From an uncultured Thalassolituus sp. (GTDB taxonomy: Bacteria; Pseudomonadota; Gammaproteobacteria; Pseudomonadales; Oceanobacteraceae), in the NCBI RefSeq assembly GCF_950066645.1, contig NZ_CATMFB010000011.1, positions 1-64,000 of the forward strand: 64,000 bases of DNA. The letters run 5' to 3'. The position numbers were made by a program, and so were the translations under genes. A model generated the notes under the pieces. It was not told the origin of the DNA. It did not search any database and saw only the letters and a program-made list of their open reading frames with translations. Positions 1 through 64,000 of the stretch are shown piece by piece (position 1 is the stretch's first letter; every line of letters begins with the position of its first letter).

Positions 1-738
1 TATGAAGAAAATCTCGACCATGATGGCTACGCCTCTGCACGCATGTCGTATCCGTGTGACCTGAGCGAGGTCAGCTACCCGTCTACCACGCTGACTGGTG
101 GCTTTACTAACACCAAAGAGCAGATGTTCTGGCTCGCAGATCACCTGACCAGTCATGGTATTGTTGTTCTCACCATCACTCCGACCAACCCACTGTCTGT
201 GCCACCGATCTGGCGTAAAGCTCATATCTCCGGTTTCAACGTACTCGCAGCAGAGAATGATCGTGCCGACAGCCCTCTGGAAGGTAAGCTGGATCTCGAT
301 AAGCGCAACATCATGGGTTACTCCATGGGTGGCGGTGGCGCCATCATGGCCGCCGAAGAAATGGTCGAGAAGCCTGCGAGCATGATTGCTCTGGCTCCCT
401 GGCTGGGCGCCTACAACGTCGACTACACCCAGATCACAGTGCCAAGCATGATCGTGGGTGCCGCCGAAGACATCGTGGCAGTCAACAGCGAAGTCTATTA
501 CCCGCAGTTCCGTTCTGATATCGAACGCGGCCTGGCGATGATCTCTGACGCCAGCCACCTCGACTTCATCAGCACCGGTGATGAGATCGAACAGATGCGC
601 ATCCGTACTATGGTTACTGCCTTCCTGGAAGTTCAGCTGAAGGACAACGACGCAGCGTACGGTTACTTCGATGGCGACGAGCACGAAGAGCACCTCGCCG
701 AGGGCTGGTTCAGCGCCTTTGATTATCAGCGTGACTGA
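1..738 (+). CDS. PETase/cutinase-like alpha/beta hydrolase, 5' truncated by window edge
   Basis: A secreted-polyesterase-type serine hydrolase. The frame is open from base 1, so the gene starts outside the window; an internal ATG lies at 43. Counting from that ATG, the nucleophile elbow GYSMGGGG puts the catalytic serine at residue 94. The acid is Asp143 (AAEDIVAV) and the base His172 (ASHLDF). The order and wording of the blocks ([21 protein letters not shown], then [19 protein letters not shown]) match the cutinase/PET-hydrolase family, where the elbow reads GWSMGGGG. Tyr replaces the Trp before the serine, and no C-terminal cysteines for the usual disulfides are seen. Family-level assignment is firm. 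Substrate (polyester, triglyceride or other ester) and signal peptide cannot be judged because the N-terminus is missing. Confidence 0.85.
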
Positions 739-750
739 TTAATACGGCCA

Positions 751-783
751 AAAGGCAGCCGAAGGTTTCTGAGGCTGCCTTTC
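751..783 (+). terminator. Rho-independent terminator of the hydrolase gene
   Basis: AAAGGCAGCC at 751-760 pairs with GGCTGCCTTT at 773-782 around a 12-base loop. It starts 12 bases after the stop codon. Confidence 0.75.
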
Positions 784-833
784 CGTGCCAGACTGCTACT
801 CACTTACCCAACAGATACGCCTACCCGACGCTT

Positions 834-1943
834 ATGGACAGAGATGCCGCGTGTATACCGCTCGGTCATATACTGACTTACTTTTCCATCCGCGAAAAAC
901 CCGATTTCGAAGAAGAACTCGGCCTCCAGACGCTGGACACTGAACGAGCTTCCCGACTGAAACATGTTCAGGATCTGATCGAAATCAGCATGGGAATGGA
1001 TCATTACGAAGCCTTCCTGAACGTCGGCGTCGACCTCTCAGATGGCATCGTAAAGGACAGGTTTATCTCAACCGGGCAGGTCGTTGGATTGGTTGACCAG
1101 GCGGTGAAACTCTTTGATATGCCCTACCTAGGATTATTCATCGGCAATATCATGACCGTCTCTCATTATGGAATGGCGGGTCTTGCCGTCGTCTGTCAGC
1201 CGTCACTCCACGAAGCCTGTCTTCTGCTTTCACGCTTCTGTAGTGAATACTTTCCCCCGCTTGATATCTCCGCGCATGTCGGCGAAGAAGAAAGCTGGAT
1301 GACCATCGAAGAGAATATTTCTCTCGCGCCCTACACCGAGTTTTTTATCGAACTCAATTTTGTCAGCATCTATAACATGCTCTCCGATCTCGCTGGCGGA
1401 GACCCGGACATGATGCCGACACGAATAGAGTTCGCCTATCCAAAGCCGCCCTGGGGTCACCTGTACCAACGCTACTTTAATTGCCCGGTCTACTTCGACC
1501 GCCCACAGAACCGGATGATCGGCCACAGCACAGGGGCAGATAAAGAACTGCCACTGGCTAACCGCCTGATGGCCCTGACCGCAGAAAAAGCCTTCCTGCA
1601 GCGAGTACCCACGCGGGCGATGAAATACCTGCCACTTAAGCTCAGAAACTTCCTGATCCGCTCGTACGGGGCCAACCCGTCGCTGGATACCGCCGCCAGA
1701 GAAATGGGCCTGAGCAGCCGTACACTGCGTCGCAAGCTTGCCGAAGAAGGCACCAGATACAAGAACGAAGTCGAAAAAATACAGGAACGCTTCGCACGGG
1801 AGTACTTTGCCCGGGGTGGCAACTCAGTTACGGAATTATCAACTTCATTGGGGTTTGCTCATACCTCAGCCTTCAGCCGGGCATTTAAGCGCTGGACCGG
1901 GCAGAGCCCGAGTGAGTATTTAGAACGGCTAAGACAGCAGTAA
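834..1943 (+). CDS. AraC-family transcriptional regulator
   Basis: A 369-residue regulator of the OruR/ArgR-like AraC subgroup. Residues ~25-220 match the AraC arabinose-binding-like N-terminal domain of that subgroup. Residues ~270-369 form the double helix-turn-helix: ATAREMGLSS-type first helix (TAAREMGLSSRTLRRKLAEE), then SVTELSTSLGFAHTSAFSRA and the typical end FKRWTGQSPSEYL. No clear ribosome-binding site precedes the ATG at 834, so a downstream start is possible. It stands alone between the esterase terminator and an AT-rich island. Control of the esterase gene is possible but nothing in the sequence proves it. Confidence 0.9.
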   Translation: MDRDAACIPLGHILTYFSIREKPDFEEELGLQTLDTERASRLKHVQDLIEISMGMDHYEAFLNVGVDLSDGIVKDRFISTGQVVGLVDQAVKLFDMPYLGLFIGNIMTVSHYGMAGLAVVCQPSLHEACLLLSRFCSEYFPPLDISAHVGEEESWMTIEENISLAPYTEFFIELNFVSIYNMLSDLAGGDPDMMPTRIEFAYPKPPWGHLYQRYFNCPVYFDRPQNRMIGHSTGADKELPLANRLMALTAEKAFLQRVPTRAMKYLPLKLRNFLIRSYGANPSLDTAAREMGLSSRTLRRKLAEEGTRYKNEVEKIQERFAREYFARGGNSVTELSTSLGFAHTSAFSRAFKRWTGQSPSEYLERLRQQ

Positions 1944-2221
1944 GATACAGTCTCAGAATTAAGTCTCTATTCTTCAATAGAAATCAGAAAACGACGAACG
2001 TCCACTTCCTGACGGAAAAACCTCTGGTACCGAGGAGAAATGCTCAGACTCAGGAAGCATTACAACTGCATCACTTCGGCTCCACTTCAATCTGTTGGGC
2101 GTCATATCATCTGTATATATCGTGAACCAAAGAGCCACTGCGAATCATCAATCCTCATCAATCAGGAGTATGTACTACAGTGAGCGTCCTACTAACTTGT
2201 ATGGTTTCGCTATTAACTCTG
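1944..2221. other. Non-coding gap holding a weak third copy of the island repeat
   Basis: No credible gene is seen. Around 2143-2190 the words ATCATCAATC, CATCAATCAGGAG and TACTACAGTG resemble the repeats at 2721-2805 and 3867-3950, but the match is shorter and degenerate. Confidence 0.35.
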
Positions 2222-2641
2222 TTATTTCTCAGCGGGTGCACTGCCAACCGTATTCTTTGAATTGATCAAGTTCAACTCATTAACAGCATAGATAAAAATA
2301 CAATATGATAGAACAAATGAAATACTGATGTAATAATAATAGCTATCCTGTCGAGTAGAGAAAACCAGAATAGTAAAAGTATTAACCAAAATTTTCACCA
2401 ATGATATCAATAAAACAGGAATATTAAAGAACATTGCGATTTTAAATTTCAGCCTATCACGAAAAGAGAAAACAAACCCTAATATACATCCGACCACAGT
2501 CCAAGTAACAACAGCGTATGCATAAGAACTGGAGTAATAAAAAACAAAAAATATCCTATATACATATTCACTCAACATAAAACACATAAAAACAAAAGCC
2601 AGCAATGTCAGAAATAATCGAAATAGAACTTTATCTTTCAT
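2222..2641 (-). CDS. Small hypothetical membrane protein
   Basis: No family is recognised. From the ATG at 2641 the product has 139 residues and about four hydrophobic segments (near residues 5-22, 40-60, 66-90 and 100-120), rich in Phe, Tyr and Ile. An upstream in-frame start at 2755 would add 38 charged residues and run into the repeat at 2721-2805, so the shorter form is preferred; its ribosome site is weak. Base use is clearly more AT-rich than in flanking housekeeping genes, which suggests acquisition by transfer. In its setting of toxin/immunity-like debris a membrane immunity protein is a reasonable guess, not a demonstrated role. Confidence 0.5.
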   Translation of the reverse strand: MKDKVLFRLFLTLLAFVFMCFMLSEYVYRIFFVFYYSSSYAYAVVTWTVVGCILGFVFSFRDRLKFKIAMFFNIPVLLISLVKILVNTFTILVFSTRQDSYYYYISISFVLSYCIFIYAVNELNLINSKNTVGSAPAEK

Positions 2642-2720
2642 AACAACTAATAACCTGAGTCTACGATGCCTTACTATTTGGAAAGGCGTGATCACTTGAT
2701 TTAAACGCCCATATGAAAGT

Positions 2721-2805
2721 TGACGATTCAACAAAGATGCCTCTAGCATATGCATGGATAAATTCTGATCAATCCGGAGAAAATACTACTGTGGGTGCGC
2801 TATTA
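2721..2805. repeat. Diverged ~85-bp island repeat, copy B
   Basis: Aligns over its whole length with 3867-3950. Shared words include ATGCCTCTAG, TGATCAATC and GGAGAAAATACTAC. The 3' codons of the lipoprotein gene 2769-3272 lie inside it. Confidence 0.75.
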
Positions 2806-3272
2806 TTTTTCGACAACACCTCAATACATCCGAATAATTTACCTATGATTCTATTCTCTTCTTCATCACTAAGTGCAACCAAAGAAATCGTCATTGTATC
2901 GGAAACACTCCCCTCATATATGTATCTCAAATAATTAAATCTTGGGTCATTATTATCATTAACAACCTGTTTATATTTTCGAACTTCGAATCCAGATTGA
3001 TTAAAAACACCATCCTGGATTGACTCGATCGAGCCATGAGAGTCGGTCGATGATGCTGAAAAACCTTTATTATCTGAAGAAAATGTCAAAATAGAAATTT
3101 CATCATCCCCCTGGAAACTATTTCCACCAATATTTGAATAACCATTAGGAAAACTAAAATCTAAACAATCTTTAACTTCGTCTTCCTCATAACAACCTAT
3201 CAACGAGAAAGCGATACTACTGAGTACTATCGACTTCCATAGTTGCCGAACACCTTTGGAAACCGAAATCAT
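2769..3272 (-). CDS. Hypothetical lipoprotein
   Basis: The start at 3272 gives a lipoprotein signal peptide with positive residues, a hydrophobic core and the lipobox SLIGC; an in-frame upstream start at 3317 would spoil it. The mature part is acidic and Ser/Asn-rich (EEDEVKDCLDF; SSTDSHGSIES) and ends SKNNSAPTVVFSPD. No family is recognised. The gene is AT-rich and ends inside repeat copy B, so its C-terminus may be a recombination joint. Small periplasmic lipoproteins of this kind often act as immunity proteins next to polymorphic toxins; here that is inference from context. Confidence 0.6.
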   Translation of the reverse strand: MISVSKGVRQLWKSIVLSSIAFSLIGCYEEDEVKDCLDFSFPNGYSNIGGNSFQGDDEISILTFSSDNKGFSASSTDSHGSIESIQDGVFNQSGFEVRKYKQVVNDNNDPRFNYLRYIYEGSVSDTMTISLVALSDEEENRIIGKLFGCIEVLSKNNSAPTVVFSPD

Positions 3273-3550
3273 AAAAAACATCGTAATATTTGTCTTAATA
3301 AGTATCAATATATCCACCTAATACATTTGAAAATTTGATCAAAAGTGAAATTTTTCACTGATGTCAACTGACCGAAAATAAACTTTAATGAAGAGCTGTA
3401 GTTATCCTCTAGCTTATCCTGAGCTGTATTCGAAAGTGTATCCAAGGCCTCCTGAAGGGGTGCCGAGGGACCGTGAAGCAGAGATGAATCTAGCGTCAAG
3501 CGAACAAAAAAAATTTGCTCACCAATACTCTCGCGACGTAATACAAGTCC

Positions 3551-3748
3551 TCAGTCTTTCACTTCCGTATACAACTCTTCATTAGGCATGCTACGAATTT
3601 GTTTCCTCAGAAATTCAAGCGCTTCGTCTTTGGCCTTTAGCCTGTATATCTCCGGTTCTTTCTTAAACAAATGCACCGTCGCCGCAGTAATCGCGCCATA
3701 CGCCGCATCACCACCGGTCGCCTTTGCGCCAAGCGCCCCAGCAGCCAT
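3551..3748 (-). pseudogene. Pretoxin-like remnant ORF
   Basis: A 65-codon ORF whose first 30 residues are Gly/Ala-rich (AAGALGAKATGGDAAYGAI) in the style of the segment before the toxin domain in large secreted polymorphic toxins such as CdiA/haemagglutinin proteins. A short charged tail follows (EALEFLRKQIRSMPNEEL). An in-frame TGA lies two codons upstream of the ATG, so it does not continue into a longer protein. I read it as a scrap left when a toxin C-terminus was swapped or lost. Confidence is limited because the similarity is one of composition and pattern. Confidence 0.4.
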
Positions 3749-3866
3749 AGTTCATGTGACTCTATTGCCACCCCACCCGATAGTCATTACTAGTCAGCAT
3801 CTGAACGGTGATAATAAGGAGTAGCATCCAGAGAAATCTTTTGCTTTTGTGGCTTTGGTATAGTGC

Positions 3867-3950
3867 TGATCCTTCGACGAATATGCCTCTAGTATATGTG
3901 CCGATAAATCATGATCAATCAGGAGAAAATACTACGGCGGGGGACTATTA
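3867..3950. repeat. Diverged ~85-bp island repeat, copy C
   Basis: Partner of 2721-2805, the same way round. It lies just past the 3' end of the secreted-protein gene 3989-4669, as copy B lies at the 3' end of the lipoprotein gene. Repeats at cassette ends are typical of loci that change by homologous recombination. Confidence 0.7.
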
Positions 3951-3988
3951 GGTCCTCTATTAGTTCCATTCCAGGCCATAGTACCCAG

Positions 3989-4669
3989 TCAACTGACTCT
4001 CGACGCGGCAAATGTTGTCCTTAGAAAAACAACAACCTTCTCTATCGAAACTAGGTTCCTTAAAGATAAAGAGAAATCTACAACCAAATCATCTGCAATA
4101 AAAACCTGCTTTGAACAACTAACATGCCGCAACTCGGTTATACTAGAGCCAGAACAGATGGCAACAAAAAAATCATCCATACTCGCAGGAAGCTCTCCTT
4201 CAGGAGGCCTTGAGAAAACATAAAATAGCCCGCGATAACCTGCTTTTTCAAATACAAAGTAATAACCACTGTTTTCATCAAACAGAACTTCTCTAGAGCC
4301 ATAACCATTGGTTGCGTACCAAAGGTTTGAGTATTTCCCAGGAAAATCAAACCTGTCTTTTTCGTCCTGACTGACGTGATACATGGCACCAGTAACTTCT
4401 TGATCAAGTGACTTTCTCGTTGGCGTGGATACTCCAATGTGCGAATTTATCTCATCACCTGAAAATTCAAAAACTAAGCTATCCACATATTGATCAAGCC
4501 CAACTAGCGACCTTACCCAAGACCAAGGAGATAGATCAGGGATATTTTTCTGCGGAAGAGAAAATTTATGTGCGCCTATGTTGTAAGTCACTTCAGAGCC
4601 AAAGCTTATTTGCGTAAACGAACCAAAGGCCAGTATGAAAAAGCAAACTAGGATATTAAGTGTTTTCAT
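3989..4669 (-). CDS. Hypothetical secreted protein, possible immunity protein
   Basis: 226 residues with a Sec signal peptide (residues 1-24, ending QISFGS). The mature part has no recognised family; visible features are DLSPWSWVRSLVGL, a mixed beta-rich centre and two late cysteines (HVSCSK and AICSGS). Its ATG overlaps the stop of the small ORF 4666-4872 as ATGA, so the two are probably translationally coupled. A small cytosolic-looking ORF followed by a coupled periplasmic protein is the layout of many effector/immunity pairs, but neither partner matches a family I can name. Confidence 0.55.
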   Translation of the reverse strand: MKTLNILVCFFILAFGSFTQISFGSEVTYNIGAHKFSLPQKNIPDLSPWSWVRSLVGLDQYVDSLVFEFSGDEINSHIGVSTPTRKSLDQEVTGAMYHVSQDEKDRFDFPGKYSNLWYATNGYGSREVLFDENSGYYFVFEKAGYRGLFYVFSRPPEGELPASMDDFFVAICSGSSITELRHVSCSKQVFIADDLVVDFSLSLRNLVSIEKVVVFLRTTFAASRVS

Positions 4670-4872
4670 TGCGTATCACACCCCTTACACCAATCTAAAA
4701 ATGGAATGTAATATCTCGACACATCTGCTTCCCGCAACATCAATGTCAACGGAGTTCCACCAAATGTAGCATTAGGCAACCCTAAATCATTGAAAACCTG
4801 ATGATATACTGCAATTTGTCGTGAATTCAACAACCCAGGTACATCAATTAATACTGGGAATATCATTTTCAT
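4666..4872 (-). CDS. Small hypothetical protein, possible toxin C-terminus
   Basis: 68 residues, starting at 4872 with a possible AGGT ribosome site about nine bases upstream. The text QIAVYHQVFNDLGLPNATF and YIPFLDWCKGCD looks like the tail of an enzyme or toxin domain rather than a complete fold. It is coupled by an ATGA overlap to the secreted protein gene downstream. It may be an orphan toxin tip whose carrier part has been lost. Function unknown. Confidence 0.4.
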   Translation of the reverse strand: MKMIFPVLIDVPGLLNSRQIAVYHQVFNDLGLPNATFGGTPLTLMLREADVSRYYIPFLDWCKGCDTQ

Positions 4873-5021
4873 CGGAAGTACCTATTCATCCCGAATTTCA
4901 CCGAAAAAATTTAGGAAATAGAGCAGAAAGTCAAAAAAATGACAGATATATCACCCATTCCGTTCGCTGAATTTTCTTTAACGCTTTTAGTAATTCAGTA
5001 TCCATAGAATTTCTCAGCAAT

Positions 5022-5049
5022 AAAAAAGGCTGCATACGCAGCCTCTTTT
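5022..5049 (-). terminator. Terminator after the truncated dehydrogenase copy
   Basis: AGGCTGC and GCAGCCT pair around a short loop (ATAC), with A-runs on the left that give a U-tract on the minus strand. It lies 20 bases past the stop of the fragment at 5069-5414. Confidence 0.65.
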
Positions 5050-5068
5050 ACAACAGAACAATCCGATA

Positions 5069-5414
5069 TCACGCAGCCTTGTTCTTCTTACGGTTCTGGT
5101 TGGCCTGAAGCTTCATCACACCAACGATGACCTTCTGGTACCAGGAACCCATAGTACGGACCATCAGGTCGAACGCAACGGCGTCTGGGCCAATCAGTAC
5201 ACGACGCTTGTTCTTTTTAACGCCGTTAAGGATGGTCTTCGCCGCCTTGTCCGGCGTAGTGATAAACAGGCGCTCGAATTCTGCTTTAGAGTCATCTGCG
5301 CTTGCGCCAGTGATTTCTGACGACTTCTCGTTGAAGCGGGTCGACTGCGCGATATTGGTTTTAATACCGCCCGGGTGTACACAGGTGGTGCTGACGCAAG
5401 AACCCGCGATATCC
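5069..5414 (-). pseudogene. 5'-truncated copy of the short-chain dehydrogenase gene
   Basis: Encodes the last ~114 residues of the dehydrogenase at 6716-7579, from DIAGSCVST to NRKKNKAA, with its own TGA stop and terminator. The Rossmann motif and the active-site YxxxK are missing, so it cannot be active. The match starts abruptly at about 5414. The two copies differ mainly by synonymous changes near both ends (for example in the DIAGSC codons) while the centre is almost identical. This suggests a once-functional paralogue partly homogenised by gene conversion before losing its 5' part. Confidence 0.85.
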
Positions 5415-5571
5415 CGCCCTGTCGGAAGACATCAAGAGTAATACCCTAGAGTTCTCAAGCCAGCGGGGGCGGCACATCAAGGCTTACGAGAAGAACGACC
5501 ACCAAAGCCCCCCATTAGACAATGCCTGCCAATGACGTATAATAGCCAAAATTTCATCCATGGAGTGGAGC

Positions 5572-6654
5572 ATGAGCGCTAAAAAAGTCGTTTGTCTGAT
5601 GTTATCTGGTTTCTTACTGACTGCTTGCGGTGGCGGAGGTGATAGCACCGAATCGCAAACAATAGAAGAGTTGGCAGAGACTCAAGAAGCAGCAGGGACT
5701 GAAGACACCACCCCTTTCAATTCCAATGGAGTCTGCCTGGATAATGACAGCTACACAGTCACTCAACTCGGGGTTAATATTTTTCAATTTGAACTTCCGG
5801 AAGACGCTTGCGTAGGCGCCGATGATAGTTTAATCCGAAAAAAATCCGTGCCGATTCAACTCGAGAATGAAAATCCAGTGTTTTCACTATCTTCGCGTGC
5901 AATATTCACCAGCGACAAGTCTCCTAGTAATACATATGCGTACACATACGCTACTTTTTCAATTACAAATAACTCGGCATATAACCACTGCTTTGTAAGC
6001 CTCAATGACCAACGAATATTTTATGGCGGGGGAAAGAGAGTTCCAGACGTATTAGATTTTAACTACGTCGATGGGGAGCTGATGTACAAAACATACCCAC
6101 CTTCTGACAGATTTATGAGCACCGATTCTTGCTTGGGGCCAGGTGACACCCATGCGTTCAAAGTAAGTATAAGTCCTAAGTCTGACGAGGCGTTCAGCCT
6201 GGATTCAATAGAAAGCATTACGATCGACAATATCACCTCGACTTCCGGTTTCATAAGACCAGAAAATTTCACACCTGTCGGGTATTCATGGGAAGACTCC
6301 GGTCGTATTTTCTTTAATTTTCAGAACACTACGAAATACAACTTTGTGGGATCAGGATCCTGGATAAACTACTACGACACTGACAATGAAATCATAAAAA
6401 CAGGTTTGTTATTTGATGAAAGTGATAGCAATTACTCTCCGTCAGAGTATATAGACTTATACGGAATCATTGGAAGACAATTCAAATCCCGAAAATTTAC
6501 GCTACTACTTGGCGGTGACCTTCGCCCCACAGAAAATTTATCCGCGCTTTCCTTAAAGGCTCCGACGCCTACCATTAATTATGACCGACAGAAATACCAA
6601 GAAGAACGGAATCTAAAGAATAGGGAAAAAGACAATTTAACGAGAGCCATGTAA
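5572..6654 (+). CDS. Hypothetical lipoprotein
   Basis: The ATG at 5572 follows a GGAG site by eight bases and gives MSAKKVVCLMLSGFLLTAC, a clean lipoprotein signal with lipobox LTAC. A Gly/Ser/Glu-rich linker follows (GGGGDS). A start at 5560 would add four residues. The ~340-residue mature region has no recognised family. It carries scattered cysteines and a very charged C-terminus (YQEERNLKNREKDNLTRAM). It lies between the truncated and intact copies of the dehydrogenase 3' end, so the segment is flanked by a ~345-bp direct repeat and could be gained or lost by recombination. Confidence 0.6.
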   Translation: MSAKKVVCLMLSGFLLTACGGGGDSTESQTIEELAETQEAAGTEDTTPFNSNGVCLDNDSYTVTQLGVNIFQFELPEDACVGADDSLIRKKSVPIQLENENPVFSLSSRAIFTSDKSPSNTYAYTYATFSITNNSAYNHCFVSLNDQRIFYGGGKRVPDVLDFNYVDGELMYKTYPPSDRFMSTDSCLGPGDTHAFKVSISPKSDEAFSLDSIESITIDNITSTSGFIRPENFTPVGYSWEDSGRIFFNFQNTTKYNFVGSGSWINYYDTDNEIIKTGLLFDESDSNYSPSEYIDLYGIIGRQFKSRKFTLLLGGDLRPTENLSALSLKAPTPTINYDRQKYQEERNLKNREKDNLTRAM

Positions 6655-6663
6655 ATAGCTCAA

Positions 6664-6695
6664 AAAGAAGGCCGCTATACTTCAGTTAAGCGGCC
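6664..6695. terminator. Convergent hairpin between lipoprotein and dehydrogenase genes
   Basis: GGCCGC and GCGGCC flank a ~14-base loop, with AAAAAGAA on the left. It lies between two convergent genes and could stop transcription from the dehydrogenase side best. Confidence 0.55.
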
Positions 6696-6715
6696 GATGG
6701 TGCAAACCAGGTTGA

Positions 6716-7579
6716 TTAAGCAGCCTTGTTCTTCTTACGGTTCTGGTTCGCCTGGAGTTTCATAACCGCTACGATTACTTTCTGGTACCAGGAACCCATG
6801 GTGCGGACCATCAGGTCGAACGCAACGGCGTCTGGGCCAATCAGTACACGACGCTTGTTCTTTTTAACGCCGTTAAGGATGGTCTTCGCCGCCTTGTCCG
6901 GCGTAGTGATAAACAGGCGCTCGAATTCTGCTTTAGAGTCATCTGCGCTTGCGCCAGTGATTTCTGACGACTTCTCGTTGAAGCGAGTCGACTGCGCGAT
7001 GTTGGTCTTGATGCCGCCCGGGTGTACACAGGTGGTGCTGACGCAGCTACCGGCAATATCCAGATCCTGACGCAGTGACTCAGTCAGACCACGCACTGCG
7101 AACTTAGACGCGTTGTAACCGCTCATCAGTGGCTGTGACGCCAGACCGAAGATGCTGGAGATGTTAACAATGTGGCCTTCACCGGCTTTTTCCATGTGCG
7201 GCAGGAATGCTTTGGTGCCATACAGTACGCCGTAGAAGTTGATGTCCATGATCCACTTGTAGTCTTCGATAGACAGATCGCCCACAGTACCCGCCAGAGC
7301 AACACCGGCGTTGTTGAATACCAAGTTGGCTTTACCGTGATCGGCGACCACCTGATCAGCCCATGCATAGAAGGCGTCTTTGTCAGACACATCCAGCTTC
7401 TGGCTGGTGATGTTGACCGGATACTGCTTCAGAATCTCGACGGTTTCTGCCAGGCCAGCTTCGTTTACGTCGCTCAGAGCTACGTTACAGCCCTGCTGTG
7501 CCAGGTTGATCGCCAGTGCGCGTCCGATACCAGAACCGGCACCTGTGACTGCTGCTACTTTACCGCTCAGATTTTTCAT
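6716..7579 (-). CDS. SDR-family NAD(P)-dependent oxidoreductase
   Basis: Classical short-chain dehydrogenase of 287 residues. The cofactor motif TGAGSGIG is at 12-19, NNAG at 89-92, and the catalytic set is Ser141/142, Tyr155 and Lys159 (YNASK). A basic C-terminal tail (NQNRKKNKAA) follows. AAGGAG stands five bases before the ATG. It lies 160 bases downstream of the flavin monooxygenase gene on the same strand, probably in one operon. In such pairs the dehydrogenase usually supplies a ketone or aldehyde to the monooxygenase or oxidises an alcohol made from its product; which applies here is not shown. The last 114 codons are duplicated at 5069-5414. Confidence 0.92.
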   Translation of the reverse strand: MKNLSGKVAAVTGAGSGIGRALAINLAQQGCNVALSDVNEAGLAETVEILKQYPVNITSQKLDVSDKDAFYAWADQVVADHGKANLVFNNAGVALAGTVGDLSIEDYKWIMDINFYGVLYGTKAFLPHMEKAGEGHIVNISSIFGLASQPLMSGYNASKFAVRGLTESLRQDLDIAGSCVSTTCVHPGGIKTNIAQSTRFNEKSSEITGASADDSKAEFERLFITTPDKAAKTILNGVKKNKRRVLIGPDAVAFDLMVRTMGSWYQKVIVAVMKLQANQNRKKNKAA

Positions 7580-7739
7580 TTTTTTCTCCTTCAGGCATCA
7601 GGCCGACGCCTGAAATATTGTCTGTCGTCATACGTTTCAGTGATACTGGAACTCTACGTTAACCAGACTGAAATCAAAGGGTGCTTTCAGCCAATATATG
7701 TCAGTAAAACACCCTGCTTTGGCAGAATTTGCGGCGCAC

Positions 7740-9197
7740 TCAGCGCATGCTGTGATCGCTGCGTTTAAAGTTTTTCGCCAGCAGCCAGAAGCTCCAGCTG
7801 AAGCCCGGAAACATAGCGATAACCTTACCGCTTTTGCTCTTGTACCAGGAGTTACAACCGCCTTTTTCCCAGACGGTTTTCTTCATTTCGCTGTGAATAT
7901 GATTGGTGTAACGCTCTTCGGCTTCAGGCGTCACTTCAATCGACTTCGCGTGCGCTCCACGCACACGGTGAATCGCCTGCATGATGTAGTTCATCTGCGC
8001 TTCAATAACGAAAATCGCGGACGTATGACCAATACCGGTGTTTGGCCCTGTGACGATAAACAGGTTAGGGAAGTCCGGAATAACAGTGCCCAGATAAGCA
8101 CGCGGGTAATCTTCCCAGACGTCGCTGATGGCCTTGCCGTCACGACCAATAACAGGGTACGAAATCACGCCGTCTGTGGCGTCATAGCCAGTTGAGTAAA
8201 CGATCAGGTCCAGATCGAGTTTTTCACCTTTTTCGGTGTTGATCCCGGTTTCAGTGATTTCATCTATGCCATCGGTCTTGTCATGCAGAAATACGTTGTC
8301 ACGACAGAACGCCGGATACAGCGTATTGGAAAGAATAATCCGCTTACAGCCAATGGTGTAATCTGGCGTCACTTTCGCACGCAGCTCCGGGTCTTTAATC
8401 TGACGGCGGATATGCGCAAGTGCTGGCTTCTGAGCAGCAGCCTTCAGGCCGGCTTCGGAATATTTAAAGCCGAAGATACGTGTTTCCAGGCCCCAGTAAA
8501 TGCTCCAGCGCAGGAGTTTATAGAGGAACTTATTCTTCAGCAGCGCGCGCTGCCACGGCTTGAATTTACGGTCATGGCGCGGCATCACCCAATGTGGTGT
8601 GCGCTGAAATACATGCAGTTCTGCAACGTCTTTGGCAATTTCAGGAATGATCTGTGCAGCACTGGCGCCGCTACCAATGATGGCAACTTTTTTGCCTTTG
8701 TAGTCGTAGCTGTGATCCCAGTCATTGGTATGAAATGACTTACCCTTGTAGCTATCACGGCCCTTGAAGTTCGGAATAACAGGCGTGCTCAGCGGGCCTG
8801 AAGCGTTGATAATAAACTGACTTTCGTAAACTTCACCGTTATCCAGCTGGATATGCCAACGGCTGATGTCGTCCTGCCACTCGACCTTGGCTACGTTGCA
8901 GTTGGTGTGAGTGCGCTCGCGCAGACCATATTTAGTAATTACGTGCTCAGTGTATTCATTCAGCTCTTTCTGGTTCGCAAACATCTGCGACCACGGATAC
9001 GGCTCATGAGAAATAGAATACAGAGGTGATTGCACATCCACCGCCGCGCCAGGATAGGTGTTCTGACACCAGGTACCGCCCATGAAGTCACGACGTTCAA
9101 GGATGACAAAATCTTCACGCCCCTGCTTCAGCAGGTTGATCGCCGCACACTGGCCACCGAAACCACTACCGATAATCACGATGTTGTATTGCTTCAT
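7740..9197 (-). CDS. Flavin-containing Baeyer-Villiger-type monooxygenase
   Basis: 485 residues with two Rossmann motifs: FAD-binding GSGFGG at 10-15 and NADPH-binding GSGASA at 175-180. Between them is the class I Baeyer-Villiger fingerprint as YKGKSFHTNDWD, with Gly152, His156, Trp160 and Asp161 in place but Tyr150 where Phe is usual. The family inserts an oxygen atom next to a ketone using FAD, NADPH and O2. The substrate is unknown; cyclic or long-chain ketones or terpenoid/steroid-like compounds are all possible. A TetR regulator is divergently transcribed across a region with two 20-bp operator-like repeats, and an SDR gene follows downstream. Confidence 0.9.
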   Translation of the reverse strand: MKQYNIVIIGSGFGGQCAAINLLKQGREDFVILERRDFMGGTWCQNTYPGAAVDVQSPLYSISHEPYPWSQMFANQKELNEYTEHVITKYGLRERTHTNCNVAKVEWQDDISRWHIQLDNGEVYESQFIINASGPLSTPVIPNFKGRDSYKGKSFHTNDWDHSYDYKGKKVAIIGSGASAAQIIPEIAKDVAELHVFQRTPHWVMPRHDRKFKPWQRALLKNKFLYKLLRWSIYWGLETRIFGFKYSEAGLKAAAQKPALAHIRRQIKDPELRAKVTPDYTIGCKRIILSNTLYPAFCRDNVFLHDKTDGIDEITETGINTEKGEKLDLDLIVYSTGYDATDGVISYPVIGRDGKAISDVWEDYPRAYLGTVIPDFPNLFIVTGPNTGIGHTSAIFVIEAQMNYIMQAIHRVRGAHAKSIEVTPEAEERYTNHIHSEMKKTVWEKGGCNSWYKSKSGKVIAMFPGFSWSFWLLAKNFKRSDHSMR

Positions 9198-9228
9198 CTT
9201 ATTTTCACCTCTGTACTGAAATCACCCA

Positions 9229-9275
9229 TCTGACGACAGGTGATGTCACTTTACTTCTGACGACACGTGATGTCA
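9229..9275. promoter_or_regulatory. Tandem operator-like repeats between monooxygenase and TetR genes
   Basis: TCTGACGACAGGTGATGTCA at 9229-9248 recurs at 9256-9275 with a single base change, 27 bases apart. Each copy contains an imperfect inverted repeat TGAC...GTCA. Position and symmetry suit the binding site of the adjacent TetR protein, controlling both directions. Confidence 0.7.
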
Positions 9276-9284
9276 AATAGCTGC

Positions 9285-9935
9285 ATGACGTCTTCTAATT
9301 CCTCTCCATCCGGGCGCAGCTACCGGGGCATGACCCCTGAACAGCGCGCCGCCCAGCGCCGTGAACGCTTCGTAGAAGCGGGCCTGAACCTGTTTGGCAA
9401 TGAGGGCTTCCACGCCACGACGGTGCGCAAGCTCTGCAAAGAAGCCGGCCTGACAGACCGCTATTTTTACGAAAGCTATTCCTCCATGGAGGAATGCCTG
9501 ATCGAAGTTTATGAGCGCTGCCTGCAGGGCATTCTCGCCCGTTTGCAGAAATCCCTGACTAACGTCGGTGGCACTGACTTTCCGGAGGAGCTGATCAGCA
9601 AGTTGCTGAACGACTTCTTCGCCGAAATGGAAGACCCAAGAGTAGCCAAAGTCTGCATGTTTGAGGCCGAAGGTGTGAGTGATCACATGCATACCCTCTA
9701 TAACGACTACATCCGACGCTTTGTGATGATTCTGATGGGTGCGTCACGTGCCTATGTCAAAGACTGGCCGCTCGATGAGGAAGAAACTGAAGTGCTGGGG
9801 AATGCGGTCGTCGGTGGTATTATTCAGGCTACCCGTAACTGGGCGGTCAACGGCTACCACCTCAAGCGCGAATCGCTGGTTAACGGCATTATGGTCATCT
9901 TCAAGGGCACTCAGCTCCTGTTAGGCAAACAATGA
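9285..9935 (+). CDS. TetR/AcrR-family transcriptional regulator
   Basis: N-terminal helix-turn-helix: RERFVEAGLNLFGNEGF, then TTVRKLCKEAGLTDRYFYES; a typical ligand-binding helical C-terminus follows (217 residues from this start). Start choice is uncertain: GTG 9267 and ATG 9270 lie inside the second operator repeat, ATG 9285 clears it, and ATG 9330 is also possible; none has a strong ribosome site. It is divergent from the monooxygenase-SDR operon and probably its ligand-responsive repressor. Its stop overlaps the start of the methyltransferase gene (ATGA), so the two are co-translated. Confidence 0.88.
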   Translation: MTSSNSSPSGRSYRGMTPEQRAAQRRERFVEAGLNLFGNEGFHATTVRKLCKEAGLTDRYFYESYSSMEECLIEVYERCLQGILARLQKSLTNVGGTDFPEELISKLLNDFFAEMEDPRVAKVCMFEAEGVSDHMHTLYNDYIRRFVMILMGASRAYVKDWPLDEEETEVLGNAVVGGIIQATRNWAVNGYHLKRESLVNGIMVIFKGTQLLLGKQ

Positions 9936-10660
9936 AACTCGACGACATCCGCAAACTGCACCAGAAGAAATACCGCCAGCAGCATCAGAAATTTCTGGTT
10001 GAGGGTGAACACCTGGTGCTGGAACTGGAACGTGCCTCCACGGCAAACCCGGCGCTGCTAAAAAACACCGAGCTGTTTGTCACCGAGCAACACAAAGACT
10101 GGCCTGCTCCTTTCAGGCGTCACCTTGTCAGTAACAAGGCAATGACGCAGATGTCAGATACCAAATCACCTCAGGGTGTTATCGCTCTGGTGAACATGAC
10201 CGACCTGTCTCCGGCCGCGGATGCCAGCCAGAAAGCCGTCTATCTGCACGAAATTCAGGACCCCGGTAATCTGGGAACCATTATCCGCACACTGGGCTGG
10301 TTTGGTGGCTTCCGCCTGCTGCTGAGCCCGGGAAGTGTCGATCCGTTTAATCCCAAGGTTGTGCGCTCCAGTATGGGCGCCATTTTCCACCTGCCTATCG
10401 AGCTGGATGTCGATCTGATGTCACTGCCTCATCGTTTCCGCAACATCGCCACGCTGGATATGCAGGGCGAACACATGAGCCATACCTCCTTCCGTGCCTG
10501 CGAGTGCTATATCTTCGGCAACGAAGCCCGCGGAGTACCGCATGACGCCCTTGAAGCCATTGATCCACATACCTTTACTATCCCCGGGTGTGGTGCCATC
10601 GAATCGCTGAATCTTGCAACAGCGGTCAACATGGCTGCCTACGAAATCAACCGCCCCTGA
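9932..10660 (+). CDS. TrmH/SpoU-family RNA methyltransferase
   Basis: 242 residues with the three SpoU motifs: NLGTIIRT near residue 112, FGNEARGVP near 190 and IESLNLATAVNMAAYE at the C-terminus. These build the knotted SAM-binding fold. An N-terminal substrate-binding extension (RQQHQKFLVEGEHLV) is of the type found in the 23S rRNA 2'-O-methyltransferase-like branch. The exact RNA target is unknown. Coupling to the TetR gene by a 4-base overlap appears to be gene order rather than a shared function. An imperfect hairpin at about 10668-10697 follows. Confidence 0.88.
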   Translation: MKLDDIRKLHQKKYRQQHQKFLVEGEHLVLELERASTANPALLKNTELFVTEQHKDWPAPFRRHLVSNKAMTQMSDTKSPQGVIALVNMTDLSPAADASQKAVYLHEIQDPGNLGTIIRTLGWFGGFRLLLSPGSVDPFNPKVVRSSMGAIFHLPIELDVDLMSLPHRFRNIATLDMQGEHMSHTSFRACECYIFGNEARGVPHDALEAIDPHTFTIPGCGAIESLNLATAVNMAAYEINRP

Positions 10661-10803
10661 CTCTTTACAGGATTATGTGATCATAATCTGTCCTGTGCCG
10701 TTGCCCGCGCCCGCCTCTTGAGGGACAATACCGCCCCTTTTTCACCAGTGGCAACAATGCCGCTGGATATAAATGCTAAGCAATCGTGATTCAGGAGTCG
10801 TAC

Positions 10804-12792
10804 ATGACCACCCGTACCGAACTGGCGAATGCCATCCGCGCACTCAGCATGGACGCCGTGCAGAAAGCCAAGTCAGGACACCCAGGCGCCCCAATGGGCA
10901 TGGCAGACATTGCCGAAGTTCTCTGGAACGACTACCTGAAGCACAACCCGGAAAATCCGGAATGGGCTGACCGCGACCGCTTTATTCTCTCGAACGGTCA
11001 CGGCTCCATGCTGATCTACTCGCTGCTGCACCTGAGCGGATACGACCTGTCGATTGACGATCTGAAGAACTTCCGTCAGCTGCACTCCAAAACGCCGGGC
11101 CACCCGGAATACGGTTATGCACCGGGTATCGAGACCACTACTGGCCCGCTGGGTCAGGGCATCGCGAACGGTGTCGGCATGGCGCTGGCAGAAAAAGTTC
11201 TGGCAGGTCAGTTCAACCGTGAAGGCCACGACATCGTTGACCACAACACCTACGTGTTCCTGGGCGACGGCTGCATGATGGAAGGTATCTCCCACGAAGC
11301 CTGCTCACTGGCCGGCACACTGGGCCTGGGCAAGCTGATTGCCTTCTACGATGACAACGGCATTTCTATCGATGGCGAAGTAGAAGGCTGGTTCACCGAC
11401 GATACTGTTAAGCGTTTTGAATCATACGGCTGGCAGGTAATTCCTAAGGTGAATGGCCACGATCCGGAAGAGATCAAACAAGCCATCGATACCGCCCGCG
11501 CTAACAGCGAGCAGCCAACTCTGATCTGCTGCAAAACCATCATTGGTTTCGGCTCGCCGAACAAAGAAGGTAAAGAAGAGTGCCACGGCGCGCCTCTGGG
11601 CGACGACGAAATCGCACTGACCCGCGAGCGTCTGGGCTGGAAACACGGTTCTTTCGAGATCCCTGAAAACGTTTACGAAGGCTGGAGCGCAAAAGCTAAA
11701 GGCGCTGCTGCTGAAAGTGCATGGAACGACAAGTTCGCTGCGTACGAAGCTGCTCACCCAGAGCTGGCGGCTGAATATAAGCGTCGTATCGCTGGCGACC
11801 TGCCAACTGACTTCGCTGCCAAAGCACAGGCCTACATCGAAGAGTGTCAGGCCAAAGGCGAAACCGTTGCATCGCGTAAAGCGTCTCAGAACACTCTGAA
11901 CGCTTTCGGCCCGATGCTGCCTGAATTCCTCGGCGGCTCTGCCGACCTCGCAGGCTCTAACCTGACGCTGTGGAACGGTTGCAAGGGTGTGAGCGAGACT
12001 GACGCTTCTGGTAACTACATTTTCTACGGCGTGCGTGAATTCGCTATGAGCGCCATGATGAATGGCATCGCGCTGCACAAAGGCTTCGTCCCTTACGGCG
12101 CCACCTTCCTGATGTTTATGGAATACGCCCGTAACGCCGTACGTATGGCTGCACTGATGAAGCAGCGTGCGATTTTCGTCTACACCCACGACTCTATCGG
12201 TCTGGGCGAAGATGGCCCGACCCACCAGCCAGTAGAGCAAGTGGCGAACCTGCGTAACACTCCAAACCTGCAGACCTGGCGTCCTTGTGACACGGTTGAA
12301 TCTGCGGTGGCGTGGAAATCCTCTGTCGAGCGCAAAGACGGCCCATCGGCGCTGATCTTCTCTCGTCAGGGTCTGCCTCATCAGGACCGTAACGCCGAGC
12401 AGGTTGAAGCCATCTCCCGCGGTGGTTACATCCTTAAAGACTGTGCTGGCACCCCTGATGCCATCATCATCGCGACCGGTTCTGAGGTCTCACTGGCGAT
12501 GGAAGCGGCTGAGAAGCTGAGCGGTAAGAACATCCGTGTTGTTTCTATGCCTTCTGCCGAAGTCTTCTGTGCCCAGGGCGCTGAATACATGGAGCAGGTA
12601 CTGCCAAGCGCGGTGACGGCTCGTGTTGCAGTGGAAGCTCTCCACAAAGACTACTGGTACAAGTTTGTCGGCCTGAACGGCGCCATCGTCGGCATGGACA
12701 CCTTCGGTGAATCTGCCCCTGCCGGTGACCTGTTCAAAGAGTTCGGCATCACCACAGACACCGTTGTTGATGCAGTAAACGGCCTGCTGTAA
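10804..12792 (+). CDS. tkt: Transketolase
   Basis: 662-residue thiamine-diphosphate enzyme moving two-carbon units between sugar phosphates in the non-oxidative pentose phosphate pathway. Full family length. Visible landmarks are [20 protein letters not shown] at the N-terminus, the ThDP motif beginning GDGCMMEG, the pyrimidine domain with [19 protein letters not shown], and [19 protein letters not shown]. The ATG at 10804 follows AGGAG by six bases; the in-frame GTG at 10786 precedes that site and is not the start. Followed by its own strong terminator. Confidence 0.97.
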
Positions 12793-12820
12793 GCCCAGCG
12801 CTTCAGTCAGACTGTGAAAT

Positions 12821-12850
12821 AAAAAACCGGGCCAAGCGCCCGGTTTTTTT
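12821..12850 (+). terminator. Terminator of tkt
   Basis: AAAAAACCGGGC and GCCCGGTTTTTT pair around a short loop (CAAGC), ending in a T-run, 28 bases after the stop. Confidence 0.9.
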
Positions 12851-12938
12851 ATGTCTGAAAGGACAGCGTCGTGTAAAGCCAGTCAACCATATTGACTGCC
12901 GTGATAAGCTCGACTTAAACACTAATAAGGAAATATCC

Positions 12939-14804
12939 GTGTCCAGAATCATCAACATCACATTATTACTTTCCCTTCTTAGTTCACCTTTCGCATTTTC
13001 AGATACTGATAGTGATGGAGATCTTATCTGGGATATGCACGATAATTGCCCTGATATCGCGAACGCTGAACAACAGGATTATGATTCAGATGGCGAAGGA
13101 GACGCCTGCGACAATGATATAGACAACGATGGACTCACGAATGAGGAAGAAGACAACGTCGGTTCTGATTCCTACAATTCCAACGACTACACTATGGACA
13201 GTGATAGCGACGGATTCGGCAACCTGTTCGAAGCAATCGCGGGTACGGATCCACTCTCTTCTGAATCGCAGCCGATCATTCCAGGCAGCTATGATATTGA
13301 CCTGACCCAGAATCCAGATGATTTTCCCCTGGGCCTACAATCTGGTCAGTTGGCTGAGACACCAAATGGAATTCGGCTCAGCCTGCAGAGGTCAGCGACC
13401 GATGAAGATGAATATTTAACGGGTAAGTTGGCTTTGGCAACCAACTTCCCCGAACAAACTCTCGTCAACATAGTAGCTGAGCTTGATACTCCCGAAGGAA
13501 CTGCTGCCTCAACCAGGATTTACACTGATGGATCGGGGTCCGGCAGGTTCATCCAGGCTGACTCTGGCGAATTTGTCGTAGCTTCAAGAATCAGCGCTGG
13601 CCCAAGAATAGTTACGCTCAATTATTCTGCGTGGACATTAAGTGATGATCTTGCCCCAACACTTGTTCTAAAGAGGGTACTGACTGGTCAGGATACCGAC
13701 GACGATTATCTGCTTGTTCCTCTGGACGGCTGCCCGCTTGAGAGCTCGGGGCTTACTGACAGCGACGGCGACGGTCTGCAAGACGAATGCGATTATGATG
13801 AAGCAGACAGCGATTCTGATGGGGTTCCAGATGGCGGTGATAATTGCCCTACTGTATACAACCCATTCCAGGAAGCCTTAACCGATCAATACTATTTTTT
13901 CGGTGATGCCTGCAATCCTGATGACGATTTCGATGGCATTCCAGATGAGATTGAAGATCTGCTGGATTACCGGGACTCCAGAGGCGGGGACCTGGAGCGG
14001 CACGAATATGGGTTTCTGATTCATATTATTGATACAGATACCGACGGGGACGGGGCAAACGACGTTTACGAGATTAATACGGGTACAGACCCGTTCACCT
14101 TCGATACCTTTGAAACAATTTCGCTCACCGACTATGTGCCACTTGGTGACATTAAATACACTTACCGGGCACACGTGACAATTTCCCCTCCTGAATACAA
14201 CACCGATTATGAGGAAACTATTTCAGAAGAGTCTCCCGGTGTTTACAAAGAAACCGCTTACGGTTTGTTTGGAGGTGGACCTCATTACTACCGAATAGGC
14301 AAAGACGGCATCTACCTGAAAGGATATGACAACTGGCGAAATGGCGATGGCTACGAAGAAATTGACTTGCTGCACTTGCCATTCGAGCTTCAGGAAGGTG
14401 GTAGTGTACCATCATCAGGTGCCTCGAAATGCAGTGATGAAGGCTGCAGACCGCACTTTATCTATATGATTGATAAAGGCGAGATGTTCTTTGATGGTGA
14501 ATACAGGGAATACGTGACACTAGTCTCTTCTACATTTGGTTTTGACCTGTACTACATCTACCTTAAAGACATCGGCCTCTATGGCACTCACTATATGAAC
14601 CTAGTCGACTACGAGATCACTAACCGTGTCGATGTTGCTGCGATTGCCGCGGCCTTGCCAGAACCCGAAACGCCAGTGGAAGTGGAGCCACAACCCACCA
14701 GCGAATCATCGTCTTCCGGCGGCGGTGGCGGTGCGGTTAATCTGTTCTGGATGCTGTTAACGATGGTGAGTCTGATCTACCGCCGAAAATATCGGTCAGC
14801 ATAA
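12939..14804 (+). CDS. Thrombospondin type 3 repeat protein with GlyGly-CTERM anchor
   Basis: 621 residues from GTG 12939, eight bases after AAGGA. A Sec signal peptide (residues 1-21) is followed by calcium-binding TSP3/EF-like Asp-rich repeats at ~21-108 (DSDGDLIWDMHDNCPD, DIDNDGLTNEEE) and ~271-388. Then comes a beta-rich C-terminal domain. The last ~30 residues (SSSSGGGGG, then a hydrophobic stretch and YRRKYR) are a GlyGly-CTERM sorting signal, which a rhombosortase cleaves so that the protein reaches the cell surface or is released by type II secretion. It is a shorter paralogue of the protein at 25569-29147: both share the segment DTFE(T/S)ISL.DY.PLG. Role unknown; calcium-dependent adhesion or surface assembly is plausible. 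Confidence 0.85.
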   Translation: MSRIINITLLLSLLSSPFAFSDTDSDGDLIWDMHDNCPDIANAEQQDYDSDGEGDACDNDIDNDGLTNEEEDNVGSDSYNSNDYTMDSDSDGFGNLFEAIAGTDPLSSESQPIIPGSYDIDLTQNPDDFPLGLQSGQLAETPNGIRLSLQRSATDEDEYLTGKLALATNFPEQTLVNIVAELDTPEGTAASTRIYTDGSGSGRFIQADSGEFVVASRISAGPRIVTLNYSAWTLSDDLAPTLVLKRVLTGQDTDDDYLLVPLDGCPLESSGLTDSDGDGLQDECDYDEADSDSDGVPDGGDNCPTVYNPFQEALTDQYYFFGDACNPDDDFDGIPDEIEDLLDYRDSRGGDLERHEYGFLIHIIDTDTDGDGANDVYEINTGTDPFTFDTFETISLTDYVPLGDIKYTYRAHVTISPPEYNTDYEETISEESPGVYKETAYGLFGGGPHYYRIGKDGIYLKGYDNWRNGDGYEEIDLLHLPFELQEGGSVPSSGASKCSDEGCRPHFIYMIDKGEMFFDGEYREYVTLVSSTFGFDLYYIYLKDIGLYGTHYMNLVDYEITNRVDVAAIAAALPEPETPVEVEPQPTSESSSSGGGGGAVNLFWMLLTMVSLIYRRKYRSA

Positions 14805-14813
14805 GATTGGTAT

Positions 14814-14843
14814 AAAAAAAGAGCCGCTACTGCGGCTCTTTTT
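14814..14843. terminator. Bidirectional terminator
   Basis: AAAAAGAGCCGC and GCGGCTCTTTTT pair around TACT, with A- and T-runs on both sides. It lies between the convergent TSP3 and LuxR genes and can serve both. Confidence 0.9.
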
Positions 14844-14859
14844 CCAGGTGTTCAACAAT

Positions 14860-15588
14860 TCAGATACAGCCCTGTCGTATGGCTCTCGCTACCAGCAGGC
14901 TACGGCTGTTTACGTTGAATTTTTTATAAAGATTATGCACATGGAATTTCGCGGTACGTTCAGACACGGACAGAATGACGCCGATTTCCCAGTTGGTCTT
15001 TCCTTCTGAGATCCACTTCAGTACTTCTGCTTCTTTCTGAGTAACGGAGGGTTGCTCGTCGAATTGCTTCACTTTCAGCAGATACGTCTGGATGCATGGC
15101 ATCAGGCTTTGCATAAACTGGTTTTCTGCGTGATCAAGCTGGCGATCCAACGCCAGAAAGAACATGCAGTTCAGCTGTTCGTCCTGAAAGTCCGTAGAGA
15201 CCTTTCCAACCAATGCCGGACCGCCCCCCGTATGGCGACCACACTCAGGCTCGTCGGCATCTGTTGAATCGAGTCGGAAGATGGTGTTGTTGAACGCATT
15301 CATCTGGCTGGCCAGCGAATTAGATTTCAGGTAATCCGACTGCAGATACACAGACTCATCGGTGACGTTGATGCCATGCACAGAGTCGATTGAACTGATT
15401 TCCCGGCCACTCTGTGAGCAGTTGATAAACACACCCCAGTCGACCGGAATCATATTACTGACACGCCCAAAGACTTCGTCAGCCACCTGTTTGCTGTCTG
15501 ACGCCAACAGCTTAAGGTGCAGATCCAGTAACCCCTGCTGAACACTATCCAGTACCGGATGTCCGAACGCTTCTTCCATCTGCATCAT
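14860..15588 (-). CDS. LuxR-family transcriptional regulator
   Basis: 242 residues. The C-terminal GerE-type helix-turn-helix is clear: TQKEAEVLKWISEGKTNWEI, then LSVSERTAKFHVHNLYKKF. The ~170-residue N-terminal part is a sensor domain of the general size of an autoinducer-binding or GAF-like domain, but its ligand residues could not be confirmed. AGGAG lies nine bases before the ATG at 15588. It is the last gene on the minus strand after the DUF1302 gene (120-base gap) and sits at the end of the acyl-metabolite/export cluster. It is the natural candidate to control that cluster, possibly by sensing its product. Confidence 0.88.
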   Translation of the reverse strand: MMQMEEAFGHPVLDSVQQGLLDLHLKLLASDSKQVADEVFGRVSNMIPVDWGVFINCSQSGREISSIDSVHGINVTDESVYLQSDYLKSNSLASQMNAFNNTIFRLDSTDADEPECGRHTGGGPALVGKVSTDFQDEQLNCMFFLALDRQLDHAENQFMQSLMPCIQTYLLKVKQFDEQPSVTQKEAEVLKWISEGKTNWEIGVILSVSERTAKFHVHNLYKKFNVNSRSLLVARAIRQGCI

Positions 15589-15708
15589 AGAACGCTACTC
15601 CTGAGCTGAGTTCCTTCTCTGGTCAGATCACACTGCCTGTCATCCGACGACAATACGAAATTGAAACAGCCAACACTGAGAATAGCAATTGATCTGATTT
15701 CATTCTCT

Positions 15709-16941
15709 TCAGAACTGCGCCGAAATCTTAAAATAGAGGCGGCTGTTGTCACTAAACTGTCCAAACTGGCTCCGTTTATGTCCAAAGTACTGGACCACAC
15801 CAGTATCTACGCTGACTTCCTGAGTCAGACGATAAATCAGATTCAGCTTATTGAGGTACCCAGTGCGACCTGACTCGCTGTCTGACAAGGTGTTATTCAT
15901 CAGTGTCAGCCGGTCTGCCCTGAAATTCTGGCTGACGGTGAATGACATCTGATCTGACCGCGCTCCATCAACATTGCCCTTTTCGGGCAGCCAGTGACGG
16001 GCAAATTGTATATTGGTGGTAAAAGCACTATAGGAATAATCGAATCCGATTAACGCGCTGCTTTTATCCGCCTGATCTGCCTCACCCTGTTGATTCCGAA
16101 CGTAACTGCCGGGCATGTATGCCAGATCACCACGGACGATCCAGCTAGCTATGGGGGTAGCCACCGACACACCCGCCAATTTTTTACGCCTCTGACTCAA
16201 CTCAGGTCGCCCTTCATCATCTGAAAGCAGGATAGGCTCACCATCCCAACCGTAATAGCTGTACAGGCCAAGGTCCCAGTCTTCTGCAGCCACAAAACGG
16301 TAGCGTAGTGCCGCTGACATCGCCTGCGCGGTATAGCTGTCAGGTTTGTCCCAATTGGGCCGTACCGGGCTACCTGCAAACAGATCAAACTCGGAGTCGA
16401 TGGCAGGTAAACGTGGTGCTTTCACCTCAGGAATAAGCAGCAATTGAATATCACCGTTATCAAGCATCCTGGTGGCATTCATCATGGTCAGAGGTAACCG
16501 GCCCTCTTCAAAGTCGTCAATATAAGCAAGCACATTTTCGCGGCCATCGAGTGGATTAACGACATCCAGAACCCGGAAATAATCGCCCTGCCCCCAGGTC
16601 ACCTGCTGTTTCCCCAACACCCACTCCCAGTTGCCCGCCATGCAGTTCAGGGTCAGTTGTCGTACTTCCAGACGGCTATCCCATTCCTGATCATCCGGGT
16701 CGCTTATCCCAGGCCTGGCGCGTTGATCTAATGCCATTCCGCGGATCTGATACGCAGCAACACAGGCATCACCGGCATCCAGTTCTCCACTGTATTTTGC
16801 GAAGAATTTGTCCGCTGCTTTGCCTGAAACTTCAGACCCATGATCGTGCTGATAGTACACTTCGGTCTGAGCCGTAGCGGACACTGGCAATGCCAGTGCC
16901 GCAACTGCAAGAACGAAGGCGGGCTTTGAGATGACCGCCAT
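15709..16941 (-). CDS. DUF1302-like outer-membrane beta-barrel protein
   Basis: 410 residues with a signal peptide (residues 1-25, ending SATAQ). Beta-strand-rich to a terminal Phe (YFKISAQF), typical of outer-membrane barrels. The block GKQQVTWGQGDYFRVLDVVN is characteristic of the DUF1302 family. The ATG overlaps the stop of the LolA-like gene upstream by one base. Such proteins are often encoded with RND/MMPL exporters and periplasmic lipoprotein-like carriers; here it is the likely outer-membrane exit or receptor of the transport chain. Confidence 0.8.
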   Translation of the reverse strand: MAVISKPAFVLAVAALALPVSATAQTEVYYQHDHGSEVSGKAADKFFAKYSGELDAGDACVAAYQIRGMALDQRARPGISDPDDQEWDSRLEVRQLTLNCMAGNWEWVLGKQQVTWGQGDYFRVLDVVNPLDGRENVLAYIDDFEEGRLPLTMMNATRMLDNGDIQLLLIPEVKAPRLPAIDSEFDLFAGSPVRPNWDKPDSYTAQAMSAALRYRFVAAEDWDLGLYSYYGWDGEPILLSDDEGRPELSQRRKKLAGVSVATPIASWIVRGDLAYMPGSYVRNQQGEADQADKSSALIGFDYSYSAFTTNIQFARHWLPEKGNVDGARSDQMSFTVSQNFRADRLTLMNNTLSDSESGRTGYLNKLNLIYRLTQEVSVDTGVVQYFGHKRSQFGQFSDNSRLYFKISAQF

Positions 16942-17756
16942 TACAGCCCCCGTTTAAGAGCAACCATGCTGAACTGTGCATCTTTAACCGGCAGGTTATA
17001 GTCGATGCTGTTCAGTTTCAGTTGCGTTACATCTCCCGTCTGGACGTTGTTTACGTGCAGCGAGGTGACGGTCCAGAACCCGTCTATCAGCTCTATCGTG
17101 TCAGCGGACATGGTTTTGATATGGTGTCCCTGCTCATCAAAGTATTCTTCTTTAATAATCAGATGACGCGCCGGATCTACCCAGGACACTTTACGGGTAT
17201 AACCAGTTTTAAACACCGTATTATCATTGGCAGCCTCACCCGTAATACGGGCAGTGCTGACACCATTGATCACTTCATTTCCGTCCAACTGATATCGGAA
17301 GTCCTGAAGCTGAAGGCGCTCAAGATCGGCAAATGACATTTCACTACTGACGAAGCGCCCACGCTTATTCTTAGATGATAAGCGCTTTACCTTTTTCATC
17401 GCCGGGATATAAATCCAGATATCGTCATCGCGATCAGACGCTTCTTCATACGCGTGAAGCATGACGCCAGTACCAGCCACATCGGCAGGCTGACTGACGT
17501 ATACCATCGACTTGCTGTCCTGCCCCTCATCGGTTTCCAGCATGGTGATATGCCGGACACGTTCGAAGCCATCTTTGCTGGTGAGCGTCATAGTAATGTC
17601 TGACTTACGGCTATCACCATCTGCACGAAACTTCACCTGCTGCATCAGTTCGTAGGCTGCCGGGTCACTTTCTGACGCACTGGCGAAGCCGGCCGAGAGC
17701 GAACAGATCAGTGCCACTGTGCTGATGGCCGTTTTCTTTAATGACGGTATTTTCAT
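16941..17756 (-). CDS. LolA-like outer membrane lipoprotein-sorting protein
   Basis: 271 residues with a signal peptide (residues 1-27, ending AGFASA). The body has the half-barrel LolA-type pattern: SDITMTLTSKDGFERVRHIT, MVYVSQPADVAGTGVML, DDIWIYIPAMKKVKRLSSKN and SEMSFADLERL. This is the outer membrane lipoprotein-sorting protein family, encoded beside RND/MMPL transporters. It probably shuttles a lipid or acylated molecule through the periplasm from the RND pump to the outer membrane. ATGA overlap with the upstream transporter gene shows tight coupling. Confidence 0.85.
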   Translation of the reverse strand: MKIPSLKKTAISTVALICSLSAGFASASESDPAAYELMQQVKFRADGDSRKSDITMTLTSKDGFERVRHITMLETDEGQDSKSMVYVSQPADVAGTGVMLHAYEEASDRDDDIWIYIPAMKKVKRLSSKNKRGRFVSSEMSFADLERLQLQDFRYQLDGNEVINGVSTARITGEAANDNTVFKTGYTRKVSWVDPARHLIIKEEYFDEQGHHIKTMSADTIELIDGFWTVTSLHVNNVQTGDVTQLKLNSIDYNLPVKDAQFSMVALKRGL

Positions 17757-20299
17757 GACACTGCCTCCTCTGCAGTCAGGGATAACTCTTCCTGTGGTGC
17801 ACCGACAGAGCCAGGGAAAAGACGGATAAGCATCGGTAATACAAAAAGAGTCGCCAGCGCAGAAATGACCATGGTCATCGCAATCAGGTACCCCAGATTG
17901 GCCAGTGCAGCGAATGTAGACAGACCCAACATAGAGAAGCCGAGACTAAGTACCAGAGTGTTAAAGATCACTGGCCGGTAAACCCCACTCAAAGCTTCTT
18001 CAATAGCTGGATTAACGTCCATTCCCTGCTCACGCTGCTGGCGGTAGCGGCTGATAAAGTGAATCGCGTAGTCGACACCTACACCAATCGCGATGGCGGC
18101 AACCAGTGACGTTCCGATATCCAGATCCATTCCAACCAGCGGCATAATCGCAAAGTTAATAAATACCGTCAGTGTGAGCGGCAAGGTACCAAGAATACCG
18201 AACACCGCAGAACGGAATACCAGCGCGAGCAGAACAAAAACGCCCAGCAGAGACCAGCTCAGGCTGGCGATCTGACCGTAGATCACTTCGTTCTTGGTTG
18301 ATACCAGAAGCTCACCAAAGCCGCTTGCCTCAATCTCAACAGAAGGCGGCAGCACCGAGCGGGCGTAAGGCAGAACATCATTCAGAGTCGCTTCCATCAC
18401 GCTCGACTGATCAGAGTGGTTAAACACAATAATCCGCGCGTTCTGATATTTCTGATCTACGGTATCAAAAATGCCCCGGCCATCACTGCTCTCGTACAGG
18501 AAGAAATACTGCGCCAGCAGATCATCACCACCCTCAGGCAGCGCAAAGGCTTCTTCGCCACCCGCCAGCAATCGCTGATTGAGGAGTTTAATGAAATCGA
18601 CCGGTGAGTAGCTGAAACCAACGTCTTCATGTTCGGCCAGGCGTGCCTGAATTTTCTCGATGGCCTGCAGCAGTTCCATCTGCTTAAACGTGTCTGGGGC
18701 ATCCGCTTTCAGGGTAATGCTGAACAGCATGGTACCGGCAAAGTAGCTGTTAATGATCTCATCATCGACACGGATCTGACTGTCAGCATCAAAGTACTTA
18801 ATCGCTTTGTTATCAATATTCAGTTGCGACAGTGATACACCCATCACAGCAACCAGAACGATAAATGCGAGTCCGGCCGCTTTTGAGTTGCGTGCCAGGC
18901 CATTATTCACAGCCAGTACCGAGTTTTTAAGTTTGCGGTCAATCATATTGTCGTCGGTCGGATCTTCCGCCGGTTTTACGCGGGCGAACTTCAGCAATAC
19001 CGGCGGCAGAAGCAGCATGGTAATGATCAGTGCGAAACACACGCCCACTGCCACAAACAAACCGAACTCACGGATAAAGGTGATATCGGTATTCATCAGT
19101 GACAGGAAGCCAACGGCAGTCGTCAGACTGGTTACCAGCATAGGAGCCCAGAGGGCTTTCAGTGTCTGAGACAGTGCCCGCTCTTTAGAACCACTCTTCG
19201 CGTGATGTGAAAATTCAGCGAGGAAGTGAATAGCATCCGCGACCCCAATAGAAATCAGGAAGACCGGCAGCATCGTGGATACGATATTCTGTTTCACACC
19301 GAAGGCCGTCATCACTCCCAGCGTCCAGATGACGCTCAGGATAGCAATCGTCAGAGGCAGCAGAACACCACGTGGATTACGGAACATAATCAGCAGCACC
19401 GCCATCACCACCAGAATGACCGCCGGGAAGAGGCGATCACTGTTTTCTTTCATGGATACTGCCGTCTGACCCGCCGTGACCGGGGCGCCACCCAGGTGAT
19501 AGCTATTTACGTCAGAGGTCTGCCCGATCAGAGCCTGAGTTGCCAGATAGAAGAGCTGCATATTTGGAGCATCGTCTTCCGGAATCAGCAACTCTACCTG
19601 CATATTGGTTGCTTTTGCCGTGGTCTCAAACAGTGCGCCCATCAGCACCTGATTTGAGAGTGCTTCTTCTCTGAGGTCCTGAATGCCCTGCTCGGTGCGA
19701 GGAACGGAGAACATCATCGGATGAATATCCAGCATATCGTCTTCGCTGGTAATACTCTCAACACTGACAATACTGCGGACTTTTTTCACCGGACGAACAC
19801 GGATAAGAAAATCATTCAGCCAGTTCTGCTGCGTAACACTCAGGTTACCAGTGCTTTTCAGGTAGCTTTTCAGATCGACCACACGATCGTAGTCTTCCGG
19901 AGAGAAACCACCGTCGACAATCTGCTCGATAATCACACTGGCACGCTGATCTGCACCCAGACTATCGAGCATCGCTCTGTCACTGTCGCCAGCCAGGGTG
20001 ACTGCCAGAATGTTATGGTGCAGGTCATAGATTTCCTGCAATGACTGACGGTTAAAAATAGTCTCGCTGTTACTCACAACAGAGATAAACAGGGACTCTC
20101 CGCTGGTCGTGAACTGATCTTTCACGTAAAAATCAGCCTGACGGCTGGCATGATCCGGCCCTAAAAAATAAGGCGTTGCGTTAGTTTTCATATTGGGCAG
20201 CTGACCAAGTGCTGCCACCGTAATACCGATAAGTACCAGTAAAGATACCCACCAGAAACGCTGCATCGCATTGCTGTATCGTTCAGCGAAAGTTTTCAT
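17753..20299 (-). CDS. RND/MMPL-family exporter
   Basis: 848 residues from ATG 20299, which follows AGGA by seven bases (an in-frame GTG at 20329 would overlap the upstream gene). Two repeats each contain a hydrophobic N-terminal helix, a large periplasmic loop and a five-helix sterol-sensing-like bundle. Diagnostic segments are LISIGVADAIHFLAEFSHHA in the first half and AIAIGVGVDYAIHFISRYRQ in the second. These acidic helix-4 motifs (GVADAIHF, GVGVDYAIHF) carry the proton-relay residues of MMPL/HpnN-type lipid exporters. Together with the LolA-like and DUF1302 genes it forms an export chain for a hydrophobic compound made by the upstream enzymes. Confidence 0.92.
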   Translation of the reverse strand: MKTFAERYSNAMQRFWWVSLLVLIGITVAALGQLPNMKTNATPYFLGPDHASRQADFYVKDQFTTSGESLFISVVSNSETIFNRQSLQEIYDLHHNILAVTLAGDSDRAMLDSLGADQRASVIIEQIVDGGFSPEDYDRVVDLKSYLKSTGNLSVTQQNWLNDFLIRVRPVKKVRSIVSVESITSEDDMLDIHPMMFSVPRTEQGIQDLREEALSNQVLMGALFETTAKATNMQVELLIPEDDAPNMQLFYLATQALIGQTSDVNSYHLGGAPVTAGQTAVSMKENSDRLFPAVILVVMAVLLIMFRNPRGVLLPLTIAILSVIWTLGVMTAFGVKQNIVSTMLPVFLISIGVADAIHFLAEFSHHAKSGSKERALSQTLKALWAPMLVTSLTTAVGFLSLMNTDITFIREFGLFVAVGVCFALIITMLLLPPVLLKFARVKPAEDPTDDNMIDRKLKNSVLAVNNGLARNSKAAGLAFIVLVAVMGVSLSQLNIDNKAIKYFDADSQIRVDDEIINSYFAGTMLFSITLKADAPDTFKQMELLQAIEKIQARLAEHEDVGFSYSPVDFIKLLNQRLLAGGEEAFALPEGGDDLLAQYFFLYESSDGRGIFDTVDQKYQNARIIVFNHSDQSSVMEATLNDVLPYARSVLPPSVEIEASGFGELLVSTKNEVIYGQIASLSWSLLGVFVLLALVFRSAVFGILGTLPLTLTVFINFAIMPLVGMDLDIGTSLVAAIAIGVGVDYAIHFISRYRQQREQGMDVNPAIEEALSGVYRPVIFNTLVLSLGFSMLGLSTFAALANLGYLIAMTMVISALATLFVLPMLIRLFPGSVGAPQEELSLTAEEAVS

Positions 20300-20322
20300 A
20301 ATCTCATCCTGTTCAGTATTTT

Positions 20323-21483
20323 TCAGCACGGCTGCAGAGCCATAAATTCATTACGGATCTCTTTCCAGATCGCGTTCTTCTGGATTTCTGCCGTTCCTCC
20401 TGCGATGGTTGCGCCAAGAGAATCCAGCATGCGGCGGCAATACGGCGTGTCGTGTTTGTAGCCGTGATTACCAAAGATCTGGATCGCACTTTTGGCACAA
20501 TCGAACGTCCATTCAGCGGCGTTCATTTTGGCGATAGAAGCTTCCATAGAGGCGTTCTCGCCCTTGCAGAATTTATCCAGAGCCTTGTAGCCCATCGTGC
20601 GCGCAATTTCGTAATGAGAACGCATGCCTACCAGGCGCTCCTGGATGTACTGGTATTCAGCAATCGGACGCTCGAATGCTTTCCGTTCAAAGCTGTAAGA
20701 CAAAGCACTCTGGTAGGTCGGCAAGGCATAGGCATTCACCGCGATCGCGGCGAGAATCCGCTCGTACAGAAACGCATAACGCAGCACGCCAACGCCACCA
20801 CCGACGGAGCCCAACACATGATCATCCGATAACGCATGGTCGTTAAACGAAATACTGCCCGTGGGGGTGCAGCGGTTACCGATCAGTGGAAACGGCTCCG
20901 AACGGACAATCGAATCGCCATTGGTTTCGCAGATATACGCAGTAATATTCTGCTTTTCTGGAAGATGCGGAGAACGGGCAAAGAAAATAAGAAGGTCAGC
21001 GACAGGCGCATTGGTTATGTTCCACTTAGTACCATTCACCAGATAACTGTCTTCGCCGTTCAGCTCGGCGAGGGTAGAAATACGCACGACATCAGAGCCA
21101 CAATGCTGCTCAGTAATTGCAAAGCTGCCGACATACTCACCCGACCCCAGCTTCGGCAGATACTTCAGACGCTGCGCCTCGGTACCGAACTTAAGCAGCG
21201 CTCCCTGCATCAGTGCAACATGCGCAATAAGTGAAACAATGATTGAAAAGTCATCACACCCTTCAACCAGGCCTTCAAGCGCGGCCGCAAAATCCATTTC
21301 GGTCAGGCCCTGACCACCATATTCCTGAGGAATATGCAGACGAAAAAAACCGGTATCCGCGAGCTTCTTCCAGGTGTCATAGCAGAAGCTACCAGCACTG
21401 TCGCGATGTACCGCCTCGGGAGCGATCTGTTCCCGGGCATAGTTTTCATAAAACGACTTCAGTTCCATCTGTACCTTATTCAT
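20323..21483 (-). CDS. Acyl-CoA dehydrogenase family protein
   Basis: 386 residues, the full length of the family, with FAD-binding YVGSFAITEQHCGSDV near 117-132 and the C-terminal signature IAGGTAEIQKNAIWKEI. Where many members carry the catalytic Glu (YEGT) this one has AGGT. Glu241 in FLYERILAA fits the alternative position used in isovaleryl-CoA/long-chain enzymes, so it may still be active. The ATG at 21483 follows AAGGAG by five bases. Its place in a biosynthetic-looking operon suggests it desaturates or oxidises an acyl intermediate rather than serving general beta-oxidation. Confidence 0.92.
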   Translation of the reverse strand: MNKVQMELKSFYENYAREQIAPEAVHRDSAGSFCYDTWKKLADTGFFRLHIPQEYGGQGLTEMDFAAALEGLVEGCDDFSIIVSLIAHVALMQGALLKFGTEAQRLKYLPKLGSGEYVGSFAITEQHCGSDVVRISTLAELNGEDSYLVNGTKWNITNAPVADLLIFFARSPHLPEKQNITAYICETNGDSIVRSEPFPLIGNRCTPTGSISFNDHALSDDHVLGSVGGGVGVLRYAFLYERILAAIAVNAYALPTYQSALSYSFERKAFERPIAEYQYIQERLVGMRSHYEIARTMGYKALDKFCKGENASMEASIAKMNAAEWTFDCAKSAIQIFGNHGYKHDTPYCRRMLDSLGATIAGGTAEIQKNAIWKEIRNEFMALQPC

Positions 21484-21502
21484 GTGAACTCCTTATCTGA
21501 TA

Positions 21503-22381
21503 TCAGGCTGTGATCAGCTCTTTGGTTAAGTGGGAGAGTTTTTCTGTCACCTGAGCCATGCGCTCCGTGCGCAACATCAACCAGGTGTCGTTATCCATTT
21601 CCAGAGCCTGGTTGAACCAGGCGAGGGCACTGCAGTCCATATCACTGAGACGGAAAGCAAACGGCAGGAGGTCGTCTGCGAAATAGCGGGGGTAATAGAG
21701 GTGATCTGGCGGCAGCAGACGCTCACCCACTTCTGCGAAGCAATAATTCACGCCCAGCGCCAGAAGATTGCGAATCTGAATGTTTTTCTCACCGTCGCCA
21801 ATAATGGCAACGGCATCACTGCCGGGAGTCTGCAGATATTCAAAGGCCGCAAGTAACATTTCACTGACCGAGCGCACCGCCAGCGGGTCGTTTTTTCTTA
21901 ACCAGCCATTGCGGACAACCCGCCCGACTTCACGGACCTGACGCACCGGAAGAAACTCCAGCCAGGGGATGTTACGGAAGGCCGCCCTCCCCCAGGCATT
22001 TTCCGTTGCCAGAAGCGGACGACTACGATCCCCCATCAGGCCGCGATAATTTACCGGCTTTTTAATGGTGCAGTACGCCAGCAGCTCGCCCGTCATCGAA
22101 TTCAGCACAATGCAGTGAATGTCCTCTGCGGTGAGCGAGTCGACAGGCTCGCACTCAAGCGCAAGCTGCTCAGCCAGTGATTCATTCAGAAAGCCCACCG
22201 CAGCATAATGAACAAATGCAAACCTCAGCAGATCTTCATTATCCTGCTGAGAAAGCTCATCACTGCTGATCAGCAGGCTGGTCACCCCCTGACGCTCGTG
22301 CTGAATATACTGCTGACGTTCAAGCAGATGGGGTAACCTGGGAGGCTGATAGCGCTGCACCAGAGACTCAAAGTAACTCAT
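21503..22381 (-). CDS. GNAT-fold acyltransferase of LuxI/FeeM-like type
   Basis: 292 residues. The centre reads VREVGRVVRNGWLRKND at ~149-165, matching the E-x-x-R core (Glu151, Arg154) of autoinducer synthases and long-chain N-acyl amino acid synthases. Then follow a helix (VRSVSEMLLAAFEYLQ) and IRNLLALGVNYCFAEVGERL, as in the C-terminal half of that fold. Such enzymes transfer a fatty acyl group from acyl-ACP or acyl-CoA to an amine. The ~90-residue C-terminal extension is not typical of LuxI. It starts one base after the ThiF-like gene stop, with AGGA eight bases upstream. Acyl donor and acceptor are unknown. Confidence 0.65.
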   Translation of the reverse strand: MSYFESLVQRYQPPRLPHLLERQQYIQHERQGVTSLLISSDELSQQDNEDLLRFAFVHYAAVGFLNESLAEQLALECEPVDSLTAEDIHCIVLNSMTGELLAYCTIKKPVNYRGLMGDRSRPLLATENAWGRAAFRNIPWLEFLPVRQVREVGRVVRNGWLRKNDPLAVRSVSEMLLAAFEYLQTPGSDAVAIIGDGEKNIQIRNLLALGVNYCFAEVGERLLPPDHLYYPRYFADDLLPFAFRLSDMDCSALAWFNQALEMDNDTWLMLRTERMAQVTEKLSHLTKELITA

Positions 22382-22382
22382 G

Positions 22383-23276
22383 TCAGGCTTCCTGCTCGGC
22401 GGCCTGCATGGCGTCCTGGATATAACCAGTGAGCCACGCCTGCTTCGTCAGTAAATCCAGTTTCTGCTCATCGTTCAGCTGAATCCCCAGCAGGTCACTG
22501 ACGTTGATATTCAGTTCTTTCTGAAGCGCCTGGCCTTCAAGAACTTTCACCAGAGTCCAGACCGCCACCAGGCCGAACAGATCCGCTGCGACACCCAGCT
22601 GAGAGACAAAGTCTTTCCCCTGAAGAAGTACGGCTTCAAGTTCTGCATACATTTCATAGGGAATTTCTTTCACCGGCACCAGCAGCGCACAACAGATGAG
22701 GGCCGGGAGCTGATCAATCTGGTCTTCCGTAATCCGGTTATCCAGCAGAGACTGCTCAGGCTTGCGATAATCCAGAACATTGATGTACTGACACGCCGCC
22801 ATGTCATAGCCGCTGACAACCACTTTGTTGTTAGCTTTGGCATAACGATGCAATTCGTATTTTGCTTTCAGGCCCGACGTAGTGGTGACATCCACACCGT
22901 CGATAATGATATCTGCGCGTGTTACCAGCTCTTCAACGTTCTCGGCGGTAATCCCAGACGACCAGGTTTCAACGCTGACATACGGATTAATGGCAGCACA
23001 GATTTCGCGGAAGACATCTACCTTCATCCGGCCGTCATCCGCCAGCGTCATCTTCTGGCGGTTCGCATTATTCACCTCGTAACTGCCGTTATCCGCTAAC
23101 AACAGATGGGTAAAACCCGTTCTGACCAGAAGTTCGACGGTGCTTCCGCCGGTCGACCCACAACCGGCAACCAGTACGGTTGAACCCGCGATTTTCTGCT
23201 GCAGCTCCGCTGAGATAAAGGTGGTGTTACGCAGTGTCAGCTCACGATAGAGGTCGGCCGCCATAGTACTTTCCAT
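22383..23276 (-). CDS. E1/ThiF-family adenylating enzyme
   Basis: 297 residues. It has the E1-like Rossmann motif GCGSTGGS at 38-45, the acidic residue Asp62, and the ATP-binding block NNANRQ at 69-74 followed by Lys85. These are hallmarks of enzymes that adenylate a carboxylate, as in ThiF, MoeB, HesA and MccB. The two CxxC zinc pairs of ThiF/MoeB are not seen. A cysteine at about 178 (GYDMAACQYINV) could act in transfer. AAGGAG seven bases before the ATG makes it the first gene of the operon. No ubiquitin-like or short precursor peptide gene is visible next to it, so its substrate may be a small carboxylic acid. Confidence 0.85.
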   Translation of the reverse strand: MESTMAADLYRELTLRNTTFISAELQQKIAGSTVLVAGCGSTGGSTVELLVRTGFTHLLLADNGSYEVNNANRQKMTLADDGRMKVDVFREICAAINPYVSVETWSSGITAENVEELVTRADIIIDGVDVTTTSGLKAKYELHRYAKANNKVVVSGYDMAACQYINVLDYRKPEQSLLDNRITEDQIDQLPALICCALLVPVKEIPYEMYAELEAVLLQGKDFVSQLGVAADLFGLVAVWTLVKVLEGQALQKELNINVSDLLGIQLNDEQKLDLLTKQAWLTGYIQDAMQAAEQEA

Positions 23277-23335
23277 GTTTTCGCTCCTTGGGTTGGTTTA
23301 GCAGTTAAGCTACCAAGGGACTGAAACAGGGGTAA

Positions 23336-23351
23336 CTGTCCGACCGGACAG
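23336..23351. promoter_or_regulatory. Palindromic operator candidate upstream of the ThiF-like operon
   Basis: CTGTCCGACCGGACAG is a perfect 7+7 inverted repeat with a 2-base centre, 60 bases before the ThiF start. Further CTGTCA half-words follow at about 23358-23383. It is suitable for a dimeric regulator such as the cluster's LuxR protein. Confidence 0.6.
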
Positions 23352-23486
23352 GCAGGGCTGTCACAAAACTGTCAACCTGTCAGAAATTGCCCTCAACTTG
23401 CACCCGCTGCTGGTGCAGGGCAAAATTCGCGCACAATCACTAAAGTCATCCTTGTGCCTTCCGGGGCATACGCCACGGTTATCCAG

Positions 23487-25469
23487 ATGCTCCAGAAACA
23501 CCAGCTCGAACTGTTAAGCCCTGCCCGCGACGTCAACATCGCGAAAGAGGCCATCCTGCACGGTGCCGATGCGGTGTATATCGGGGGGCCGGGCTTTGGG
23601 GCACGCCATAACGCGGCGAACTCGGTGAGCGACATTGCCGATCTGGTGAGCTTTGCCCACCTGTTCCACGCCAAGGTGTTCGTGACCATGAACACCATCC
23701 TGCATGATGACGAAGTCGAGCCTGCACGCAAGCTGATCCACCAGCTGTACGACGCCGGCGTGGATGCCTTGATTGTTCAGGATATGGGTGTGATGGAGAT
23801 GGATATTCCACCGATTGAGCTGCATGCCTCGACTCAGTGTGATATCCGCCGTTTAGAGAAAGCGCAATTTTTATCCCAGGCGGGCTTCTCGCAGATCGTT
23901 CTGGCCCGTGAATTGAATCTGCAGCAGATCAAAGAGATCAGTGATTCTGTTGATGCCGCTGTGGAATTCTTTATCCACGGGGCACTGTGCGTTGCTTTCT
24001 CGGGCCAGTGCAACATTTCGCACGCGCAGACGGGCCGCAGCGCCAACCGTGGCGACTGTTCACAGGCCTGCCGTCTGCCGTACACCTTGAAAGACGACGC
24101 AGGTCGTGTCGTTGCCTACGACAAGCACCTGCTGTCGATGAAAGACAATAACCAGACGGATAACCTGCGCGCCCTGGTCGACGCAGGTGTACGCTCCTTC
24201 AAAATCGAAGGACGCTATAAAGACGTCAGCTATGTAAAAAACATTACGGCGCATTATCGTCAGTTACTGGATGAAATTCTGACCGATCGCCCGGATCTGG
24301 CGCCAGCCTCCAGTGGTTATACCCAGCACTTTTTTGCGCCGAATCCCGATAAAACCTTCCATCGTGGCAGCACCGATTATTTTGTCTCGGATCGAAAAAT
24401 CGACATCGGTGCCTTTGATTCGCCAAAATTCGTCGGCCTGCCTGTCGGCCAGCTGATCGGCATTGGTAAGAAAGACCTGACCGTCCAGACCGACACAGAA
24501 CTAACCAACGGCGATGGTCTGAATATTCTGGTGAAACGCGAAGTAGTGGGCTTCCGCGTGAATACCGTACAACAGTTATGTGAATTTGACGACGAAGGCA
24601 CACACTACTGGCAGTACAAGGTAACACCGAATGAAATGCCAGAAGAGATGGCGCGTGTACGCCCGCCTGTCGCACTCAATCGCAACCTCGACCATAACTG
24701 GCAGCAGGCGCTGCTGAAGACCTCGGCCGAGCGTCGCGTGCTGGTGAACTGGCAGATTGCAAGTACTCAAGCGGCACTCACCGCAACGGTTACCAGCGAA
24801 GAAGGCATCAGTGCTTCTGTGACGCTCGAAGGCCCTTTCGAAGCAGCCACCAACGCAGAGAAATCGATGCAGCAACTGCAGGACACCTTCTCGAAGCTGG
24901 GCACGACCATATACCACGCCGACAACATCAATATCGAAGGCGATGCCTGGTTTATTCCCGGCTCGCAGCTGAAAACTTTACGTCGTGATGCCATTGAAGC
25001 CTTAACAGCTGCCCGCATTGCCCAGCACCCACGCGGCTCGCGTAAAGCCGTCAGCGACCCTGCCCCGGTGTACCCGGACACTGCGCTGTCGTTCCTGGAT
25101 AACGTCTATAACGAAAATGCCCGTGCCTTCTACAAGCGCTTTGGCGTTGAGTTAATCGAACCAGCTTTTGAAGCCCACGCAGAGACCGGCGACGTGCCAG
25201 TGATGATTACCAAGCACTGCCTCCGCTTCTCGTTCAACCTCTGCCCGAAACAAGCCAAAGGCGTCACCGGTGTCATCACTAAGGTGAAAGACATGCAGCT
25301 GGTTCACGGTGATGAGGTACTGACGCTGAAGTTCGACTGCAAGCCGTGTGAGATGCACGTCGTTGGCAAGATCAAACCCCATATTTTCAAATCGGCCCTG
25401 CCCGGAAGCATAGAGAGCGGCGTCGGCATGTTTGATCCGGCCGATCTGATCGCCAGCAGTCGCGATTGA
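23487..25469 (+). CDS. rlhA: 23S rRNA 5-hydroxycytidine synthase, U32 peptidase family
   Basis: 660 residues from ATG 23487; an in-frame GTG at 23454 would extend it. It follows E. coli RlhA (YdcP) almost throughout: LELLSPARD at the start, AILHGADAVYIGGPGFGARH, and the U32 signature EFFIHGALCVAFSGQC with RGDCSQACRLPY. The C-terminal cysteines KHCLRFSFNLCPKQ and DCKPCEMHV are also present. These cysteines form the conserved iron-sulfur/cluster site. RlhA hydroxylates C2501 of 23S rRNA, using prephenate in E. coli. It is divergent from the ThiF-like operon. Confidence 0.93.
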   Translation: MLQKHQLELLSPARDVNIAKEAILHGADAVYIGGPGFGARHNAANSVSDIADLVSFAHLFHAKVFVTMNTILHDDEVEPARKLIHQLYDAGVDALIVQDMGVMEMDIPPIELHASTQCDIRRLEKAQFLSQAGFSQIVLARELNLQQIKEISDSVDAAVEFFIHGALCVAFSGQCNISHAQTGRSANRGDCSQACRLPYTLKDDAGRVVAYDKHLLSMKDNNQTDNLRALVDAGVRSFKIEGRYKDVSYVKNITAHYRQLLDEILTDRPDLAPASSGYTQHFFAPNPDKTFHRGSTDYFVSDRKIDIGAFDSPKFVGLPVGQLIGIGKKDLTVQTDTELTNGDGLNILVKREVVGFRVNTVQQLCEFDDEGTHYWQYKVTPNEMPEEMARVRPPVALNRNLDHNWQQALLKTSAERRVLVNWQIASTQAALTATVTSEEGISASVTLEGPFEAATNAEKSMQQLQDTFSKLGTTIYHADNINIEGDAWFIPGSQLKTLRRDAIEALTAARIAQHPRGSRKAVSDPAPVYPDTALSFLDNVYNENARAFYKRFGVELIEPAFEAHAETGDVPVMITKHCLRFSFNLCPKQAKGVTGVITKVKDMQLVHGDEVLTLKFDCKPCEMHVVGKIKPHIFKSALPGSIESGVGMFDPADLIASSRD

Positions 25470-25568
25470 CCTTAATGACGCAAGTGTCCTGTCGCGACGA
25501 GACATCGTCTATTTATTGAACATTTGGTAATATCACGTCACTCAATAACCGACATGGACGTGGTATTT

Positions 25569-28500
25569 ATGGCCCTCCTTAAGCAGTTGGCAAAGGCTAC
25601 AGGAGTCTTCGCTTTATTTAGTTCAGCAATAACCAACGCTGCTGTTCTTGAAATCCGTGAGCACGATGATGTTGTTTACGCGCTGACCAGCAACCAGGCC
25701 ATCCTGCGCTTTGACCTGGCTTCAGGCTCCGAGCTGACACCAATCGCGCTTGCCAATCCAGCACAGCACTTCACGATTGACGGCGATGACGTCATCACCG
25801 CTAACAACCGTGAACTTCGCTCAGTATCTCTTATTGACGGCAGCACCAGCTACATTGGCGGCACCTCTTCGAATATCTCTGCGATTGGTGCTGAAAGTGG
25901 AGTGATTATTACTTATGAAGCGGATGAATATTCCCGAACCTATTCCTCCGAAGGCACTGTTCTCGCAAGCCGATCATTTTCATCCGCAAACATCAGGTTT
26001 GCCCAGAGCAAATCTGCAACGGCGATCACCTATCTTGATGACGGTTACGAGGATGTCTGTCACCTGACGATTTCAGACAGCAATACCACTGACCGTTCCT
26101 GCGAAGATGTCTACTATTCCGAGTTCGGCACCGCATCGGCGATCACAGCGGCGGCAGCGCACCTCGTGATATTGAATACTGGCTACGTGGTCGATACTGA
26201 CTTAGCTAAAGTCGCCTCCCGATTGCCTGCGCTTGATATCCAGGCATCTGCCAGTCTGGAAAACTCATTATTAGTTAAAACATCGACCGGACAACTTGAA
26301 CAATACTCCATTCGGGGCGTAAAAGAAGGTAGCTACAGTGGCCTTGGAACTGAAAATTATCTGACAGCCTATACCGACGAGTTCGTAGGCCTGACGATTA
26401 CAGACAGCGAAATTACTGGCCAGTATTTCTCTCCTGAGATTGACCTCACCCCAACACCGGTCGTTAACGATGTGCCTGTGCTTCCAGCAAATAGCGCCAG
26501 CATCATTCCTGAAAAAATTCTCACAAATCAGGATGGAAAGGCACTTATATACGATGCCGAAACAGCAGGGTTATATGTATGGAGCGTGGCCGATAACGCT
26601 TACGTAACGAGCTATTACGCTGGCAACGATCTGGTTGATGCAACGTATGACAAATACTCAGACGCCATTTTCAGTGTTCACCGGGATGGCTTTCTTAAAA
26701 AAATTGACCTGACCGATACGTCTTCGGTACTGACTTCCATTGCCTATCTACCCGGCTCAGATGCACAGCGCATTGTGACGTATATGGACAAGTTCTACGT
26801 GAAACAAAATAGTTCACGTCAACACATCCTGGCTCCTGATGGAGCGTTCACTGGAGTCTTTTCGTATAGCTCGGGCAACGCAGACCCAAGTCATTGGGAT
26901 GATGAAACGAGTGCATATTTCACACTGTCCGGAAGTTATCTTTACAAATACTCCTACGACACCGCCACCGAATCACGGACAGCATCGCAAAATATTTCTA
27001 CGGGAACACTCCCAGAGCGACGTTTTTCGATGCTTCCGGAACTGGACGTAATTGCGTTAAGTAACGGTAAGCTTATGTCCCTGAGCTCGCTGTCCAATAC
27101 CAGGACACTCAGCACCAACATTTACGATGCTGCCTATCCTGCTGGCTCATTGATGACAGTATCCGCCGATCGCTCGGCACTTCAGGCCTGGTCGGCCTCT
27201 GGTGAACTTCTCAATAGCATACCTCAGGCAGCAAGCAGTGACCTCCGACTGGTATACGACGAAACCTATCTGGCTCTCGTGCGGGTGTCAGAAGAGGGGA
27301 CCGTGATTACCCGCTACAACCTGGTATCAGATGCAGATGTTGACTCAGACGACGTTTCTGATCTGTTCGACAATTGTCCCGACATCAGCAACGGTGATCA
27401 GGCAGACCTGGACGGTGACAATATCGGTGACGTCTGTGATCAGGATGAAGATGGCGATGGTATACCCAATGCAATAGAAGACGAAGTCGGCCTGAATGCC
27501 CGGGATGAAAGCGACCGCGAGACCGATCTCGACTCAGATGGCATACCGAACTACTACGAATACCTGACAGGTACGCCTATTGATGAGACTACCACTTTAT
27601 CGCTTAGTGGCAATTTCAGCATTACCTTCGATGATGGACTGATTCCATCGTATCTGGTGACCTCCGGCGGAACATGGTTTGTATTGGAAGATATTTCCTA
27701 CAACGTCGATGGATATGACCTCAGAGCGCCAGCGGCATTGGATAATGCGCCACTCCCGTATGTTCTGTTTTATGCCGTTTTCGATGGAACTGGAGATCTC
27801 CGCTTCGAAATCACAACGGACAACTCTTACTACTCGGATCAACCCAAAGTAGTAAAAGTGTATATCGACGACGTGGAGTTTGATTACCGCTATCGGGACG
27901 GGTATCGATATGTGGATGGAGGAGAAATTTCAAACGGTGTTCATGCCGTGAAAATAGAGCTGCAGGTTCCCGGGCGCAACTGGAACGACCCGGATGAACA
28001 ACTTGTCCTCGATAACATAACTTACGAACCTTATATCGGTCCGGATTATGATGAAGACGGGGTACCAGACGCCACAGATAACTGCAAATACGATAGTAAT
28101 CCATCCCAGAGTGACGCTGATGGCGACGGTAGGGGTGATGCCTGCGATAGTTATAACAACATCGATTATGATGAAGATGGTGTAGCAGACAGCATTGACA
28201 ACTGTATGTACGACTACAACCCATCTCAGGCGGACAGTGACTCTGACGGTAACGGAGACGCATGTGACAGCTCCTTCACGCTCGACGGCGACCGGGACGG
28301 TGTTGATGATAGCTGGGACAACTGTCCGACAGTCAGCAACCCCGATCAGGAAGATCAGGACTATGACTACATCGGTGATGCCTGTGACGACGATATCGAT
28401 GGCGACGGACTGTCGAACTCAACAGAAGAAAGCCTTGGGCGGGATGCCTACACAAGAGAAAGCGTTTGGTATGACTCCGATAATGATGGTGTAGCAGACG

Positions 28501-29147
28501 CTTTCGAGGAAAGATTTGGGACGTCCCCTAGCAGTGTCGATACATTCGAAAGCATATCCCTGCGAGACTACTTTCCGCTGGGCAATCTTCAGCAGAGCTA
28601 TGTCTATACCGATCAGAGTTACCAGGTAACTATCACCGCACTTGGTGATGACCGATATCAGTTTAAGTACGATGATTCTGACTGCTATCGTGTGACGGAA
28701 AAGCGCAGCGATGGGATCTATCTGGTTGAAATCCAGTGTCCGGATGACAATTATCGCTCTGAATTCACAGACTATATGATCTTCCCGGCCGAGATGACTC
28801 CAGGGGAGCCTATGTTTATCTCAGGCAGTGTTGCCCGCTATAAAGACGATCAACTGGAGAGAACCGAAGCACTGTCTTACACCATCACCCTCATCGGCCA
28901 GTCAACCTATGACTTCAACGGGGCAACCTATCAGTCCATTGACATCATGTACGGAAACTCAATGAGCCACGTTGAAACCTACGCGGAGGGTCTTGGTTAC
29001 GTCACCGACGGATATCTTAAATTGTCAGATTTTCAGGCATCAGATATCGACGAATGGAAGAGCAGCTCGTCGGGCTCAGGCGGGGCGATCAACCCCTTCT
29101 GGCTTCTGATCGCTCTTGTAGGGTTAGCATTCAGACGACGTGCCTGA
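25569..29147 (+). CDS. Giant TSP3-repeat surface protein with GlyGly-CTERM anchor
   Basis: 1192 residues from ATG 25569, chosen because it gives a normal Sec signal (MALLKQLAKATGVF to AITNAA); ATG 25554 is the alternative. Residues ~30-580 are a repetitive beta-propeller-like region (ILRFDLASGSEL, GLYVWSVADN, LKKIDLTDTS). TSP3/EF-like Asp-rich calcium repeats lie at ~588-670 and ~826-961, for example DYDEDGVPDATDNC. A beta-domain separates them. A C-terminal domain shared with 12939-14804 precedes the GlyGly-CTERM tail (SSSSGSGGAINPFW...FRRRA). Rhombosortase processing and type II secretion are expected. Role unknown. Confidence 0.85.
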   Translation: MALLKQLAKATGVFALFSSAITNAAVLEIREHDDVVYALTSNQAILRFDLASGSELTPIALANPAQHFTIDGDDVITANNRELRSVSLIDGSTSYIGGTSSNISAIGAESGVIITYEADEYSRTYSSEGTVLASRSFSSANIRFAQSKSATAITYLDDGYEDVCHLTISDSNTTDRSCEDVYYSEFGTASAITAAAAHLVILNTGYVVDTDLAKVASRLPALDIQASASLENSLLVKTSTGQLEQYSIRGVKEGSYSGLGTENYLTAYTDEFVGLTITDSEITGQYFSPEIDLTPTPVVNDVPVLPANSASIIPEKILTNQDGKALIYDAETAGLYVWSVADNAYVTSYYAGNDLVDATYDKYSDAIFSVHRDGFLKKIDLTDTSSVLTSIAYLPGSDAQRIVTYMDKFYVKQNSSRQHILAPDGAFTGVFSYSSGNADPSHWDDETSAYFTLSGSYLYKYSYDTATESRTASQNISTGTLPERRFSMLPELDVIALSNGKLMSLSSLSNTRTLSTNIYDAAYPAGSLMTVSADRSALQAWSASGELLNSIPQAASSDLRLVYDETYLALVRVSEEGTVITRYNLVSDADVDSDDVSDLFDNCPDISNGDQADLDGDNIGDVCDQDEDGDGIPNAIEDEVGLNARDESDRETDLDSDGIPNYYEYLTGTPIDETTTLSLSGNFSITFDDGLIPSYLVTSGGTWFVLEDISYNVDGYDLRAPAALDNAPLPYVLFYAVFDGTGDLRFEITTDNSYYSDQPKVVKVYIDDVEFDYRYRDGYRYVDGGEISNGVHAVKIELQVPGRNWNDPDEQLVLDNITYEPYIGPDYDEDGVPDATDNCKYDSNPSQSDADGDGRGDACDSYNNIDYDEDGVADSIDNCMYDYNPSQADSDSDGNGDACDSSFTLDGDRDGVDDSWDNCPTVSNPDQEDQDYDYIGDACDDDIDGDGLSNSTEESLGRDAYTRESVWYDSDNDGVADAFEERFGTSPSSVDTFESISLRDYFPLGNLQQSYVYTDQSYQVTITALGDDRYQFKYDDSDCYRVTEKRSDGIYLVEIQCPDDNYRSEFTDYMIFPAEMTPGEPMFISGSVARYKDDQLERTEALSYTITLIGQSTYDFNGATYQSIDIMYGNSMSHVETYAEGLGYVTDGYLKLSDFQASDIDEWKSSSSGSGGAINPFWLLIALVGLAFRRRA

Positions 29148-29152
29148 TACCG

Positions 29153-29178
29153 AAAACCGGGCCAATGCCCGGTTTTTT
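29153..29178 (+). terminator. Terminator of the giant TSP3 gene
   Basis: AAAACCGGGC and GCCCGGTTTTTT pair around CAAT, a few bases past the stop. Confidence 0.88.
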
Positions 29179-29272
29179 GTATACGTATGCATCTCATTTA
29201 CAAACTGAAGTACTCCCGGCAGGCCAGACTGTTGTATTCTCACAGACAGTAATATGAAAGACGGAATCAGGG

Positions 29273-30250
29273 ATGAAGCTGATCACATTCATGCTGGCGG
29301 TGTGTTTTCCAGTCCTGGCCTTTGCCGGAGGGCTGAAGTTTGGTCTGGTCGCCAAGAGTACCTCCGATCATAATTTTGTTGATGCCTGGCGTGGATGTCA
29401 GGAGCTGGCGCAGAAAGACGGCAATGAATGTATTCTGCTGGGTGACGAAGGCCCTGCCAGTCCTCACACTCAGACATTCGCGATTGAGCAGGCACTGTCG
29501 TCTGGCACCTTCAGTGCTCTGGCGATCTCGGTGACTAACTCTGAATTTATTGCTCAGAGCGTGATTCAGTCGGCCATTCCGATCCTCACGTTTGACTCCC
29601 CCTTCTCTCAGCGCAACCTCCACCTTCAGCGTGCGTACATAGGAACAGACAACAGCGCCTTCGGTCGTGACCTGGCTCTTATGGCGAAGTGGCTGAAACC
29701 CAATGGCGGCAGTCTTTGCATCTTTACTATTGACCATGACCCAAATCTGGCGAAACGGGTAGAAGCCGTAAGACAGACTCTGGCTGGAGACATACGACTC
29801 AGCCCGGATCAGGCCCTCAGAGGCGAAGGAGGCTGGTATGAAGCGATACGGTGTCCCAGTCTGTCACAGGCGGATTCCGCACAGGCGCTGATCCAGCTGG
29901 AAGGAACGCTGAGCCTGGTGGATCCCGATATGATCATATCGGTCGGCCACTGGCCGGTAGAAAATCCGGAAAGCTACCGGCGTACAATCGCCCCTTTCAA
30001 AGACCGGATTCTGAAGGGCAATAACAAGTTAGTGGTCGGTGTCGGATTTATTAATGACGCATACAAACAGCTGATCGCCGACGACATCGTTCACGGATTC
30101 GTCAGTATCGATTTCGTAGAAATTGGCCGCGTCACCTATCAACGGATGAAAGAGGCAGCAAAAGGGAAGATGCTTCCACCAACCAGTTACACGCCTAACC
30201 GTTTTATTCCGTCTCCGGTCGGGGCAGATCAAGTGAAGCTGGCAAAGTAA
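29273..30250 (+). CDS. Periplasmic substrate-binding protein, sugar-binding type
   Basis: 325 residues with a signal peptide ending AFAGG at ~18. The two-lobed periplasmic-binding fold of the ribose/galactose class is recognisable: LKFGLVAKSTSDHNFVDAWR at the start, QSAIPILTFDSP, YIGTDNSAFGRDLALMA in the hinge region, and HGFVSIDFVEIGRVTYQRM near the end. No ABC permease or ATPase is next to it. It could therefore supply a transporter encoded elsewhere or feed a two-component or chemotaxis receptor. Its 3' end overlaps the convergent pseudouridine synthase gene by 47 bases. Confidence 0.85.
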   Translation: MKLITFMLAVCFPVLAFAGGLKFGLVAKSTSDHNFVDAWRGCQELAQKDGNECILLGDEGPASPHTQTFAIEQALSSGTFSALAISVTNSEFIAQSVIQSAIPILTFDSPFSQRNLHLQRAYIGTDNSAFGRDLALMAKWLKPNGGSLCIFTIDHDPNLAKRVEAVRQTLAGDIRLSPDQALRGEGGWYEAIRCPSLSQADSAQALIQLEGTLSLVDPDMIISVGHWPVENPESYRRTIAPFKDRILKGNNKLVVGVGFINDAYKQLIADDIVHGFVSIDFVEIGRVTYQRMKEAAKGKMLPPTSYTPNRFIPSPVGADQVKLAK

Positions 30251-31142
30251 GCATCAGCTGTTCACCACGCAGTTCGAGCCCAAGGCTCTGAGCCTGAAGG
30301 AGCTGCCGTGCACTCCCCAATGCGGTGATATCGCCATCGTCGAGTGGTCGTTCAAAACGCTGCAGGTAATACCGACCTGCGTGTGAATAGATTTTATCTC
30401 CCACAATCGGGTGCCCGAGTGCGGCAAGATGCGCGCGGATCTGATGCCTGCGTCCGGTGAGCAGCTCACATTCCACCAGCGAATACTCTGAATGACGTTC
30501 AAGCACGCGAACCTGGGTATGACAGGATTTAGGGTTGAGATACTCACCCGATCCACTGTCTGCCACATACATCTGTGAGCGGATAGCGCTGCCCTGCTTT
30601 TCTGATAGAGGCCAGGTGATTTCATACGTATCCTGCGCCGGATTTCCCCACACCCAGGCGTGATAAAGTTTTTTGACTAACAGTCGTTCGAAGCGCTTTT
30701 TCCAACGCTTGTCGGCGGCCTCGTATTTTGCGATAAGTATCAGACCGGACGTCTCTGTATCCAACCGGTGCAGCAGGCGTGCATCCCGCCATGGAGTGTA
30801 GCGCCGGATCTCAGATATCAGCGTGCCGAACAGGTTTTTAGTCGTACGACTGACGGGCAGTGGCGCGGGCTTATATACCGCCATCAGATCATGCGTTTCC
30901 CAGATCACCTGCCAGTCATGGTTCACCGGGTCCTCGATGTGATCAGGTAGCGATACCGCCAGCTCTCCGGGCATGCACAACCCGCCTGGGGAAACCGGTT
31001 GACCACCAGAGCAGATCCGCCCGGAGGTCAGCCAGTGTACCAGCTCGTCCTCCGACTGACGGGGAAATGCCCATTGCAGAAACTCTTCGATGGACCGTCC
31101 CTGATCGGTCTCAAACAGCGTGAAGTGAAGTGTATAAGGCAC
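30204..31142 (-). CDS. RluA-family RNA pseudouridine synthase
   Basis: 312 residues. The catalytic block LLHRLDTETSGLILIAK carries the essential Asp, with LLTGRRHQIRAHLAALGHPI near the C-terminus. Both are signatures of the RluA/RluC/RluD family that isomerises uridine in rRNA or tRNA. The first ~90 residues are S4-like in size (DELVHWLTSGRICSGGQPVS). The target RNA cannot be told from sequence. It starts one base inside the YqaA-like gene stop, so the two are an operon. Confidence 0.92.
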   Translation of the reverse strand: MPYTLHFTLFETDQGRSIEEFLQWAFPRQSEDELVHWLTSGRICSGGQPVSPGGLCMPGELAVSLPDHIEDPVNHDWQVIWETHDLMAVYKPAPLPVSRTTKNLFGTLISEIRRYTPWRDARLLHRLDTETSGLILIAKYEAADKRWKKRFERLLVKKLYHAWVWGNPAQDTYEITWPLSEKQGSAIRSQMYVADSGSGEYLNPKSCHTQVRVLERHSEYSLVECELLTGRRHQIRAHLAALGHPIVGDKIYSHAGRYYLQRFERPLDDGDITALGSARQLLQAQSLGLELRGEQLMLTLPASLDLPRPETE

Positions 31143-31588
31143 TAGAGAATTACCCCCAGAATGCCGGCAAGAACTCCGTAACGCAACCCTTTCCCGATAA
31201 AGATCAACAGCCAGCTGAGCCGGCGCGGCGTCTGTGAGATACCCGCCATAAGCACCAGTATATCGCCCACCACAGGGACCCAGCTCAGCAACAGACTCCA
31301 GATACCAAAACGCCGGAACAACCGGGTGGCTGTTTCCCAGCCGGCGGGCAGTGCATGATTCTTTTCGTAGCTCGCCCGCCCTGCCTTACCCAACCACCAG
31401 GTCAGAATACCGCCGAGCGTATTCCCGGTCGTTGCAGCCCACCAGAGTCCTGTTGGGTTGTGCTGTTCGGATAACAGCCAGGCAAAGTACCACTCAGACC
31501 CCAGAGGCAGAACCGAGCCTGCCGCGAACGACAGCACAAACAGAGACAGAAGCGCGCTAATCGGCTCACTAAGCCATTGTTCCGACAT
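31142..31588 (-). CDS. YqaA/DedA-like inner-membrane protein
   Basis: 148 residues from ATG 31588; an in-frame GTG at 31642 would add 18. Several hydrophobic helices and the pattern LPLGSEWYFAWLL, ATTGNTLGGILTWWLGK and LLSWVPVVGDILVLMAGI match the YqaA branch of the DedA/SNARE-associated family, which has roles in lipid scrambling or membrane homeostasis. Residues around the conserved Gly and Arg (RLFRRFGIW) are retained. Its stop overlaps the pseudouridine synthase start by a single base. Confidence 0.85.
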   Translation of the reverse strand: MSEQWLSEPISALLSLFVLSFAAGSVLPLGSEWYFAWLLSEQHNPTGLWWAATTGNTLGGILTWWLGKAGRASYEKNHALPAGWETATRLFRRFGIWSLLLSWVPVVGDILVLMAGISQTPRRLSWLLIFIGKGLRYGVLAGILGVIL

Positions 31589-31661
31589 GGTTTTTAGACG
31601 ACCGTCTGATAAACTAGCGACCGATTTTATCAGCTGTACCACGCGTCCGCCCGGAGAAGAT

Positions 31662-32552
31662 ATGCTGAACGGCCTGTTTAAAGAAAAATATGCCTTACCA
31701 CTCGAAGAAGTGAAGCGCCGTCATGAGTATGATGACTCCCGCTACATCCGCATTCAGGGAATGGACGTTCACTATCGCGATATTGGCGAAGGCCCCGTAC
31801 TAATCCTGTTGCACGGCATGTTTTCGTCACTCCACACCTGGGAAGACTGGATTAATATCCTCAAAGATGACTTCCGGATCATCGCACTCGATGCACCGAA
31901 CTATGGCTTTACCGGGCCACACCCGAAAGGCATGTTCAAAAATATTTACAGCGAATTTCTGAATGAGTTTACCGACGCGCTGAATATTCAGGAGTGTATG
32001 CTTGCAGGCAACTCACTCGGCGGCTGGATGAGCTGGGAGTTTGCCGGACGCTATCCGGAAAAGGTTAAGAAGGTCATCCTGATTGACTCTGCCGGTTTCT
32101 TCTTCGTGGTCCCCTGGTTACTGATGACGATGGCGTTTCCGCTATCGCCGCTGATTTCCCGCACTATGAAGTTTCCCAGGGGAGCATTTAAAGCGGTTCT
32201 GAAGCAGGTTTATGGTAATCCTGACCGTCTGCGCAAAGAAAAGCTGAATCTGTATTACGACCTGATGATGCGTGAAGGAAACCGCTCGTCCGGTGCCAGA
32301 GTGGTGCATTACATCCGGAATAATATCGGCTTCCGTACCGGCTATATGAAAGGCATTACTCAACCAACCCTGGTGATGTGGGGACGCAAAGATCGCTGGA
32401 TTCCGGTCCGCCATGTCAAAGAGTTCTGCAGCAAAATCCGTAACTGTCGTTCGGTTATTTACGATGATGCTGGTCACATGCCAATGGAAGAGCTGCCAGA
32501 AATTACTGCGCAGGATGCCCGCGAATTTTTACTTGCGGACAACAACCGCTAA
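31662..32552 (+). CDS. Alpha/beta hydrolase, copy 1
   Basis: 296 residues; ATG 31662 follows GGAG by six bases, so the longer upstream frame is not used. Features are the oxyanion block LLHGMFSSLHTWEDW, nucleophile GNSLGG (Ser), and the late acid and histidine as GRKDRWIPV and DDAGHMPMEE. It is close to the hydrolase at 34376-35275 (shared LLHG/MLHG, GNSLGG, KDRWIP, GH.PMEE), with a PhoD gene between them. Probable esterase, lipase or C-C hydrolase; no signal peptide, so cytosolic. Substrate unknown. Confidence 0.9.
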   Translation: MLNGLFKEKYALPLEEVKRRHEYDDSRYIRIQGMDVHYRDIGEGPVLILLHGMFSSLHTWEDWINILKDDFRIIALDAPNYGFTGPHPKGMFKNIYSEFLNEFTDALNIQECMLAGNSLGGWMSWEFAGRYPEKVKKVILIDSAGFFFVVPWLLMTMAFPLSPLISRTMKFPRGAFKAVLKQVYGNPDRLRKEKLNLYYDLMMREGNRSSGARVVHYIRNNIGFRTGYMKGITQPTLVMWGRKDRWIPVRHVKEFCSKIRNCRSVIYDDAGHMPMEELPEITAQDAREFLLADNNR

Positions 32553-34186
32553 TTCACAGGCACAGAGGCGGCAACCATCGTATCGCTGACGCCTCTGCTG
32601 GCAGGGGCCCAGTGACGCAGGTACGCCAGATCTTCAGAAAATTGTGTGCGTACGCCCTCGTTCACTTCAGGGACCACGGGCGTTGATGGCAACAATTTCA
32701 CCGAGCCTGACGGCACCTTCAGAGCCTTCAGGCAATCGCACTGATACCGCGGTGAGTCCACCCGGTTGACTACCCACCATTCGGCCTGCAGATGCTCGTG
32801 AGTGATATCGAGAATGACGAAGCCGCGATAATAGAAATCAACAAAATTCAGGTGCGGAAGCAGCGCCTGCAGTGATGACCCGGCCAGCTGGGCTGTTGCT
32901 TTCACAGGAATCCCTGGTGAGGTAACGGCGGCGGTAACAAACTCGACTCCCAGGGGCTGCTCCAGATCGGCAAAAGGATCATCATGCAGCGTCATTGCCC
33001 AGGACGAATGAATATCGCCGGTCAGTACCGCCCAATTATCAATGCCATGCCTGCGAACCACCTCAAAAAGCCGCTGACGCGCCGCTGGATAACCATCCCA
33101 CTGATCGTAATTAAAGGGCTGATCGTTGGTTCCCAGCTGCCCCATCATGACCTGCTGGCCCAGCAGTTTCCAACGAACGCCTTCCTGCTGCGCGGACAAT
33201 AAGCGGGATTCCAGCCAGGATTCCTGCTCATATCCGAGCAATGTCCGGTCTTCCTGGTTACGTTCTTCGAGTGTTTCCGCAGGGGCGTCCCGCCCCGCCA
33301 GGCGCGTATCCAGTACAGACAGATCCAGCAGATTGCCAAAACGATATCCCCGGTACAGGGAGTAGCGGTCGAGGCCTTCCGGCTCCCGCACAGGCATCCA
33401 TTCGTAATAGGCCTGCACTGCAGCCGCCAGACGGGAGGACCAGTCACCCTGAGTCAGATCAGAGTGGTTTGCGGCACCGCCCCGCCAGGCATTATTGGCA
33501 ACTTCATGATCGTCCCAGATCACCACGAAGGGGTGCTGGCGATGCACCGCCTGAAGATCATTATCCGCTTTGTAGCAGGCGTGGCGGGCACGATAGTCGT
33601 CGAGCGTCACCGTCTCACCTGCAGGGCAATGCACCCGACCGGTTGTCAGAGAGGCTTCGAGGCTCGCATATTCATAGATGTAGTCGCCGAGGTGCAGTAC
33701 CAGATCCAGATCGTCCCGGTGCGCTATCTCCCGGTAGACGTTGAAATACCCCTGCGCGTAGTTTGAGCATGAGGTGTAAGCCAGGCGCAGCTGAGAAACA
33801 TCGCCCTCAGGCAGCGTCCGGGTCCGTCCCGTGTCCGACCACTGACCCAGCGCCTCGAAGGCGTAAAAATAACGCTTACCGGCCTGCAGACCCGTGACGT
33901 CCTGCTTGACTGTGTAGTCGGATTCCGGCCCTGCCAGGCCGTATCCTTCAGCAACAATATCGGTCAGACCTGGGTCACGGCTCATTACCCAGCGATAACT
34001 GACGTACTCATCCGTCGCCGCCGGAGTAATGCGCGACCAGATGATGACCCGGTCCTGCAGAGGGTCGCCACTGGCGACGCCATGATGGAAGGGGTATGTC
34101 TGTTCATGCCGGGGGCTGGCACGCCCACGCAGAAACACGCCACTGGCAAGGCTGTCGATCAGAAACTCACGTCGTGATAAAGGCAT
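32549..34186 (-). CDS. phoD: PhoD-like alkaline phosphatase D
   Basis: 545 residues with a twin-arginine signal (SRREFL at residues 4-9), so exported folded. A N-terminal fibronectin-like PhoD_N domain (VASGDPLQDRVIIWSRITP) precedes the metallophosphatase core with LRLAYTSCSNYAQGYFNVY, LVLHLGDYIYEY, VVIWDDHEVANNAW and VLTGDIHSSWA. The metal-binding Cys/Asp/Asn/His pattern is complete. The family hydrolyses phosphomono- and diesters using Fe/Ca, often under phosphate limitation. It is convergent with hydrolase copy 1 by four bases and divergent from copy 2. No Pho box was established. Confidence 0.88.
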   Translation of the reverse strand: MPLSRREFLIDSLASGVFLRGRASPRHEQTYPFHHGVASGDPLQDRVIIWSRITPAATDEYVSYRWVMSRDPGLTDIVAEGYGLAGPESDYTVKQDVTGLQAGKRYFYAFEALGQWSDTGRTRTLPEGDVSQLRLAYTSCSNYAQGYFNVYREIAHRDDLDLVLHLGDYIYEYASLEASLTTGRVHCPAGETVTLDDYRARHACYKADNDLQAVHRQHPFVVIWDDHEVANNAWRGGAANHSDLTQGDWSSRLAAAVQAYYEWMPVREPEGLDRYSLYRGYRFGNLLDLSVLDTRLAGRDAPAETLEERNQEDRTLLGYEQESWLESRLLSAQQEGVRWKLLGQQVMMGQLGTNDQPFNYDQWDGYPAARQRLFEVVRRHGIDNWAVLTGDIHSSWAMTLHDDPFADLEQPLGVEFVTAAVTSPGIPVKATAQLAGSSLQALLPHLNFVDFYYRGFVILDITHEHLQAEWWVVNRVDSPRYQCDCLKALKVPSGSVKLLPSTPVVPEVNEGVRTQFSEDLAYLRHWAPASRGVSDTMVAASVPVN

Positions 34187-34375
34187 ACCGGCCGCTCACA
34201 CTTTGGCTGACGGGCACAGTTAAACCCTCCCAGATGACAGTGACATGGCCTGTTTCTGACAGTTCGGTGACAAGGGCTGATCACTGCGGGGCCAAAGGTG
34301 TCAGCAATTCACCTGTCGGGCGACGTCGATGTGGGGCATTCTCCGGTGCATATCGAAAAACAACAGGAATGCCTT

Positions 34376-35275
34376 ATGTCTCTGCCCCACCGTTTTCTCC
34401 GCTATATGGGCCTGACACCACTATCTACCGCTCAGATGGCCGACATTTACGCCAACGAAGACTCGCGTTTTTTTCAGTATCGCGGCGATAACATCCATTA
34501 CCGCATTGAGGGTCGCCAGGATGACGAAGCGCCAGTAATGGTGATGCTGCACGGTATCATGGCGTCATTGCAGACCTGGGATGGCTGGGTAGAACAACTG
34601 AAGGATAAGTACCGGATTGTACGCCTGGATGTCCCGGCATTCGGAGTCACAGGTGCAATCAGTGACAACGACACCAGTATCGAAGGGATTGTTGATCGTC
34701 TCAATGCCCTGGTGAATTACCTGAACCTGGATCGCTTTATTCTGGCGGGCAACTCGTTGGGCGGTTATATCTCCTGGGAATATGCCGCGGCTCACCCTGA
34801 ACGTGTTTCTGCCCTGATTCTGCAGGACGCTGCGGGTTACCCTATGCCTCTGCCATGGCTGATGAAACTCTTCACCACACCAGTAATCCGTCATGCCGTC
34901 CGCTTAGGCGCGCCGCAACCAGTCGTCAGGGTGGTATTGAACGATGTCTACGGCGATAAGCGCCGTATCACCGCAGACAAAATCCCCTGCTATCAGGACA
35001 TGATGCTACACAAGGGCAACCCACTGTCACTGCTCAAAATATTCGAAGAACTCGACAATATGTCTGCTGACCGTGTGCCTTCCGTCAAGGCACCTACGCT
35101 GATTCAGTGGGGTGAGAAAGACCGCTGGATTCCGCCCGCCAACGCAGCGCTGTTCAAGCGTGATATCGAAAACTCGGAACTGATTATGTATCCGGGAGTG
35201 GGCCATGTGCCGATGGAAGAGATTCCGGAACTCTCAGCAAAAGATGCGCACGAATTTCTGACCCGGGTACTCTGA
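34376..35275 (+). CDS. Alpha/beta hydrolase, copy 2
   Basis: 299 residues; ATG 34376 follows AGGAA by seven bases. It has MLHGIMASLQTWDGW, nucleophile GNSLGG, then GEKDRWIPP and GVGHVPMEEIPELS. Same architecture as the hydrolase at 31662-32552, with PhoD in the opposite orientation between them, so an old duplication is likely. No signal peptide is seen. An imperfect GC-rich hairpin follows at 35311-35333. Substrate unknown. Confidence 0.9.
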   Translation: MSLPHRFLRYMGLTPLSTAQMADIYANEDSRFFQYRGDNIHYRIEGRQDDEAPVMVMLHGIMASLQTWDGWVEQLKDKYRIVRLDVPAFGVTGAISDNDTSIEGIVDRLNALVNYLNLDRFILAGNSLGGYISWEYAAAHPERVSALILQDAAGYPMPLPWLMKLFTTPVIRHAVRLGAPQPVVRVVLNDVYGDKRRITADKIPCYQDMMLHKGNPLSLLKIFEELDNMSADRVPSVKAPTLIQWGEKDRWIPPANAALFKRDIENSELIMYPGVGHVPMEEIPELSAKDAHEFLTRVL

Positions 35276-35310
35276 GGCTTCCACCCCAGAGCCATTACCC
35301 CTCTGAACTC

Positions 35311-35333
35311 GCCGGCCGCAGCATTGCGGCTGG
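35311..35333. terminator. GC-rich hairpin after hydrolase copy 2
   Basis: GCC-G-GCCGCA pairs with TGCGGC-T-GGC around GCAT. There is no long T-run, so it may be a weak terminator or only a stable hairpin. Confidence 0.45.
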
Positions 35334-35503
35334 CCTTACTCACTCTTCCAGCAAGGGCTGCGCCCAGACGGACGTCATCAACTGCCACCAACTCTGCGTC
35401 TGCATTTCTGATCTCCTGCACCAGACAACAACATCTTCAGCATAAGAGACCAGAAACGATTAATGAAATTGTAATTTTATCCTTATCTGATAACCCTGAA
35501 CTA

Positions 35504-35923
35504 TCAGGATCTGGCGGGGCCGATCAGCCAGTGTGCCAGCCGGTTTCCGGCAATCAGAGCAAGCAGAAACCAGATAATCTCTGGTCTGAAACTCAGCAGG
35601 TCGACCAGAGCAGGCCCCGGACACAATCCCACCAACCCCCAGCCAACACCAAACAGAACGGCACCCACTATCAGGCGCACATCGATCCGCTGCAGAGAAG
35701 GCAGATGAAATTCTCCTCCGGCAAAAGGCTGTGAACGCCCTTTCGACCAGTGGAATGCAAAGAAGAACACGACCACAGCCGCCCCCATCACTGCCATCAG
35801 CTCGGGCTTCCACTGACCAAAAATATCCAGAAACGCACGCACCTTGGCCGGGTCGTTCATTCCGGAAAGCAGAAGACCCAGTCCGAACAACAGACCACTC
35901 ACCAGCGCCAGAATGGCATTCAT
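35504..35923 (-). CDS. YeeE/YedE-family sulfur transporter, second half protein
   Basis: 139 residues, four or so membrane helices. LSGMNDPAKVRAFLDI and GVGWGLVGLCPGPALVDL match the half-length YeeE/YedE proteins, with the conserved Cys in GLCPGP. Its ATG overlaps the stop of the partner half protein upstream. Together the pair equals one full-length thiosulfate/sulfur-handling channel. Confidence 0.88.
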   Translation of the reverse strand: MNAILALVSGLLFGLGLLLSGMNDPAKVRAFLDIFGQWKPELMAVMGAAVVVFFFAFHWSKGRSQPFAGGEFHLPSLQRIDVRLIVGAVLFGVGWGLVGLCPGPALVDLLSFRPEIIWFLLALIAGNRLAHWLIGPARS

Positions 35924-36330
35924 ACCGAGCCCCCCAATTGGTTCATAACTGCCACCGTCGCAATGCCAGCCGCCATAAACACCAGAGTCGCAGTAACAGA
36001 GCGCAGTGACAGGCGCCCCATGCCACAGACGCCATGACCGCTGGTACAGCCATTACCTATGTAGGTACCAAAACCGACCAGAAGACCTGCCGCAATTAAC
36101 AGTCGCGGGTCATCAGTGATCGTCATGGGTGCTTCCGCTCCAGCAAGATGAAAGAGCGGGTAAGCCGCCACCAGACCGATGAAAAACCAGAGCGACCAGC
36201 GACGCTGTGGCTCGTTCAAAGCAAACAGGCTGGACATCACACCTGTCATACCACTGATACGGCCGATACCCAGCCAGAGAACGGCCGCGGCAAGCCCGAT
36301 CAGCAGACCGCCGGCTAATTCAGAATACAT
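35920..36330 (-). CDS. YeeE/YedE-family sulfur transporter, first half protein
   Basis: 136 residues with several helices and the block GNGCTSGHGVCGMGRLSLRS, whose cysteines are the conserved thiol sites of YeeE/YedE (DUF395) proteins. The family moves thiosulfate or sulfur-containing groups into the cell. It is the first gene of a two-gene operon with 35504-35923 and overlaps it by four bases. No rhodanese or TusA-like gene is beside it. Confidence 0.9.
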   Translation of the reverse strand: MYSELAGGLLIGLAAAVLWLGIGRISGMTGVMSSLFALNEPQRRWSLWFFIGLVAAYPLFHLAGAEAPMTITDDPRLLIAAGLLVGFGTYIGNGCTSGHGVCGMGRLSLRSVTATLVFMAAGIATVAVMNQLGGSV

Positions 36331-36472
36331 TCATACCTCCGCATCGCGGGACTTCAGAACTGAGGGGCGCATTCTACCTCAGACGGCAGCGAGGGTCTTA
36401 TCCACAGAGAGTTTTTACCAGAGCAGCAAAGCCCTATACTGAAGGTTACTGAAACAGTCACAGGATAAAGAC

Positions 36473-37837
36473 ATGACGTCAGCAGTCATCCAGGGCCAGC
36501 AGGGTACCCCGCTCCATCTGATTGAAAAACATGCCTACCAGGGCTGGCTGGAACAACAGCCCGCTATGACAAAGCAATGGCTCAGTGCCACTAACTTCAA
36601 AGGCTACGGTGTATCCGTTATTCCTGCCAATGATGGACAGGTCAGCGCCGCCCTGTGCGTTGTCGAATCTCTGGGGGATTACTTTGCCTGTGGTCAGCTT
36701 GCCAGCACGCTGCCGGAAGGCACATATGTGCTTGCCGCCGCTCTGAACAGTGCCGACCTGACCGCCGTCGCCTTTGGCTGGGGTATCGGTGCCTACCGGT
36801 TTGACCGTTATACAGAGAAAGCGCCAGCACGAGCCTTACTGGCGGTCGACGATGCCAATGTTCTGGCCGATGCAACACGCCTGATTGAAGGGACCTCCCG
36901 CGTACGTGACCTGATCAATACTCCGGCGTCAGACATGATGCCGCAAAATCTGGCTCAGACCGTGAAAGCCCTGGCCGAAGAGTTCGACGCCACTTTTCAC
37001 GAAGTGGTTGGCGATGAGCTGCTGAAGCAGAATTACCCTATGATCCATGCTGTTGGTCGCGCCAGCGTACATCAACCTCGTCTGCTGGATCTCACCTGGG
37101 GTGACGACAAGCATCCAAAAGTCACCCTGGTAGGCAAGGGTATCTGTTTCGACAGTGGCGGCCTCAACCTGAAGCCCGGCGAAGCCATGCGTCAGATGAA
37201 GAAAGATATGGGGGGCGCTGCGCACACCATCGGGCTGGCTTACCTCATCATGGCTGCCAACCTGCCTGTCCGCCTGCGCCTGCTGGTTCCCGCGGCTGAA
37301 AACGCCGTGAGTGGCGATGCCTTCCGCCCGGGCGACGTATTGCCTACCCGCAAAGGCCTGACGGTCGAGATTGATAATACCGATGCAGAAGGCCGTCTGG
37401 TGCTGTGTGATGCATTGTTTGAGGGGGCAAGCGAACAACCTGATCTGATGATCGACTTCGCCACTCTGACCGGCGCCTGCCGTGTGGCACTGGGCACGGA
37501 CCTGCCCGGCTTCTTCACTAACCAGAAGCAACTGGCCGGAGACCTGATGCAGGCTGGCGAAAAAGTCAGCGACCCTGTCTGGAACCTGCCACTCTTCCGC
37601 ATGTACAAAGAAGCGCTGCACAGCGAAGTAGCAGACATGGTGAACTCAGTGCCCAGCCCGTTTGGCGGCGCAATCACCGCAGCTCTGTATCTGGAAGCGT
37701 TCGTCGGTGATTGTCCTTGGGTTCACTTTGATGTGATGGCGTGGAACCGCCGGGCGTTCCCGGGCCGTCCGGTCGGTGGAGAAGCCATGGGGATGCGCGC
37801 AATGTTTGATTATCTGCGCAACCGCTATCAGGGTTGA
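36473..37837 (+). CDS. M17-family leucyl aminopeptidase
   Basis: 454 residues. The M17 active site is clear: VGKGICFDSGGLNLKP (metal and catalytic Lys), KKDMGGAAHTIGLA, and NTDAEGRLVLCDAL with the bicarbonate-site Arg. It removes N-terminal residues from peptides using two metal ions and normally forms a cytosolic hexamer. The N-terminal domain is shorter than in PepA, closer to the PepB-like group. Divergent from the YeeE/YedE operon; closed by its own terminator. Confidence 0.93.
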   Translation: MTSAVIQGQQGTPLHLIEKHAYQGWLEQQPAMTKQWLSATNFKGYGVSVIPANDGQVSAALCVVESLGDYFACGQLASTLPEGTYVLAAALNSADLTAVAFGWGIGAYRFDRYTEKAPARALLAVDDANVLADATRLIEGTSRVRDLINTPASDMMPQNLAQTVKALAEEFDATFHEVVGDELLKQNYPMIHAVGRASVHQPRLLDLTWGDDKHPKVTLVGKGICFDSGGLNLKPGEAMRQMKKDMGGAAHTIGLAYLIMAANLPVRLRLLVPAAENAVSGDAFRPGDVLPTRKGLTVEIDNTDAEGRLVLCDALFEGASEQPDLMIDFATLTGACRVALGTDLPGFFTNQKQLAGDLMQAGEKVSDPVWNLPLFRMYKEALHSEVADMVNSVPSPFGGAITAALYLEAFVGDCPWVHFDVMAWNRRAFPGRPVGGEAMGMRAMFDYLRNRYQG

Positions 37838-37850
37838 AACGACGTACACT

Positions 37851-37879
37851 AAAAAAACCCGGCAATTGCCGGGTTTTTT
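37851..37879. terminator. Bidirectional terminator
   Basis: AAAAAAACCCGGCA and TGCCGGGTTTTTT pair almost without a loop. It lies between the convergent aminopeptidase and 37898-38764 genes. Confidence 0.9.
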
Positions 37880-37897
37880 CAGGAGTTCACACCAGGA

Positions 37898-38764
37898 TCA
37901 GGCAGTTTTACTGTCTGAATTAGTGCTGTAAATATCATCAACGGTGACTTCAACGTTCTCAGGCTTGTGGTTCACCACTGCAGAACTGGCCTGCTTCTGC
38001 GTCTTACGCGTACCTTTCTTGAACAGAGTACGACGTGCATCCAGAATCACGCGGCCAAACGATACCCAGTCCATAGAACCAACACATGCCATTTCGTCAC
38101 CCTGAGCCCAGCCCGGGTTACGGCTTTCGAAGAAGGCAATCTTAGGCACCGCACGCTCTTTCTCGGTGATCGGAGTCACGAAATCAGACAGAGCACAGGC
38201 ATCGTCACCAAAGTCCAGCAGACCGGTTTCACGGTTCAGCTTACCTGGGAAGATATTATCCGCAGCAGCAAACGCAACTTCTTTCAGCTTCGGATCATCG
38301 CCATCGATGTTCGGATAATACTTGTAGAAGTTGTTCGCCAGAATCAGGTAAGTACGGTAGCCCATAGAAATCAGGAACCAGTACATTGGCAGCGTTGGGT
38401 GACGCAGACGCTCAGACAGCAACCAGCGGAAGAAAGACTGCGGGAAGGCTTTAGTTCCCCAGTATTCCTTAGACATAACAGTATCACCGCTGAACAGAAT
38501 ACGGGTCGGCTTACCATCAACTTCAATGGTACGGGCAACACCTGTTGAAAACCCTACGACTTTGCCGTCGGTTTTACGTTTAGCGATGTGCGCGCCGGTT
38601 TTATTAGAGAAATCTTCCAGGAACTGTGAGAACGGCGTGTTCTGGTAATACACCTTGAACAGCTCATACATTCCCAGACATTCGTCCAGAGTAATATCTT
38701 CGCGCTTTTTGAAGCGCATTTTGATAGGTGGCAGTTTTTTTGCCGTGCTCTTGTTGGCAGACAT
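37898..38764 (-). CDS. Conserved hypothetical protein, possibly GNAT-fold
   Basis: 288 residues, no named family recognised. The first half reads like a GNAT acyltransferase: KKREDITLDECLGMYELFKV, KRKTDGKVVGFSTGVARTIE, then the buried strand RILFSGDTVMSKEYWG and a helix after it. The tail is basic and then acidic (KKGTRKTQKQASSAV; VEVTVDDIYSTNSDSKTA). No signal peptide or membrane helix. The upstream leader region is long (see 38765-39195). It is isolated between two terminating regions. Function unknown. Confidence 0.6.
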   Translation of the reverse strand: MSANKSTAKKLPPIKMRFKKREDITLDECLGMYELFKVYYQNTPFSQFLEDFSNKTGAHIAKRKTDGKVVGFSTGVARTIEVDGKPTRILFSGDTVMSKEYWGTKAFPQSFFRWLLSERLRHPTLPMYWFLISMGYRTYLILANNFYKYYPNIDGDDPKLKEVAFAAADNIFPGKLNRETGLLDFGDDACALSDFVTPITEKERAVPKIAFFESRNPGWAQGDEMACVGSMDWVSFGRVILDARRTLFKKGTRKTQKQASSAVVNHKPENVEVTVDDIYSTNSDSKTA

Positions 38765-39195
38765 AGTGAGAACTCCTGTCCCTCGCGGGGCTCATTTATT
38801 GTATTTATCGAGCATTCAGGTCGGGCTACCCCCGGACTTCCTGTCCTGCCATGCTTCCCGGGAAACAGAGACGAAAAAGCCACCCCTCACTGGAAACCTG
38901 GGCATTCCCGGCCCGTGAGCTGTGGATCATCGTGTATTCACTGGGTTGCATGCGTTCAAGAAGCATCTTGCTTCTCTGGATGTCCGAGTCAGGTCCCTAA
39001 CCTGAAACTGAGACAGCCTAGCCTGGCATTACCGGTCCCTTACCGGTAACAGAACCAATATACAGTTGTTCAGAAAACAAAAATCTGTCTATTAAGTTCA
39101 GAAGTGCGAGTTTACGCCTTTTTGGCCGGTCGCCAATGGGCAATTTGAGCCAGCAGGCGCATGGCTCAAAATGGCATAGACTAATGTGACTTTAG
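38765..39195. other. Long intergenic region with hairpins, possible structured leader
   Basis: No gene seen. It holds a perfect hairpin TTACCGGT/ACCGGTAA at 39029-39049, an AGAAGC/GCTTCT hairpin near 38959-38975, and a short palindrome GTGACTTTAGTCAC at 39186-39199 overlapping the carbonic anhydrase stop. A 5' leader or small RNA for the gene at 37898-38764 would fit the size. Confidence 0.35.
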
Positions 39196-39855
39196 TCACT
39201 TCAAATCTGCTATCTCTTGCTGGTAGTGATCATCGAAGGATTCGAAGGCAGTGCTGTTGTGACCACAGCAGCGGATAGAGCCGGTTTCAATATTATAGAC
39301 CCAGCCATGAATCTCTACCTTTCCGGTGGCCAGTTTGGCAGCTACGACAGGATGGGTACGCAGGTGCTGTACCTGCTGCAGAACATTCTCTTCAATGGCC
39401 TCATTCAGATGTTCGTGACCAAGGCATGCCCCACTCTCAATACCGTTGCGCTCGCGCACAATCTCCATCGCCGAGCGACAGTGGCCCAGCCACTCTTTAA
39501 CGTGGGGCAACCCCTTCAGGGCATCGAGATTCAGTGCACCTTTCACCGCACCACAGTCAGTGTGACCACACACAATGATATGACGCACGCCAAGCACAGC
39601 CACTGCGTACTCAATTGACGCTGTCATACCACCGGTTTCGTTTGAATGAGGGGGGATGACATTGCCAGCATTCCGACAGATAAACAGGTCACCCGGGTCA
39701 GAACCCGTCAGCAGGTTCGGATCAATACGCGAGTCGGAGCAGGTGATAAAAAGAAAGTCCGGGTTCTGTCCACCCGCCAGGGTCCCGAACAGGTCTTTAC
39801 GCTGTGGATAAACATTCTTGCGAAAGTTAAGAACACCCTTGATTACGTCTTTCAC
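39196..39855 (-). CDS. can: Beta-class carbonic anhydrase
   Basis: 219 residues from GTG 39855, which follows GAGAGG by seven bases; the longer frame to 39930 has no such site. Zinc ligands are CSDSR (Cys, Asp-Arg dyad), then HTDCGAVKG with His and Cys. It interconverts CO2 and bicarbonate. It lies on the same strand as, and downstream of, pycBA, whose biotin carboxylase uses bicarbonate. Physical linkage suggests it feeds that reaction, though the ~107-base gap may hold its own promoter. Confidence 0.94.
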   Translation of the reverse strand: MKDVIKGVLNFRKNVYPQRKDLFGTLAGGQNPDFLFITCSDSRIDPNLLTGSDPGDLFICRNAGNVIPPHSNETGGMTASIEYAVAVLGVRHIIVCGHTDCGAVKGALNLDALKGLPHVKEWLGHCRSAMEIVRERNGIESGACLGHEHLNEAIEENVLQQVQHLRTHPVVAAKLATGKVEIHGWVYNIETGSIRCCGHNSTAFESFDDHYQQEIADLK

Positions 39856-39962
39856 TGCTAATCCTCTCAATACAAGTGCAACGGCACTGCTGAATACTTC
39901 ACAAGTGCCAAGGATAATGAATTGCGCCACATCCGACTATGACTGTGGCGCCCTGATCGCAA

Positions 39963-41771
39963 TTAAACGATTTCGATCAATACCTCTCCGGGCGTCACGC
40001 GGTCGCCCTTGCCGACATGAACTGCTTTGACTGTGCCGGCAATATTTGAATTGACTTCGGTTTCCATCTTCATGGCTTCTGTCACCATGACCGCCTGCCC
40101 GGCTTTTACGCTGTCTCCCACCGCGACCAGTACGTCCACCACATTACCGGGCATCGCAGTCGTCACGTGACCCGGCTCAGTCGCACGGGCACGGCGTGCG
40201 CCCGGACCTTCGGCAACAAATTCGTTGAGCGGTTCAAACACCACTTCTTCGGGCATCCCATCCATCGACAGATACACCTTACGCCGGCCGCCATCCAGAG
40301 CTCCGACGCCGGTGACCGCAATTTCGTATTTTTCACCATGAACGTCGATGACAAATTCGGTCGCCTGAGTAGTAGTGGCCTTGCCTTTCCCGGCAGCGTC
40401 AGGGGGCAGCAATTCTTCAGGTTTCAGAGAGCCGTCGGCCCGTTGTTGAAGATATTCACGTCCGAGATCCGGAAACATGGCGAACGTAAGAACGTCTTCC
40501 TCACTCGTCGCCAGTGCACCAATATCATCGCGGAGTTTATTCAGTTCAGGCTGCAGCAGGTCTGCCGGCCGTCCCTCAATCAACTCACCATTACCAATCG
40601 CTTTCTTCTGCAGGTCGGCATTAACCGGCGCCGGTGCCTGACCGTATCCCCCCTGCAGGTAGCGTTTCACTTCGTTGGTGATGGTTTTATAACGCTGCCC
40701 GGCGAGAACGTTGTACACGGCCTGAGTACCGACAATCTGAGAAGTCGGTGTCACAAGCGGAGGGTAACCAAGGTCTTTCCGCACCAGCGGAATTTCTGTA
40801 AATACCTCGCGGATACGATCAAGCGCATTCTGCTCTTTTAACTGATTCGCCAGATTAGACATCATGCCACCCGGCACCTGATTCACCTGAACGGAGACAT
40901 CCTCGCGGGTAAATTCACTCTCAAACTGATGATATTTTTTCCGCACTTCGCGGAAGTAATCCGCGACTTCACTTAGTAATTCAAGATCAAGTTCTGTGTC
41001 GTAGGGCGTCCCTTTCAGCGCCGCCACCTGAGACTCTGTTGCGGGATGACTGGTGCCGCTGGAAAACGAAGAAATGGCGGTATCAATCCGGTCAACACCG
41101 GCTTCCACTGCTTTCAGCTGACACAAAGGTGCAAGACCGGCCGTTGAGTGACTGTGCAGCACAACGGGGACCTGAATTTCCGCCTTGAGCGCTGCCACCA
41201 GATCGTACGTTGCATAGGGCGTCAGCAGACCCGCCATATCTTTGATTGCGATAGAATCGGCCCCCATCGCCACCATGTCGTGTGCCTGCTTAACAAAGGC
41301 TTCAGGGGTGTGTACGGGCGACGTGGTATAGCAGATAGTCCCCTGTGCATGCTTACCGGCTTTTTTTACAGCCTTCATTGCAGTTTCGAGATTCCGTACG
41401 TCATTTAATGCATCGAAAATACGGAAAACATCGATACCGTTGTCTGCCGACTTCTGCACAAAGGCTTCCACAACATCATCTGCGTAATGGCGGTATCCCA
41501 ACAGATTCTGCCCGCGCAATAACATCTGCAGACGTGTATTTGGCAGCGCTTTTCTTAACTGACGCAGGCGCTCCCACGGGTCCTCTTTCAGAAAACGTAC
41601 ACACGCATCAAAAGTAGCGCCGCCCCAGACTTCCAGTGACCAGTAGCCCACTTTATCCAGCTTTTCGCAGATGGGTAGCATATCCTCAGTGCGCAGACGG
41701 GTCGCAATCAATGACTGATGAGCATCACGCAGTACGACATCGGTGACTTCAATTTTCTTGGGTGTAGTCAT
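39963..41771 (-). CDS. pycB: Pyruvate carboxylase subunit B (carboxyltransferase + biotinyl domain)
   Basis: 602 residues. The carboxyltransferase barrel starts VVLRDAHQSLIATRLRTEDM; VVLHSHSTAGLAPLCQLKA and the TIM-barrel metal site follow. The C-terminal biotinyl domain carries VTEAMKMETEV, where the middle Lys is biotinylated. It transfers carboxyl from biotin to pyruvate to make oxaloacetate. No sodium-pump subunits are nearby, so the anaplerotic pyruvate carboxylase role is preferred over oxaloacetate decarboxylase. Starts 25 bases after pycA. Confidence 0.93.
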   Translation of the reverse strand: MTTPKKIEVTDVVLRDAHQSLIATRLRTEDMLPICEKLDKVGYWSLEVWGGATFDACVRFLKEDPWERLRQLRKALPNTRLQMLLRGQNLLGYRHYADDVVEAFVQKSADNGIDVFRIFDALNDVRNLETAMKAVKKAGKHAQGTICYTTSPVHTPEAFVKQAHDMVAMGADSIAIKDMAGLLTPYATYDLVAALKAEIQVPVVLHSHSTAGLAPLCQLKAVEAGVDRIDTAISSFSSGTSHPATESQVAALKGTPYDTELDLELLSEVADYFREVRKKYHQFESEFTREDVSVQVNQVPGGMMSNLANQLKEQNALDRIREVFTEIPLVRKDLGYPPLVTPTSQIVGTQAVYNVLAGQRYKTITNEVKRYLQGGYGQAPAPVNADLQKKAIGNGELIEGRPADLLQPELNKLRDDIGALATSEEDVLTFAMFPDLGREYLQQRADGSLKPEELLPPDAAGKGKATTTQATEFVIDVHGEKYEIAVTGVGALDGGRRKVYLSMDGMPEEVVFEPLNEFVAEGPGARRARATEPGHVTTAMPGNVVDVLVAVGDSVKAGQAVMVTEAMKMETEVNSNIAGTVKAVHVGKGDRVTPGEVLIEIV

Positions 41772-41796
41772 AATTCTGTTCTCCTTTTATGCCCGC

Positions 41797-43212
41797 TTAA
41801 AAGCCAGCATGAGCAGTGATGGCAGCAGCGATAGCTAAAGCCACTTCGCTGGGATGTCGTTTGGTTGAATAATTCAGTAATTCAGGGTGTGACGGTACGA
41901 AGCTGGTATCAAAACAGGCATTGGCAAAATCCGGATGCCCCAGAATCTGCTGATAGTACTGAGCCGTGGTTTTAATACCGTGCAATCGCATGTCATCAAG
42001 TGCGCGTTTGCCCCGTGCGATAACCTCTTCCCAGGTCAGCGCCCAGACCACCAGCTTCAAACACATAGAGTCGAAATAAGGGGGAATTTCATAGCCGGTA
42101 TAAATAGCGGTATCTACCCGGACACCCGGGCCACCGGGTGCGTAATAGTGAGAAATACGCCCGAAACTCGGAAGAAAATCATTTTTCGGGTCTTCCGCAT
42201 TAATACGGAACTGCAGGGCATAGCCCCGGTGCTGAATGTCTTCCTGACGAACACTGAGTGGCAGGTCACCCGCAATCCGTAGCTGTTCCCTGACAATATC
42301 AATGCCCGTGATAGCTTCAGTAATCGTGTGCTCGACCTGCACACGTGTATTCATTTCCATGAAATACACTTCATTCCCCGAGAGCAGAAACTCTACCGTT
42401 CCGGCATTCACGTAACCCACGGCCTCGGCAGCTTTCACCGCCAGACCACCGATATAGCTGCGCTGCTCCGGCGTCAGCTGAGGGCTGGGCGCAATCTCAA
42501 TCAGCTTCTGGTTACGGCGTTGGATAGAGCAGTCACGCTCAAACAGGTGCACAACCTGCCCCTGACTGTCGCCCAGGATCTGAACTTCGATATGACGGGG
42601 ATTAACAATGCATTTTTCCAGGAACACTTCTGCCGAGCCAAAAGCCGTGGTCGCTTCAGAAATGACCCGGGGGTACTGCTGGCGTAACTCATCTGGAGAG
42701 TCGCAACGACGGATACCGCGACCACCACCCCCGGATGTCGCTTTGATCATCACCGGATAACCGACTTTGTCTGCCAACGCCAATGCTTCGTTAACGTCAG
42801 CCAGGTTGCCGTCTGACCCCGGCGTAATCGGTACTCCGGCAGCACGCATACTGTCCCGCGCCTGAGTTTTATCTCCCATGCGGTGGATGACATCAGACGA
42901 GGGGCCAATAAAAGTGACGCCCTTTTCTTCGCACAGACGCGCGAACTCCGCATTTTCAGAGAGAAAACCATACCCCGGATGAATAGCATCACAGCCGGTC
43001 TGAACCGCCAGATTGACGATGCCTGCCGGGTCCAGATAACCGCGCAGTGGGTCTGCACCCACGGAGTAGGCTTCATCCGCCCTCTTTACGTGCAGGCCAT
43101 AGCGATCCGGCTCGGTATAAATAGCCACCGAACGGATTCCCGCCTCAGCACACGCCCTGACGATCCGGACGGCGATCTCGCCCCGGTTCGCAATCATCAC
43201 CTTCTTCAGCAT
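41797..43212 (-). CDS. pycA: Pyruvate carboxylase subunit A (biotin carboxylase)
   Basis: 471 residues from ATG 43212, which follows GAGG by eight bases; this gives the canonical MLKKVMIANRGEIAVRIVRA (an in-frame ATG at 43245 is upstream of it). ATP-grasp features are the glycine loop KATSGGGGRGIR and FMEMNTRVQVEHTITE. It carboxylates the biotin of PycB using ATP and bicarbonate. First gene of pycA-pycB; a LysR gene is divergent from it across an operator-like palindrome. Confidence 0.94.
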   Translation of the reverse strand: MLKKVMIANRGEIAVRIVRACAEAGIRSVAIYTEPDRYGLHVKRADEAYSVGADPLRGYLDPAGIVNLAVQTGCDAIHPGYGFLSENAEFARLCEEKGVTFIGPSSDVIHRMGDKTQARDSMRAAGVPITPGSDGNLADVNEALALADKVGYPVMIKATSGGGGRGIRRCDSPDELRQQYPRVISEATTAFGSAEVFLEKCIVNPRHIEVQILGDSQGQVVHLFERDCSIQRRNQKLIEIAPSPQLTPEQRSYIGGLAVKAAEAVGYVNAGTVEFLLSGNEVYFMEMNTRVQVEHTITEAITGIDIVREQLRIAGDLPLSVRQEDIQHRGYALQFRINAEDPKNDFLPSFGRISHYYAPGGPGVRVDTAIYTGYEIPPYFDSMCLKLVVWALTWEEVIARGKRALDDMRLHGIKTTAQYYQQILGHPDFANACFDTSFVPSHPELLNYSTKRHPSEVALAIAAAITAHAGF

Positions 43213-43292
43213 GAGTCCATCCTCAGTCTGTGTATGTCCACACACTAGCGCAGCGCTATATAAAAGTAATAATTGATATTTTTTACCTTATC

Positions 43293-43310
43293 TATAAGTT
43301 ATTACTTATA
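43293..43310. promoter_or_regulatory. LysR-type operator candidate between pycA and the regulator gene
   Basis: TATAAGT-TATT-ACTTATA is a perfect inverted repeat in a very AT-rich gap, 9 bases before the LysR ATG. It fits the T-N11-A style of LysR boxes. Confidence 0.6.
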
Positions 43311-43318
43311 TATAGAGC

Positions 43319-44293
43319 ATGAGCAGTGACAACGTGCCCCTGACCGTACAAAAACTAGCCAGCAGACTGACATTTCGCCAGCTTCAGGTATTTAAAGCTG
43401 TCTACGATCTTCGTAGTTACAGCCAGGCGGGCGATCTGCTCGGCTTGACGCAACCGGCAGTCAGCAGCCAGATCCGACAGCTTGAACAGGGGCTGAATAT
43501 GCCGCTGTTCGAATACATAGGACGGCGCCTCCACACAACGGCAGCAGGTGAACGCCTTATCGAAGCAGTGCGGGGGATCTTTACCGAGGTAGCAGATCTG
43601 CAGACGGATCTTGCCGCGCTCGAAGGCCGGGTCGCCGGCGAACTCCGGCTTGTCGCGGTAAATACGGCTCAGTATGTAGTGCCTTACCTGCTGCGGGCAT
43701 TCCTGGATCTGAACCCGGAAGTACAGATCAAAGTGACCGTAGTTAACCGCGCAAATGCGATTGAGCGCCTGAGTAATAACAGCGATGATCTGGTCATCAT
43801 GGGCATGGTCCCCGAGGGGCGCCCTCTGACGTCACTGCCATTTCTCGACAACGAACTGGTGCCCGTGATTCCGACTGGCCATCCACTATCAGGGCGTAAC
43901 AAGATTCCAGCGGACGAGTTTCTGGCGAGTCAGTTACTGATGCGGGAGTCCGGTTCCGGAAGCCGGCTGGCGCTTGAGGTTCATTGTCAGGCCGCACGAC
44001 TGAAACGCCCGGAGGGTATGGAACTGGGCTCAAATGACGCGGTAAAACATGCGGTACTGGCCGGGCTGGGCGTCGCCGTTCTGCCACGCCTCAGTATTTT
44101 GTCAGAGCTGCACCTCGGGGCGCTGGAAGTCGCCGATGTACAGGGGTTCCCACTTCGCAGAAGCTGGTGTCTTGTTTACCCTGCCAACAAGCACCTGACA
44201 CCGTCGTCACGCGCGTTCGTCGACTATATTCAGCAGAACATCGCCAGCTTTGCCCAGCTTATCCGCAGGCAGAACCATCAGAGACCACGGTAA
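43319..44293 (+). CDS. LysR-family transcriptional regulator
   Basis: 324 residues. N-terminal HTH: LTFRQLQVFKAVYDLRSYSQ, then LLGLTQPAVSSQIRQLEQGL and LFEYIGRRLHTT. The LysR substrate-binding domain fills the rest. Its position, divergent from pycA, makes it the likely pyruvate-carboxylase regulator, like the CbbR/PycR branch this HTH resembles. The weak ribosome site and operator at 43293-43310 suggest it may repress itself. Its end overlaps the convergent YjbR gene by 16 bases. Confidence 0.93.
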   Translation: MSSDNVPLTVQKLASRLTFRQLQVFKAVYDLRSYSQAGDLLGLTQPAVSSQIRQLEQGLNMPLFEYIGRRLHTTAAGERLIEAVRGIFTEVADLQTDLAALEGRVAGELRLVAVNTAQYVVPYLLRAFLDLNPEVQIKVTVVNRANAIERLSNNSDDLVIMGMVPEGRPLTSLPFLDNELVPVIPTGHPLSGRNKIPADEFLASQLLMRESGSGSRLALEVHCQAARLKRPEGMELGSNDAVKHAVLAGLGVAVLPRLSILSELHLGALEVADVQGFPLRRSWCLVYPANKHLTPSSRAFVDYIQQNIASFAQLIRRQNHQRPR

Positions 44294-44664
44294 AGCACCG
44301 CCGAACCATGTCTGGCCTCTAATCCTGCCCGTGCTTTGCGGGTCATGCCCCTGATCACCAGAGCATAGCTGTGATCGATCATGCGCTCGATTTCGCTGTC
44401 AGGCACATCCCCCTGAATAAAAACCGTGTTCCAATGGGTTTTATTCATGTGATAGCCAGCAATCACATCGGTAAAGACATCCCGCAATTGCTGCGCCTGA
44501 TGGGGATCGCACTTCAGGTTAACAATCTGGCGATCCCGGTAGACCGTTGCCAGCGCAAACATTTTTTCACCGACTTTGTAGACCACCGGTGTCGGCCCAA
44601 AGGGATAGCTCGCTTCCGATTCCGGCAATGACAGCAGATATTCTTTCAGATGCTCAGGCGACAC
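44278..44664 (-). CDS. MmcQ/YjbR-family protein
   Basis: 128 residues, the family's usual size. YLLSLPESEASYPFGPTPVV at the start, FALATVYRDRQIVNLKCDP and NKTHWNTVFIQGDVPDSEI are the standard YjbR blocks; the fold is CyaY-like and DNA binding is suspected in the family. Starts two bases after the stop of the AhpC/TSA-like gene, so co-transcribed with it. Precise function unknown. Confidence 0.9.
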   Translation of the reverse strand: MSPEHLKEYLLSLPESEASYPFGPTPVVYKVGEKMFALATVYRDRQIVNLKCDPHQAQQLRDVFTDVIAGYHMNKTHWNTVFIQGDVPDSEIERMIDHSYALVIRGMTRKARAGLEARHGSAVLYRGL

Positions 44665-44666
44665 GC

Positions 44667-45179
44667 TCAGTTCTCCGGTAATGAAAATTGCTGTGCCGAA
44701 TCAGGAATGCAACGCCATACGAGACGCCCACTCCTGACCCGGAAGTAACCCGCCCGCTGCCAGCGGGTTCCACTGGCCTGACGATTATAAATCCCCTTCG
44801 GCCAGAGGCTCACCACCCCCACCAGAGAGGCGATACCCATAAAGTGCCAGCCACGGCTGTAACCCAATCCCCAGCCGCCGTACAGATCCCGCTGGGGGTC
44901 TGTCAGAACCTCAAGCCCCCCAGCACCGCCAATCACTTTCAGCCAGGCCATCGTTGCTTCTGCAGCACCATGACTGACCACAAAGACGGTCACATCCGGG
45001 TGATGCTCTTTCCAGATACGTGCTTCACGCACAGCCTGTTCTGCAAACGGGCAACCGACATGACGCAGGAAAAGAATCAGGCTGTTGTCGCTTCCGGGAC
45101 GCTCAGGCACAGGGGCGCCAATGTCAGGGAGCGGTCCAACCTTCTGTTGAGGTGGCCGACGTAAAAAAATCGAAGTCAT
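44667..45179 (-). CDS. AhpC/TSA-like (selenoprotein L-type) peroxiredoxin-fold protein
   Basis: 170 residues. A thioredoxin-like strand ends in FLRHVGCPFAEQAVREARIW, with a single reactive Cys before Pro-Phe, as in the AhpC/TSA antioxidant family of the SelL type. The rest (LTDPQRDLYGGWGLGYSRGW) follows that family. It may reduce peroxides or disulfides in the cytosol. Precedes the YjbR gene with a two-base gap; upstream is the efpL terminator. Confidence 0.8.
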   Translation of the reverse strand: MTSIFLRRPPQQKVGPLPDIGAPVPERPGSDNSLILFLRHVGCPFAEQAVREARIWKEHHPDVTVFVVSHGAAEATMAWLKVIGGAGGLEVLTDPQRDLYGGWGLGYSRGWHFMGIASLVGVVSLWPKGIYNRQASGTRWQRAGYFRVRSGRLVWRCIPDSAQQFSLPEN

Positions 45180-45190
45180 AAGTTCTGGAC

Positions 45191-45218
45191 AAAAAAATAC
45201 CCGGACGTACCGGGTATT
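45191..45218 (-). terminator. Terminator of efpL
   Basis: ATACCCGG and CCGGGTAT pair around ACGTA, with seven A on the left that become a U-tract on the minus strand. Confidence 0.85.
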
Positions 45219-45224
45219 CAGTGA

Positions 45225-45794
45225 TCAGTTCGCCCGACCGGTGAACCTGCATTCGTCGGTATTCACCTTGATGCGGTCGCCTTCGGCAATGTGTTCTGGC
45301 ACCTGAACAACCAGACCAGTCGTCAGAGTCGCAGGCTTAGTGCGCGAAGTAGCGGATGCGCCTTTCATCGCTGGGGCCGTCTCGGTAATCACCAGCTCAA
45401 CAATGGTCGGAATATCAATACCAACGGCCACGTCATTCAGTACGACCGCCTGCATGCCCTGAGTTTCTTCGGTAATAAACTGGGCTTCTTCTTCAATCTG
45501 ATCCTTGTTGAGCGGATACATAGTGAAGTCTTCAGAATCCATGAAATTATATTCTTCGCCATCGATATAAGACAGCGTCACCGGGCGACGGGTCAGGTCT
45601 GCAAGGTTCAGCATTTCGCTGTCTTTGAAAGATTCATCCAGCTTTGCGCCGGTAACCACATCGTACATACGCATACGATAAATCGAACCACCCGCACGGC
45701 CCTGCGGCACTGAACGTTCGATGTCTTTTACGAAGTACACGCTGCCATTGTATTCAACCGCAGCATTCTTTTTGATTTCACTGGCCTTAGGCAT
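45225..45794 (-). CDS. efpL: Elongation factor P-like protein (YeiP/EfpL)
   Basis: 189 residues, same length as E. coli YeiP. It starts [37 protein letters not shown] and [20 protein letters not shown] match YeiP closely. The tip loop ([12 protein letters not shown]) carries Arg, as in this paralogue group, in place of the Lys that EF-P modifies. It helps ribosomes through difficult proline-containing sequences. Single-gene unit with its own terminator. Confidence 0.93.
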
Positions 45795-45838
45795 GGTGGT
45801 CTGACTCTCAGATGGAAAAGCGTGAGATTACTACAGGT

Positions 45839-46051
45839 TCAGGTCCCGGAGCCAGAGCCTTGCGCGCACCGCGGACACAGACACGCTTTACCACGCTTAT
45901 CCGCCGGAATCTGAGCCAGTACGCTCTCCGGTATAGCCGCCTTCATACACCAGCAATCGGAAGAAAACGTCCCGCTACTGGCGGGCAAGCAGGCATTTGC
46001 CCCACCGCACAGTGGGCAATGTAATTCGGGGGCCGGTTTGATATCAGGCAT
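45839..46051 (-). CDS. Cysteine-rich CWC-family protein
   Basis: 70 residues from ATG 46051, preceded by GGAG at nine bases. Cys-rich zinc-ribbon pattern: LHCPLCGGANAC, DCWCM and ACLCPRCA; DCWCM is the CWC core. Small metal-binding protein of unknown job; it lies 23 bases after egtB on the same strand and may be part of that operon. Confidence 0.8.
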   Translation of the reverse strand: MPDIKPAPELHCPLCGGANACLPASSGTFSSDCWCMKAAIPESVLAQIPADKRGKACLCPRCAQGSGSGT

Positions 46052-46074
46052 GGGGGACTCTCCGGATAGCGGAG

Positions 46075-47238
46075 TTACATCATACCCCGCGCCAACCGGA
46101 TTCCCATAAACTGCCACTGCAACCAGGGCTGAAAGAAATTCCGGTAGGTGATGCGGCTGTGTCCTGGAGGCGTTGCCACGGAACCTCCCCGGAGCACCAT
46201 CTGGTTCACCATGAATTTGCCATTATATTCTCCCACGGCTCCCTCGGCCTTTTCGTAGCCCGGATACGCAAGGTAGGCACTGTTGGTCCACTCCCAGCGC
46301 TGCCCCCAGTCGAGTTGAGGCGCGGCAACTTCCCACTCCGCTTCTGTCGGCAGACGGGCACCCGCCCAGGCCGCAAACGCAGAGGCCTCATAGAAATTCA
46401 CATGGCACACTGGTGCACTCATATTCAGAGGCTTCAGTCCCGCGAAGGTGTACTCAAACCACTGACCGTTCTGCTCATGCCAGTAAAGTGGTGCCCGGGC
46501 AGATGTTTTCTTTACCCAGTCCCAACCATCAGAATGCCAGAGTCCCGTGCGCTGATAGCCACCATCACGGACGAAGGCGAGGTACTCTTCATTACTGACG
46601 AGCGAGCGTGCGATTTCGTACTCTCCGAGTAATACAGGGTGACGGCTCCGTTCATTATCGAAACAGAAAGAGCGTCCATCTGCGCCTTTTTCGTATCTCC
46701 CGGAAGGCACCGTTAACCAACCGGGAGAACCGCTACGCTCTTCTGGCAGAGGAATATCTATTTCGGGAAACAGCGGGTTGTGACCCAGAATATATTTAAT
46801 ATCGGTGATCAGCAGTTCCTGATGCTGCTGCTCATGGTTGAGCCCAAGCTCAACCAGGCTCAATTGCTCATCGGACAGTGTTTCGTCTGCCAGCAGGCGT
46901 GTCATTGCATCATCGACATGTGCCCGATAACGATAAATATCGGTAACACCGGGGCGACTCAGATTCCCCCGGTCGCTGCGTACGGTGCGTTGCCCGACAG
47001 CCTCGTAATAACTATTAAACAGAAAGCTGTATTGCGGATGAAAATGCCGGTATCCGCGCAGATAAGGTTCGAGCAGAAATGTCTCAAAAAACCAGCTGGT
47101 ATGAGCCAGGTGCCACTTGGGCGGGCTGACATCAGCCACAGGCTGCACGACATAATCCTCAGTCTCCAGGTGTTGGCAGATAGCTTCACTGTGTTGCCTG
47201 ACTGCCTGAAAAGCCTCGACAAGCTGCTTCTGATTCAT
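46075..47238 (-). CDS. egtB: EgtB-type ergothioneine sulfoxide synthase
   Basis: 387 residues. An N-terminal DinB-like domain carries the iron-binding histidines (WHLAHTSWFFETFLL and NHEQQHQELL) and a C-terminal FGE-sulfatase/CLec-like domain (LNMSAPVCHVNFYEASAFAA). The enzyme uses O2 and iron to join the sulfur donor to hercynine. Ten bases downstream of egtD, so co-transcribed. No egtA, egtC or egtE is nearby, so cysteine may be used directly or the other genes may lie elsewhere. Confidence 0.9.
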   Translation of the reverse strand: MNQKQLVEAFQAVRQHSEAICQHLETEDYVVQPVADVSPPKWHLAHTSWFFETFLLEPYLRGYRHFHPQYSFLFNSYYEAVGQRTVRSDRGNLSRPGVTDIYRYRAHVDDAMTRLLADETLSDEQLSLVELGLNHEQQHQELLITDIKYILGHNPLFPEIDIPLPEERSGSPGWLTVPSGRYEKGADGRSFCFDNERSRHPVLLGEYEIARSLVSNEEYLAFVRDGGYQRTGLWHSDGWDWVKKTSARAPLYWHEQNGQWFEYTFAGLKPLNMSAPVCHVNFYEASAFAAWAGARLPTEAEWEVAAPQLDWGQRWEWTNSAYLAYPGYEKAEGAVGEYNGKFMVNQMVLRGGSVATPPGHSRITYRNFFQPWLQWQFMGIRLARGMM

Positions 47239-47248
47239 CCCTGTCTCC

Positions 47249-48247
47249 TCAGAGGTTTTTTAACCAGACGGCATTCATAAACCAGCCTTTGCGATCACAG
47301 ACCTCAGAGATCTGGGAAAAACCGCTTTCCCCTGCGAGAGCTTCAATATCCGCATGGCTGAATTTCCGTGAGACTTCCATAAACAGTGGCTCATGGCGCC
47401 GGAACAGAATGCGCTCTCCGGCGATTGTCACTGTCTGTTCGCACTGACTGATCAGATAGCTGCGGCACGCCCCGGAGCCAGGATCATAGGTCTGGTAATG
47501 CTCAAAGCATGACAGGTCAAAATCGGCATTTAATTCTTCATTAATCCTGCGCAGCAGGTTCAGATTAAATTCACGGGTGATGCCTTCATGATCATCATAC
47601 GCCCGTAGCACCGTTTTTGGATCTTTCTTCAGATCAAACCCGGTCACCAGCATATCCCTGGGATTCATCATTGAGGACAACCGCTGGCAGAAGGTTGAGC
47701 AGTCTTCAACCGTCATATTGCCGATGTTTGATCCGAGAAACAGAAGGATTTTCCGACGCTCAGAGGTTTCACAGATCCTCTGTAAAGCATCAAAGTAATC
47801 TCCCTGCGTCGGAACTACATTCACGGAAGGCAGAGTGTTCTCCAGGTTCTGGGCCAACACATCGAGAATATGTCCGGATATATCCACCGGAAGGTAACGA
47901 AAGTCGGCGCGCTGATGCTCAAGATATTCCAGCAGATGTCGCGTTTTAGTACCGTCGCCTGCGCCTAATTCGATCAGGTCGAATGCACTCTGGTGAATAT
48001 TCAGCGGCACAGCCAGATCGGCGGTAAAATCACGAAAAATCTCCATTTCACAGCGGGTCAGATAATAATCCTCACACTCCATTATCCGTTGAAAAAGGCG
48101 ATCGCCGGTTTCGTCATAGAAGTATTTGGAAGACAGCGATTTCTGTGGACTGGTCAGTCCGGAAATCACATCGTCGAGAAAAGATGAGGGTAAATCAGTG
48201 TCTGCCGTGAGCGGCAGAAGAACAGCCTGAGGAGCAATACCGGGCAT
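47249..48247 (-). CDS. egtD: Histidine N-alpha-methyltransferase EgtD
   Basis: 332 residues from ATG 48247, which follows GGAGG by six bases; an in-frame ATG at 48265 is before that site. SAM-binding FDLIELGAGDGTKTRHLLEY, then LFLGSNIGNMTVEDC and YDDHEGITREFNLNLLRRIN are EgtD signatures. It trimethylates histidine to hercynine, the first step of ergothioneine synthesis. First gene of egtD-egtB. Confidence 0.94.
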   Translation of the reverse strand: MPGIAPQAVLLPLTADTDLPSSFLDDVISGLTSPQKSLSSKYFYDETGDRLFQRIMECEDYYLTRCEMEIFRDFTADLAVPLNIHQSAFDLIELGAGDGTKTRHLLEYLEHQRADFRYLPVDISGHILDVLAQNLENTLPSVNVVPTQGDYFDALQRICETSERRKILLFLGSNIGNMTVEDCSTFCQRLSSMMNPRDMLVTGFDLKKDPKTVLRAYDDHEGITREFNLNLLRRINEELNADFDLSCFEHYQTYDPGSGACRSYLISQCEQTVTIAGERILFRRHEPLFMEVSRKFSHADIEALAGESGFSQISEVCDRKGWFMNAVWLKNL

Positions 48248-48461
48248 GTTTCGCCTCCATTCCATGAGTGATTGAACAGCAACTCAGCCGACCACCATGC
48301 TCTGTGTGCACGCCACCTTGTGCCAGCTCTTTCACCATAGCGGAAACCCATTTCGGTTGCAGGAAATATGCTGGATGGAATGCGCCATAATGAATACGGT
48401 CATGGCATGTTCACCTGTCTCACCGGGTATAGCAGCTTAATGTGACAGTTATATGCGGCAT

Positions 48462-48498
48462 AAAAAAAGGCACCGTCCATCCTGGAAGGTGCCTTTTT
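48462..48498. terminator. Hairpin terminator between egtD leader and ahpF
   Basis: AAAAAAGGCACC and GGTGCCTTTTT pair across a 13-base loop. Lies downstream of ahpF on the minus strand and can end its transcription; A- and T-runs are on both sides. Confidence 0.85.
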
Positions 48499-48534
48499 CC
48501 GCCATATTATGGCTACAGGGTGCTGATTTCTACA

Positions 48535-50088
48535 TCAGTTTCTGATCAGGTGATCGAAGGCGCCCAGCGCAGCGGTTGCACCCGCGCCCATCGAAATAAT
48601 GATCTGCTTATACGCGACATTGGTACAGTCACCAGCAGCAAACACACCCGGCACATTAGTCTGACCATGACCGTCGATGACAATTTCACCACGTTCCGTC
48701 AGCCCGACAGTCTCTTTCAGGAACTCGGTGTTAGGAACCAGACCGATCTGTACAAAGATACCAGCCACATCCACAACGTGGGTTTCGTCCGTCGCACGAT
48801 CTTTATATTTCAGACCAATCACCTTGTTGCCATCACCCAGGACCTCCGTCGTCATCGCCATCTTAATGATGTTGATATTGGCAGTGTTCTGCGCTTTTTT
48901 CACCAGTACCGCATCGGCACGCAGCGTGTCTGAGAATTCCAGAACAGTCACATGCTCTACAATACCTGCCAGGTCAATCGCGGCTTCAATACCTGAGTTA
49001 CCACCACCGATGACAGCGACTTTTTTGCCTTTAAACAGCGGGCCATCACAGTGTGGGCAGAAACATACACCTTTCGCTTTGTATTCCTGCTCACCCGGTA
49101 CATTCATCTCTCTCCAGCGCGCACCCGTGGCCAGAATCACTGACTTGCTCGCCAGTACCGCACCATTCGCCAGCTCGACTTCTGTCAGACCGGCATCCGT
49201 CTTACGCAGGCCAACCGCCTTCTGAGCCTTCATGACGTCAACGTCGTACTGTTTCACATGCTCTTCGAGGTGTGCGACCAGCTTAGGCCCCTCGGTGTAA
49301 GGTACAGAGATAAAGTTCTCGATGCCCACGGTGTCAGATACCTGCCCACCAAAGCGATCAGCAACAATCCCGGTACGGATACCCTTACGGGCAGCGTAGA
49401 TGGCTGCTGATGCCCCAGCAGGGCCACCACCGACGACAAGAACATCGAAGGGATCTTTATCTTTAAGCGCTTCCGCTGCTTTCGCATCAGCATCGTCATC
49501 GACCAGATTCAGAATATCCGCCAGCGTCTGCTTACCGTTCGCCAGAGGCTCACCATTCAGGTAAAGCGCTGGCACAGCCATGATGTCTTTCTCGGTCACT
49601 TCCTGCTGGAACACACCACCATCGATCATGGTCGCGGTTACCTTAGGATTCAGTGCTGCGATCAGGTTGATCGACTGCACAACGTCCGGACAGTTGTGAC
49701 ATGACAGCGAAACGTAAACCTCAAAATTCAGCTCGCGTGTCAGCTCTTTTGCCTGATCCTGCAACGCCTGATCTTCTTTCGAAGGATGACTACCCGCCTG
49801 CAACAGAGCCAGAACCAGAGAGGTGAACTCATGACCCAGTGGAATACCGGCAAAGAACACACGCGGTGCGTTGTCTTCTTTAGCAATCGCCATCACAGGC
49901 GCTCGGCCGTTAATCTTCTCTTCCGTGGTACTGACCGAAATTTTGTCGTTCAGCTCAGCAATTTCACGGGCCAGCTCCTCCAGCTCTTTTGCTTTTGGCG
50001 AACCATCAACGGCCACCAGCAGTGAGATTGGGTTACGCAGGTTGTTCAGGTAAGCGCCCAGCTGTTGTTTCATGGTTGCATCAAGCAT
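48535..50088 (-). CDS. ahpF: Alkyl hydroperoxide reductase subunit F
   Basis: 517 residues, the family length. N-terminal two-fold thioredoxin-like domain with [12 protein letters not shown] (first CxxC). FAD motif [18 protein letters not shown] near 215, redox pair CFCPHC near 345, NADH motif [10 protein letters not shown], and C-terminal GVFAAGDCT. It passes electrons from NADH through FAD and two disulfides to AhpC. AAGGA lies eight bases before the ATG. It is separated from ahpC by a ParDE module. Confidence 0.95.
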
Positions 50089-50203
50089 GATGGAATCCTT
50101 CTGTAGTCTGTTCAGCGCTTAGTCAGCGCCATGTCATTCAAGGTATGACGTTATACTAGCGCTCTGAACTCAATAAGATAAATCAATCTTTTCTAACGGC
50201 ACG

Positions 50204-50242
50204 ATAGCTATTACCTAAACAATGATCATAGATATCGTCTAT
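50204..50242. promoter_or_regulatory. OxyR-like site upstream of ahpF
   Basis: ATAG-N7-CTAA at 50204-50218 and ATAG-N7-CTAT at 50228-50242. The second half is an exact OxyR half-site; the middle gap is nine rather than seven bases. A matching half-site stands upstream of ahpC at 52017-52031. Binding not tested. Confidence 0.5.
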
Positions 50243-50414
50243 AACATGTACGCTAACACGATGGGGCGCACTGATAATGACGGCGCTCAAGGTCTGACGG
50301 GGTTAAGGAATGATGAGCAGTGCCCATCTAATAACACGTGGAAAAAGAATGGATTCTGCTGCGATAAATAGGGATGTGGAAATCAGGCGGCAAACGCCTC
50401 AGCGATAATGCTTG

Positions 50415-50711
50415 TTACTGGCTGAGTGCAGAACCGACATCCATTCTACGATGCAGAATTCTTATTATGAACACTCCAGCACCATCTGCTTCGTAGTACA
50501 GAACATGGCTGGCACACGGGTATTTCCGCAGATTCCCGGAAATATAATCGCAGTCAGTACCCGAAGATGGATTCTCAGCAAGTTGCGTAAACACGTTATC
50601 AATAAGGCTAAGATACTCGCGCCGCTGCCGTCTTCCCCACCGTTTCTCTGTGTAAGCAGCAATTTCCCGAAGGTCATTCAGAGCTGCATTTGAAATTCTG
50701 AATCCATTCAT
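50415..50711 (-). CDS. parE: ParE/RelE-family toxin
   Basis: 98 residues from ATG 50711; a TTG two codons upstream is less likely. RISNAALNDLREIAAYTEKR, a central NVFTQLAENP and VLYYEADGAGVFIIRILHRR match the ParE branch, whose members poison DNA gyrase. It lies 17 bases after its antitoxin gene. Module inserted between ahpC and ahpF. Confidence 0.92.
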   Translation of the reverse strand: MNGFRISNAALNDLREIAAYTEKRWGRRQRREYLSLIDNVFTQLAENPSSGTDCDYISGNLRKYPCASHVLYYEADGAGVFIIRILHRRMDVGSALSQ

Positions 50712-50728
50712 TGACAAGCAATCCCTGT

Positions 50729-50959
50729 TCAGTCGCCCATTTCCTGCATGAGCTTTGTGTAACTATAGTCCGCTATTCCGCTTTCCTTGCCTTCGGCAAT
50801 CAGTGTCCTCAGAGTCTGCAACTTCTGCTCATCATCCTCAAGCTTACGCAAACCCGCCCTGATAACCTCACTGACCGAGCCATAACGTCCGCTCTGCACT
50901 TGTTCTGCAACGAAGCCATCAAAGTGATCGCCCAGTGTTACGCTGGTGTTCTTGGCCAT
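50729..50959 (-). CDS. parD: ParD-family antitoxin
   Basis: 76 residues. Ribbon-helix-helix start (KNTSVTLGDHFDGFVAEQVQ), then SGRYGSVSEVIRAGLRKLED, the diagnostic ParD block. The acidic/flexible tail binds the toxin. First gene of parDE; a palindromic site overlaps its promoter region. Confidence 0.93.
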   Translation of the reverse strand: MAKNTSVTLGDHFDGFVAEQVQSGRYGSVSEVIRAGLRKLEDDEQKLQTLRTLIAEGKESGIADYSYTKLMQEMGD

Positions 50960-50972
50960 AACGCCCCTCCGA

Positions 50973-50998
50973 TACCAAATATTGGTATATATTGGTAC
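50973..50998. promoter_or_regulatory. parDE operator candidate
   Basis: TACCAA-ATA-TTGGTA at 50973-50987 is a perfect inverted repeat; a third TTGGTA half-site follows at 50993-50998. Sites of this type are bound by ribbon-helix-helix antitoxins and autoregulate the operon. Confidence 0.65.
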
Positions 50999-51027
50999 TG
51001 CATTCCAGGAATGTCAAAAGCTGAAAC

Positions 51028-51152
51028 GAAAAACCCCAGCCGAAGCCGGGGTTTTCTTCTTACATCTGAGCGTCAGCGACAACGCAGCTAGCTCAGATCA
51101 TCTGACACAGCTGGGGGCGATGAGCTGCAAGGCATTCGTAAGCAAGTACCCA
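51028..51152. repeat. Tandem structured repeat, unit 1
   Basis: Starts with a terminator-like hairpin (AAAACCCC.GCCGAAGCC.GGGGTTTT at 51028-51058) and holds a second inverted repeat ATCTGAGC/GCTCAGAT at 51064-51098. The unit closely resembles 51157-51296. It lies between parD and ahpC; on the minus strand the first hairpin has a CTTCGG-type loop and T-run and can end ahpC transcription. Confidence 0.8.
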
Positions 51153-51156
51153 AAAA

Positions 51157-51296
51157 GAAAAACCCCGGCCGAAGCCAGGGTTTCCATCTTTTATCTGAGC
51201 GTCAGCGAGGCAGGCTGCGCAAGGCAACGCAACTAGCTCAGATCATCTGGCACAGCTGAGGCGATGAGCTGCAAGGCATTTTTGAGCGAGTACCCA
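51157..51296. repeat. Tandem structured repeat, unit 2
   Basis: Second copy, starting with its own hairpin at 51157-51185 and the same ATCTGAGC/GCTCAGAT pair at 51193-51243. It carries an insertion of about 13-15 bases (GGCAGGCTGCGCAAG region) relative to unit 1. It stands closer to the ahpC stop and is the first terminator met by ahpC transcripts. Confidence 0.8.
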
Positions 51297-51369
51297 AGAC
51301 ATACCAGATTGGTAGGCGCAGGGACGAGCGAAAAAATAACACAGCAGATCGCGTCTCAGCGAAGTCAGA

Positions 51370-51927
51370 TTAGATTTTGCCAACCAGATCCAGAGAAGGA
51401 GCCAGAGTCGCTTCGCCTTCTTTCCACTTAGCTGGGCAAACTTCACCTGGGTTGTTACGAACGTACTGAGCCGCTTTCACTTTGCGCAGCAGTTCTTCAG
51501 CGTTACGGCCAACACCTTCACAGGTGATTTCCATAACCTGGATAACGCCGTCTGGATCGATAACGAAAGTAGCGCGGTCTGCCAGACCAACACCTGGGCG
51601 CATTACACCAAAGTTGTTGGTGATGTTGCCGCTGTTGTCGCCAACCATGTAGTAGTTGATCTTACCGATAGTTTCAGAAGAATCGTGCCATGCTTTGTGT
51701 ACGAAGTGAGTGTCGGTAGATACAGCGAATACTTCAACGCCCAGCTTCTGCAGTTCTTCGTATTTGTCAGCAACATCGCCCAGCTCTGTAGGACATACGA
51801 AAGTGAAGTCTGCTGGGTAGAAGAAGAAGATAGACCACTTGCCTTTAACGTCTGCTTCAGTGATGTCTACGAACTGGCCATCTTTAAACGCGGTAGCGCT
51901 GAACGGCTTGATTTCAGTGTTGATCAT
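51370..51927 (-). CDS. ahpC: Alkyl hydroperoxide reductase subunit C (peroxiredoxin)
   Basis: 185 residues, the family length. Peroxidatic Cys45 in [10 protein letters not shown] and resolving Cys164 in GEVCPAKW. A typical 2-Cys enzyme that reduces hydrogen peroxide and organic peroxides with AhpF as partner. GGAG lies seven bases before the ATG. ahpF lies downstream on the same strand, after the tandem repeats and ParDE. Confidence 0.96.
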
Positions 51928-52010
51928 GGGGTTTCTCCATTGAGTTTATGTTTGCAACGGGGACCATAGTAGGCCCCTGAAGCCGATACGTTAAATTGAT
52001 CTTTTCAAAC

Positions 52011-52042
52011 AACCCGATAGGGGATGCCTATCATATCGGGTT
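52011..52042. promoter_or_regulatory. Nested palindrome upstream of ahpC, OxyR-like half-site
   Basis: Outer arms AACCCGATA (52011-52019) and TATCGGGTT (52034-52042); inner ATAG-N7-CTAT at 52017-52031, the same as at ahpF. It could be an OxyR site, or the hairpin ending the mscS-like gene at 52074, or both. Confidence 0.5.
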
Positions 52043-52073
52043 ATCACAGAAAGGCCACCCTGACAGAGTCAGA

Positions 52074-53141
52074 TTACTTTGCTGTGACAGCCGGAGGCAT
52101 GCTGTCGATGTGCAGCGTCCGGGTCGGAAAGGCACAGTCTGCACCGCATTCGTGAATAATATCCATAATTTTCAGCAGCACATCCTGCTTTATCTCATGG
52201 TATTTCACCCAGTCGGTCGTCCTGGTAAAGGTATAAATAAAGAAATCCAGACTGGATGCGCCAAACGCATTGAAGTTAACAATCATGGTCTGCTCCTGAT
52301 CAATCTCAGGATGACTGCGCAGCATGGCCTGAACCTTGTCCATCAGCTCTCTGACGACTCGGGCATCCTGATAGCGGACACCGATGGTTTCGTAAATGCG
52401 GCGGTTAAGCATGCGGGACGGGTTCTCGACCGAGATGCTGGTAAATACCGAATTAGGAACATAGAGCGGACGCTTATCAAACGTGCGGATGCGGGTTACC
52501 CGAAAACCGATACTTTCTACCGTGCCTTCTATAGAGCGATCTGGCGAGCGTATCCAGTCACCCACTTTAAACGGCTTATCCAGATAGATAATCATGGAAC
52601 CAAAAAAGTTAGCGAGAAGATCTTTGGCAGCCAGACCGACAATCAGACCGCCCATACCACCGAAAGCCAGAATCCCGGAAATAGAAATACCCAGAAGCTG
52701 GAAAACAGGAAGAATGATCAGAATGGTCACCGCCAGTTTGGCCAGCTTTCCGACCAGCTGCACCGTCGTTGGGTCCATCCCGCCTTCGAGCTGCTTTTCT
52801 TCTACCCGGTTAATCAGTCGCCACATCGCCCACGCCACCAGCACAACCATTGCCAACTGACGCGTAACAGAAATACTTTCCTGAATTTCTTTGCCGAAAT
52901 AGACTGCGCTGATATCGGCAGACCAGGTGAGACCAACCACGATGATCATCCAGTTCACGGGCACGGCGATCGCACTGAGAACGACGTCATCCCAATGATT
53001 ATTGGTTGATGCGACCAGGCGTACCAGGCGCTTCCGGATCATCCGCCATACCGCACCCGCCAGGGCAGTCAGCCCAAGCGCGAGACACATCTGCCAGAAC
53101 CAGTCGTAATTCTGACCGATCAGTTCTTTCCACCATTCCAT
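52074..53141 (-). CDS. MscS-family mechanosensitive ion channel
   Basis: 355 residues. Hydrophobic helices in the first ~150 residues, then the pore helix motif GISISGILAFGGMGGLIVGL with its Gly/Ala ridge, and the beta domain NFFGSMIIYLDKPFKVGDWI typical of MscS proteins. Opens on membrane tension to release solutes. Size is larger than MscS and fits the YnaI/YbdG-like group. Lies 10 bases after rlmB stop on the same strand. Confidence 0.93.
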   Translation of the reverse strand: MEWWKELIGQNYDWFWQMCLALGLTALAGAVWRMIRKRLVRLVASTNNHWDDVVLSAIAVPVNWMIIVVGLTWSADISAVYFGKEIQESISVTRQLAMVVLVAWAMWRLINRVEEKQLEGGMDPTTVQLVGKLAKLAVTILIILPVFQLLGISISGILAFGGMGGLIVGLAAKDLLANFFGSMIIYLDKPFKVGDWIRSPDRSIEGTVESIGFRVTRIRTFDKRPLYVPNSVFTSISVENPSRMLNRRIYETIGVRYQDARVVRELMDKVQAMLRSHPEIDQEQTMIVNFNAFGASSLDFFIYTFTRTTDWVKYHEIKQDVLLKIMDIIHECGADCAFPTRTLHIDSMPPAVTAK

Positions 53142-53151
53142 GCTGATTTCC

Positions 53152-53892
53152 TTAGTTCACCCAACGCTGACGTACCGCTTCAAAGAGGCAGACACCCGTT
53201 GCCACCGACACATTCAGAGAGCTGACTTCACCGGCCATCGGGATATTAATCAGGTGATCACAGTTTTCCCGTGTCAGTCGGCGCATCCCCGGGCCTTCGG
53301 CGCCCATCACCAGAGCCAGAGGGCCGGTGAGGCTCTGCTCGTACACGCTGGTCGTCGCTTCACCTGCGGTGCCGATAATCCAGATGCCACGCTCCTGCAG
53401 CTCTTTCATCGTCCGTGCCAGGTTAGTGACCTGAATATAGGGAATGGCTTCCGCCGCACCACAGGCAACCTTAGCTGCCGTCGCCGTCAGCGGCGCGGAT
53501 TTATCTTTCGGTGCAATGACCAGATGGACCCCGGCTGCGTCGGCTGTGCGCAATACTGCCCCGAGATTGTGAGGGTCGGTGACCCCGTCCAGAATCAGCA
53601 CAAACGGGTCGCCCTGAATCGCATCGAGTATATCCGGCAGGTGCTTTTCGGATTTACCCTGAACGGGCTTCCGCAGGGCGATGATCCCCTGGTGATTTCC
53701 ATCAGCTTTCTGATTGAGCAGGCCTTTATCGGCCTCCATCACGGGCAGGCCTTCTGCTTCGGCCAGATCCAGAATCTTCTGCATTTTGGCGTCGACCCGC
53801 CCTTTCTGCACCCAGATTTCGACCACCTGATCTGGTGAGCGTTGCAGCAGAGTCGTGACGGCGTGAATGCCGTATACGCTATCGAGTTTCAT
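53152..53892 (-). CDS. rlmB: 23S rRNA (guanosine-2'-O-)-methyltransferase RlmB
   Basis: 246 residues: [14 protein letters not shown] at the start, [20 protein letters not shown] (SpoU motif 1), [11 protein letters not shown] (motif 2) and [20 protein letters not shown] (motif 3). It methylates the 2'-O of G2251 in the peptidyl-transferase region. Directly follows rnr with a three-base gap, the classic rnr-rlmB order. Confidence 0.96.
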
Positions 53893-53895
53893 AAA

Positions 53896-56415
53896 TTACT
53901 TTTTCTTTGCCGCCGATTTCTTGGTCGATTTTTTTGCTGTGCTGCCCGCTTTCTTTTTTGCGTTCAGCTTCTGACGTTTGCTGGGCTTTTTCTTTTTGCT
54001 TTTGGCTGCATCACCCTGCGGCGGTTTCCCCGAAGGTTTCCCCGAAGACTTACGCCCTGGCATCAGAGTTTCTTCTTTTTTCCCGTTACCTTCACCGCTG
54101 CGTTTGCGAGGCAAGCGGGCGGGCTTCGGCATATCGCTCATCACACGCCGGTCGGCATTGATCGGGGCCGTTGTCAGTTCAAAATCGATCTTGCGGTCGT
54201 CCAGGTCAACACCAACAACCCGCACCCAGATGTTATCGCCCAGACGGAAACTGCGACGGGTGCGCTCTCCCACCAGACGATGCTTAACCGCATCAAACTG
54301 GTAGTAGTCGTTCTGCAGGGTACTGACATGCACCAGACCTTCGACATACACGTCTTTTAATTCAACGAACAGACCAAAGCCGGTCACGGCAGAAATCACA
54401 CCTTCGAAATCTTCACCGACTTTGTCGCGGATATACTCGCACTTCAGGAAGTCCGACACATCACGGGTGGCATCATCTGCGCGGCGTTCAGTAACGGAAC
54501 AGTGCTCGCCCATCGCCACCATCGCGGCCATATCGTAGGGGTAAATTGTTTTCTGGCTGAGGGGTTTCGCCCCCTCTGCCCGCTGCACGTGCTTACAGTC
54601 ACGATCACTGCGGATCACACTGCGGATACCACGATGAACCAGCAGATCAGGATAACGACGGATCGGCGACGTAAAGTGCGTATAGGCTTTGAAAGCCAGA
54701 CCAAAGTGGCCTGCATTTTCAGGGTCATACACCGCCTGACTCAGAGAGCGCAGTAATACCGTCTGAATAAGATGTGAGTCCGGACGGTTCTCAATCTGGG
54801 ACAACAGCGTCTGATAATCTTTCGGTGCAGGGTCTTTGCCATGCGGCATCATCAGACCCATTTCACCGAGGAACGCATTCAGGTTTTCCAGCTTCTCAGC
54901 GCTCGGACCTTTGTGCACCCGATACAGTGCCGGAATGTCATAACGCTGGAAGAAGTCTGCCGCACATACGTTCGCTGCCAGCATGCACTCTTCGATCAGC
55001 ATGTGCGCATGATTACGCTGTGTTGGCACAATTTCCTGAATTTTACGCTCACTGTCGAAGACAATGCGGGTTTCGACTGAGTCGAAATCCATCGCCCCAC
55101 GCGCTTCGCGTTGCGCACGCAGAATATGGAACAGGCGGTACAGCTCATCCACATGAGGGACAACATCGGCGTAATGCTCGCGCCACTGATCCTGCACTTC
55201 TTTGTCTGCTTCCGGGTTCACCATGTCCCAGACTTTGTTGTAGGTCAGGCGAGCATGGGAGTGAATAATCGCTTCCATGAATTTATAGCCAGACACCCGA
55301 CCGGCTTTCGATACGGTCATCTCACACACGAGCGTCAGACGATCCACGTGCGGATTCAGAGAACACAGGCCGTTAGACAATTTCTCCGGCAACATGGGGA
55401 CCACAAAGCCAGGGAAGTAAACCGAGTTACCACGCTGGTGCGCTTCGTTATCAAGAGGGCTTTTGACCTTCACATAATTCGAAACATCGGCAATTGCGAC
55501 CCAGAGGCGCCAACCGCCGGTGCCTTTATTACGCTCACAATACACAGCGTCATCGAAGTCACGGGCATCTTCACCGTCAATAGTGACAAACGGCAGATGA
55601 CGCAGGTCGATACGATTCTTTTTGTCTGCGGCTTTGACTTCGTCCGGGATTTTATTTGTTTCTTCTTCGACTTCAGGTGGAAACACGTGCGGAATATTGT
55701 GGCTACGGATCGCCACATCGATTTCCATCCCAGGTGCCAGATGTTCACCCAACACCTCAATGACCTCACCCACTGGTAAGCCCGACTGAGTGGGCTGGCG
55801 GGTGATCATAGCCACAACAAACTGGCCGTGTTCTGCGCCTTTGCGCCCCTCTGGCGGAATCAGAACTTCCATCGGTATGCGTTTGTTATCCGGCTGCAGA
55901 ATACCGACACCCGATTCTTCGAAGTAACGCCCCACAATCTGCGTGGTGTTGCGCTCCAGCACTTCAACAATCTTACCTTCAGGGCGCCCGCGACGATCCA
56001 GCCCGAGAATCTGCACCGCGACTTTGTCTCCGTGGAAGACTTTCCGCATCTGGCGATTGGAGAGATAGATATCATCGCCCCCCTCACGCAGCACAAAGCC
56101 AAAGCCATCCCGGTGTCCCATCACCATACCGGTTTCCAGGTTCACCTTTTTCATCGGCATAAACTGGTTACGACGGTTACTGATCAGCTGACCATCACGA
56201 CACATCGCGATAAGCCGGCGGCGCAATGCCTCTACCCGCTCTTCATCGCTTTCTCCCAGCGCGTCACAGACGTCCGCATGGGTCAGCGGGCTGGCGGCCT
56301 TTTCAAGCAGCATGAGAAGGGCTTCACGACTGGCGACAGGGTTCTCGTACTTCTCGGCTTCCTGCGCAGCATTCGGGTCTTTGATGATCGGTGTGTTCTT
56401 CCTGGAATCGCTCAA
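53896..56415 (-). CDS. rnr: Ribonuclease R
   Basis: 839 residues. Order: helix-turn-helix (~25-80), cold-shock domains, RNB catalytic domain with FVTIDGEDARDFDDAVYCE (the metal-binding Asps), S1 domain (~640-730), and a long Lys-rich tail from ~750. It is a 3'-5' exoribonuclease able to degrade structured RNA and involved in rRNA and tmRNA-linked decay. First gene of rnr-rlmB. Confidence 0.97.
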   Translation of the reverse strand: MSDSRKNTPIIKDPNAAQEAEKYENPVASREALLMLLEKAASPLTHADVCDALGESDEERVEALRRRLIAMCRDGQLISNRRNQFMPMKKVNLETGMVMGHRDGFGFVLREGGDDIYLSNRQMRKVFHGDKVAVQILGLDRRGRPEGKIVEVLERNTTQIVGRYFEESGVGILQPDNKRIPMEVLIPPEGRKGAEHGQFVVAMITRQPTQSGLPVGEVIEVLGEHLAPGMEIDVAIRSHNIPHVFPPEVEEETNKIPDEVKAADKKNRIDLRHLPFVTIDGEDARDFDDAVYCERNKGTGGWRLWVAIADVSNYVKVKSPLDNEAHQRGNSVYFPGFVVPMLPEKLSNGLCSLNPHVDRLTLVCEMTVSKAGRVSGYKFMEAIIHSHARLTYNKVWDMVNPEADKEVQDQWREHYADVVPHVDELYRLFHILRAQREARGAMDFDSVETRIVFDSERKIQEIVPTQRNHAHMLIEECMLAANVCAADFFQRYDIPALYRVHKGPSAEKLENLNAFLGEMGLMMPHGKDPAPKDYQTLLSQIENRPDSHLIQTVLLRSLSQAVYDPENAGHFGLAFKAYTHFTSPIRRYPDLLVHRGIRSVIRSDRDCKHVQRAEGAKPLSQKTIYPYDMAAMVAMGEHCSVTERRADDATRDVSDFLKCEYIRDKVGEDFEGVISAVTGFGLFVELKDVYVEGLVHVSTLQNDYYQFDAVKHRLVGERTRRSFRLGDNIWVRVVGVDLDDRKIDFELTTAPINADRRVMSDMPKPARLPRKRSGEGNGKKEETLMPGRKSSGKPSGKPPQGDAAKSKKKKPSKRQKLNAKKKAGSTAKKSTKKSAAKKK

Positions 56416-56484
56416 GCGACTGCTCCTGAGAATAAATGTGGTGAGTAGTATACAGGATGCAAGATGACAGAGTCCGTCTGTGGG

Positions 56485-56856
56485 TTAAAGTGACCTGAAG
56501 TTAATCTGTGTCGACTCACGCTGCTTACCGGCGGCCTCCAGCTTCTGCAGATACTCCTGCCACAGAGAATCCTGATTGAGGCTAAGGTGATGCAGATACT
56601 TCCAGTCGTACAATCCGGAGTCATGGCCATCGTCAAACGTCAGCTTGAGGGCGTAATTACCCGCCGGTTCCATGCTCAGCAGCCCGACGTCTTTCTTACC
56701 GTACTGTAATACTTCATTGCCGACACCATGCCCGCGCACTTCTGCCGAAGGGGAGAATACGCGCAGAAATTCAAAGCTGAGGCTGTACGTCGTATCACCA
56801 TAGGTCAGCTCGACACAGCGGCTGGCTTTGCGGACTTTTATGGCGGCGGGAATCAT
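56485..56856 (-). CDS. DUF971 protein (gamma-butyrobetaine hydroxylase N-domain-like)
   Basis: 123 residues. IKVRKASRCVELTYGDTTYS, SFEFLRVFSPSAEVRGHG and LKLTFDDGHDSGLYDWKYLH match the stand-alone DUF971 protein found next to hslVU in many gammaproteobacteria. Likely a small zinc- or substrate-binding accessory domain; function not established. Located 120 bases after hslU. Confidence 0.9.
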   Translation of the reverse strand: MIPAAIKVRKASRCVELTYGDTTYSLSFEFLRVFSPSAEVRGHGVGNEVLQYGKKDVGLLSMEPAGNYALKLTFDDGHDSGLYDWKYLHHLSLNQDSLWQEYLQKLEAAGKQRESTQINFRSL

Positions 56857-56976
56857 ACGGTCTGTCTCTGTACTGTTTCAGTTGCCACAGTGTACCTGCC
56901 AGACTGGGAAAAGCGGAAGTAATGCAGTACCGGTGCGCGGTGCGCCGGTACTGCATCAGAGCAGACAATCACCAGA

Positions 56977-58311
56977 TCAGAGGATGAACTGGCTGAGGTC
57001 CTGATCCTGTGCCAACGCACCGAGGCGGTCATCGACATACGCCGCATCAATCAGCACGGGCTCTTTCAGATCAGTCGCATCAAAGGACACAGCCTCCAGC
57101 AGACGCTCCATCAGAGTGTGAAGACGACGGGCACCAATGTTTTCGGTGCTCTCGTTCACATCAAACGCAATCTGCGCCAGACGACGGATACCGTCAGCAG
57201 TGAAGTCGATATCCAGGCCTTCGGTTTTCAGCAAGGCTTTGTACTGCACGGTCAGTGAGGCATTCGGTTCGGTCAGAATACGCTCGAAGTCCTGAGGCGT
57301 AAGCGCCTGAAGCTCTACACGGATCGGCAGGCGACCCTGTAGTTCAGGAATCAGATCCGACGGCTTCGACAGATGGAAAGCGCCGGACGCAATAAAGAGA
57401 ATATGATCGGTTTTGATCATGCCGTGCTTAGTGCTTACTGTGCAGCCCTCGATCAGTGGCAGCAGATCACGCTGCACGCCTTCGCGTGAAACATCACCAC
57501 CAGATCCACTTTCCTGACGCTTCGCCACTTTATCGATTTCATCGATGAAAACGATTCCGTTCTGCTCTACCAGCTCCAGAGCCCGTACTTTCAGCTCTTC
57601 CATATTCACCAGATTGCCGGCCTCTTCATCACAGAGTTGCTTATAGGCGTCGGCAATCTTCATTTTGCGTTTGGTCTTTTTGTCGCCCCCCATGTTGGCA
57701 AACATGTTCTGCAACTGGCTGGTCATTTCTTCCATGCCGGGAGGCGCCATGATTTCCACGCCCATATTGACCTGCGAGACATCGATCTCAATCTCTTTAT
57801 CGTTCAGCTCACCGGCACGCAGTTTCTTGCGGAAAATCTGACGCGTCGCACTGTCGGTCTTTGGCTCTTCAGTAGTATCCCAGCTGGTTTCGCGCGGTGG
57901 CGGCAGCAACGCATCAAGAATCCGTTCTTCTGCGCGCTCTTCGGCACGGGTGCGTACCTTTTTCATTTCCTGTTCGCGCATCAGTTTGATGCCCGTTTCC
58001 ACCAGGTCACGGATGATAGATTCAACGTCTTTACCGACGTAGCCGACTTCTGTGAACTTGGTGGCTTCTACTTTAATAAAGGGCGCATTTGCCAGTTTCG
58101 CCAGACGACGTGCGATCTCGGTTTTACCTACACCGGTCGGACCAATCATCAGAATATTCTTTGGCGTTACTTCATCACGCAGCTCTGCATCCAGCTGCAT
58201 CCGGCGCCAGCGATTACGCAGGGCGATCGCAACGGCGCGCTTGGCATCGTGCTGTCCAATGATGTGCTGATCCAGTTCGTGAACAATTTCCCGCGGTGTC
58301 ATCTGGCTCAT
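56977..58311 (-). CDS. hslU: ATP-dependent protease ATPase subunit HslU
   Basis: 444 residues. Walker [18 protein letters not shown] and Walker [15 protein letters not shown], with the I-domain between them. It unfolds substrates and threads them into HslV. Translationally coupled to hslV by ATGA overlap. Confidence 0.97.
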
Positions 58312-58844
58312 GCGTTTTCTCCTGAATTCAGTACTTCAATGGTCAGGTTGGTGTTGGTAAAGACACAGATGTCACCAGCAATATTCAGACTCTTCTCGAC
58401 AATATCGCGGGCGCTGAGTTCGGTGTTTTCCTGAAGAGCACGAGCGGCGGCCAGCGCATAGTTACCACCCGACCCCACACCAATCAGATCATTTTCTGGC
58501 TGCAGTACATCACCGTTGCCGGTAATAATCAGCGACGCCGTGTGATCAGCCACGGCAAGAATGGCCTCCAGCTTGCGCAGCGCCCGGTCCGAGCGCCATT
58601 CTTTCGCCAGCTCAACCGCCGCACGGGTCAGTTGTCCCTGATGCTTCTGCAATTGAGCTTCAAATTTTTCAAACAGAGTAAAGGCGTCAGCCGTACTGCC
58701 AGCGAACCCGGCGAGAACCTTACCATCGTACAGACGACGCACTTTGCGGGCATTAGCCTTCATTACCGTATTGCCCAGAGAAACCTGACCGTCACCGCCA
58801 ATTACCACTTCGTTACCACGGCGAACGGATACTATCGTTGTCAT
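58308..58844 (-). CDS. hslV: ATP-dependent protease subunit HslV
   Basis: 178 residues. The N-terminal [20 protein letters not shown] gives the catalytic threonine after removal of the Met; [14 protein letters not shown] near the end is also typical. A proteasome-like peptidase working with HslU. A heat-shock promoter stands just upstream. Confidence 0.97.
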
Positions 58845-58876
58845 GAAACCTGTCCTGATTGATAGATGAAGAACTT

Positions 58877-58904
58877 ATATGGGGGGCACAGCGCCAACTT
58901 CAAG
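58877..58904 (-). promoter_or_regulatory. Sigma-32 heat-shock promoter of hslVU
   Basis: On the minus strand CTTGAAG, 13 bases, then CCCCATAT, matching the RpoH consensus (CTTGAAA, 13-17 bases, CCCCATNT) with one change in the first box. Transcription would start about 25 bases before hslV. Confidence 0.85.
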
Positions 58905-59006
58905 AGCGTTACTCCTGACTTTCTGTCGCCCCCTATTTGCAGTTGATTGACACCGAGAGAGCACCGATACTTGCCGCCAGAAACGCACGATAACGGGATA
59001 TAACGA

Positions 59007-59492
59007 ATGAAAATCGCCAAAGACACAGCCGTACAACTGCACTACACACTGAAAGATGCCGACGGCAACCTGATTGAAACCACCCGCCAGGAAGGGCACC
59101 CGGTGGCTTACCTGCAAGGGCACCGCAACATGATCCAGGGCTTCGAAGACGCCGTCGAAGGTAAAGAAGCCGGCGACCACATCGATATCACAATTACCCC
59201 AGAAGACGGTTATGGCCACCGGATCGAAGGCTCTGTCCAGCGCGTGCCAGTCAAGCATCTGCAGGGCGCTAAAGTCTGGAAAAAAGGCATGGTGGCTTCT
59301 GTGCATACCGAACAGGGCGTGCGTCAGGTCACTATCGTAAAAGTGGGCCGCTTTATGGCGGATGTCGATACCAATCACCCGTTTGCCGGCAAAACCCTTC
59401 AGTTTGAAGTCGACGTTGTCGACGTACGGGCAGCCACCGCAGAAGAGCTGGATCACGGCCATGCACACGGCCTTGGCGGTCACCAGCACTGA
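59007..59492 (+). CDS. slyD: FKBP-type peptidyl-prolyl isomerase, SlyD-like
   Basis: 161 residues. AVQLHYTLKDADGNLIETT, IQGFEDAVEGKEAGDHIDIT, PEDGYGHR and the inserted-in-flap domain (VKHLQGAKVWKKGMV) are those of SlyD. The tail is His-rich (HGHAHGLGGHQH), a nickel-binding feature of the family. Catalyses proline isomerisation and acts as chaperone and metal donor. The tail is shorter than in E. coli SlyD. Confidence 0.9.
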   Translation: MKIAKDTAVQLHYTLKDADGNLIETTRQEGHPVAYLQGHRNMIQGFEDAVEGKEAGDHIDITITPEDGYGHRIEGSVQRVPVKHLQGAKVWKKGMVASVHTEQGVRQVTIVKVGRFMADVDTNHPFAGKTLQFEVDVVDVRAATAEELDHGHAHGLGGHQH

Positions 59493-59601
59493 CCCAAGAA
59501 CCGGTTTCAAAAGCTGACACGAGCGCGGTGGTAATTTAAAAATCCATCCGCTATGCTCGGACGCAACAATGACTCAACAATCTGAAGTAAGGAGACTCGG
59601 A

Positions 59602-60177
59602 ATGAACATCCGTCACCTTTTCACTGCTGCGGCAGCTACCCTGCTGGTTGCCTGTTCTTCTAATGAGCCTGCACCTCAGGTTGCTGATTGCGTATTTGCC
59701 GATGGCAGCAACCAGCCAGCACCGGAATGGGTGTGTGGTGCTCCGGTGGATGGCGTGGATCTGACCGCCGTTGGCTACGCCGATAAATCGGCCGCTGGCG
59801 CTAACTTTATGAAGCAGATGGCTGCCACCGCTGCACGTGTTGAACTGGCTCAGACCATGCAGGTCGAAGTTCAGAACATGATCAAGCAGTACACTGAAAC
59901 CACAGGTGCTGGTGATGATGAAACGGTCGACATGGTAAATACCTCTGTGACCAAACAGATCACCAAGCAACAGCTTCAGGGCAGCAAGATCTACAAGCAG
60001 CGCCCGACCCCAAGCGGCGGCATGGTTGTTCTGGTTGGCCTCGACGCCGACACAGTGACTCAGATTGCTGAACAGGCTCTGAAAACTTCGATGAACAACG
60101 AAAAAGCACTGTGGCAGAAGTTCCAGGCTGAAAAATCGTTTGACGAGCTGGCTGAAGAAATCGCGAAAATGCGCTGA
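59602..60177 (+). CDS. LPP20-like lipoprotein
   Basis: 191 residues from ATG 59602, after GGAG at about eight bases; the longer frame from 59569 has no signal peptide. Signal MNIRHLFTAAAATLLVAC has the lipobox Cys18. The body (EWVCGAPVDGVDLTAVGYAD, AATAARVELAQTMQVEVQNM, GGMVVLVGLDADTVTQIAEQ) matches the LPP20 lipoprotein family. The next gene, in the same direction after a terminator, is a secreted transglutaminase-like protein. Confidence 0.85.
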   Translation: MNIRHLFTAAAATLLVACSSNEPAPQVADCVFADGSNQPAPEWVCGAPVDGVDLTAVGYADKSAAGANFMKQMAATAARVELAQTMQVEVQNMIKQYTETTGAGDDETVDMVNTSVTKQITKQQLQGSKIYKQRPTPSGGMVVLVGLDADTVTQIAEQALKTSMNNEKALWQKFQAEKSFDELAEEIAKMR

Positions 60178-60207
60178 TCTGCACACCGCGACTCACTAGC
60201 TATAAAG

Positions 60208-60240
60208 AAAACCGGCTCAGATGACTGTGCCGGTTTTTTT
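60208..60240 (+). terminator. Terminator of the LPP20 gene
   Basis: AAAACCGGC and GCCGGTTTTTTT pair around a 12-base loop that can itself pair (CAG/CTG). Confidence 0.85.
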
Positions 60241-60260
60241 ACGCCCAGAAAGGACCTCCG

Positions 60261-61697
60261 ATGAAATCACTGATGCTCGTTCCGTTGCTGTTATCCGCCA
60301 GTCTGTCTCACGCAGACAAGGCTGCCATGAGCGACTACGAAAAATGGCGCTCCGGCCAACTCCAGGAATTCAGAACCTACCTGGAAGAAAACGACAAGGC
60401 CTTCATCGGCTTTCTGAAACAGCGCTGGGAAGAAGTCGACACCTTACCCGGTACGCAGGAAGACCCCTCGCCCAAACCGGTGCACATTCCCGAAGCGCCA
60501 TCGGTGCCCGATGCCAATATGCCGTCAGACACGCCAGTGATCACAGTCACCCCACCTGCACCGGTCGAACCTCCGGTAACGGCTCCTCCGGTCAGGCCCG
60601 TCAGTGGCAAAGCCACACGGTTGAATTTCTACGGCCACCGACTGTCCCTGCCTTACGTTGAAACAATGCAGACCGCTTTTCGCAAACGCCCGTCTCCCGA
60701 AGGCATAGCAAAAGGCTGGGAAACCCTCGCCGGCAGCGACTATCGCCCAACGACGCAGCAACTGGAGCAGTGGCGGGAATCTCTGCGGTTGAGTGATTGG
60801 GCAACCGCCCGACTGGTGAGCGACTTCGCCTCTGCCACGGCTCCAGAACAGGACAGCCAGACTCTGCTCTCCTGGTTTCTGCTGGTCAAACTCGGTTACG
60901 ACGCACGCCTGGCTTATAACAACCATCTGCACCTGTTGTTACCCGCAGACGATGATGTCTTTGGCGTCACCTTTTTTACCCTAGCGGGTAAGCGCTATTA
61001 CAACCTGCCGGTCAGTCAGCGAGCGCCCGTCAGCGGAAAGTTATTCACCTACAACGGGCAACATGAAACGGCGACGACGGCTGTGCGTTTCCGTGTACCC
61101 GAACATTTTGTTGCCTCAGGCCCACAAAGTGAGCGCACACTGACGTTCAACCAGAACGGGACGCCCGTCACGCTGAGTTATCATTACCCCCAAGCGCAGA
61201 TCGACTATCTCAACAGCCTGCCTCAACTGGCTCTGCCGCGTTATCCAGTCCTTGAACTGCCCGCGGAAACCCGTTCTGCAGTGATCCAACAACTGATTCC
61301 GCTTGTACAAGGCAAAGATGAAGTACAGGCCGTCAATCTGCTCCTCCACTTCGTTCAGAACGCCTTCGAATATAAGACGGATGAGCAGCAGTTCCGCGAA
61401 GAGAATTACCTGTTCCCGCTTGAAACACTGCACTATGCCGCCTCTGACTGCGAGGACCGTGCAGCCCTGTTCAGTCAACTGGTTCATGATCTGCTCGGCC
61501 TGCCCGTGGTTCTGCTTGATTATCCCGGACACGTCGCGGCCGCGGTCGCTTTCAGCAAAGAGGTTAACGGTGACAGCCTGATGTACAATGCGCGTCGCTA
61601 TACCGTGACCGATCCAACATATATAAATGCGAGCGCAGGCATGACCATGCCTGAATACGCCCAGACAACACCGCAGATTATCGGTCTCTTTGATTGA
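60261..61697 (+). CDS. Secreted transglutaminase-like protein
   Basis: 478 residues with a signal peptide (1-18, ending LSHA). A Pro-rich linker (~75-110) follows a helical N-terminal domain. The C-terminal domain carries a Cys-His-Asp triad in transglutaminase order: ASDCEDRAALFSQLVHDLLG (Cys397), LDYPGHVAAAV (His424), YTVTDPTYINA (Asp451). Bacterial members are usually periplasmic cysteine peptidases or structural proteins. No named family is recognised for the N-terminal half. Sits close to the LPP20 lipoprotein gene, a likely envelope partner. Confidence 0.75.
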   Translation: MKSLMLVPLLLSASLSHADKAAMSDYEKWRSGQLQEFRTYLEENDKAFIGFLKQRWEEVDTLPGTQEDPSPKPVHIPEAPSVPDANMPSDTPVITVTPPAPVEPPVTAPPVRPVSGKATRLNFYGHRLSLPYVETMQTAFRKRPSPEGIAKGWETLAGSDYRPTTQQLEQWRESLRLSDWATARLVSDFASATAPEQDSQTLLSWFLLVKLGYDARLAYNNHLHLLLPADDDVFGVTFFTLAGKRYYNLPVSQRAPVSGKLFTYNGQHETATTAVRFRVPEHFVASGPQSERTLTFNQNGTPVTLSYHYPQAQIDYLNSLPQLALPRYPVLELPAETRSAVIQQLIPLVQGKDEVQAVNLLLHFVQNAFEYKTDEQQFREENYLFPLETLHYAASDCEDRAALFSQLVHDLLGLPVVLLDYPGHVAAAVAFSKEVNGDSLMYNARRYTVTDPTYINASAGMTMPEYAQTTPQIIGLFD

Positions 61698-61713
61698 GCC
61701 GCCGGAGAGAGAT

Positions 61714-62361
61714 ATGCCACTGAGTGTCGCCGTGGTCCCTGTGACTGCCTTTGAACAGAACTGCACAATTCTGATGTGTCAGGAAACCCAGCAAGCAGCC
61801 ATTGTCGACCCTGGTGGTGACCTGCCCCGGGTGCGTAGTCAGCTGGAAAAGATGGGGGCAAAGCCGGTAAAAATTCTTCTCACCCACGCGCACATCGACC
61901 ACGCCGGCGGCACGGCTGCGCTGGCTCGCGATCTTGATATCCCGGTCATTGGCCCACAGAAAGAAGATGAATTCTGGATCCAGTCACTGCCACAGCAATC
62001 AATGATGTTTGGCTTTCCAAAAGCCGAAGCCTTCACGCCTGACCAGTGGCTGAACGACGGCGACACTGTGACGGTCGGTAAGGTGACCCTTCAGGTGATT
62101 CATACACCCGGGCATACACCGGGGCATGTCGTGTTCTTTGACCCCAACGCAAAACTCGCCCTCGTGGGGGATGTTATTTTTAATGGCTCGATCGGGCGCA
62201 CAGACTTTCCGAGAGGTAATTTCGACGAACTGGTCGCGTCGATCCGGGGCAAACTCTTCCCGCTGGGCGACGACATAGAATTTATCTGTGGGCATGGCCC
62301 GAACAGTACGTTTGGCAAAGAGCGTCAGACCAACCCGTTTGTGTCCGACCACAGAGGCTGA
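61714..62361 (+). CDS. Metallo-beta-lactamase-fold hydrolase, YcbL type
   Basis: 215 residues from ATG 61714, after GGAG. The zinc motif THAHIDHAGG (HxHxDH), later His in HTPGHTPGHVVF, Asp in LVGDVIFNGSIGRTDFPRG and His in CGHGPNSTFGKER are those of the glyoxalase II-like YcbL group. Thioester or related hydrolysis; probably detoxification. Convergent with 62362-62877, with no spacing between the stops. Confidence 0.9.
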   Translation: MPLSVAVVPVTAFEQNCTILMCQETQQAAIVDPGGDLPRVRSQLEKMGAKPVKILLTHAHIDHAGGTAALARDLDIPVIGPQKEDEFWIQSLPQQSMMFGFPKAEAFTPDQWLNDGDTVTVGKVTLQVIHTPGHTPGHVVFFDPNAKLALVGDVIFNGSIGRTDFPRGNFDELVASIRGKLFPLGDDIEFICGHGPNSTFGKERQTNPFVSDHRG

Positions 62362-62877
62362 TTACTTCGCCTTTTTCTTGCCCAGTGCGGAGGTCTGTAA
62401 GGCCACTAACTGGGCAACCCGCTCCTGACTCTCGGCGATGGCGATGTCCATCTGCTCGTCATACATCTCGAGCCACGTACGCGACCCCGGAAGCATCTTG
62501 GCCAGATCGCGCATCCCCTGTTTCAGAGCGGTCAGGTGCATCTGATAGGTCTGCTCCTGATCAAGAAGAATCTCTTTGAACGCTGACGCGCTACTGGAGT
62601 CCAGCACCTTCCGGTATTGCTCCAGTGATTTCTCATACGCCAGAATCTGTGCCTGCAGAGCCTGATGTTCCTGCCTGATCGCAGCAACCTCGGCCTTGGT
62701 CGCGTACTCCACATCCGGCTCAATCAGAGCCACAATACCCAGAGTCGACAAGGTTGAAAGCGCGACCACCGCAACCCCAACCAGAGCGAAAACTACCTTA
62801 CGATTCATCGACACCGCGCGCTCAAGCAGCGACAGGCGTTGCCCTTCACTCAGGTCGTATTCTTTCTCTTCTTCCAT
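62362..62877 (-). CDS. Single-pass membrane coiled-coil protein
   Basis: 171 residues from ATG 62877, after AGGA at seven bases; a longer frame to 62967 adds an unlikely leader. One transmembrane helix at ~28-52 (VVFALVGVAVVALSTLSTLG) and a long coiled coil (~65-150: EVAAIRQEHQALQAQILAYE). Basic end GKKKAK. Location next to rpmE-priA is common for small membrane proteins, but no function is known. Confidence 0.7.
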   Translation of the reverse strand: MEEEKEYDLSEGQRLSLLERAVSMNRKVVFALVGVAVVALSTLSTLGIVALIEPDVEYATKAEVAAIRQEHQALQAQILAYEKSLEQYRKVLDSSSASAFKEILLDQEQTYQMHLTALKQGMRDLAKMLPGSRTWLEMYDEQMDIAIAESQERVAQLVALQTSALGKKKAK

Positions 62878-62950
62878 CGGAATTCCTGCATTTACTGCGT
62901 TAACTGACTTTCTAAGCGTAGCAGTTTGCTGACAGAAGGTATCTTTCAGG

Positions 62951-62985
62951 CACAAAAAAGCCCGCAATCAGCGGGCTTTTTTGTG
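62951..62985. terminator. Strong bidirectional terminator after rpmE
   Basis: CACAAAAAAGCCCGC and GCGGGCTTTTTTGTG form a perfect 15-bp stem around AATCA. Confidence 0.93.
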
Positions 62986-62994
62986 AGCGGTTGC

Positions 62995-63207
62995 TTACTT
63001 CTTGCCGAAGCCAGCGAAACGCTTCTGGAATTTGTCGATACGGCCACCGGTATCAACAACTTTCTGCTTACCAGTGTAGAACGGGTGGCATGCAGAACAT
63101 ACGTCCAGGTAGATAGTGCCTGGCTTGGTGGACTTAGTCGTAAATACGTTACCGCAGGAGCAGGTTGCTTCCAGGGCAGCGTACTCAGGATGAATACCGT
63201 CTTTCAT
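62995..63207 (-). CDS. rpmE: 50S ribosomal protein L31, zinc-binding form
   Basis: 70 residues. Zinc ligands Cys16, Cys18, Cys37 and Cys40 ([18 protein letters not shown]) show the C+ type, the form used when zinc is plentiful. Divergent from priA, the usual neighbour. Confidence 0.96.
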
Positions 63208-63372
63208 AAAATCACCTCACAGTCTTCACGCCGCCACATTCCGGGGATACCTCTGGGGTTATCCAATATCGGCATGCACCGCGTTACTGGCTAATTTTCA
63301 ACAGAAACAGCCCTTGCAAGGGCCATAAGGACGCGCATAATACCAGAGCATTCCATATCAGCAAGCCTTTTC

Positions 63373-64000
63373 ATGTCCTTTTTTGTTGTCGACATCGCCC
63401 TGCCCGTGCCACTTCTGCGCACATTTGACTACCTTCCTGTGGATGGCGATTCGCAAGAGAACTACCAGCCAGGACAGCGAATCCGGGCTGATTTTGGTCG
63501 TCAGTTGCTCACCGGTATCGTCATTGGCACACGCAATACCACGGATGTTCCGCGCGATAAGCTCAAGCCTTTACTCGCCCGCCTGGACGATCAGCCACTG
63601 CTCAGTGCTCATGATCTGCGTCTGGCGCGCTGGATGGCAGATTACTATCACCACAGCCTGGGGGATGTGCTGGAACACTGGATTCCGACCATGCTGCGTC
63701 GTGGCGCCGCACTGAGCGAGGCGGACGAACCCGGTTGGTTAAGACTCGCAGACCCGGGCAGACCGGTAGACCTGAAAGGCAGTAAACAGACTGCGCTCTG
63801 GCAGTTGTTCGCCCAGCAGCCATACATCGCCCACAAACAACTCACCGGCAAAGGCTACTCTCTGGCCCAATGCCGACGCTTAGCCGAACTGGAGCTAATT
63901 CAGGAAGACACCCGCCTGCCGCTACCGGAGCTGCCTTCAAGCGTTCGCGCGCCACTGCCACTGAACAGTGAGCAGCAGACTGCCCTTGATAAAATCAGTG
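63373..64000 (+). CDS. priA: Primosomal protein N' (PriA) N-terminal part, 3' truncated by window edge
   Basis: The frame stays open from ATG 63373 to the last base (209 codons). MSFFVVDIALPVPLLRTFDY and GQRIRADFGRQLLTGIVIG are the 3'-DNA-binding domain; YYHHSLGDVLEHWIPTML follows and the helicase domain begins as LNSEQQTALDKI. PriA restarts stalled replication forks. The helicase and zinc-binding parts lie outside the window. Divergent from rpmE. Confidence 0.95.
   Translation, partial: MSFFVVDIALPVPLLRTFDYLPVDGDSQENYQPGQRIRADFGRQLLTGIVIGTRNTTDVPRDKLKPLLARLDDQPLLSAHDLRLARWMADYYHHSLGDVLEHWIPTMLRRGAALSEADEPGWLRLADPGRPVDLKGSKQTALWQLFAQQPYIAHKQLTGKGYSLAQCRRLAELELIQEDTRLPLPELPSSVRAPLPLNSEQQTALDKIS

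Follow-up and report, generated by a model that had tools for sequence, protein, structure and literature searches.

Published pathways of acyl-oxazolone synthesis combine an acyltransferase, a ThiF enzyme and a flavoenzyme (PMC10404671, PMC12856293). OxzAB of Pseudoalteromonas rubra, TyzACB, and TrzAS of M. tuberculosis each bring together in one cluster an N-acyltransferase of the AHL-synthase fold, a ThiF enzyme and a flavin desaturase, a set that the locus described here appears to share. The tyz genes are flanked by mmpL9 (PMC10404671). The physiological role of the oxazolones has been called a major unresolved question (PMC12856293). A similar set of N-acyl amino acid synthase, ThiF and desaturase is present in the thalassotalic acid, kyonggic acid and stieleriacine clusters, whose products are N-acyl dehydrotyrosines, no oxazolone having been detected to date, and whose desaturase is nitroreductase-type, unlike that of the present operon (PMC12479983).

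A different set of genes provides the precedent for transport. An RND pump of the HAE3 type, a LolA/DUF1329 protein and a DUF1302 protein make up the AmeABCD cassette described in Castellaniella defragrans, which has been termed an efflux transporter (PMC6394551). Cassettes of this kind have a role in growth on monoterpenes and Tween 20, and the DUF1302/DUF1329 genes of P. putida are required for Tween 20 metabolism. Here we compare these systems with a seven-gene block on the minus strand, at positions 14860–23276 of the window (the whole 64-kb stretch of DNA that was analysed).

The block comprises six packed genes, encoding in order a ThiF/E1-like adenylating enzyme, a GNAT acyltransferase, an acyl-CoA dehydrogenase-type flavoprotein, an MMPL transporter, a LolA-like protein and a DUF1302 protein, and a LuxR-type regulator gene 120 bases further on. 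This arrangement had been proposed in a sequence-only reading; gene calls and Pfam agree with it, and all frames are open. One base separates the ThiF and GNAT genes and 19 bases separate the GNAT and dehydrogenase genes. The dehydrogenase gene either overlaps the MMPL gene by 7 bases, if the latter starts at a GTG, or lies 23 bases from it, if the start is the ATG at 20299, which agrees better with the relatives. The MMPL and LolA-like genes overlap by 4 bases and the LolA-like and DUF1302 genes by 1. A hairpin followed by a T-run after the LuxR gene (14814–14843, minus strand), read directly from the sequence and without an entry in the consensus terminator scan, is the probable terminator of the unit. 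The operon has a G+C content of 51.6%, against 52.0% for the window (48.9% in its left part and 53.3% in its right part), and base composition gives no clear sign of foreign origin.

Is this more than a chance assembly of genes? The same order is found at 17 other loci, 16 complete and one ended by a contig edge, in Oleispira, Thalassolituus, Pseudomonas and others, and for this reason we consider the block to be more than chance. Scattering of its genes among relatives, the outcome named beforehand as refuting a single unit, did not occur at these 17 loci. The earlier view is supported that a single conserved unit combines enzymes for carboxylate activation, acyl transfer and oxidation with a route through the envelope. 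These loci were collected via the GNAT, so that the question they answer is whether the GNAT occurs without the remaining genes; the GNAT-bearing G843, G883 and G945 lie outside the neighbourhood comparison. In G127 the GNAT is present and the dehydrogenase is absent. ThiF and GNAT are in a single reading frame in all 17, which suggests that they have a common substrate. The block of the relatives carries an extra protein that belongs to no Pfam family and has no match in the source genome at an E-value of 10, in a search that had no positive control. The right-hand neighbour gene gave no match at 1e-100 in 8 of 8 other genomes of the genus, so that no empty site could be located there.

Neither Pfam (E up to 10) nor NCBIfam (E up to 0.1) gave a match for the GNAT (21503–22381, minus strand, 292 aa), nor did the PDB by sequence, and a PDB search with its profile found nothing. 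The AlphaFold model shows an AHL-synthase/GNAT fold, and acyl-homoserine-lactone synthases and FeeM are its nearest structures, although EsaI, also an AHL synthase, ranks only 28th in that comparison. By plain Foldseek, RpaI is first (5.6e-6) and FeeM 26th (4e-4), with AHL synthases interspersed among other GNATs. The LuxI/FeeM-like identity that had been proposed thus holds at the level of the modelled fold. On this model the GNAT is probably an N-acyl amino acid synthase, with the fold expected in an acyl-oxazolone pathway. TyzA likewise has structural likeness to AHL synthases and FeeM (PMC10404671), and a profile comparison of the GNAT with OxzA-type acyltransferases gave no similarity (0.2% probability).

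The ThiF enzyme (22383–23276, minus strand, 297 aa) matches Pfam ThiF at 7e-28, above the cut-off, and keeps the conserved ATP-site residues for adenylation. Against NCBIfam NF006077, the nitroreductase-linked, OxzB-type family, it scores 82.8 bits, below the cut-off of 266, and aligns over the first half only. Nitroreductase-linked ThiFs (L045, L050, L063 and L039) score 320–456 bits; this reference set is OxzB-type by gene architecture and does not include P. rubra OxzB, TyzB or TrzS. In a tree that included 12 of the 17 fused proteins and omitted L047, L052 and L056, the block ThiFs and the nitroreductase-linked ThiFs form separate supported clades (100/99 and 98/94), and the block clade is long-branched. 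Two rows of this tree, L046 and L059, duplicate others under different labels; L064, a nitroreductase-type fusion, has no group label. The low score, the half-length alignment and the long branch together mean that ring closure may not be the ThiF reaction, though from its sequence the enzyme is probably the activator or cyclase of an N-acyl amino acid. The top structural match is AclA (9egb), for which no function was found in the literature searched. A housekeeping ThiF, MoeB or TcdA was rejected; the enzyme is apart in the tree from the two other PF00899 genes of the source genome, read as MoeB-like and TcdA-like. Both the ThiF and the GNAT fall below every curated NCBIfam housekeeping cut-off, so that a match to a known housekeeping pathway, the second outcome named beforehand as refuting, was not seen either.

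The flavoprotein (20323–21483, minus strand, 386 aa) has three Pfam Acyl-CoA_dh domains (1e-31 to 4e-16, above cut-offs). Among solved proteins the prolyl-ACP dehydrogenase 4irn is nearest (2.5e-52), but dehydrogenases of fatty and branched acyl-CoAs score almost as well (5e-51). E241 aligns with the Glu of the WER/YER segment in 4irn and 4kto, and the best NCBIfam rows are of the PigA and RedW types, all below cut-off. The sequence-only reading had proposed acyl oxidation. The dehydrogenase stands, by Pfam and 4irn, but its substrate may be the activated amino acid and not a fatty acyl chain. A tree of the dehydrogenases (12 of 17, with L085) was unusable, its outgroup branches being saturated and block support 64/46. 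The enzyme is about 42–44% identical to its block relatives and 25–35%, over aligned parts, to the other dehydrogenases of its own genome, which makes a beta-oxidation enzyme borrowed by chance unlikely. The dehydrogenase profile matches in 26 of 28 stretches of the system, both misses being G127. It has no match in 7 stretches that surround other ThiF genes and were used for comparison, four of these stretches being sources of the nitroreductase profile. The nitroreductase profile has no match in the same 28 stretches (21 distinct without contig repeats), the whole window included. By this search, no flavin oxidase of the nitroreductase family was found fused or adjacent, as it would be in an acyl-oxazolone pathway.

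The transporter gene (17753–20329 from the GTG, 858 aa, or 17753–20299 from the ATG; minus strand) encodes an MMPL-type RND protein, perhaps of the HAE3 kind. It matches PF03176 at 5.5e-36, above the cut-off, and its best NCBIfam row is TIGR00921 HAE3 (2.7e-55), at 187.7 of the 351.9 bits of the cut-off. Asp-bearing motifs begin at residues 363 (VADAIHF) and 751 (GVDYAIHF). The LolA-like/DUF1329-like protein (16941–17756, minus strand, 271 aa) matches PF17131 (LolA_like, 5.6e-46) and PF07044 (DUF1329, 6.3e-11), and the DUF1302 protein (15709–16941, minus strand, 410 aa) matches PF06980 (2.1e-9), all above cut-offs, so that both protein types of AmeABCD are present in one operon. Both have N-termini that by eye resemble signal peptides, and the DUF1302 protein is probably an outer-membrane barrel, a location assigned because of AmeA. 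By analogy, we infer that the product is moved outward through the RND, LolA-like and DUF1302 proteins. The part that such genes play in growth on hydrophobic substrates could, by the same analogy, fit uptake.

The LuxR-type regulator (14860–15588, minus strand, 242 aa) has an HTH like that of CviR and LasR and an N-terminal domain without family assignment. GerE (4.1e-18, above cut-off) is its sole Pfam match at an E-value of 10, with none to an autoinducer-binding domain, and its best PDB matches extend little beyond the HTH (CviR, 2.7e-13, over the HTH only). No homologue was found at 1e-20 in 92 related genomes. Upstream of the ThiF gene, positions 23334–23353 match the lux box consensus at 14 of 20 bases and include perfect 7-base arms with a 2-base spacer at 23336–23351. 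This is the single best position in the window, where 12 others score 13 of 20, and 13 of 2000 shuffled versions of the intergenic sequence reached a score of 14. A promoter scan lists no sigma-70-like site before ThiF. On this sequence evidence, the LuxR may belong to the system in the source genome through the candidate site; by the search of related genomes, it is not common to the relatives.

We give an even chance to the reading that the operon makes an amino-acid lipid by acylation, activation or ring closure, and desaturation, and then moves it through the envelope. By analogy, the likeliest product is an N-acyl (dehydro)amino acid, or an oxazolone of it, carried outward. The GNAT, from its fold, would transfer a fatty acyl group, carried on CoA or ACP, onto the amino group of an amino acid. 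The ThiF enzyme, from its family and its ATP site, would adenylate the carboxylate, and attack by the amide oxygen would close a 5(4H)-oxazolone. The flavoprotein, probably a Calpha–Cbeta desaturase, could then remove the acidic alpha proton and a beta hydride to leave a dehydro amino acid unit, as an other-fold counterpart of the nitroreductase-family oxidases in OxzB, TyzC and TrzS. The product would travel by an AmeABCD-like route to the outer membrane or out of the cell, and the LuxR may act on the operon at the lux-box-like site. A bolder version is doubtful: that dehydro-amino-acid oxazolones are also made with another, unrelated fold, an acyl-CoA dehydrogenase acting on an azlactone instead of a thioester, and that the LuxI-fold and E1-fold enzymes make a look-alike of AHLs, which a dedicated envelope route secretes and which the LuxR reads at the lux-box-like site to drive the operon.

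Acyl-CoA dehydrogenases normally act on thioesters. Both this preference and the lack of any carrier protein that fits in the block count against the reading above. The preference for thioesters speaks for an open-chain product, either an N-acyl amino acid or its amide or ester, whose fatty acyl chain is unsaturated: the dehydrogenase would supply a 2-enoyl-CoA to the GNAT, and ThiF would adenylate the carboxylate for coupling to another nucleophile, not for ring closure. The FeeM-like GNAT fold and the position of ThiF outside the nitroreductase-linked clade also fit such a product, which is near the earlier fee-like idea. However, the best solved match of the dehydrogenase is the prolyl-ACP enzyme, if by little, no enzyme for a second coupling partner is visible in the block, and the flavin dehydrogenase occupies the place of the nitroreductase in other acyltransferase/ThiF sets. 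We consider an open-chain product of this kind somewhat unlikely.

Thalassolituus and Oleispira, in both of which the block is found, are hydrocarbon degraders. Might the unit then serve the uptake and turnover of an environmental lipid, with the RND, LolA-like and DUF1302 proteins importing a hydrophobic compound that the enzymes modify? The need for the P. putida genes in Tween 20 metabolism would agree with this, but the N-acyl amino acid synthase fold and a ThiF that uses ATP belong to biosynthesis, none of the seven genes has a Pfam match to a hydrolase, thiolase or hydratase, and the AmeABCD precedent is called an efflux system (PMC6394551). We consider import quite improbable. That ThiF modifies a ribosomal peptide, in the manner of MccB, PaaA or IndF, is very improbable indeed: MccB and PaaA are among its structural matches and ThiF-like RiPP enzymes are described in the literature, but many E1-like folds score alike in that search, the gaps of at most 120 bases leave little space for a precursor gene, and a fused GNAT and a lipid-type transport route do not fit a modified peptide.

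If the amino-acid lipid reading is true, the oxazolone or N-acyl-dehydro-amino-acid logic is also realised with another, unrelated desaturase, in a system where acyltransferase and activating enzyme are naturally fused and which has its own envelope route and perhaps a regulator. With so compact an operon in species of Pseudomonas and Thalassolituus, gene removal could be used to study function, secretion and regulation.

The claim that no described system has this exact set holds in part. There are precedents for its halves, in the acyl-oxazolone pathways and AmeABCD; for ThiF, an acyl-CoA dehydrogenase and the transport set together no paper was found, in a search poor in subscription journals. 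The fee clusters share the modelled GNAT fold and include an ACP gene, whereas none fits in this operon, as had been noted before; to our knowledge, ThiF and a dehydrogenase beside the GNAT are not features of fee clusters. AnaB (4irn), RedW and PigA share the acyl-CoA dehydrogenase fold, there used on an activated amino acid, and the Glu is placed as in 4irn; unlike them, the operon has no carrier protein gene, and its dehydrogenase reaches no NCBIfam cut-off. The AmeABCD cassette shares the DUF1302 and LolA/DUF1329 proteins and an RND pump, here perhaps of the HAE3 kind, and has no ThiF or GNAT gene described in it (PMC6394551). It includes a second periplasmic protein, AmeC, to which nothing in the window corresponds, nor is there such a gene between DUF1302 and ThiF. 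Compared with the oxazolone pathways, the operon has its ThiF in a separate clade and an acyl-CoA dehydrogenase fold with no nitroreductase match. ThiF is fused to the acyltransferase in the block relatives and to the oxidase in TrzS, as it also is in OxzB, and in the present operon a probable outer-membrane route is encoded alongside the enzymes.

The sequence-only reading had claimed a six-gene minus-strand run followed by a LuxR gene, and the ORF list and the sequence bear out seven minus-strand genes at 14860-23276. The ThiF and GNAT genes are 1 base apart and the GNAT and dehydrogenase genes 19 bases. The dehydrogenase and MMPL genes are separated by 23 bases with the MMPL ATG at 20299, or overlap by 7 with a GTG start. 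Overlaps of 4 and 1 bases join MMPL to the LolA-like gene and the LolA-like gene to DUF1302, and the LuxR gene, with a hairpin and T-run 3' of it (14814-14843), lies 120 bases from DUF1302. Pfam assigns six of the seven genes above cut-off; the GNAT has no match in Pfam, NCBIfam or, by sequence, the PDB. Two large proteins, one per side (12939-14804 and 25524-29147), flank the operon and its divergent neighbour, and both have D-x-D-x-D-type repeats along with a C-terminus that is Gly-rich, hydrophobic and Arg-rich. The neighbour (23454-25469) reads as peptidase U32-like; this stretch may be variable, because no match at 1e-100 was found in the eight other genus genomes searched.

For the window's LuxR protein, 92 related genomes yielded no homologue at 1e-20. 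A lux-box-like site at 23334-23353, the best in the 64-kb window, has 14/20 matches to the lux-box consensus. Inside this site is a perfect palindrome with 7-base arms (23336-23351). The window contains six such palindromes, one with CTG/CAG ends. The 14/20 match was reached by 13/2000 shuffles of the intergenic region, a guide only, as the lux box was chosen after the palindrome was seen. A PAS-domain gene is upstream of the block in all five relatives tested.

How widely is the block distributed? The GNAT was matched in 8 of 44 genomes of the family, the window's own included, and in none of 49 further genomes sampled from the order or the eight other genomes of the genus. Class and phylum samples gave 2/369 (own and G127) and 3/398 (own, G500 and G805) genomes, and the genus of G805 gave 5/298. 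A named scan found at least 16 loci, a lower bound as two peptide patterns were used: ten in Pseudomonas (three titled P. alcaligenes), two in Oleispira, and one each in an unclassified gammaproteobacterium, Thalassolituus, Thalassobium and Saccharospirillaceae. With repeats counted once and genome G033 (L016) included, there are 17 other loci. ThiF-like and GNAT genes co-occur there with MMPL, LolA-like and DUF1302 genes. Sixteen of the loci have the complete order ThiF-GNAT, dehydrogenase, MMPL, an unassigned extra ~300-residue protein, LolA-like, DUF1302; in L033 a contig end inside MMPL cuts the block. Locus L085 of G805 has the same block and may be from a species already counted.

In all 17 other loci the ThiF and GNAT marker motifs share one reading frame. 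This frame ends early inside the GNAT part of L021 (about 10630), and one in-frame TAG is reported in G883 (C19 154390-155235); these would be decaying copies or sequencing errors. The window is the sole split case among the loci seen. It also lacks the extra protein, which has a signal-peptide-like start and is encoded between the MMPL and LolA-like genes of the 16 complete relatives (L012 7298-8239, L016 7344-8252 and counterparts); a search without positive control found no match in the window's genome at E 10.

In the distant relative G127 the set is spread over two contigs (L036 on C25, L070 on C100) whose ends share a sequence stretch. Its ThiF is 34% identical, its LolA-like, MMPL and DUF1302 genes 24-27%, and its GNAT (30%) is fused to a further domain scoring on cyclic-nucleotide-binding-type models. 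Ligase-like, patatin-like and further acyltransferase-like genes can also be read there. That ThiF, GNAT and envelope set occur together in G127 speaks for a unit, one that would hold beyond the close group. The dehydrogenase is not indispensable, because the rest of the set is present in the G127 stretches with no dehydrogenase match.

The most economical reading is that N-acylation would be followed by adenylation and oxazolone closure, then by alpha-beta desaturation and transfer of the product to the outer membrane. The ThiF ATP-site residues are invariant and line up with those of the MoeB-like and TcdA-like proteins of this genome. In TrzS of M. tuberculosis an Asp of this motif was required for cyclisation (PMC12856293), and we propose D129 as its equivalent. 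The structural model of the window's ThiF is weaker (pLDDT 75), with AclA and E. coli ThiF tied as top rows. In a tree of 43 rows (42 different) the window ThiF groups with the fused proteins (99/97) and next with G127 (100/99). Nitroreductase-linked ThiFs form a separate group (98/94), the deeper join being weak (68/83) with long branches. Those tested pass the cut-off of NF006077, the NCBIfam model for such ThiFs; it is missed by the ThiFs of the window and G127 and by that of L018, a fused relative. Caution over ring closure is mainly due to the ThiF falling outside this clade. Separately, L075 (G157) has an NF006077-group ThiF near LolA-like and MMPL-like genes (6044-12162), and its 14-kb stretch has neither a nitroreductase-profile nor a block-GNAT match.

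Discovery of OxzAB, a pathway with a nitroreductase-family oxidase, is reportedly due to de Rond, Asay and Moore in 2021. A profile built from four ThiF fusions, using their nitroreductase halves, matched none of 28 stretches of the present system (21 different) and six of seven comparison stretches, four of the six being its own sources; independent comparison stretches gave 2/3, one weak (2.5e-17). A dehydrogenase profile of eight rows (the window and seven block loci) matched 26/28 system stretches versus 0/7 comparison stretches. This pattern, though small, fits the replacement of one desaturase by another. On chemical grounds, the alpha proton of an oxazolone is acidic, as in a thioester, so a dehydrogenase of such a fold could act on it without a carrier protein. 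Among solved structures, prolyl-ACP dehydrogenase 4irn matches the window's dehydrogenase best (2.5e-52), with acyl-CoA and isovaleryl-CoA dehydrogenases close behind (from 5.2e-51). E241 aligns with the WER/YER-segment Glu of 4irn and isovaleryl-CoA dehydrogenase 4kto. In isovaleryl- and long-chain enzymes a Glu at this place serves as catalytic base; the IAGGT segment is without Glu where 5lnx reads YEGT. For the long-chain enzyme, the base is given as Glu291 (PMC11153573).

For the RND pump, the top NCBIfam row is HAE3, below cut-off. P. putida cannot metabolise Tween 20 without a DUF1302/DUF1329 pair, which shows a correlation with a transporter and a periplasmic protein (PMC10866462). AmeABCD of Castellaniella defragrans, described as an efflux transporter of the HAE3 branch (PMC6394551), joins the same kinds of protein as the block's envelope set.
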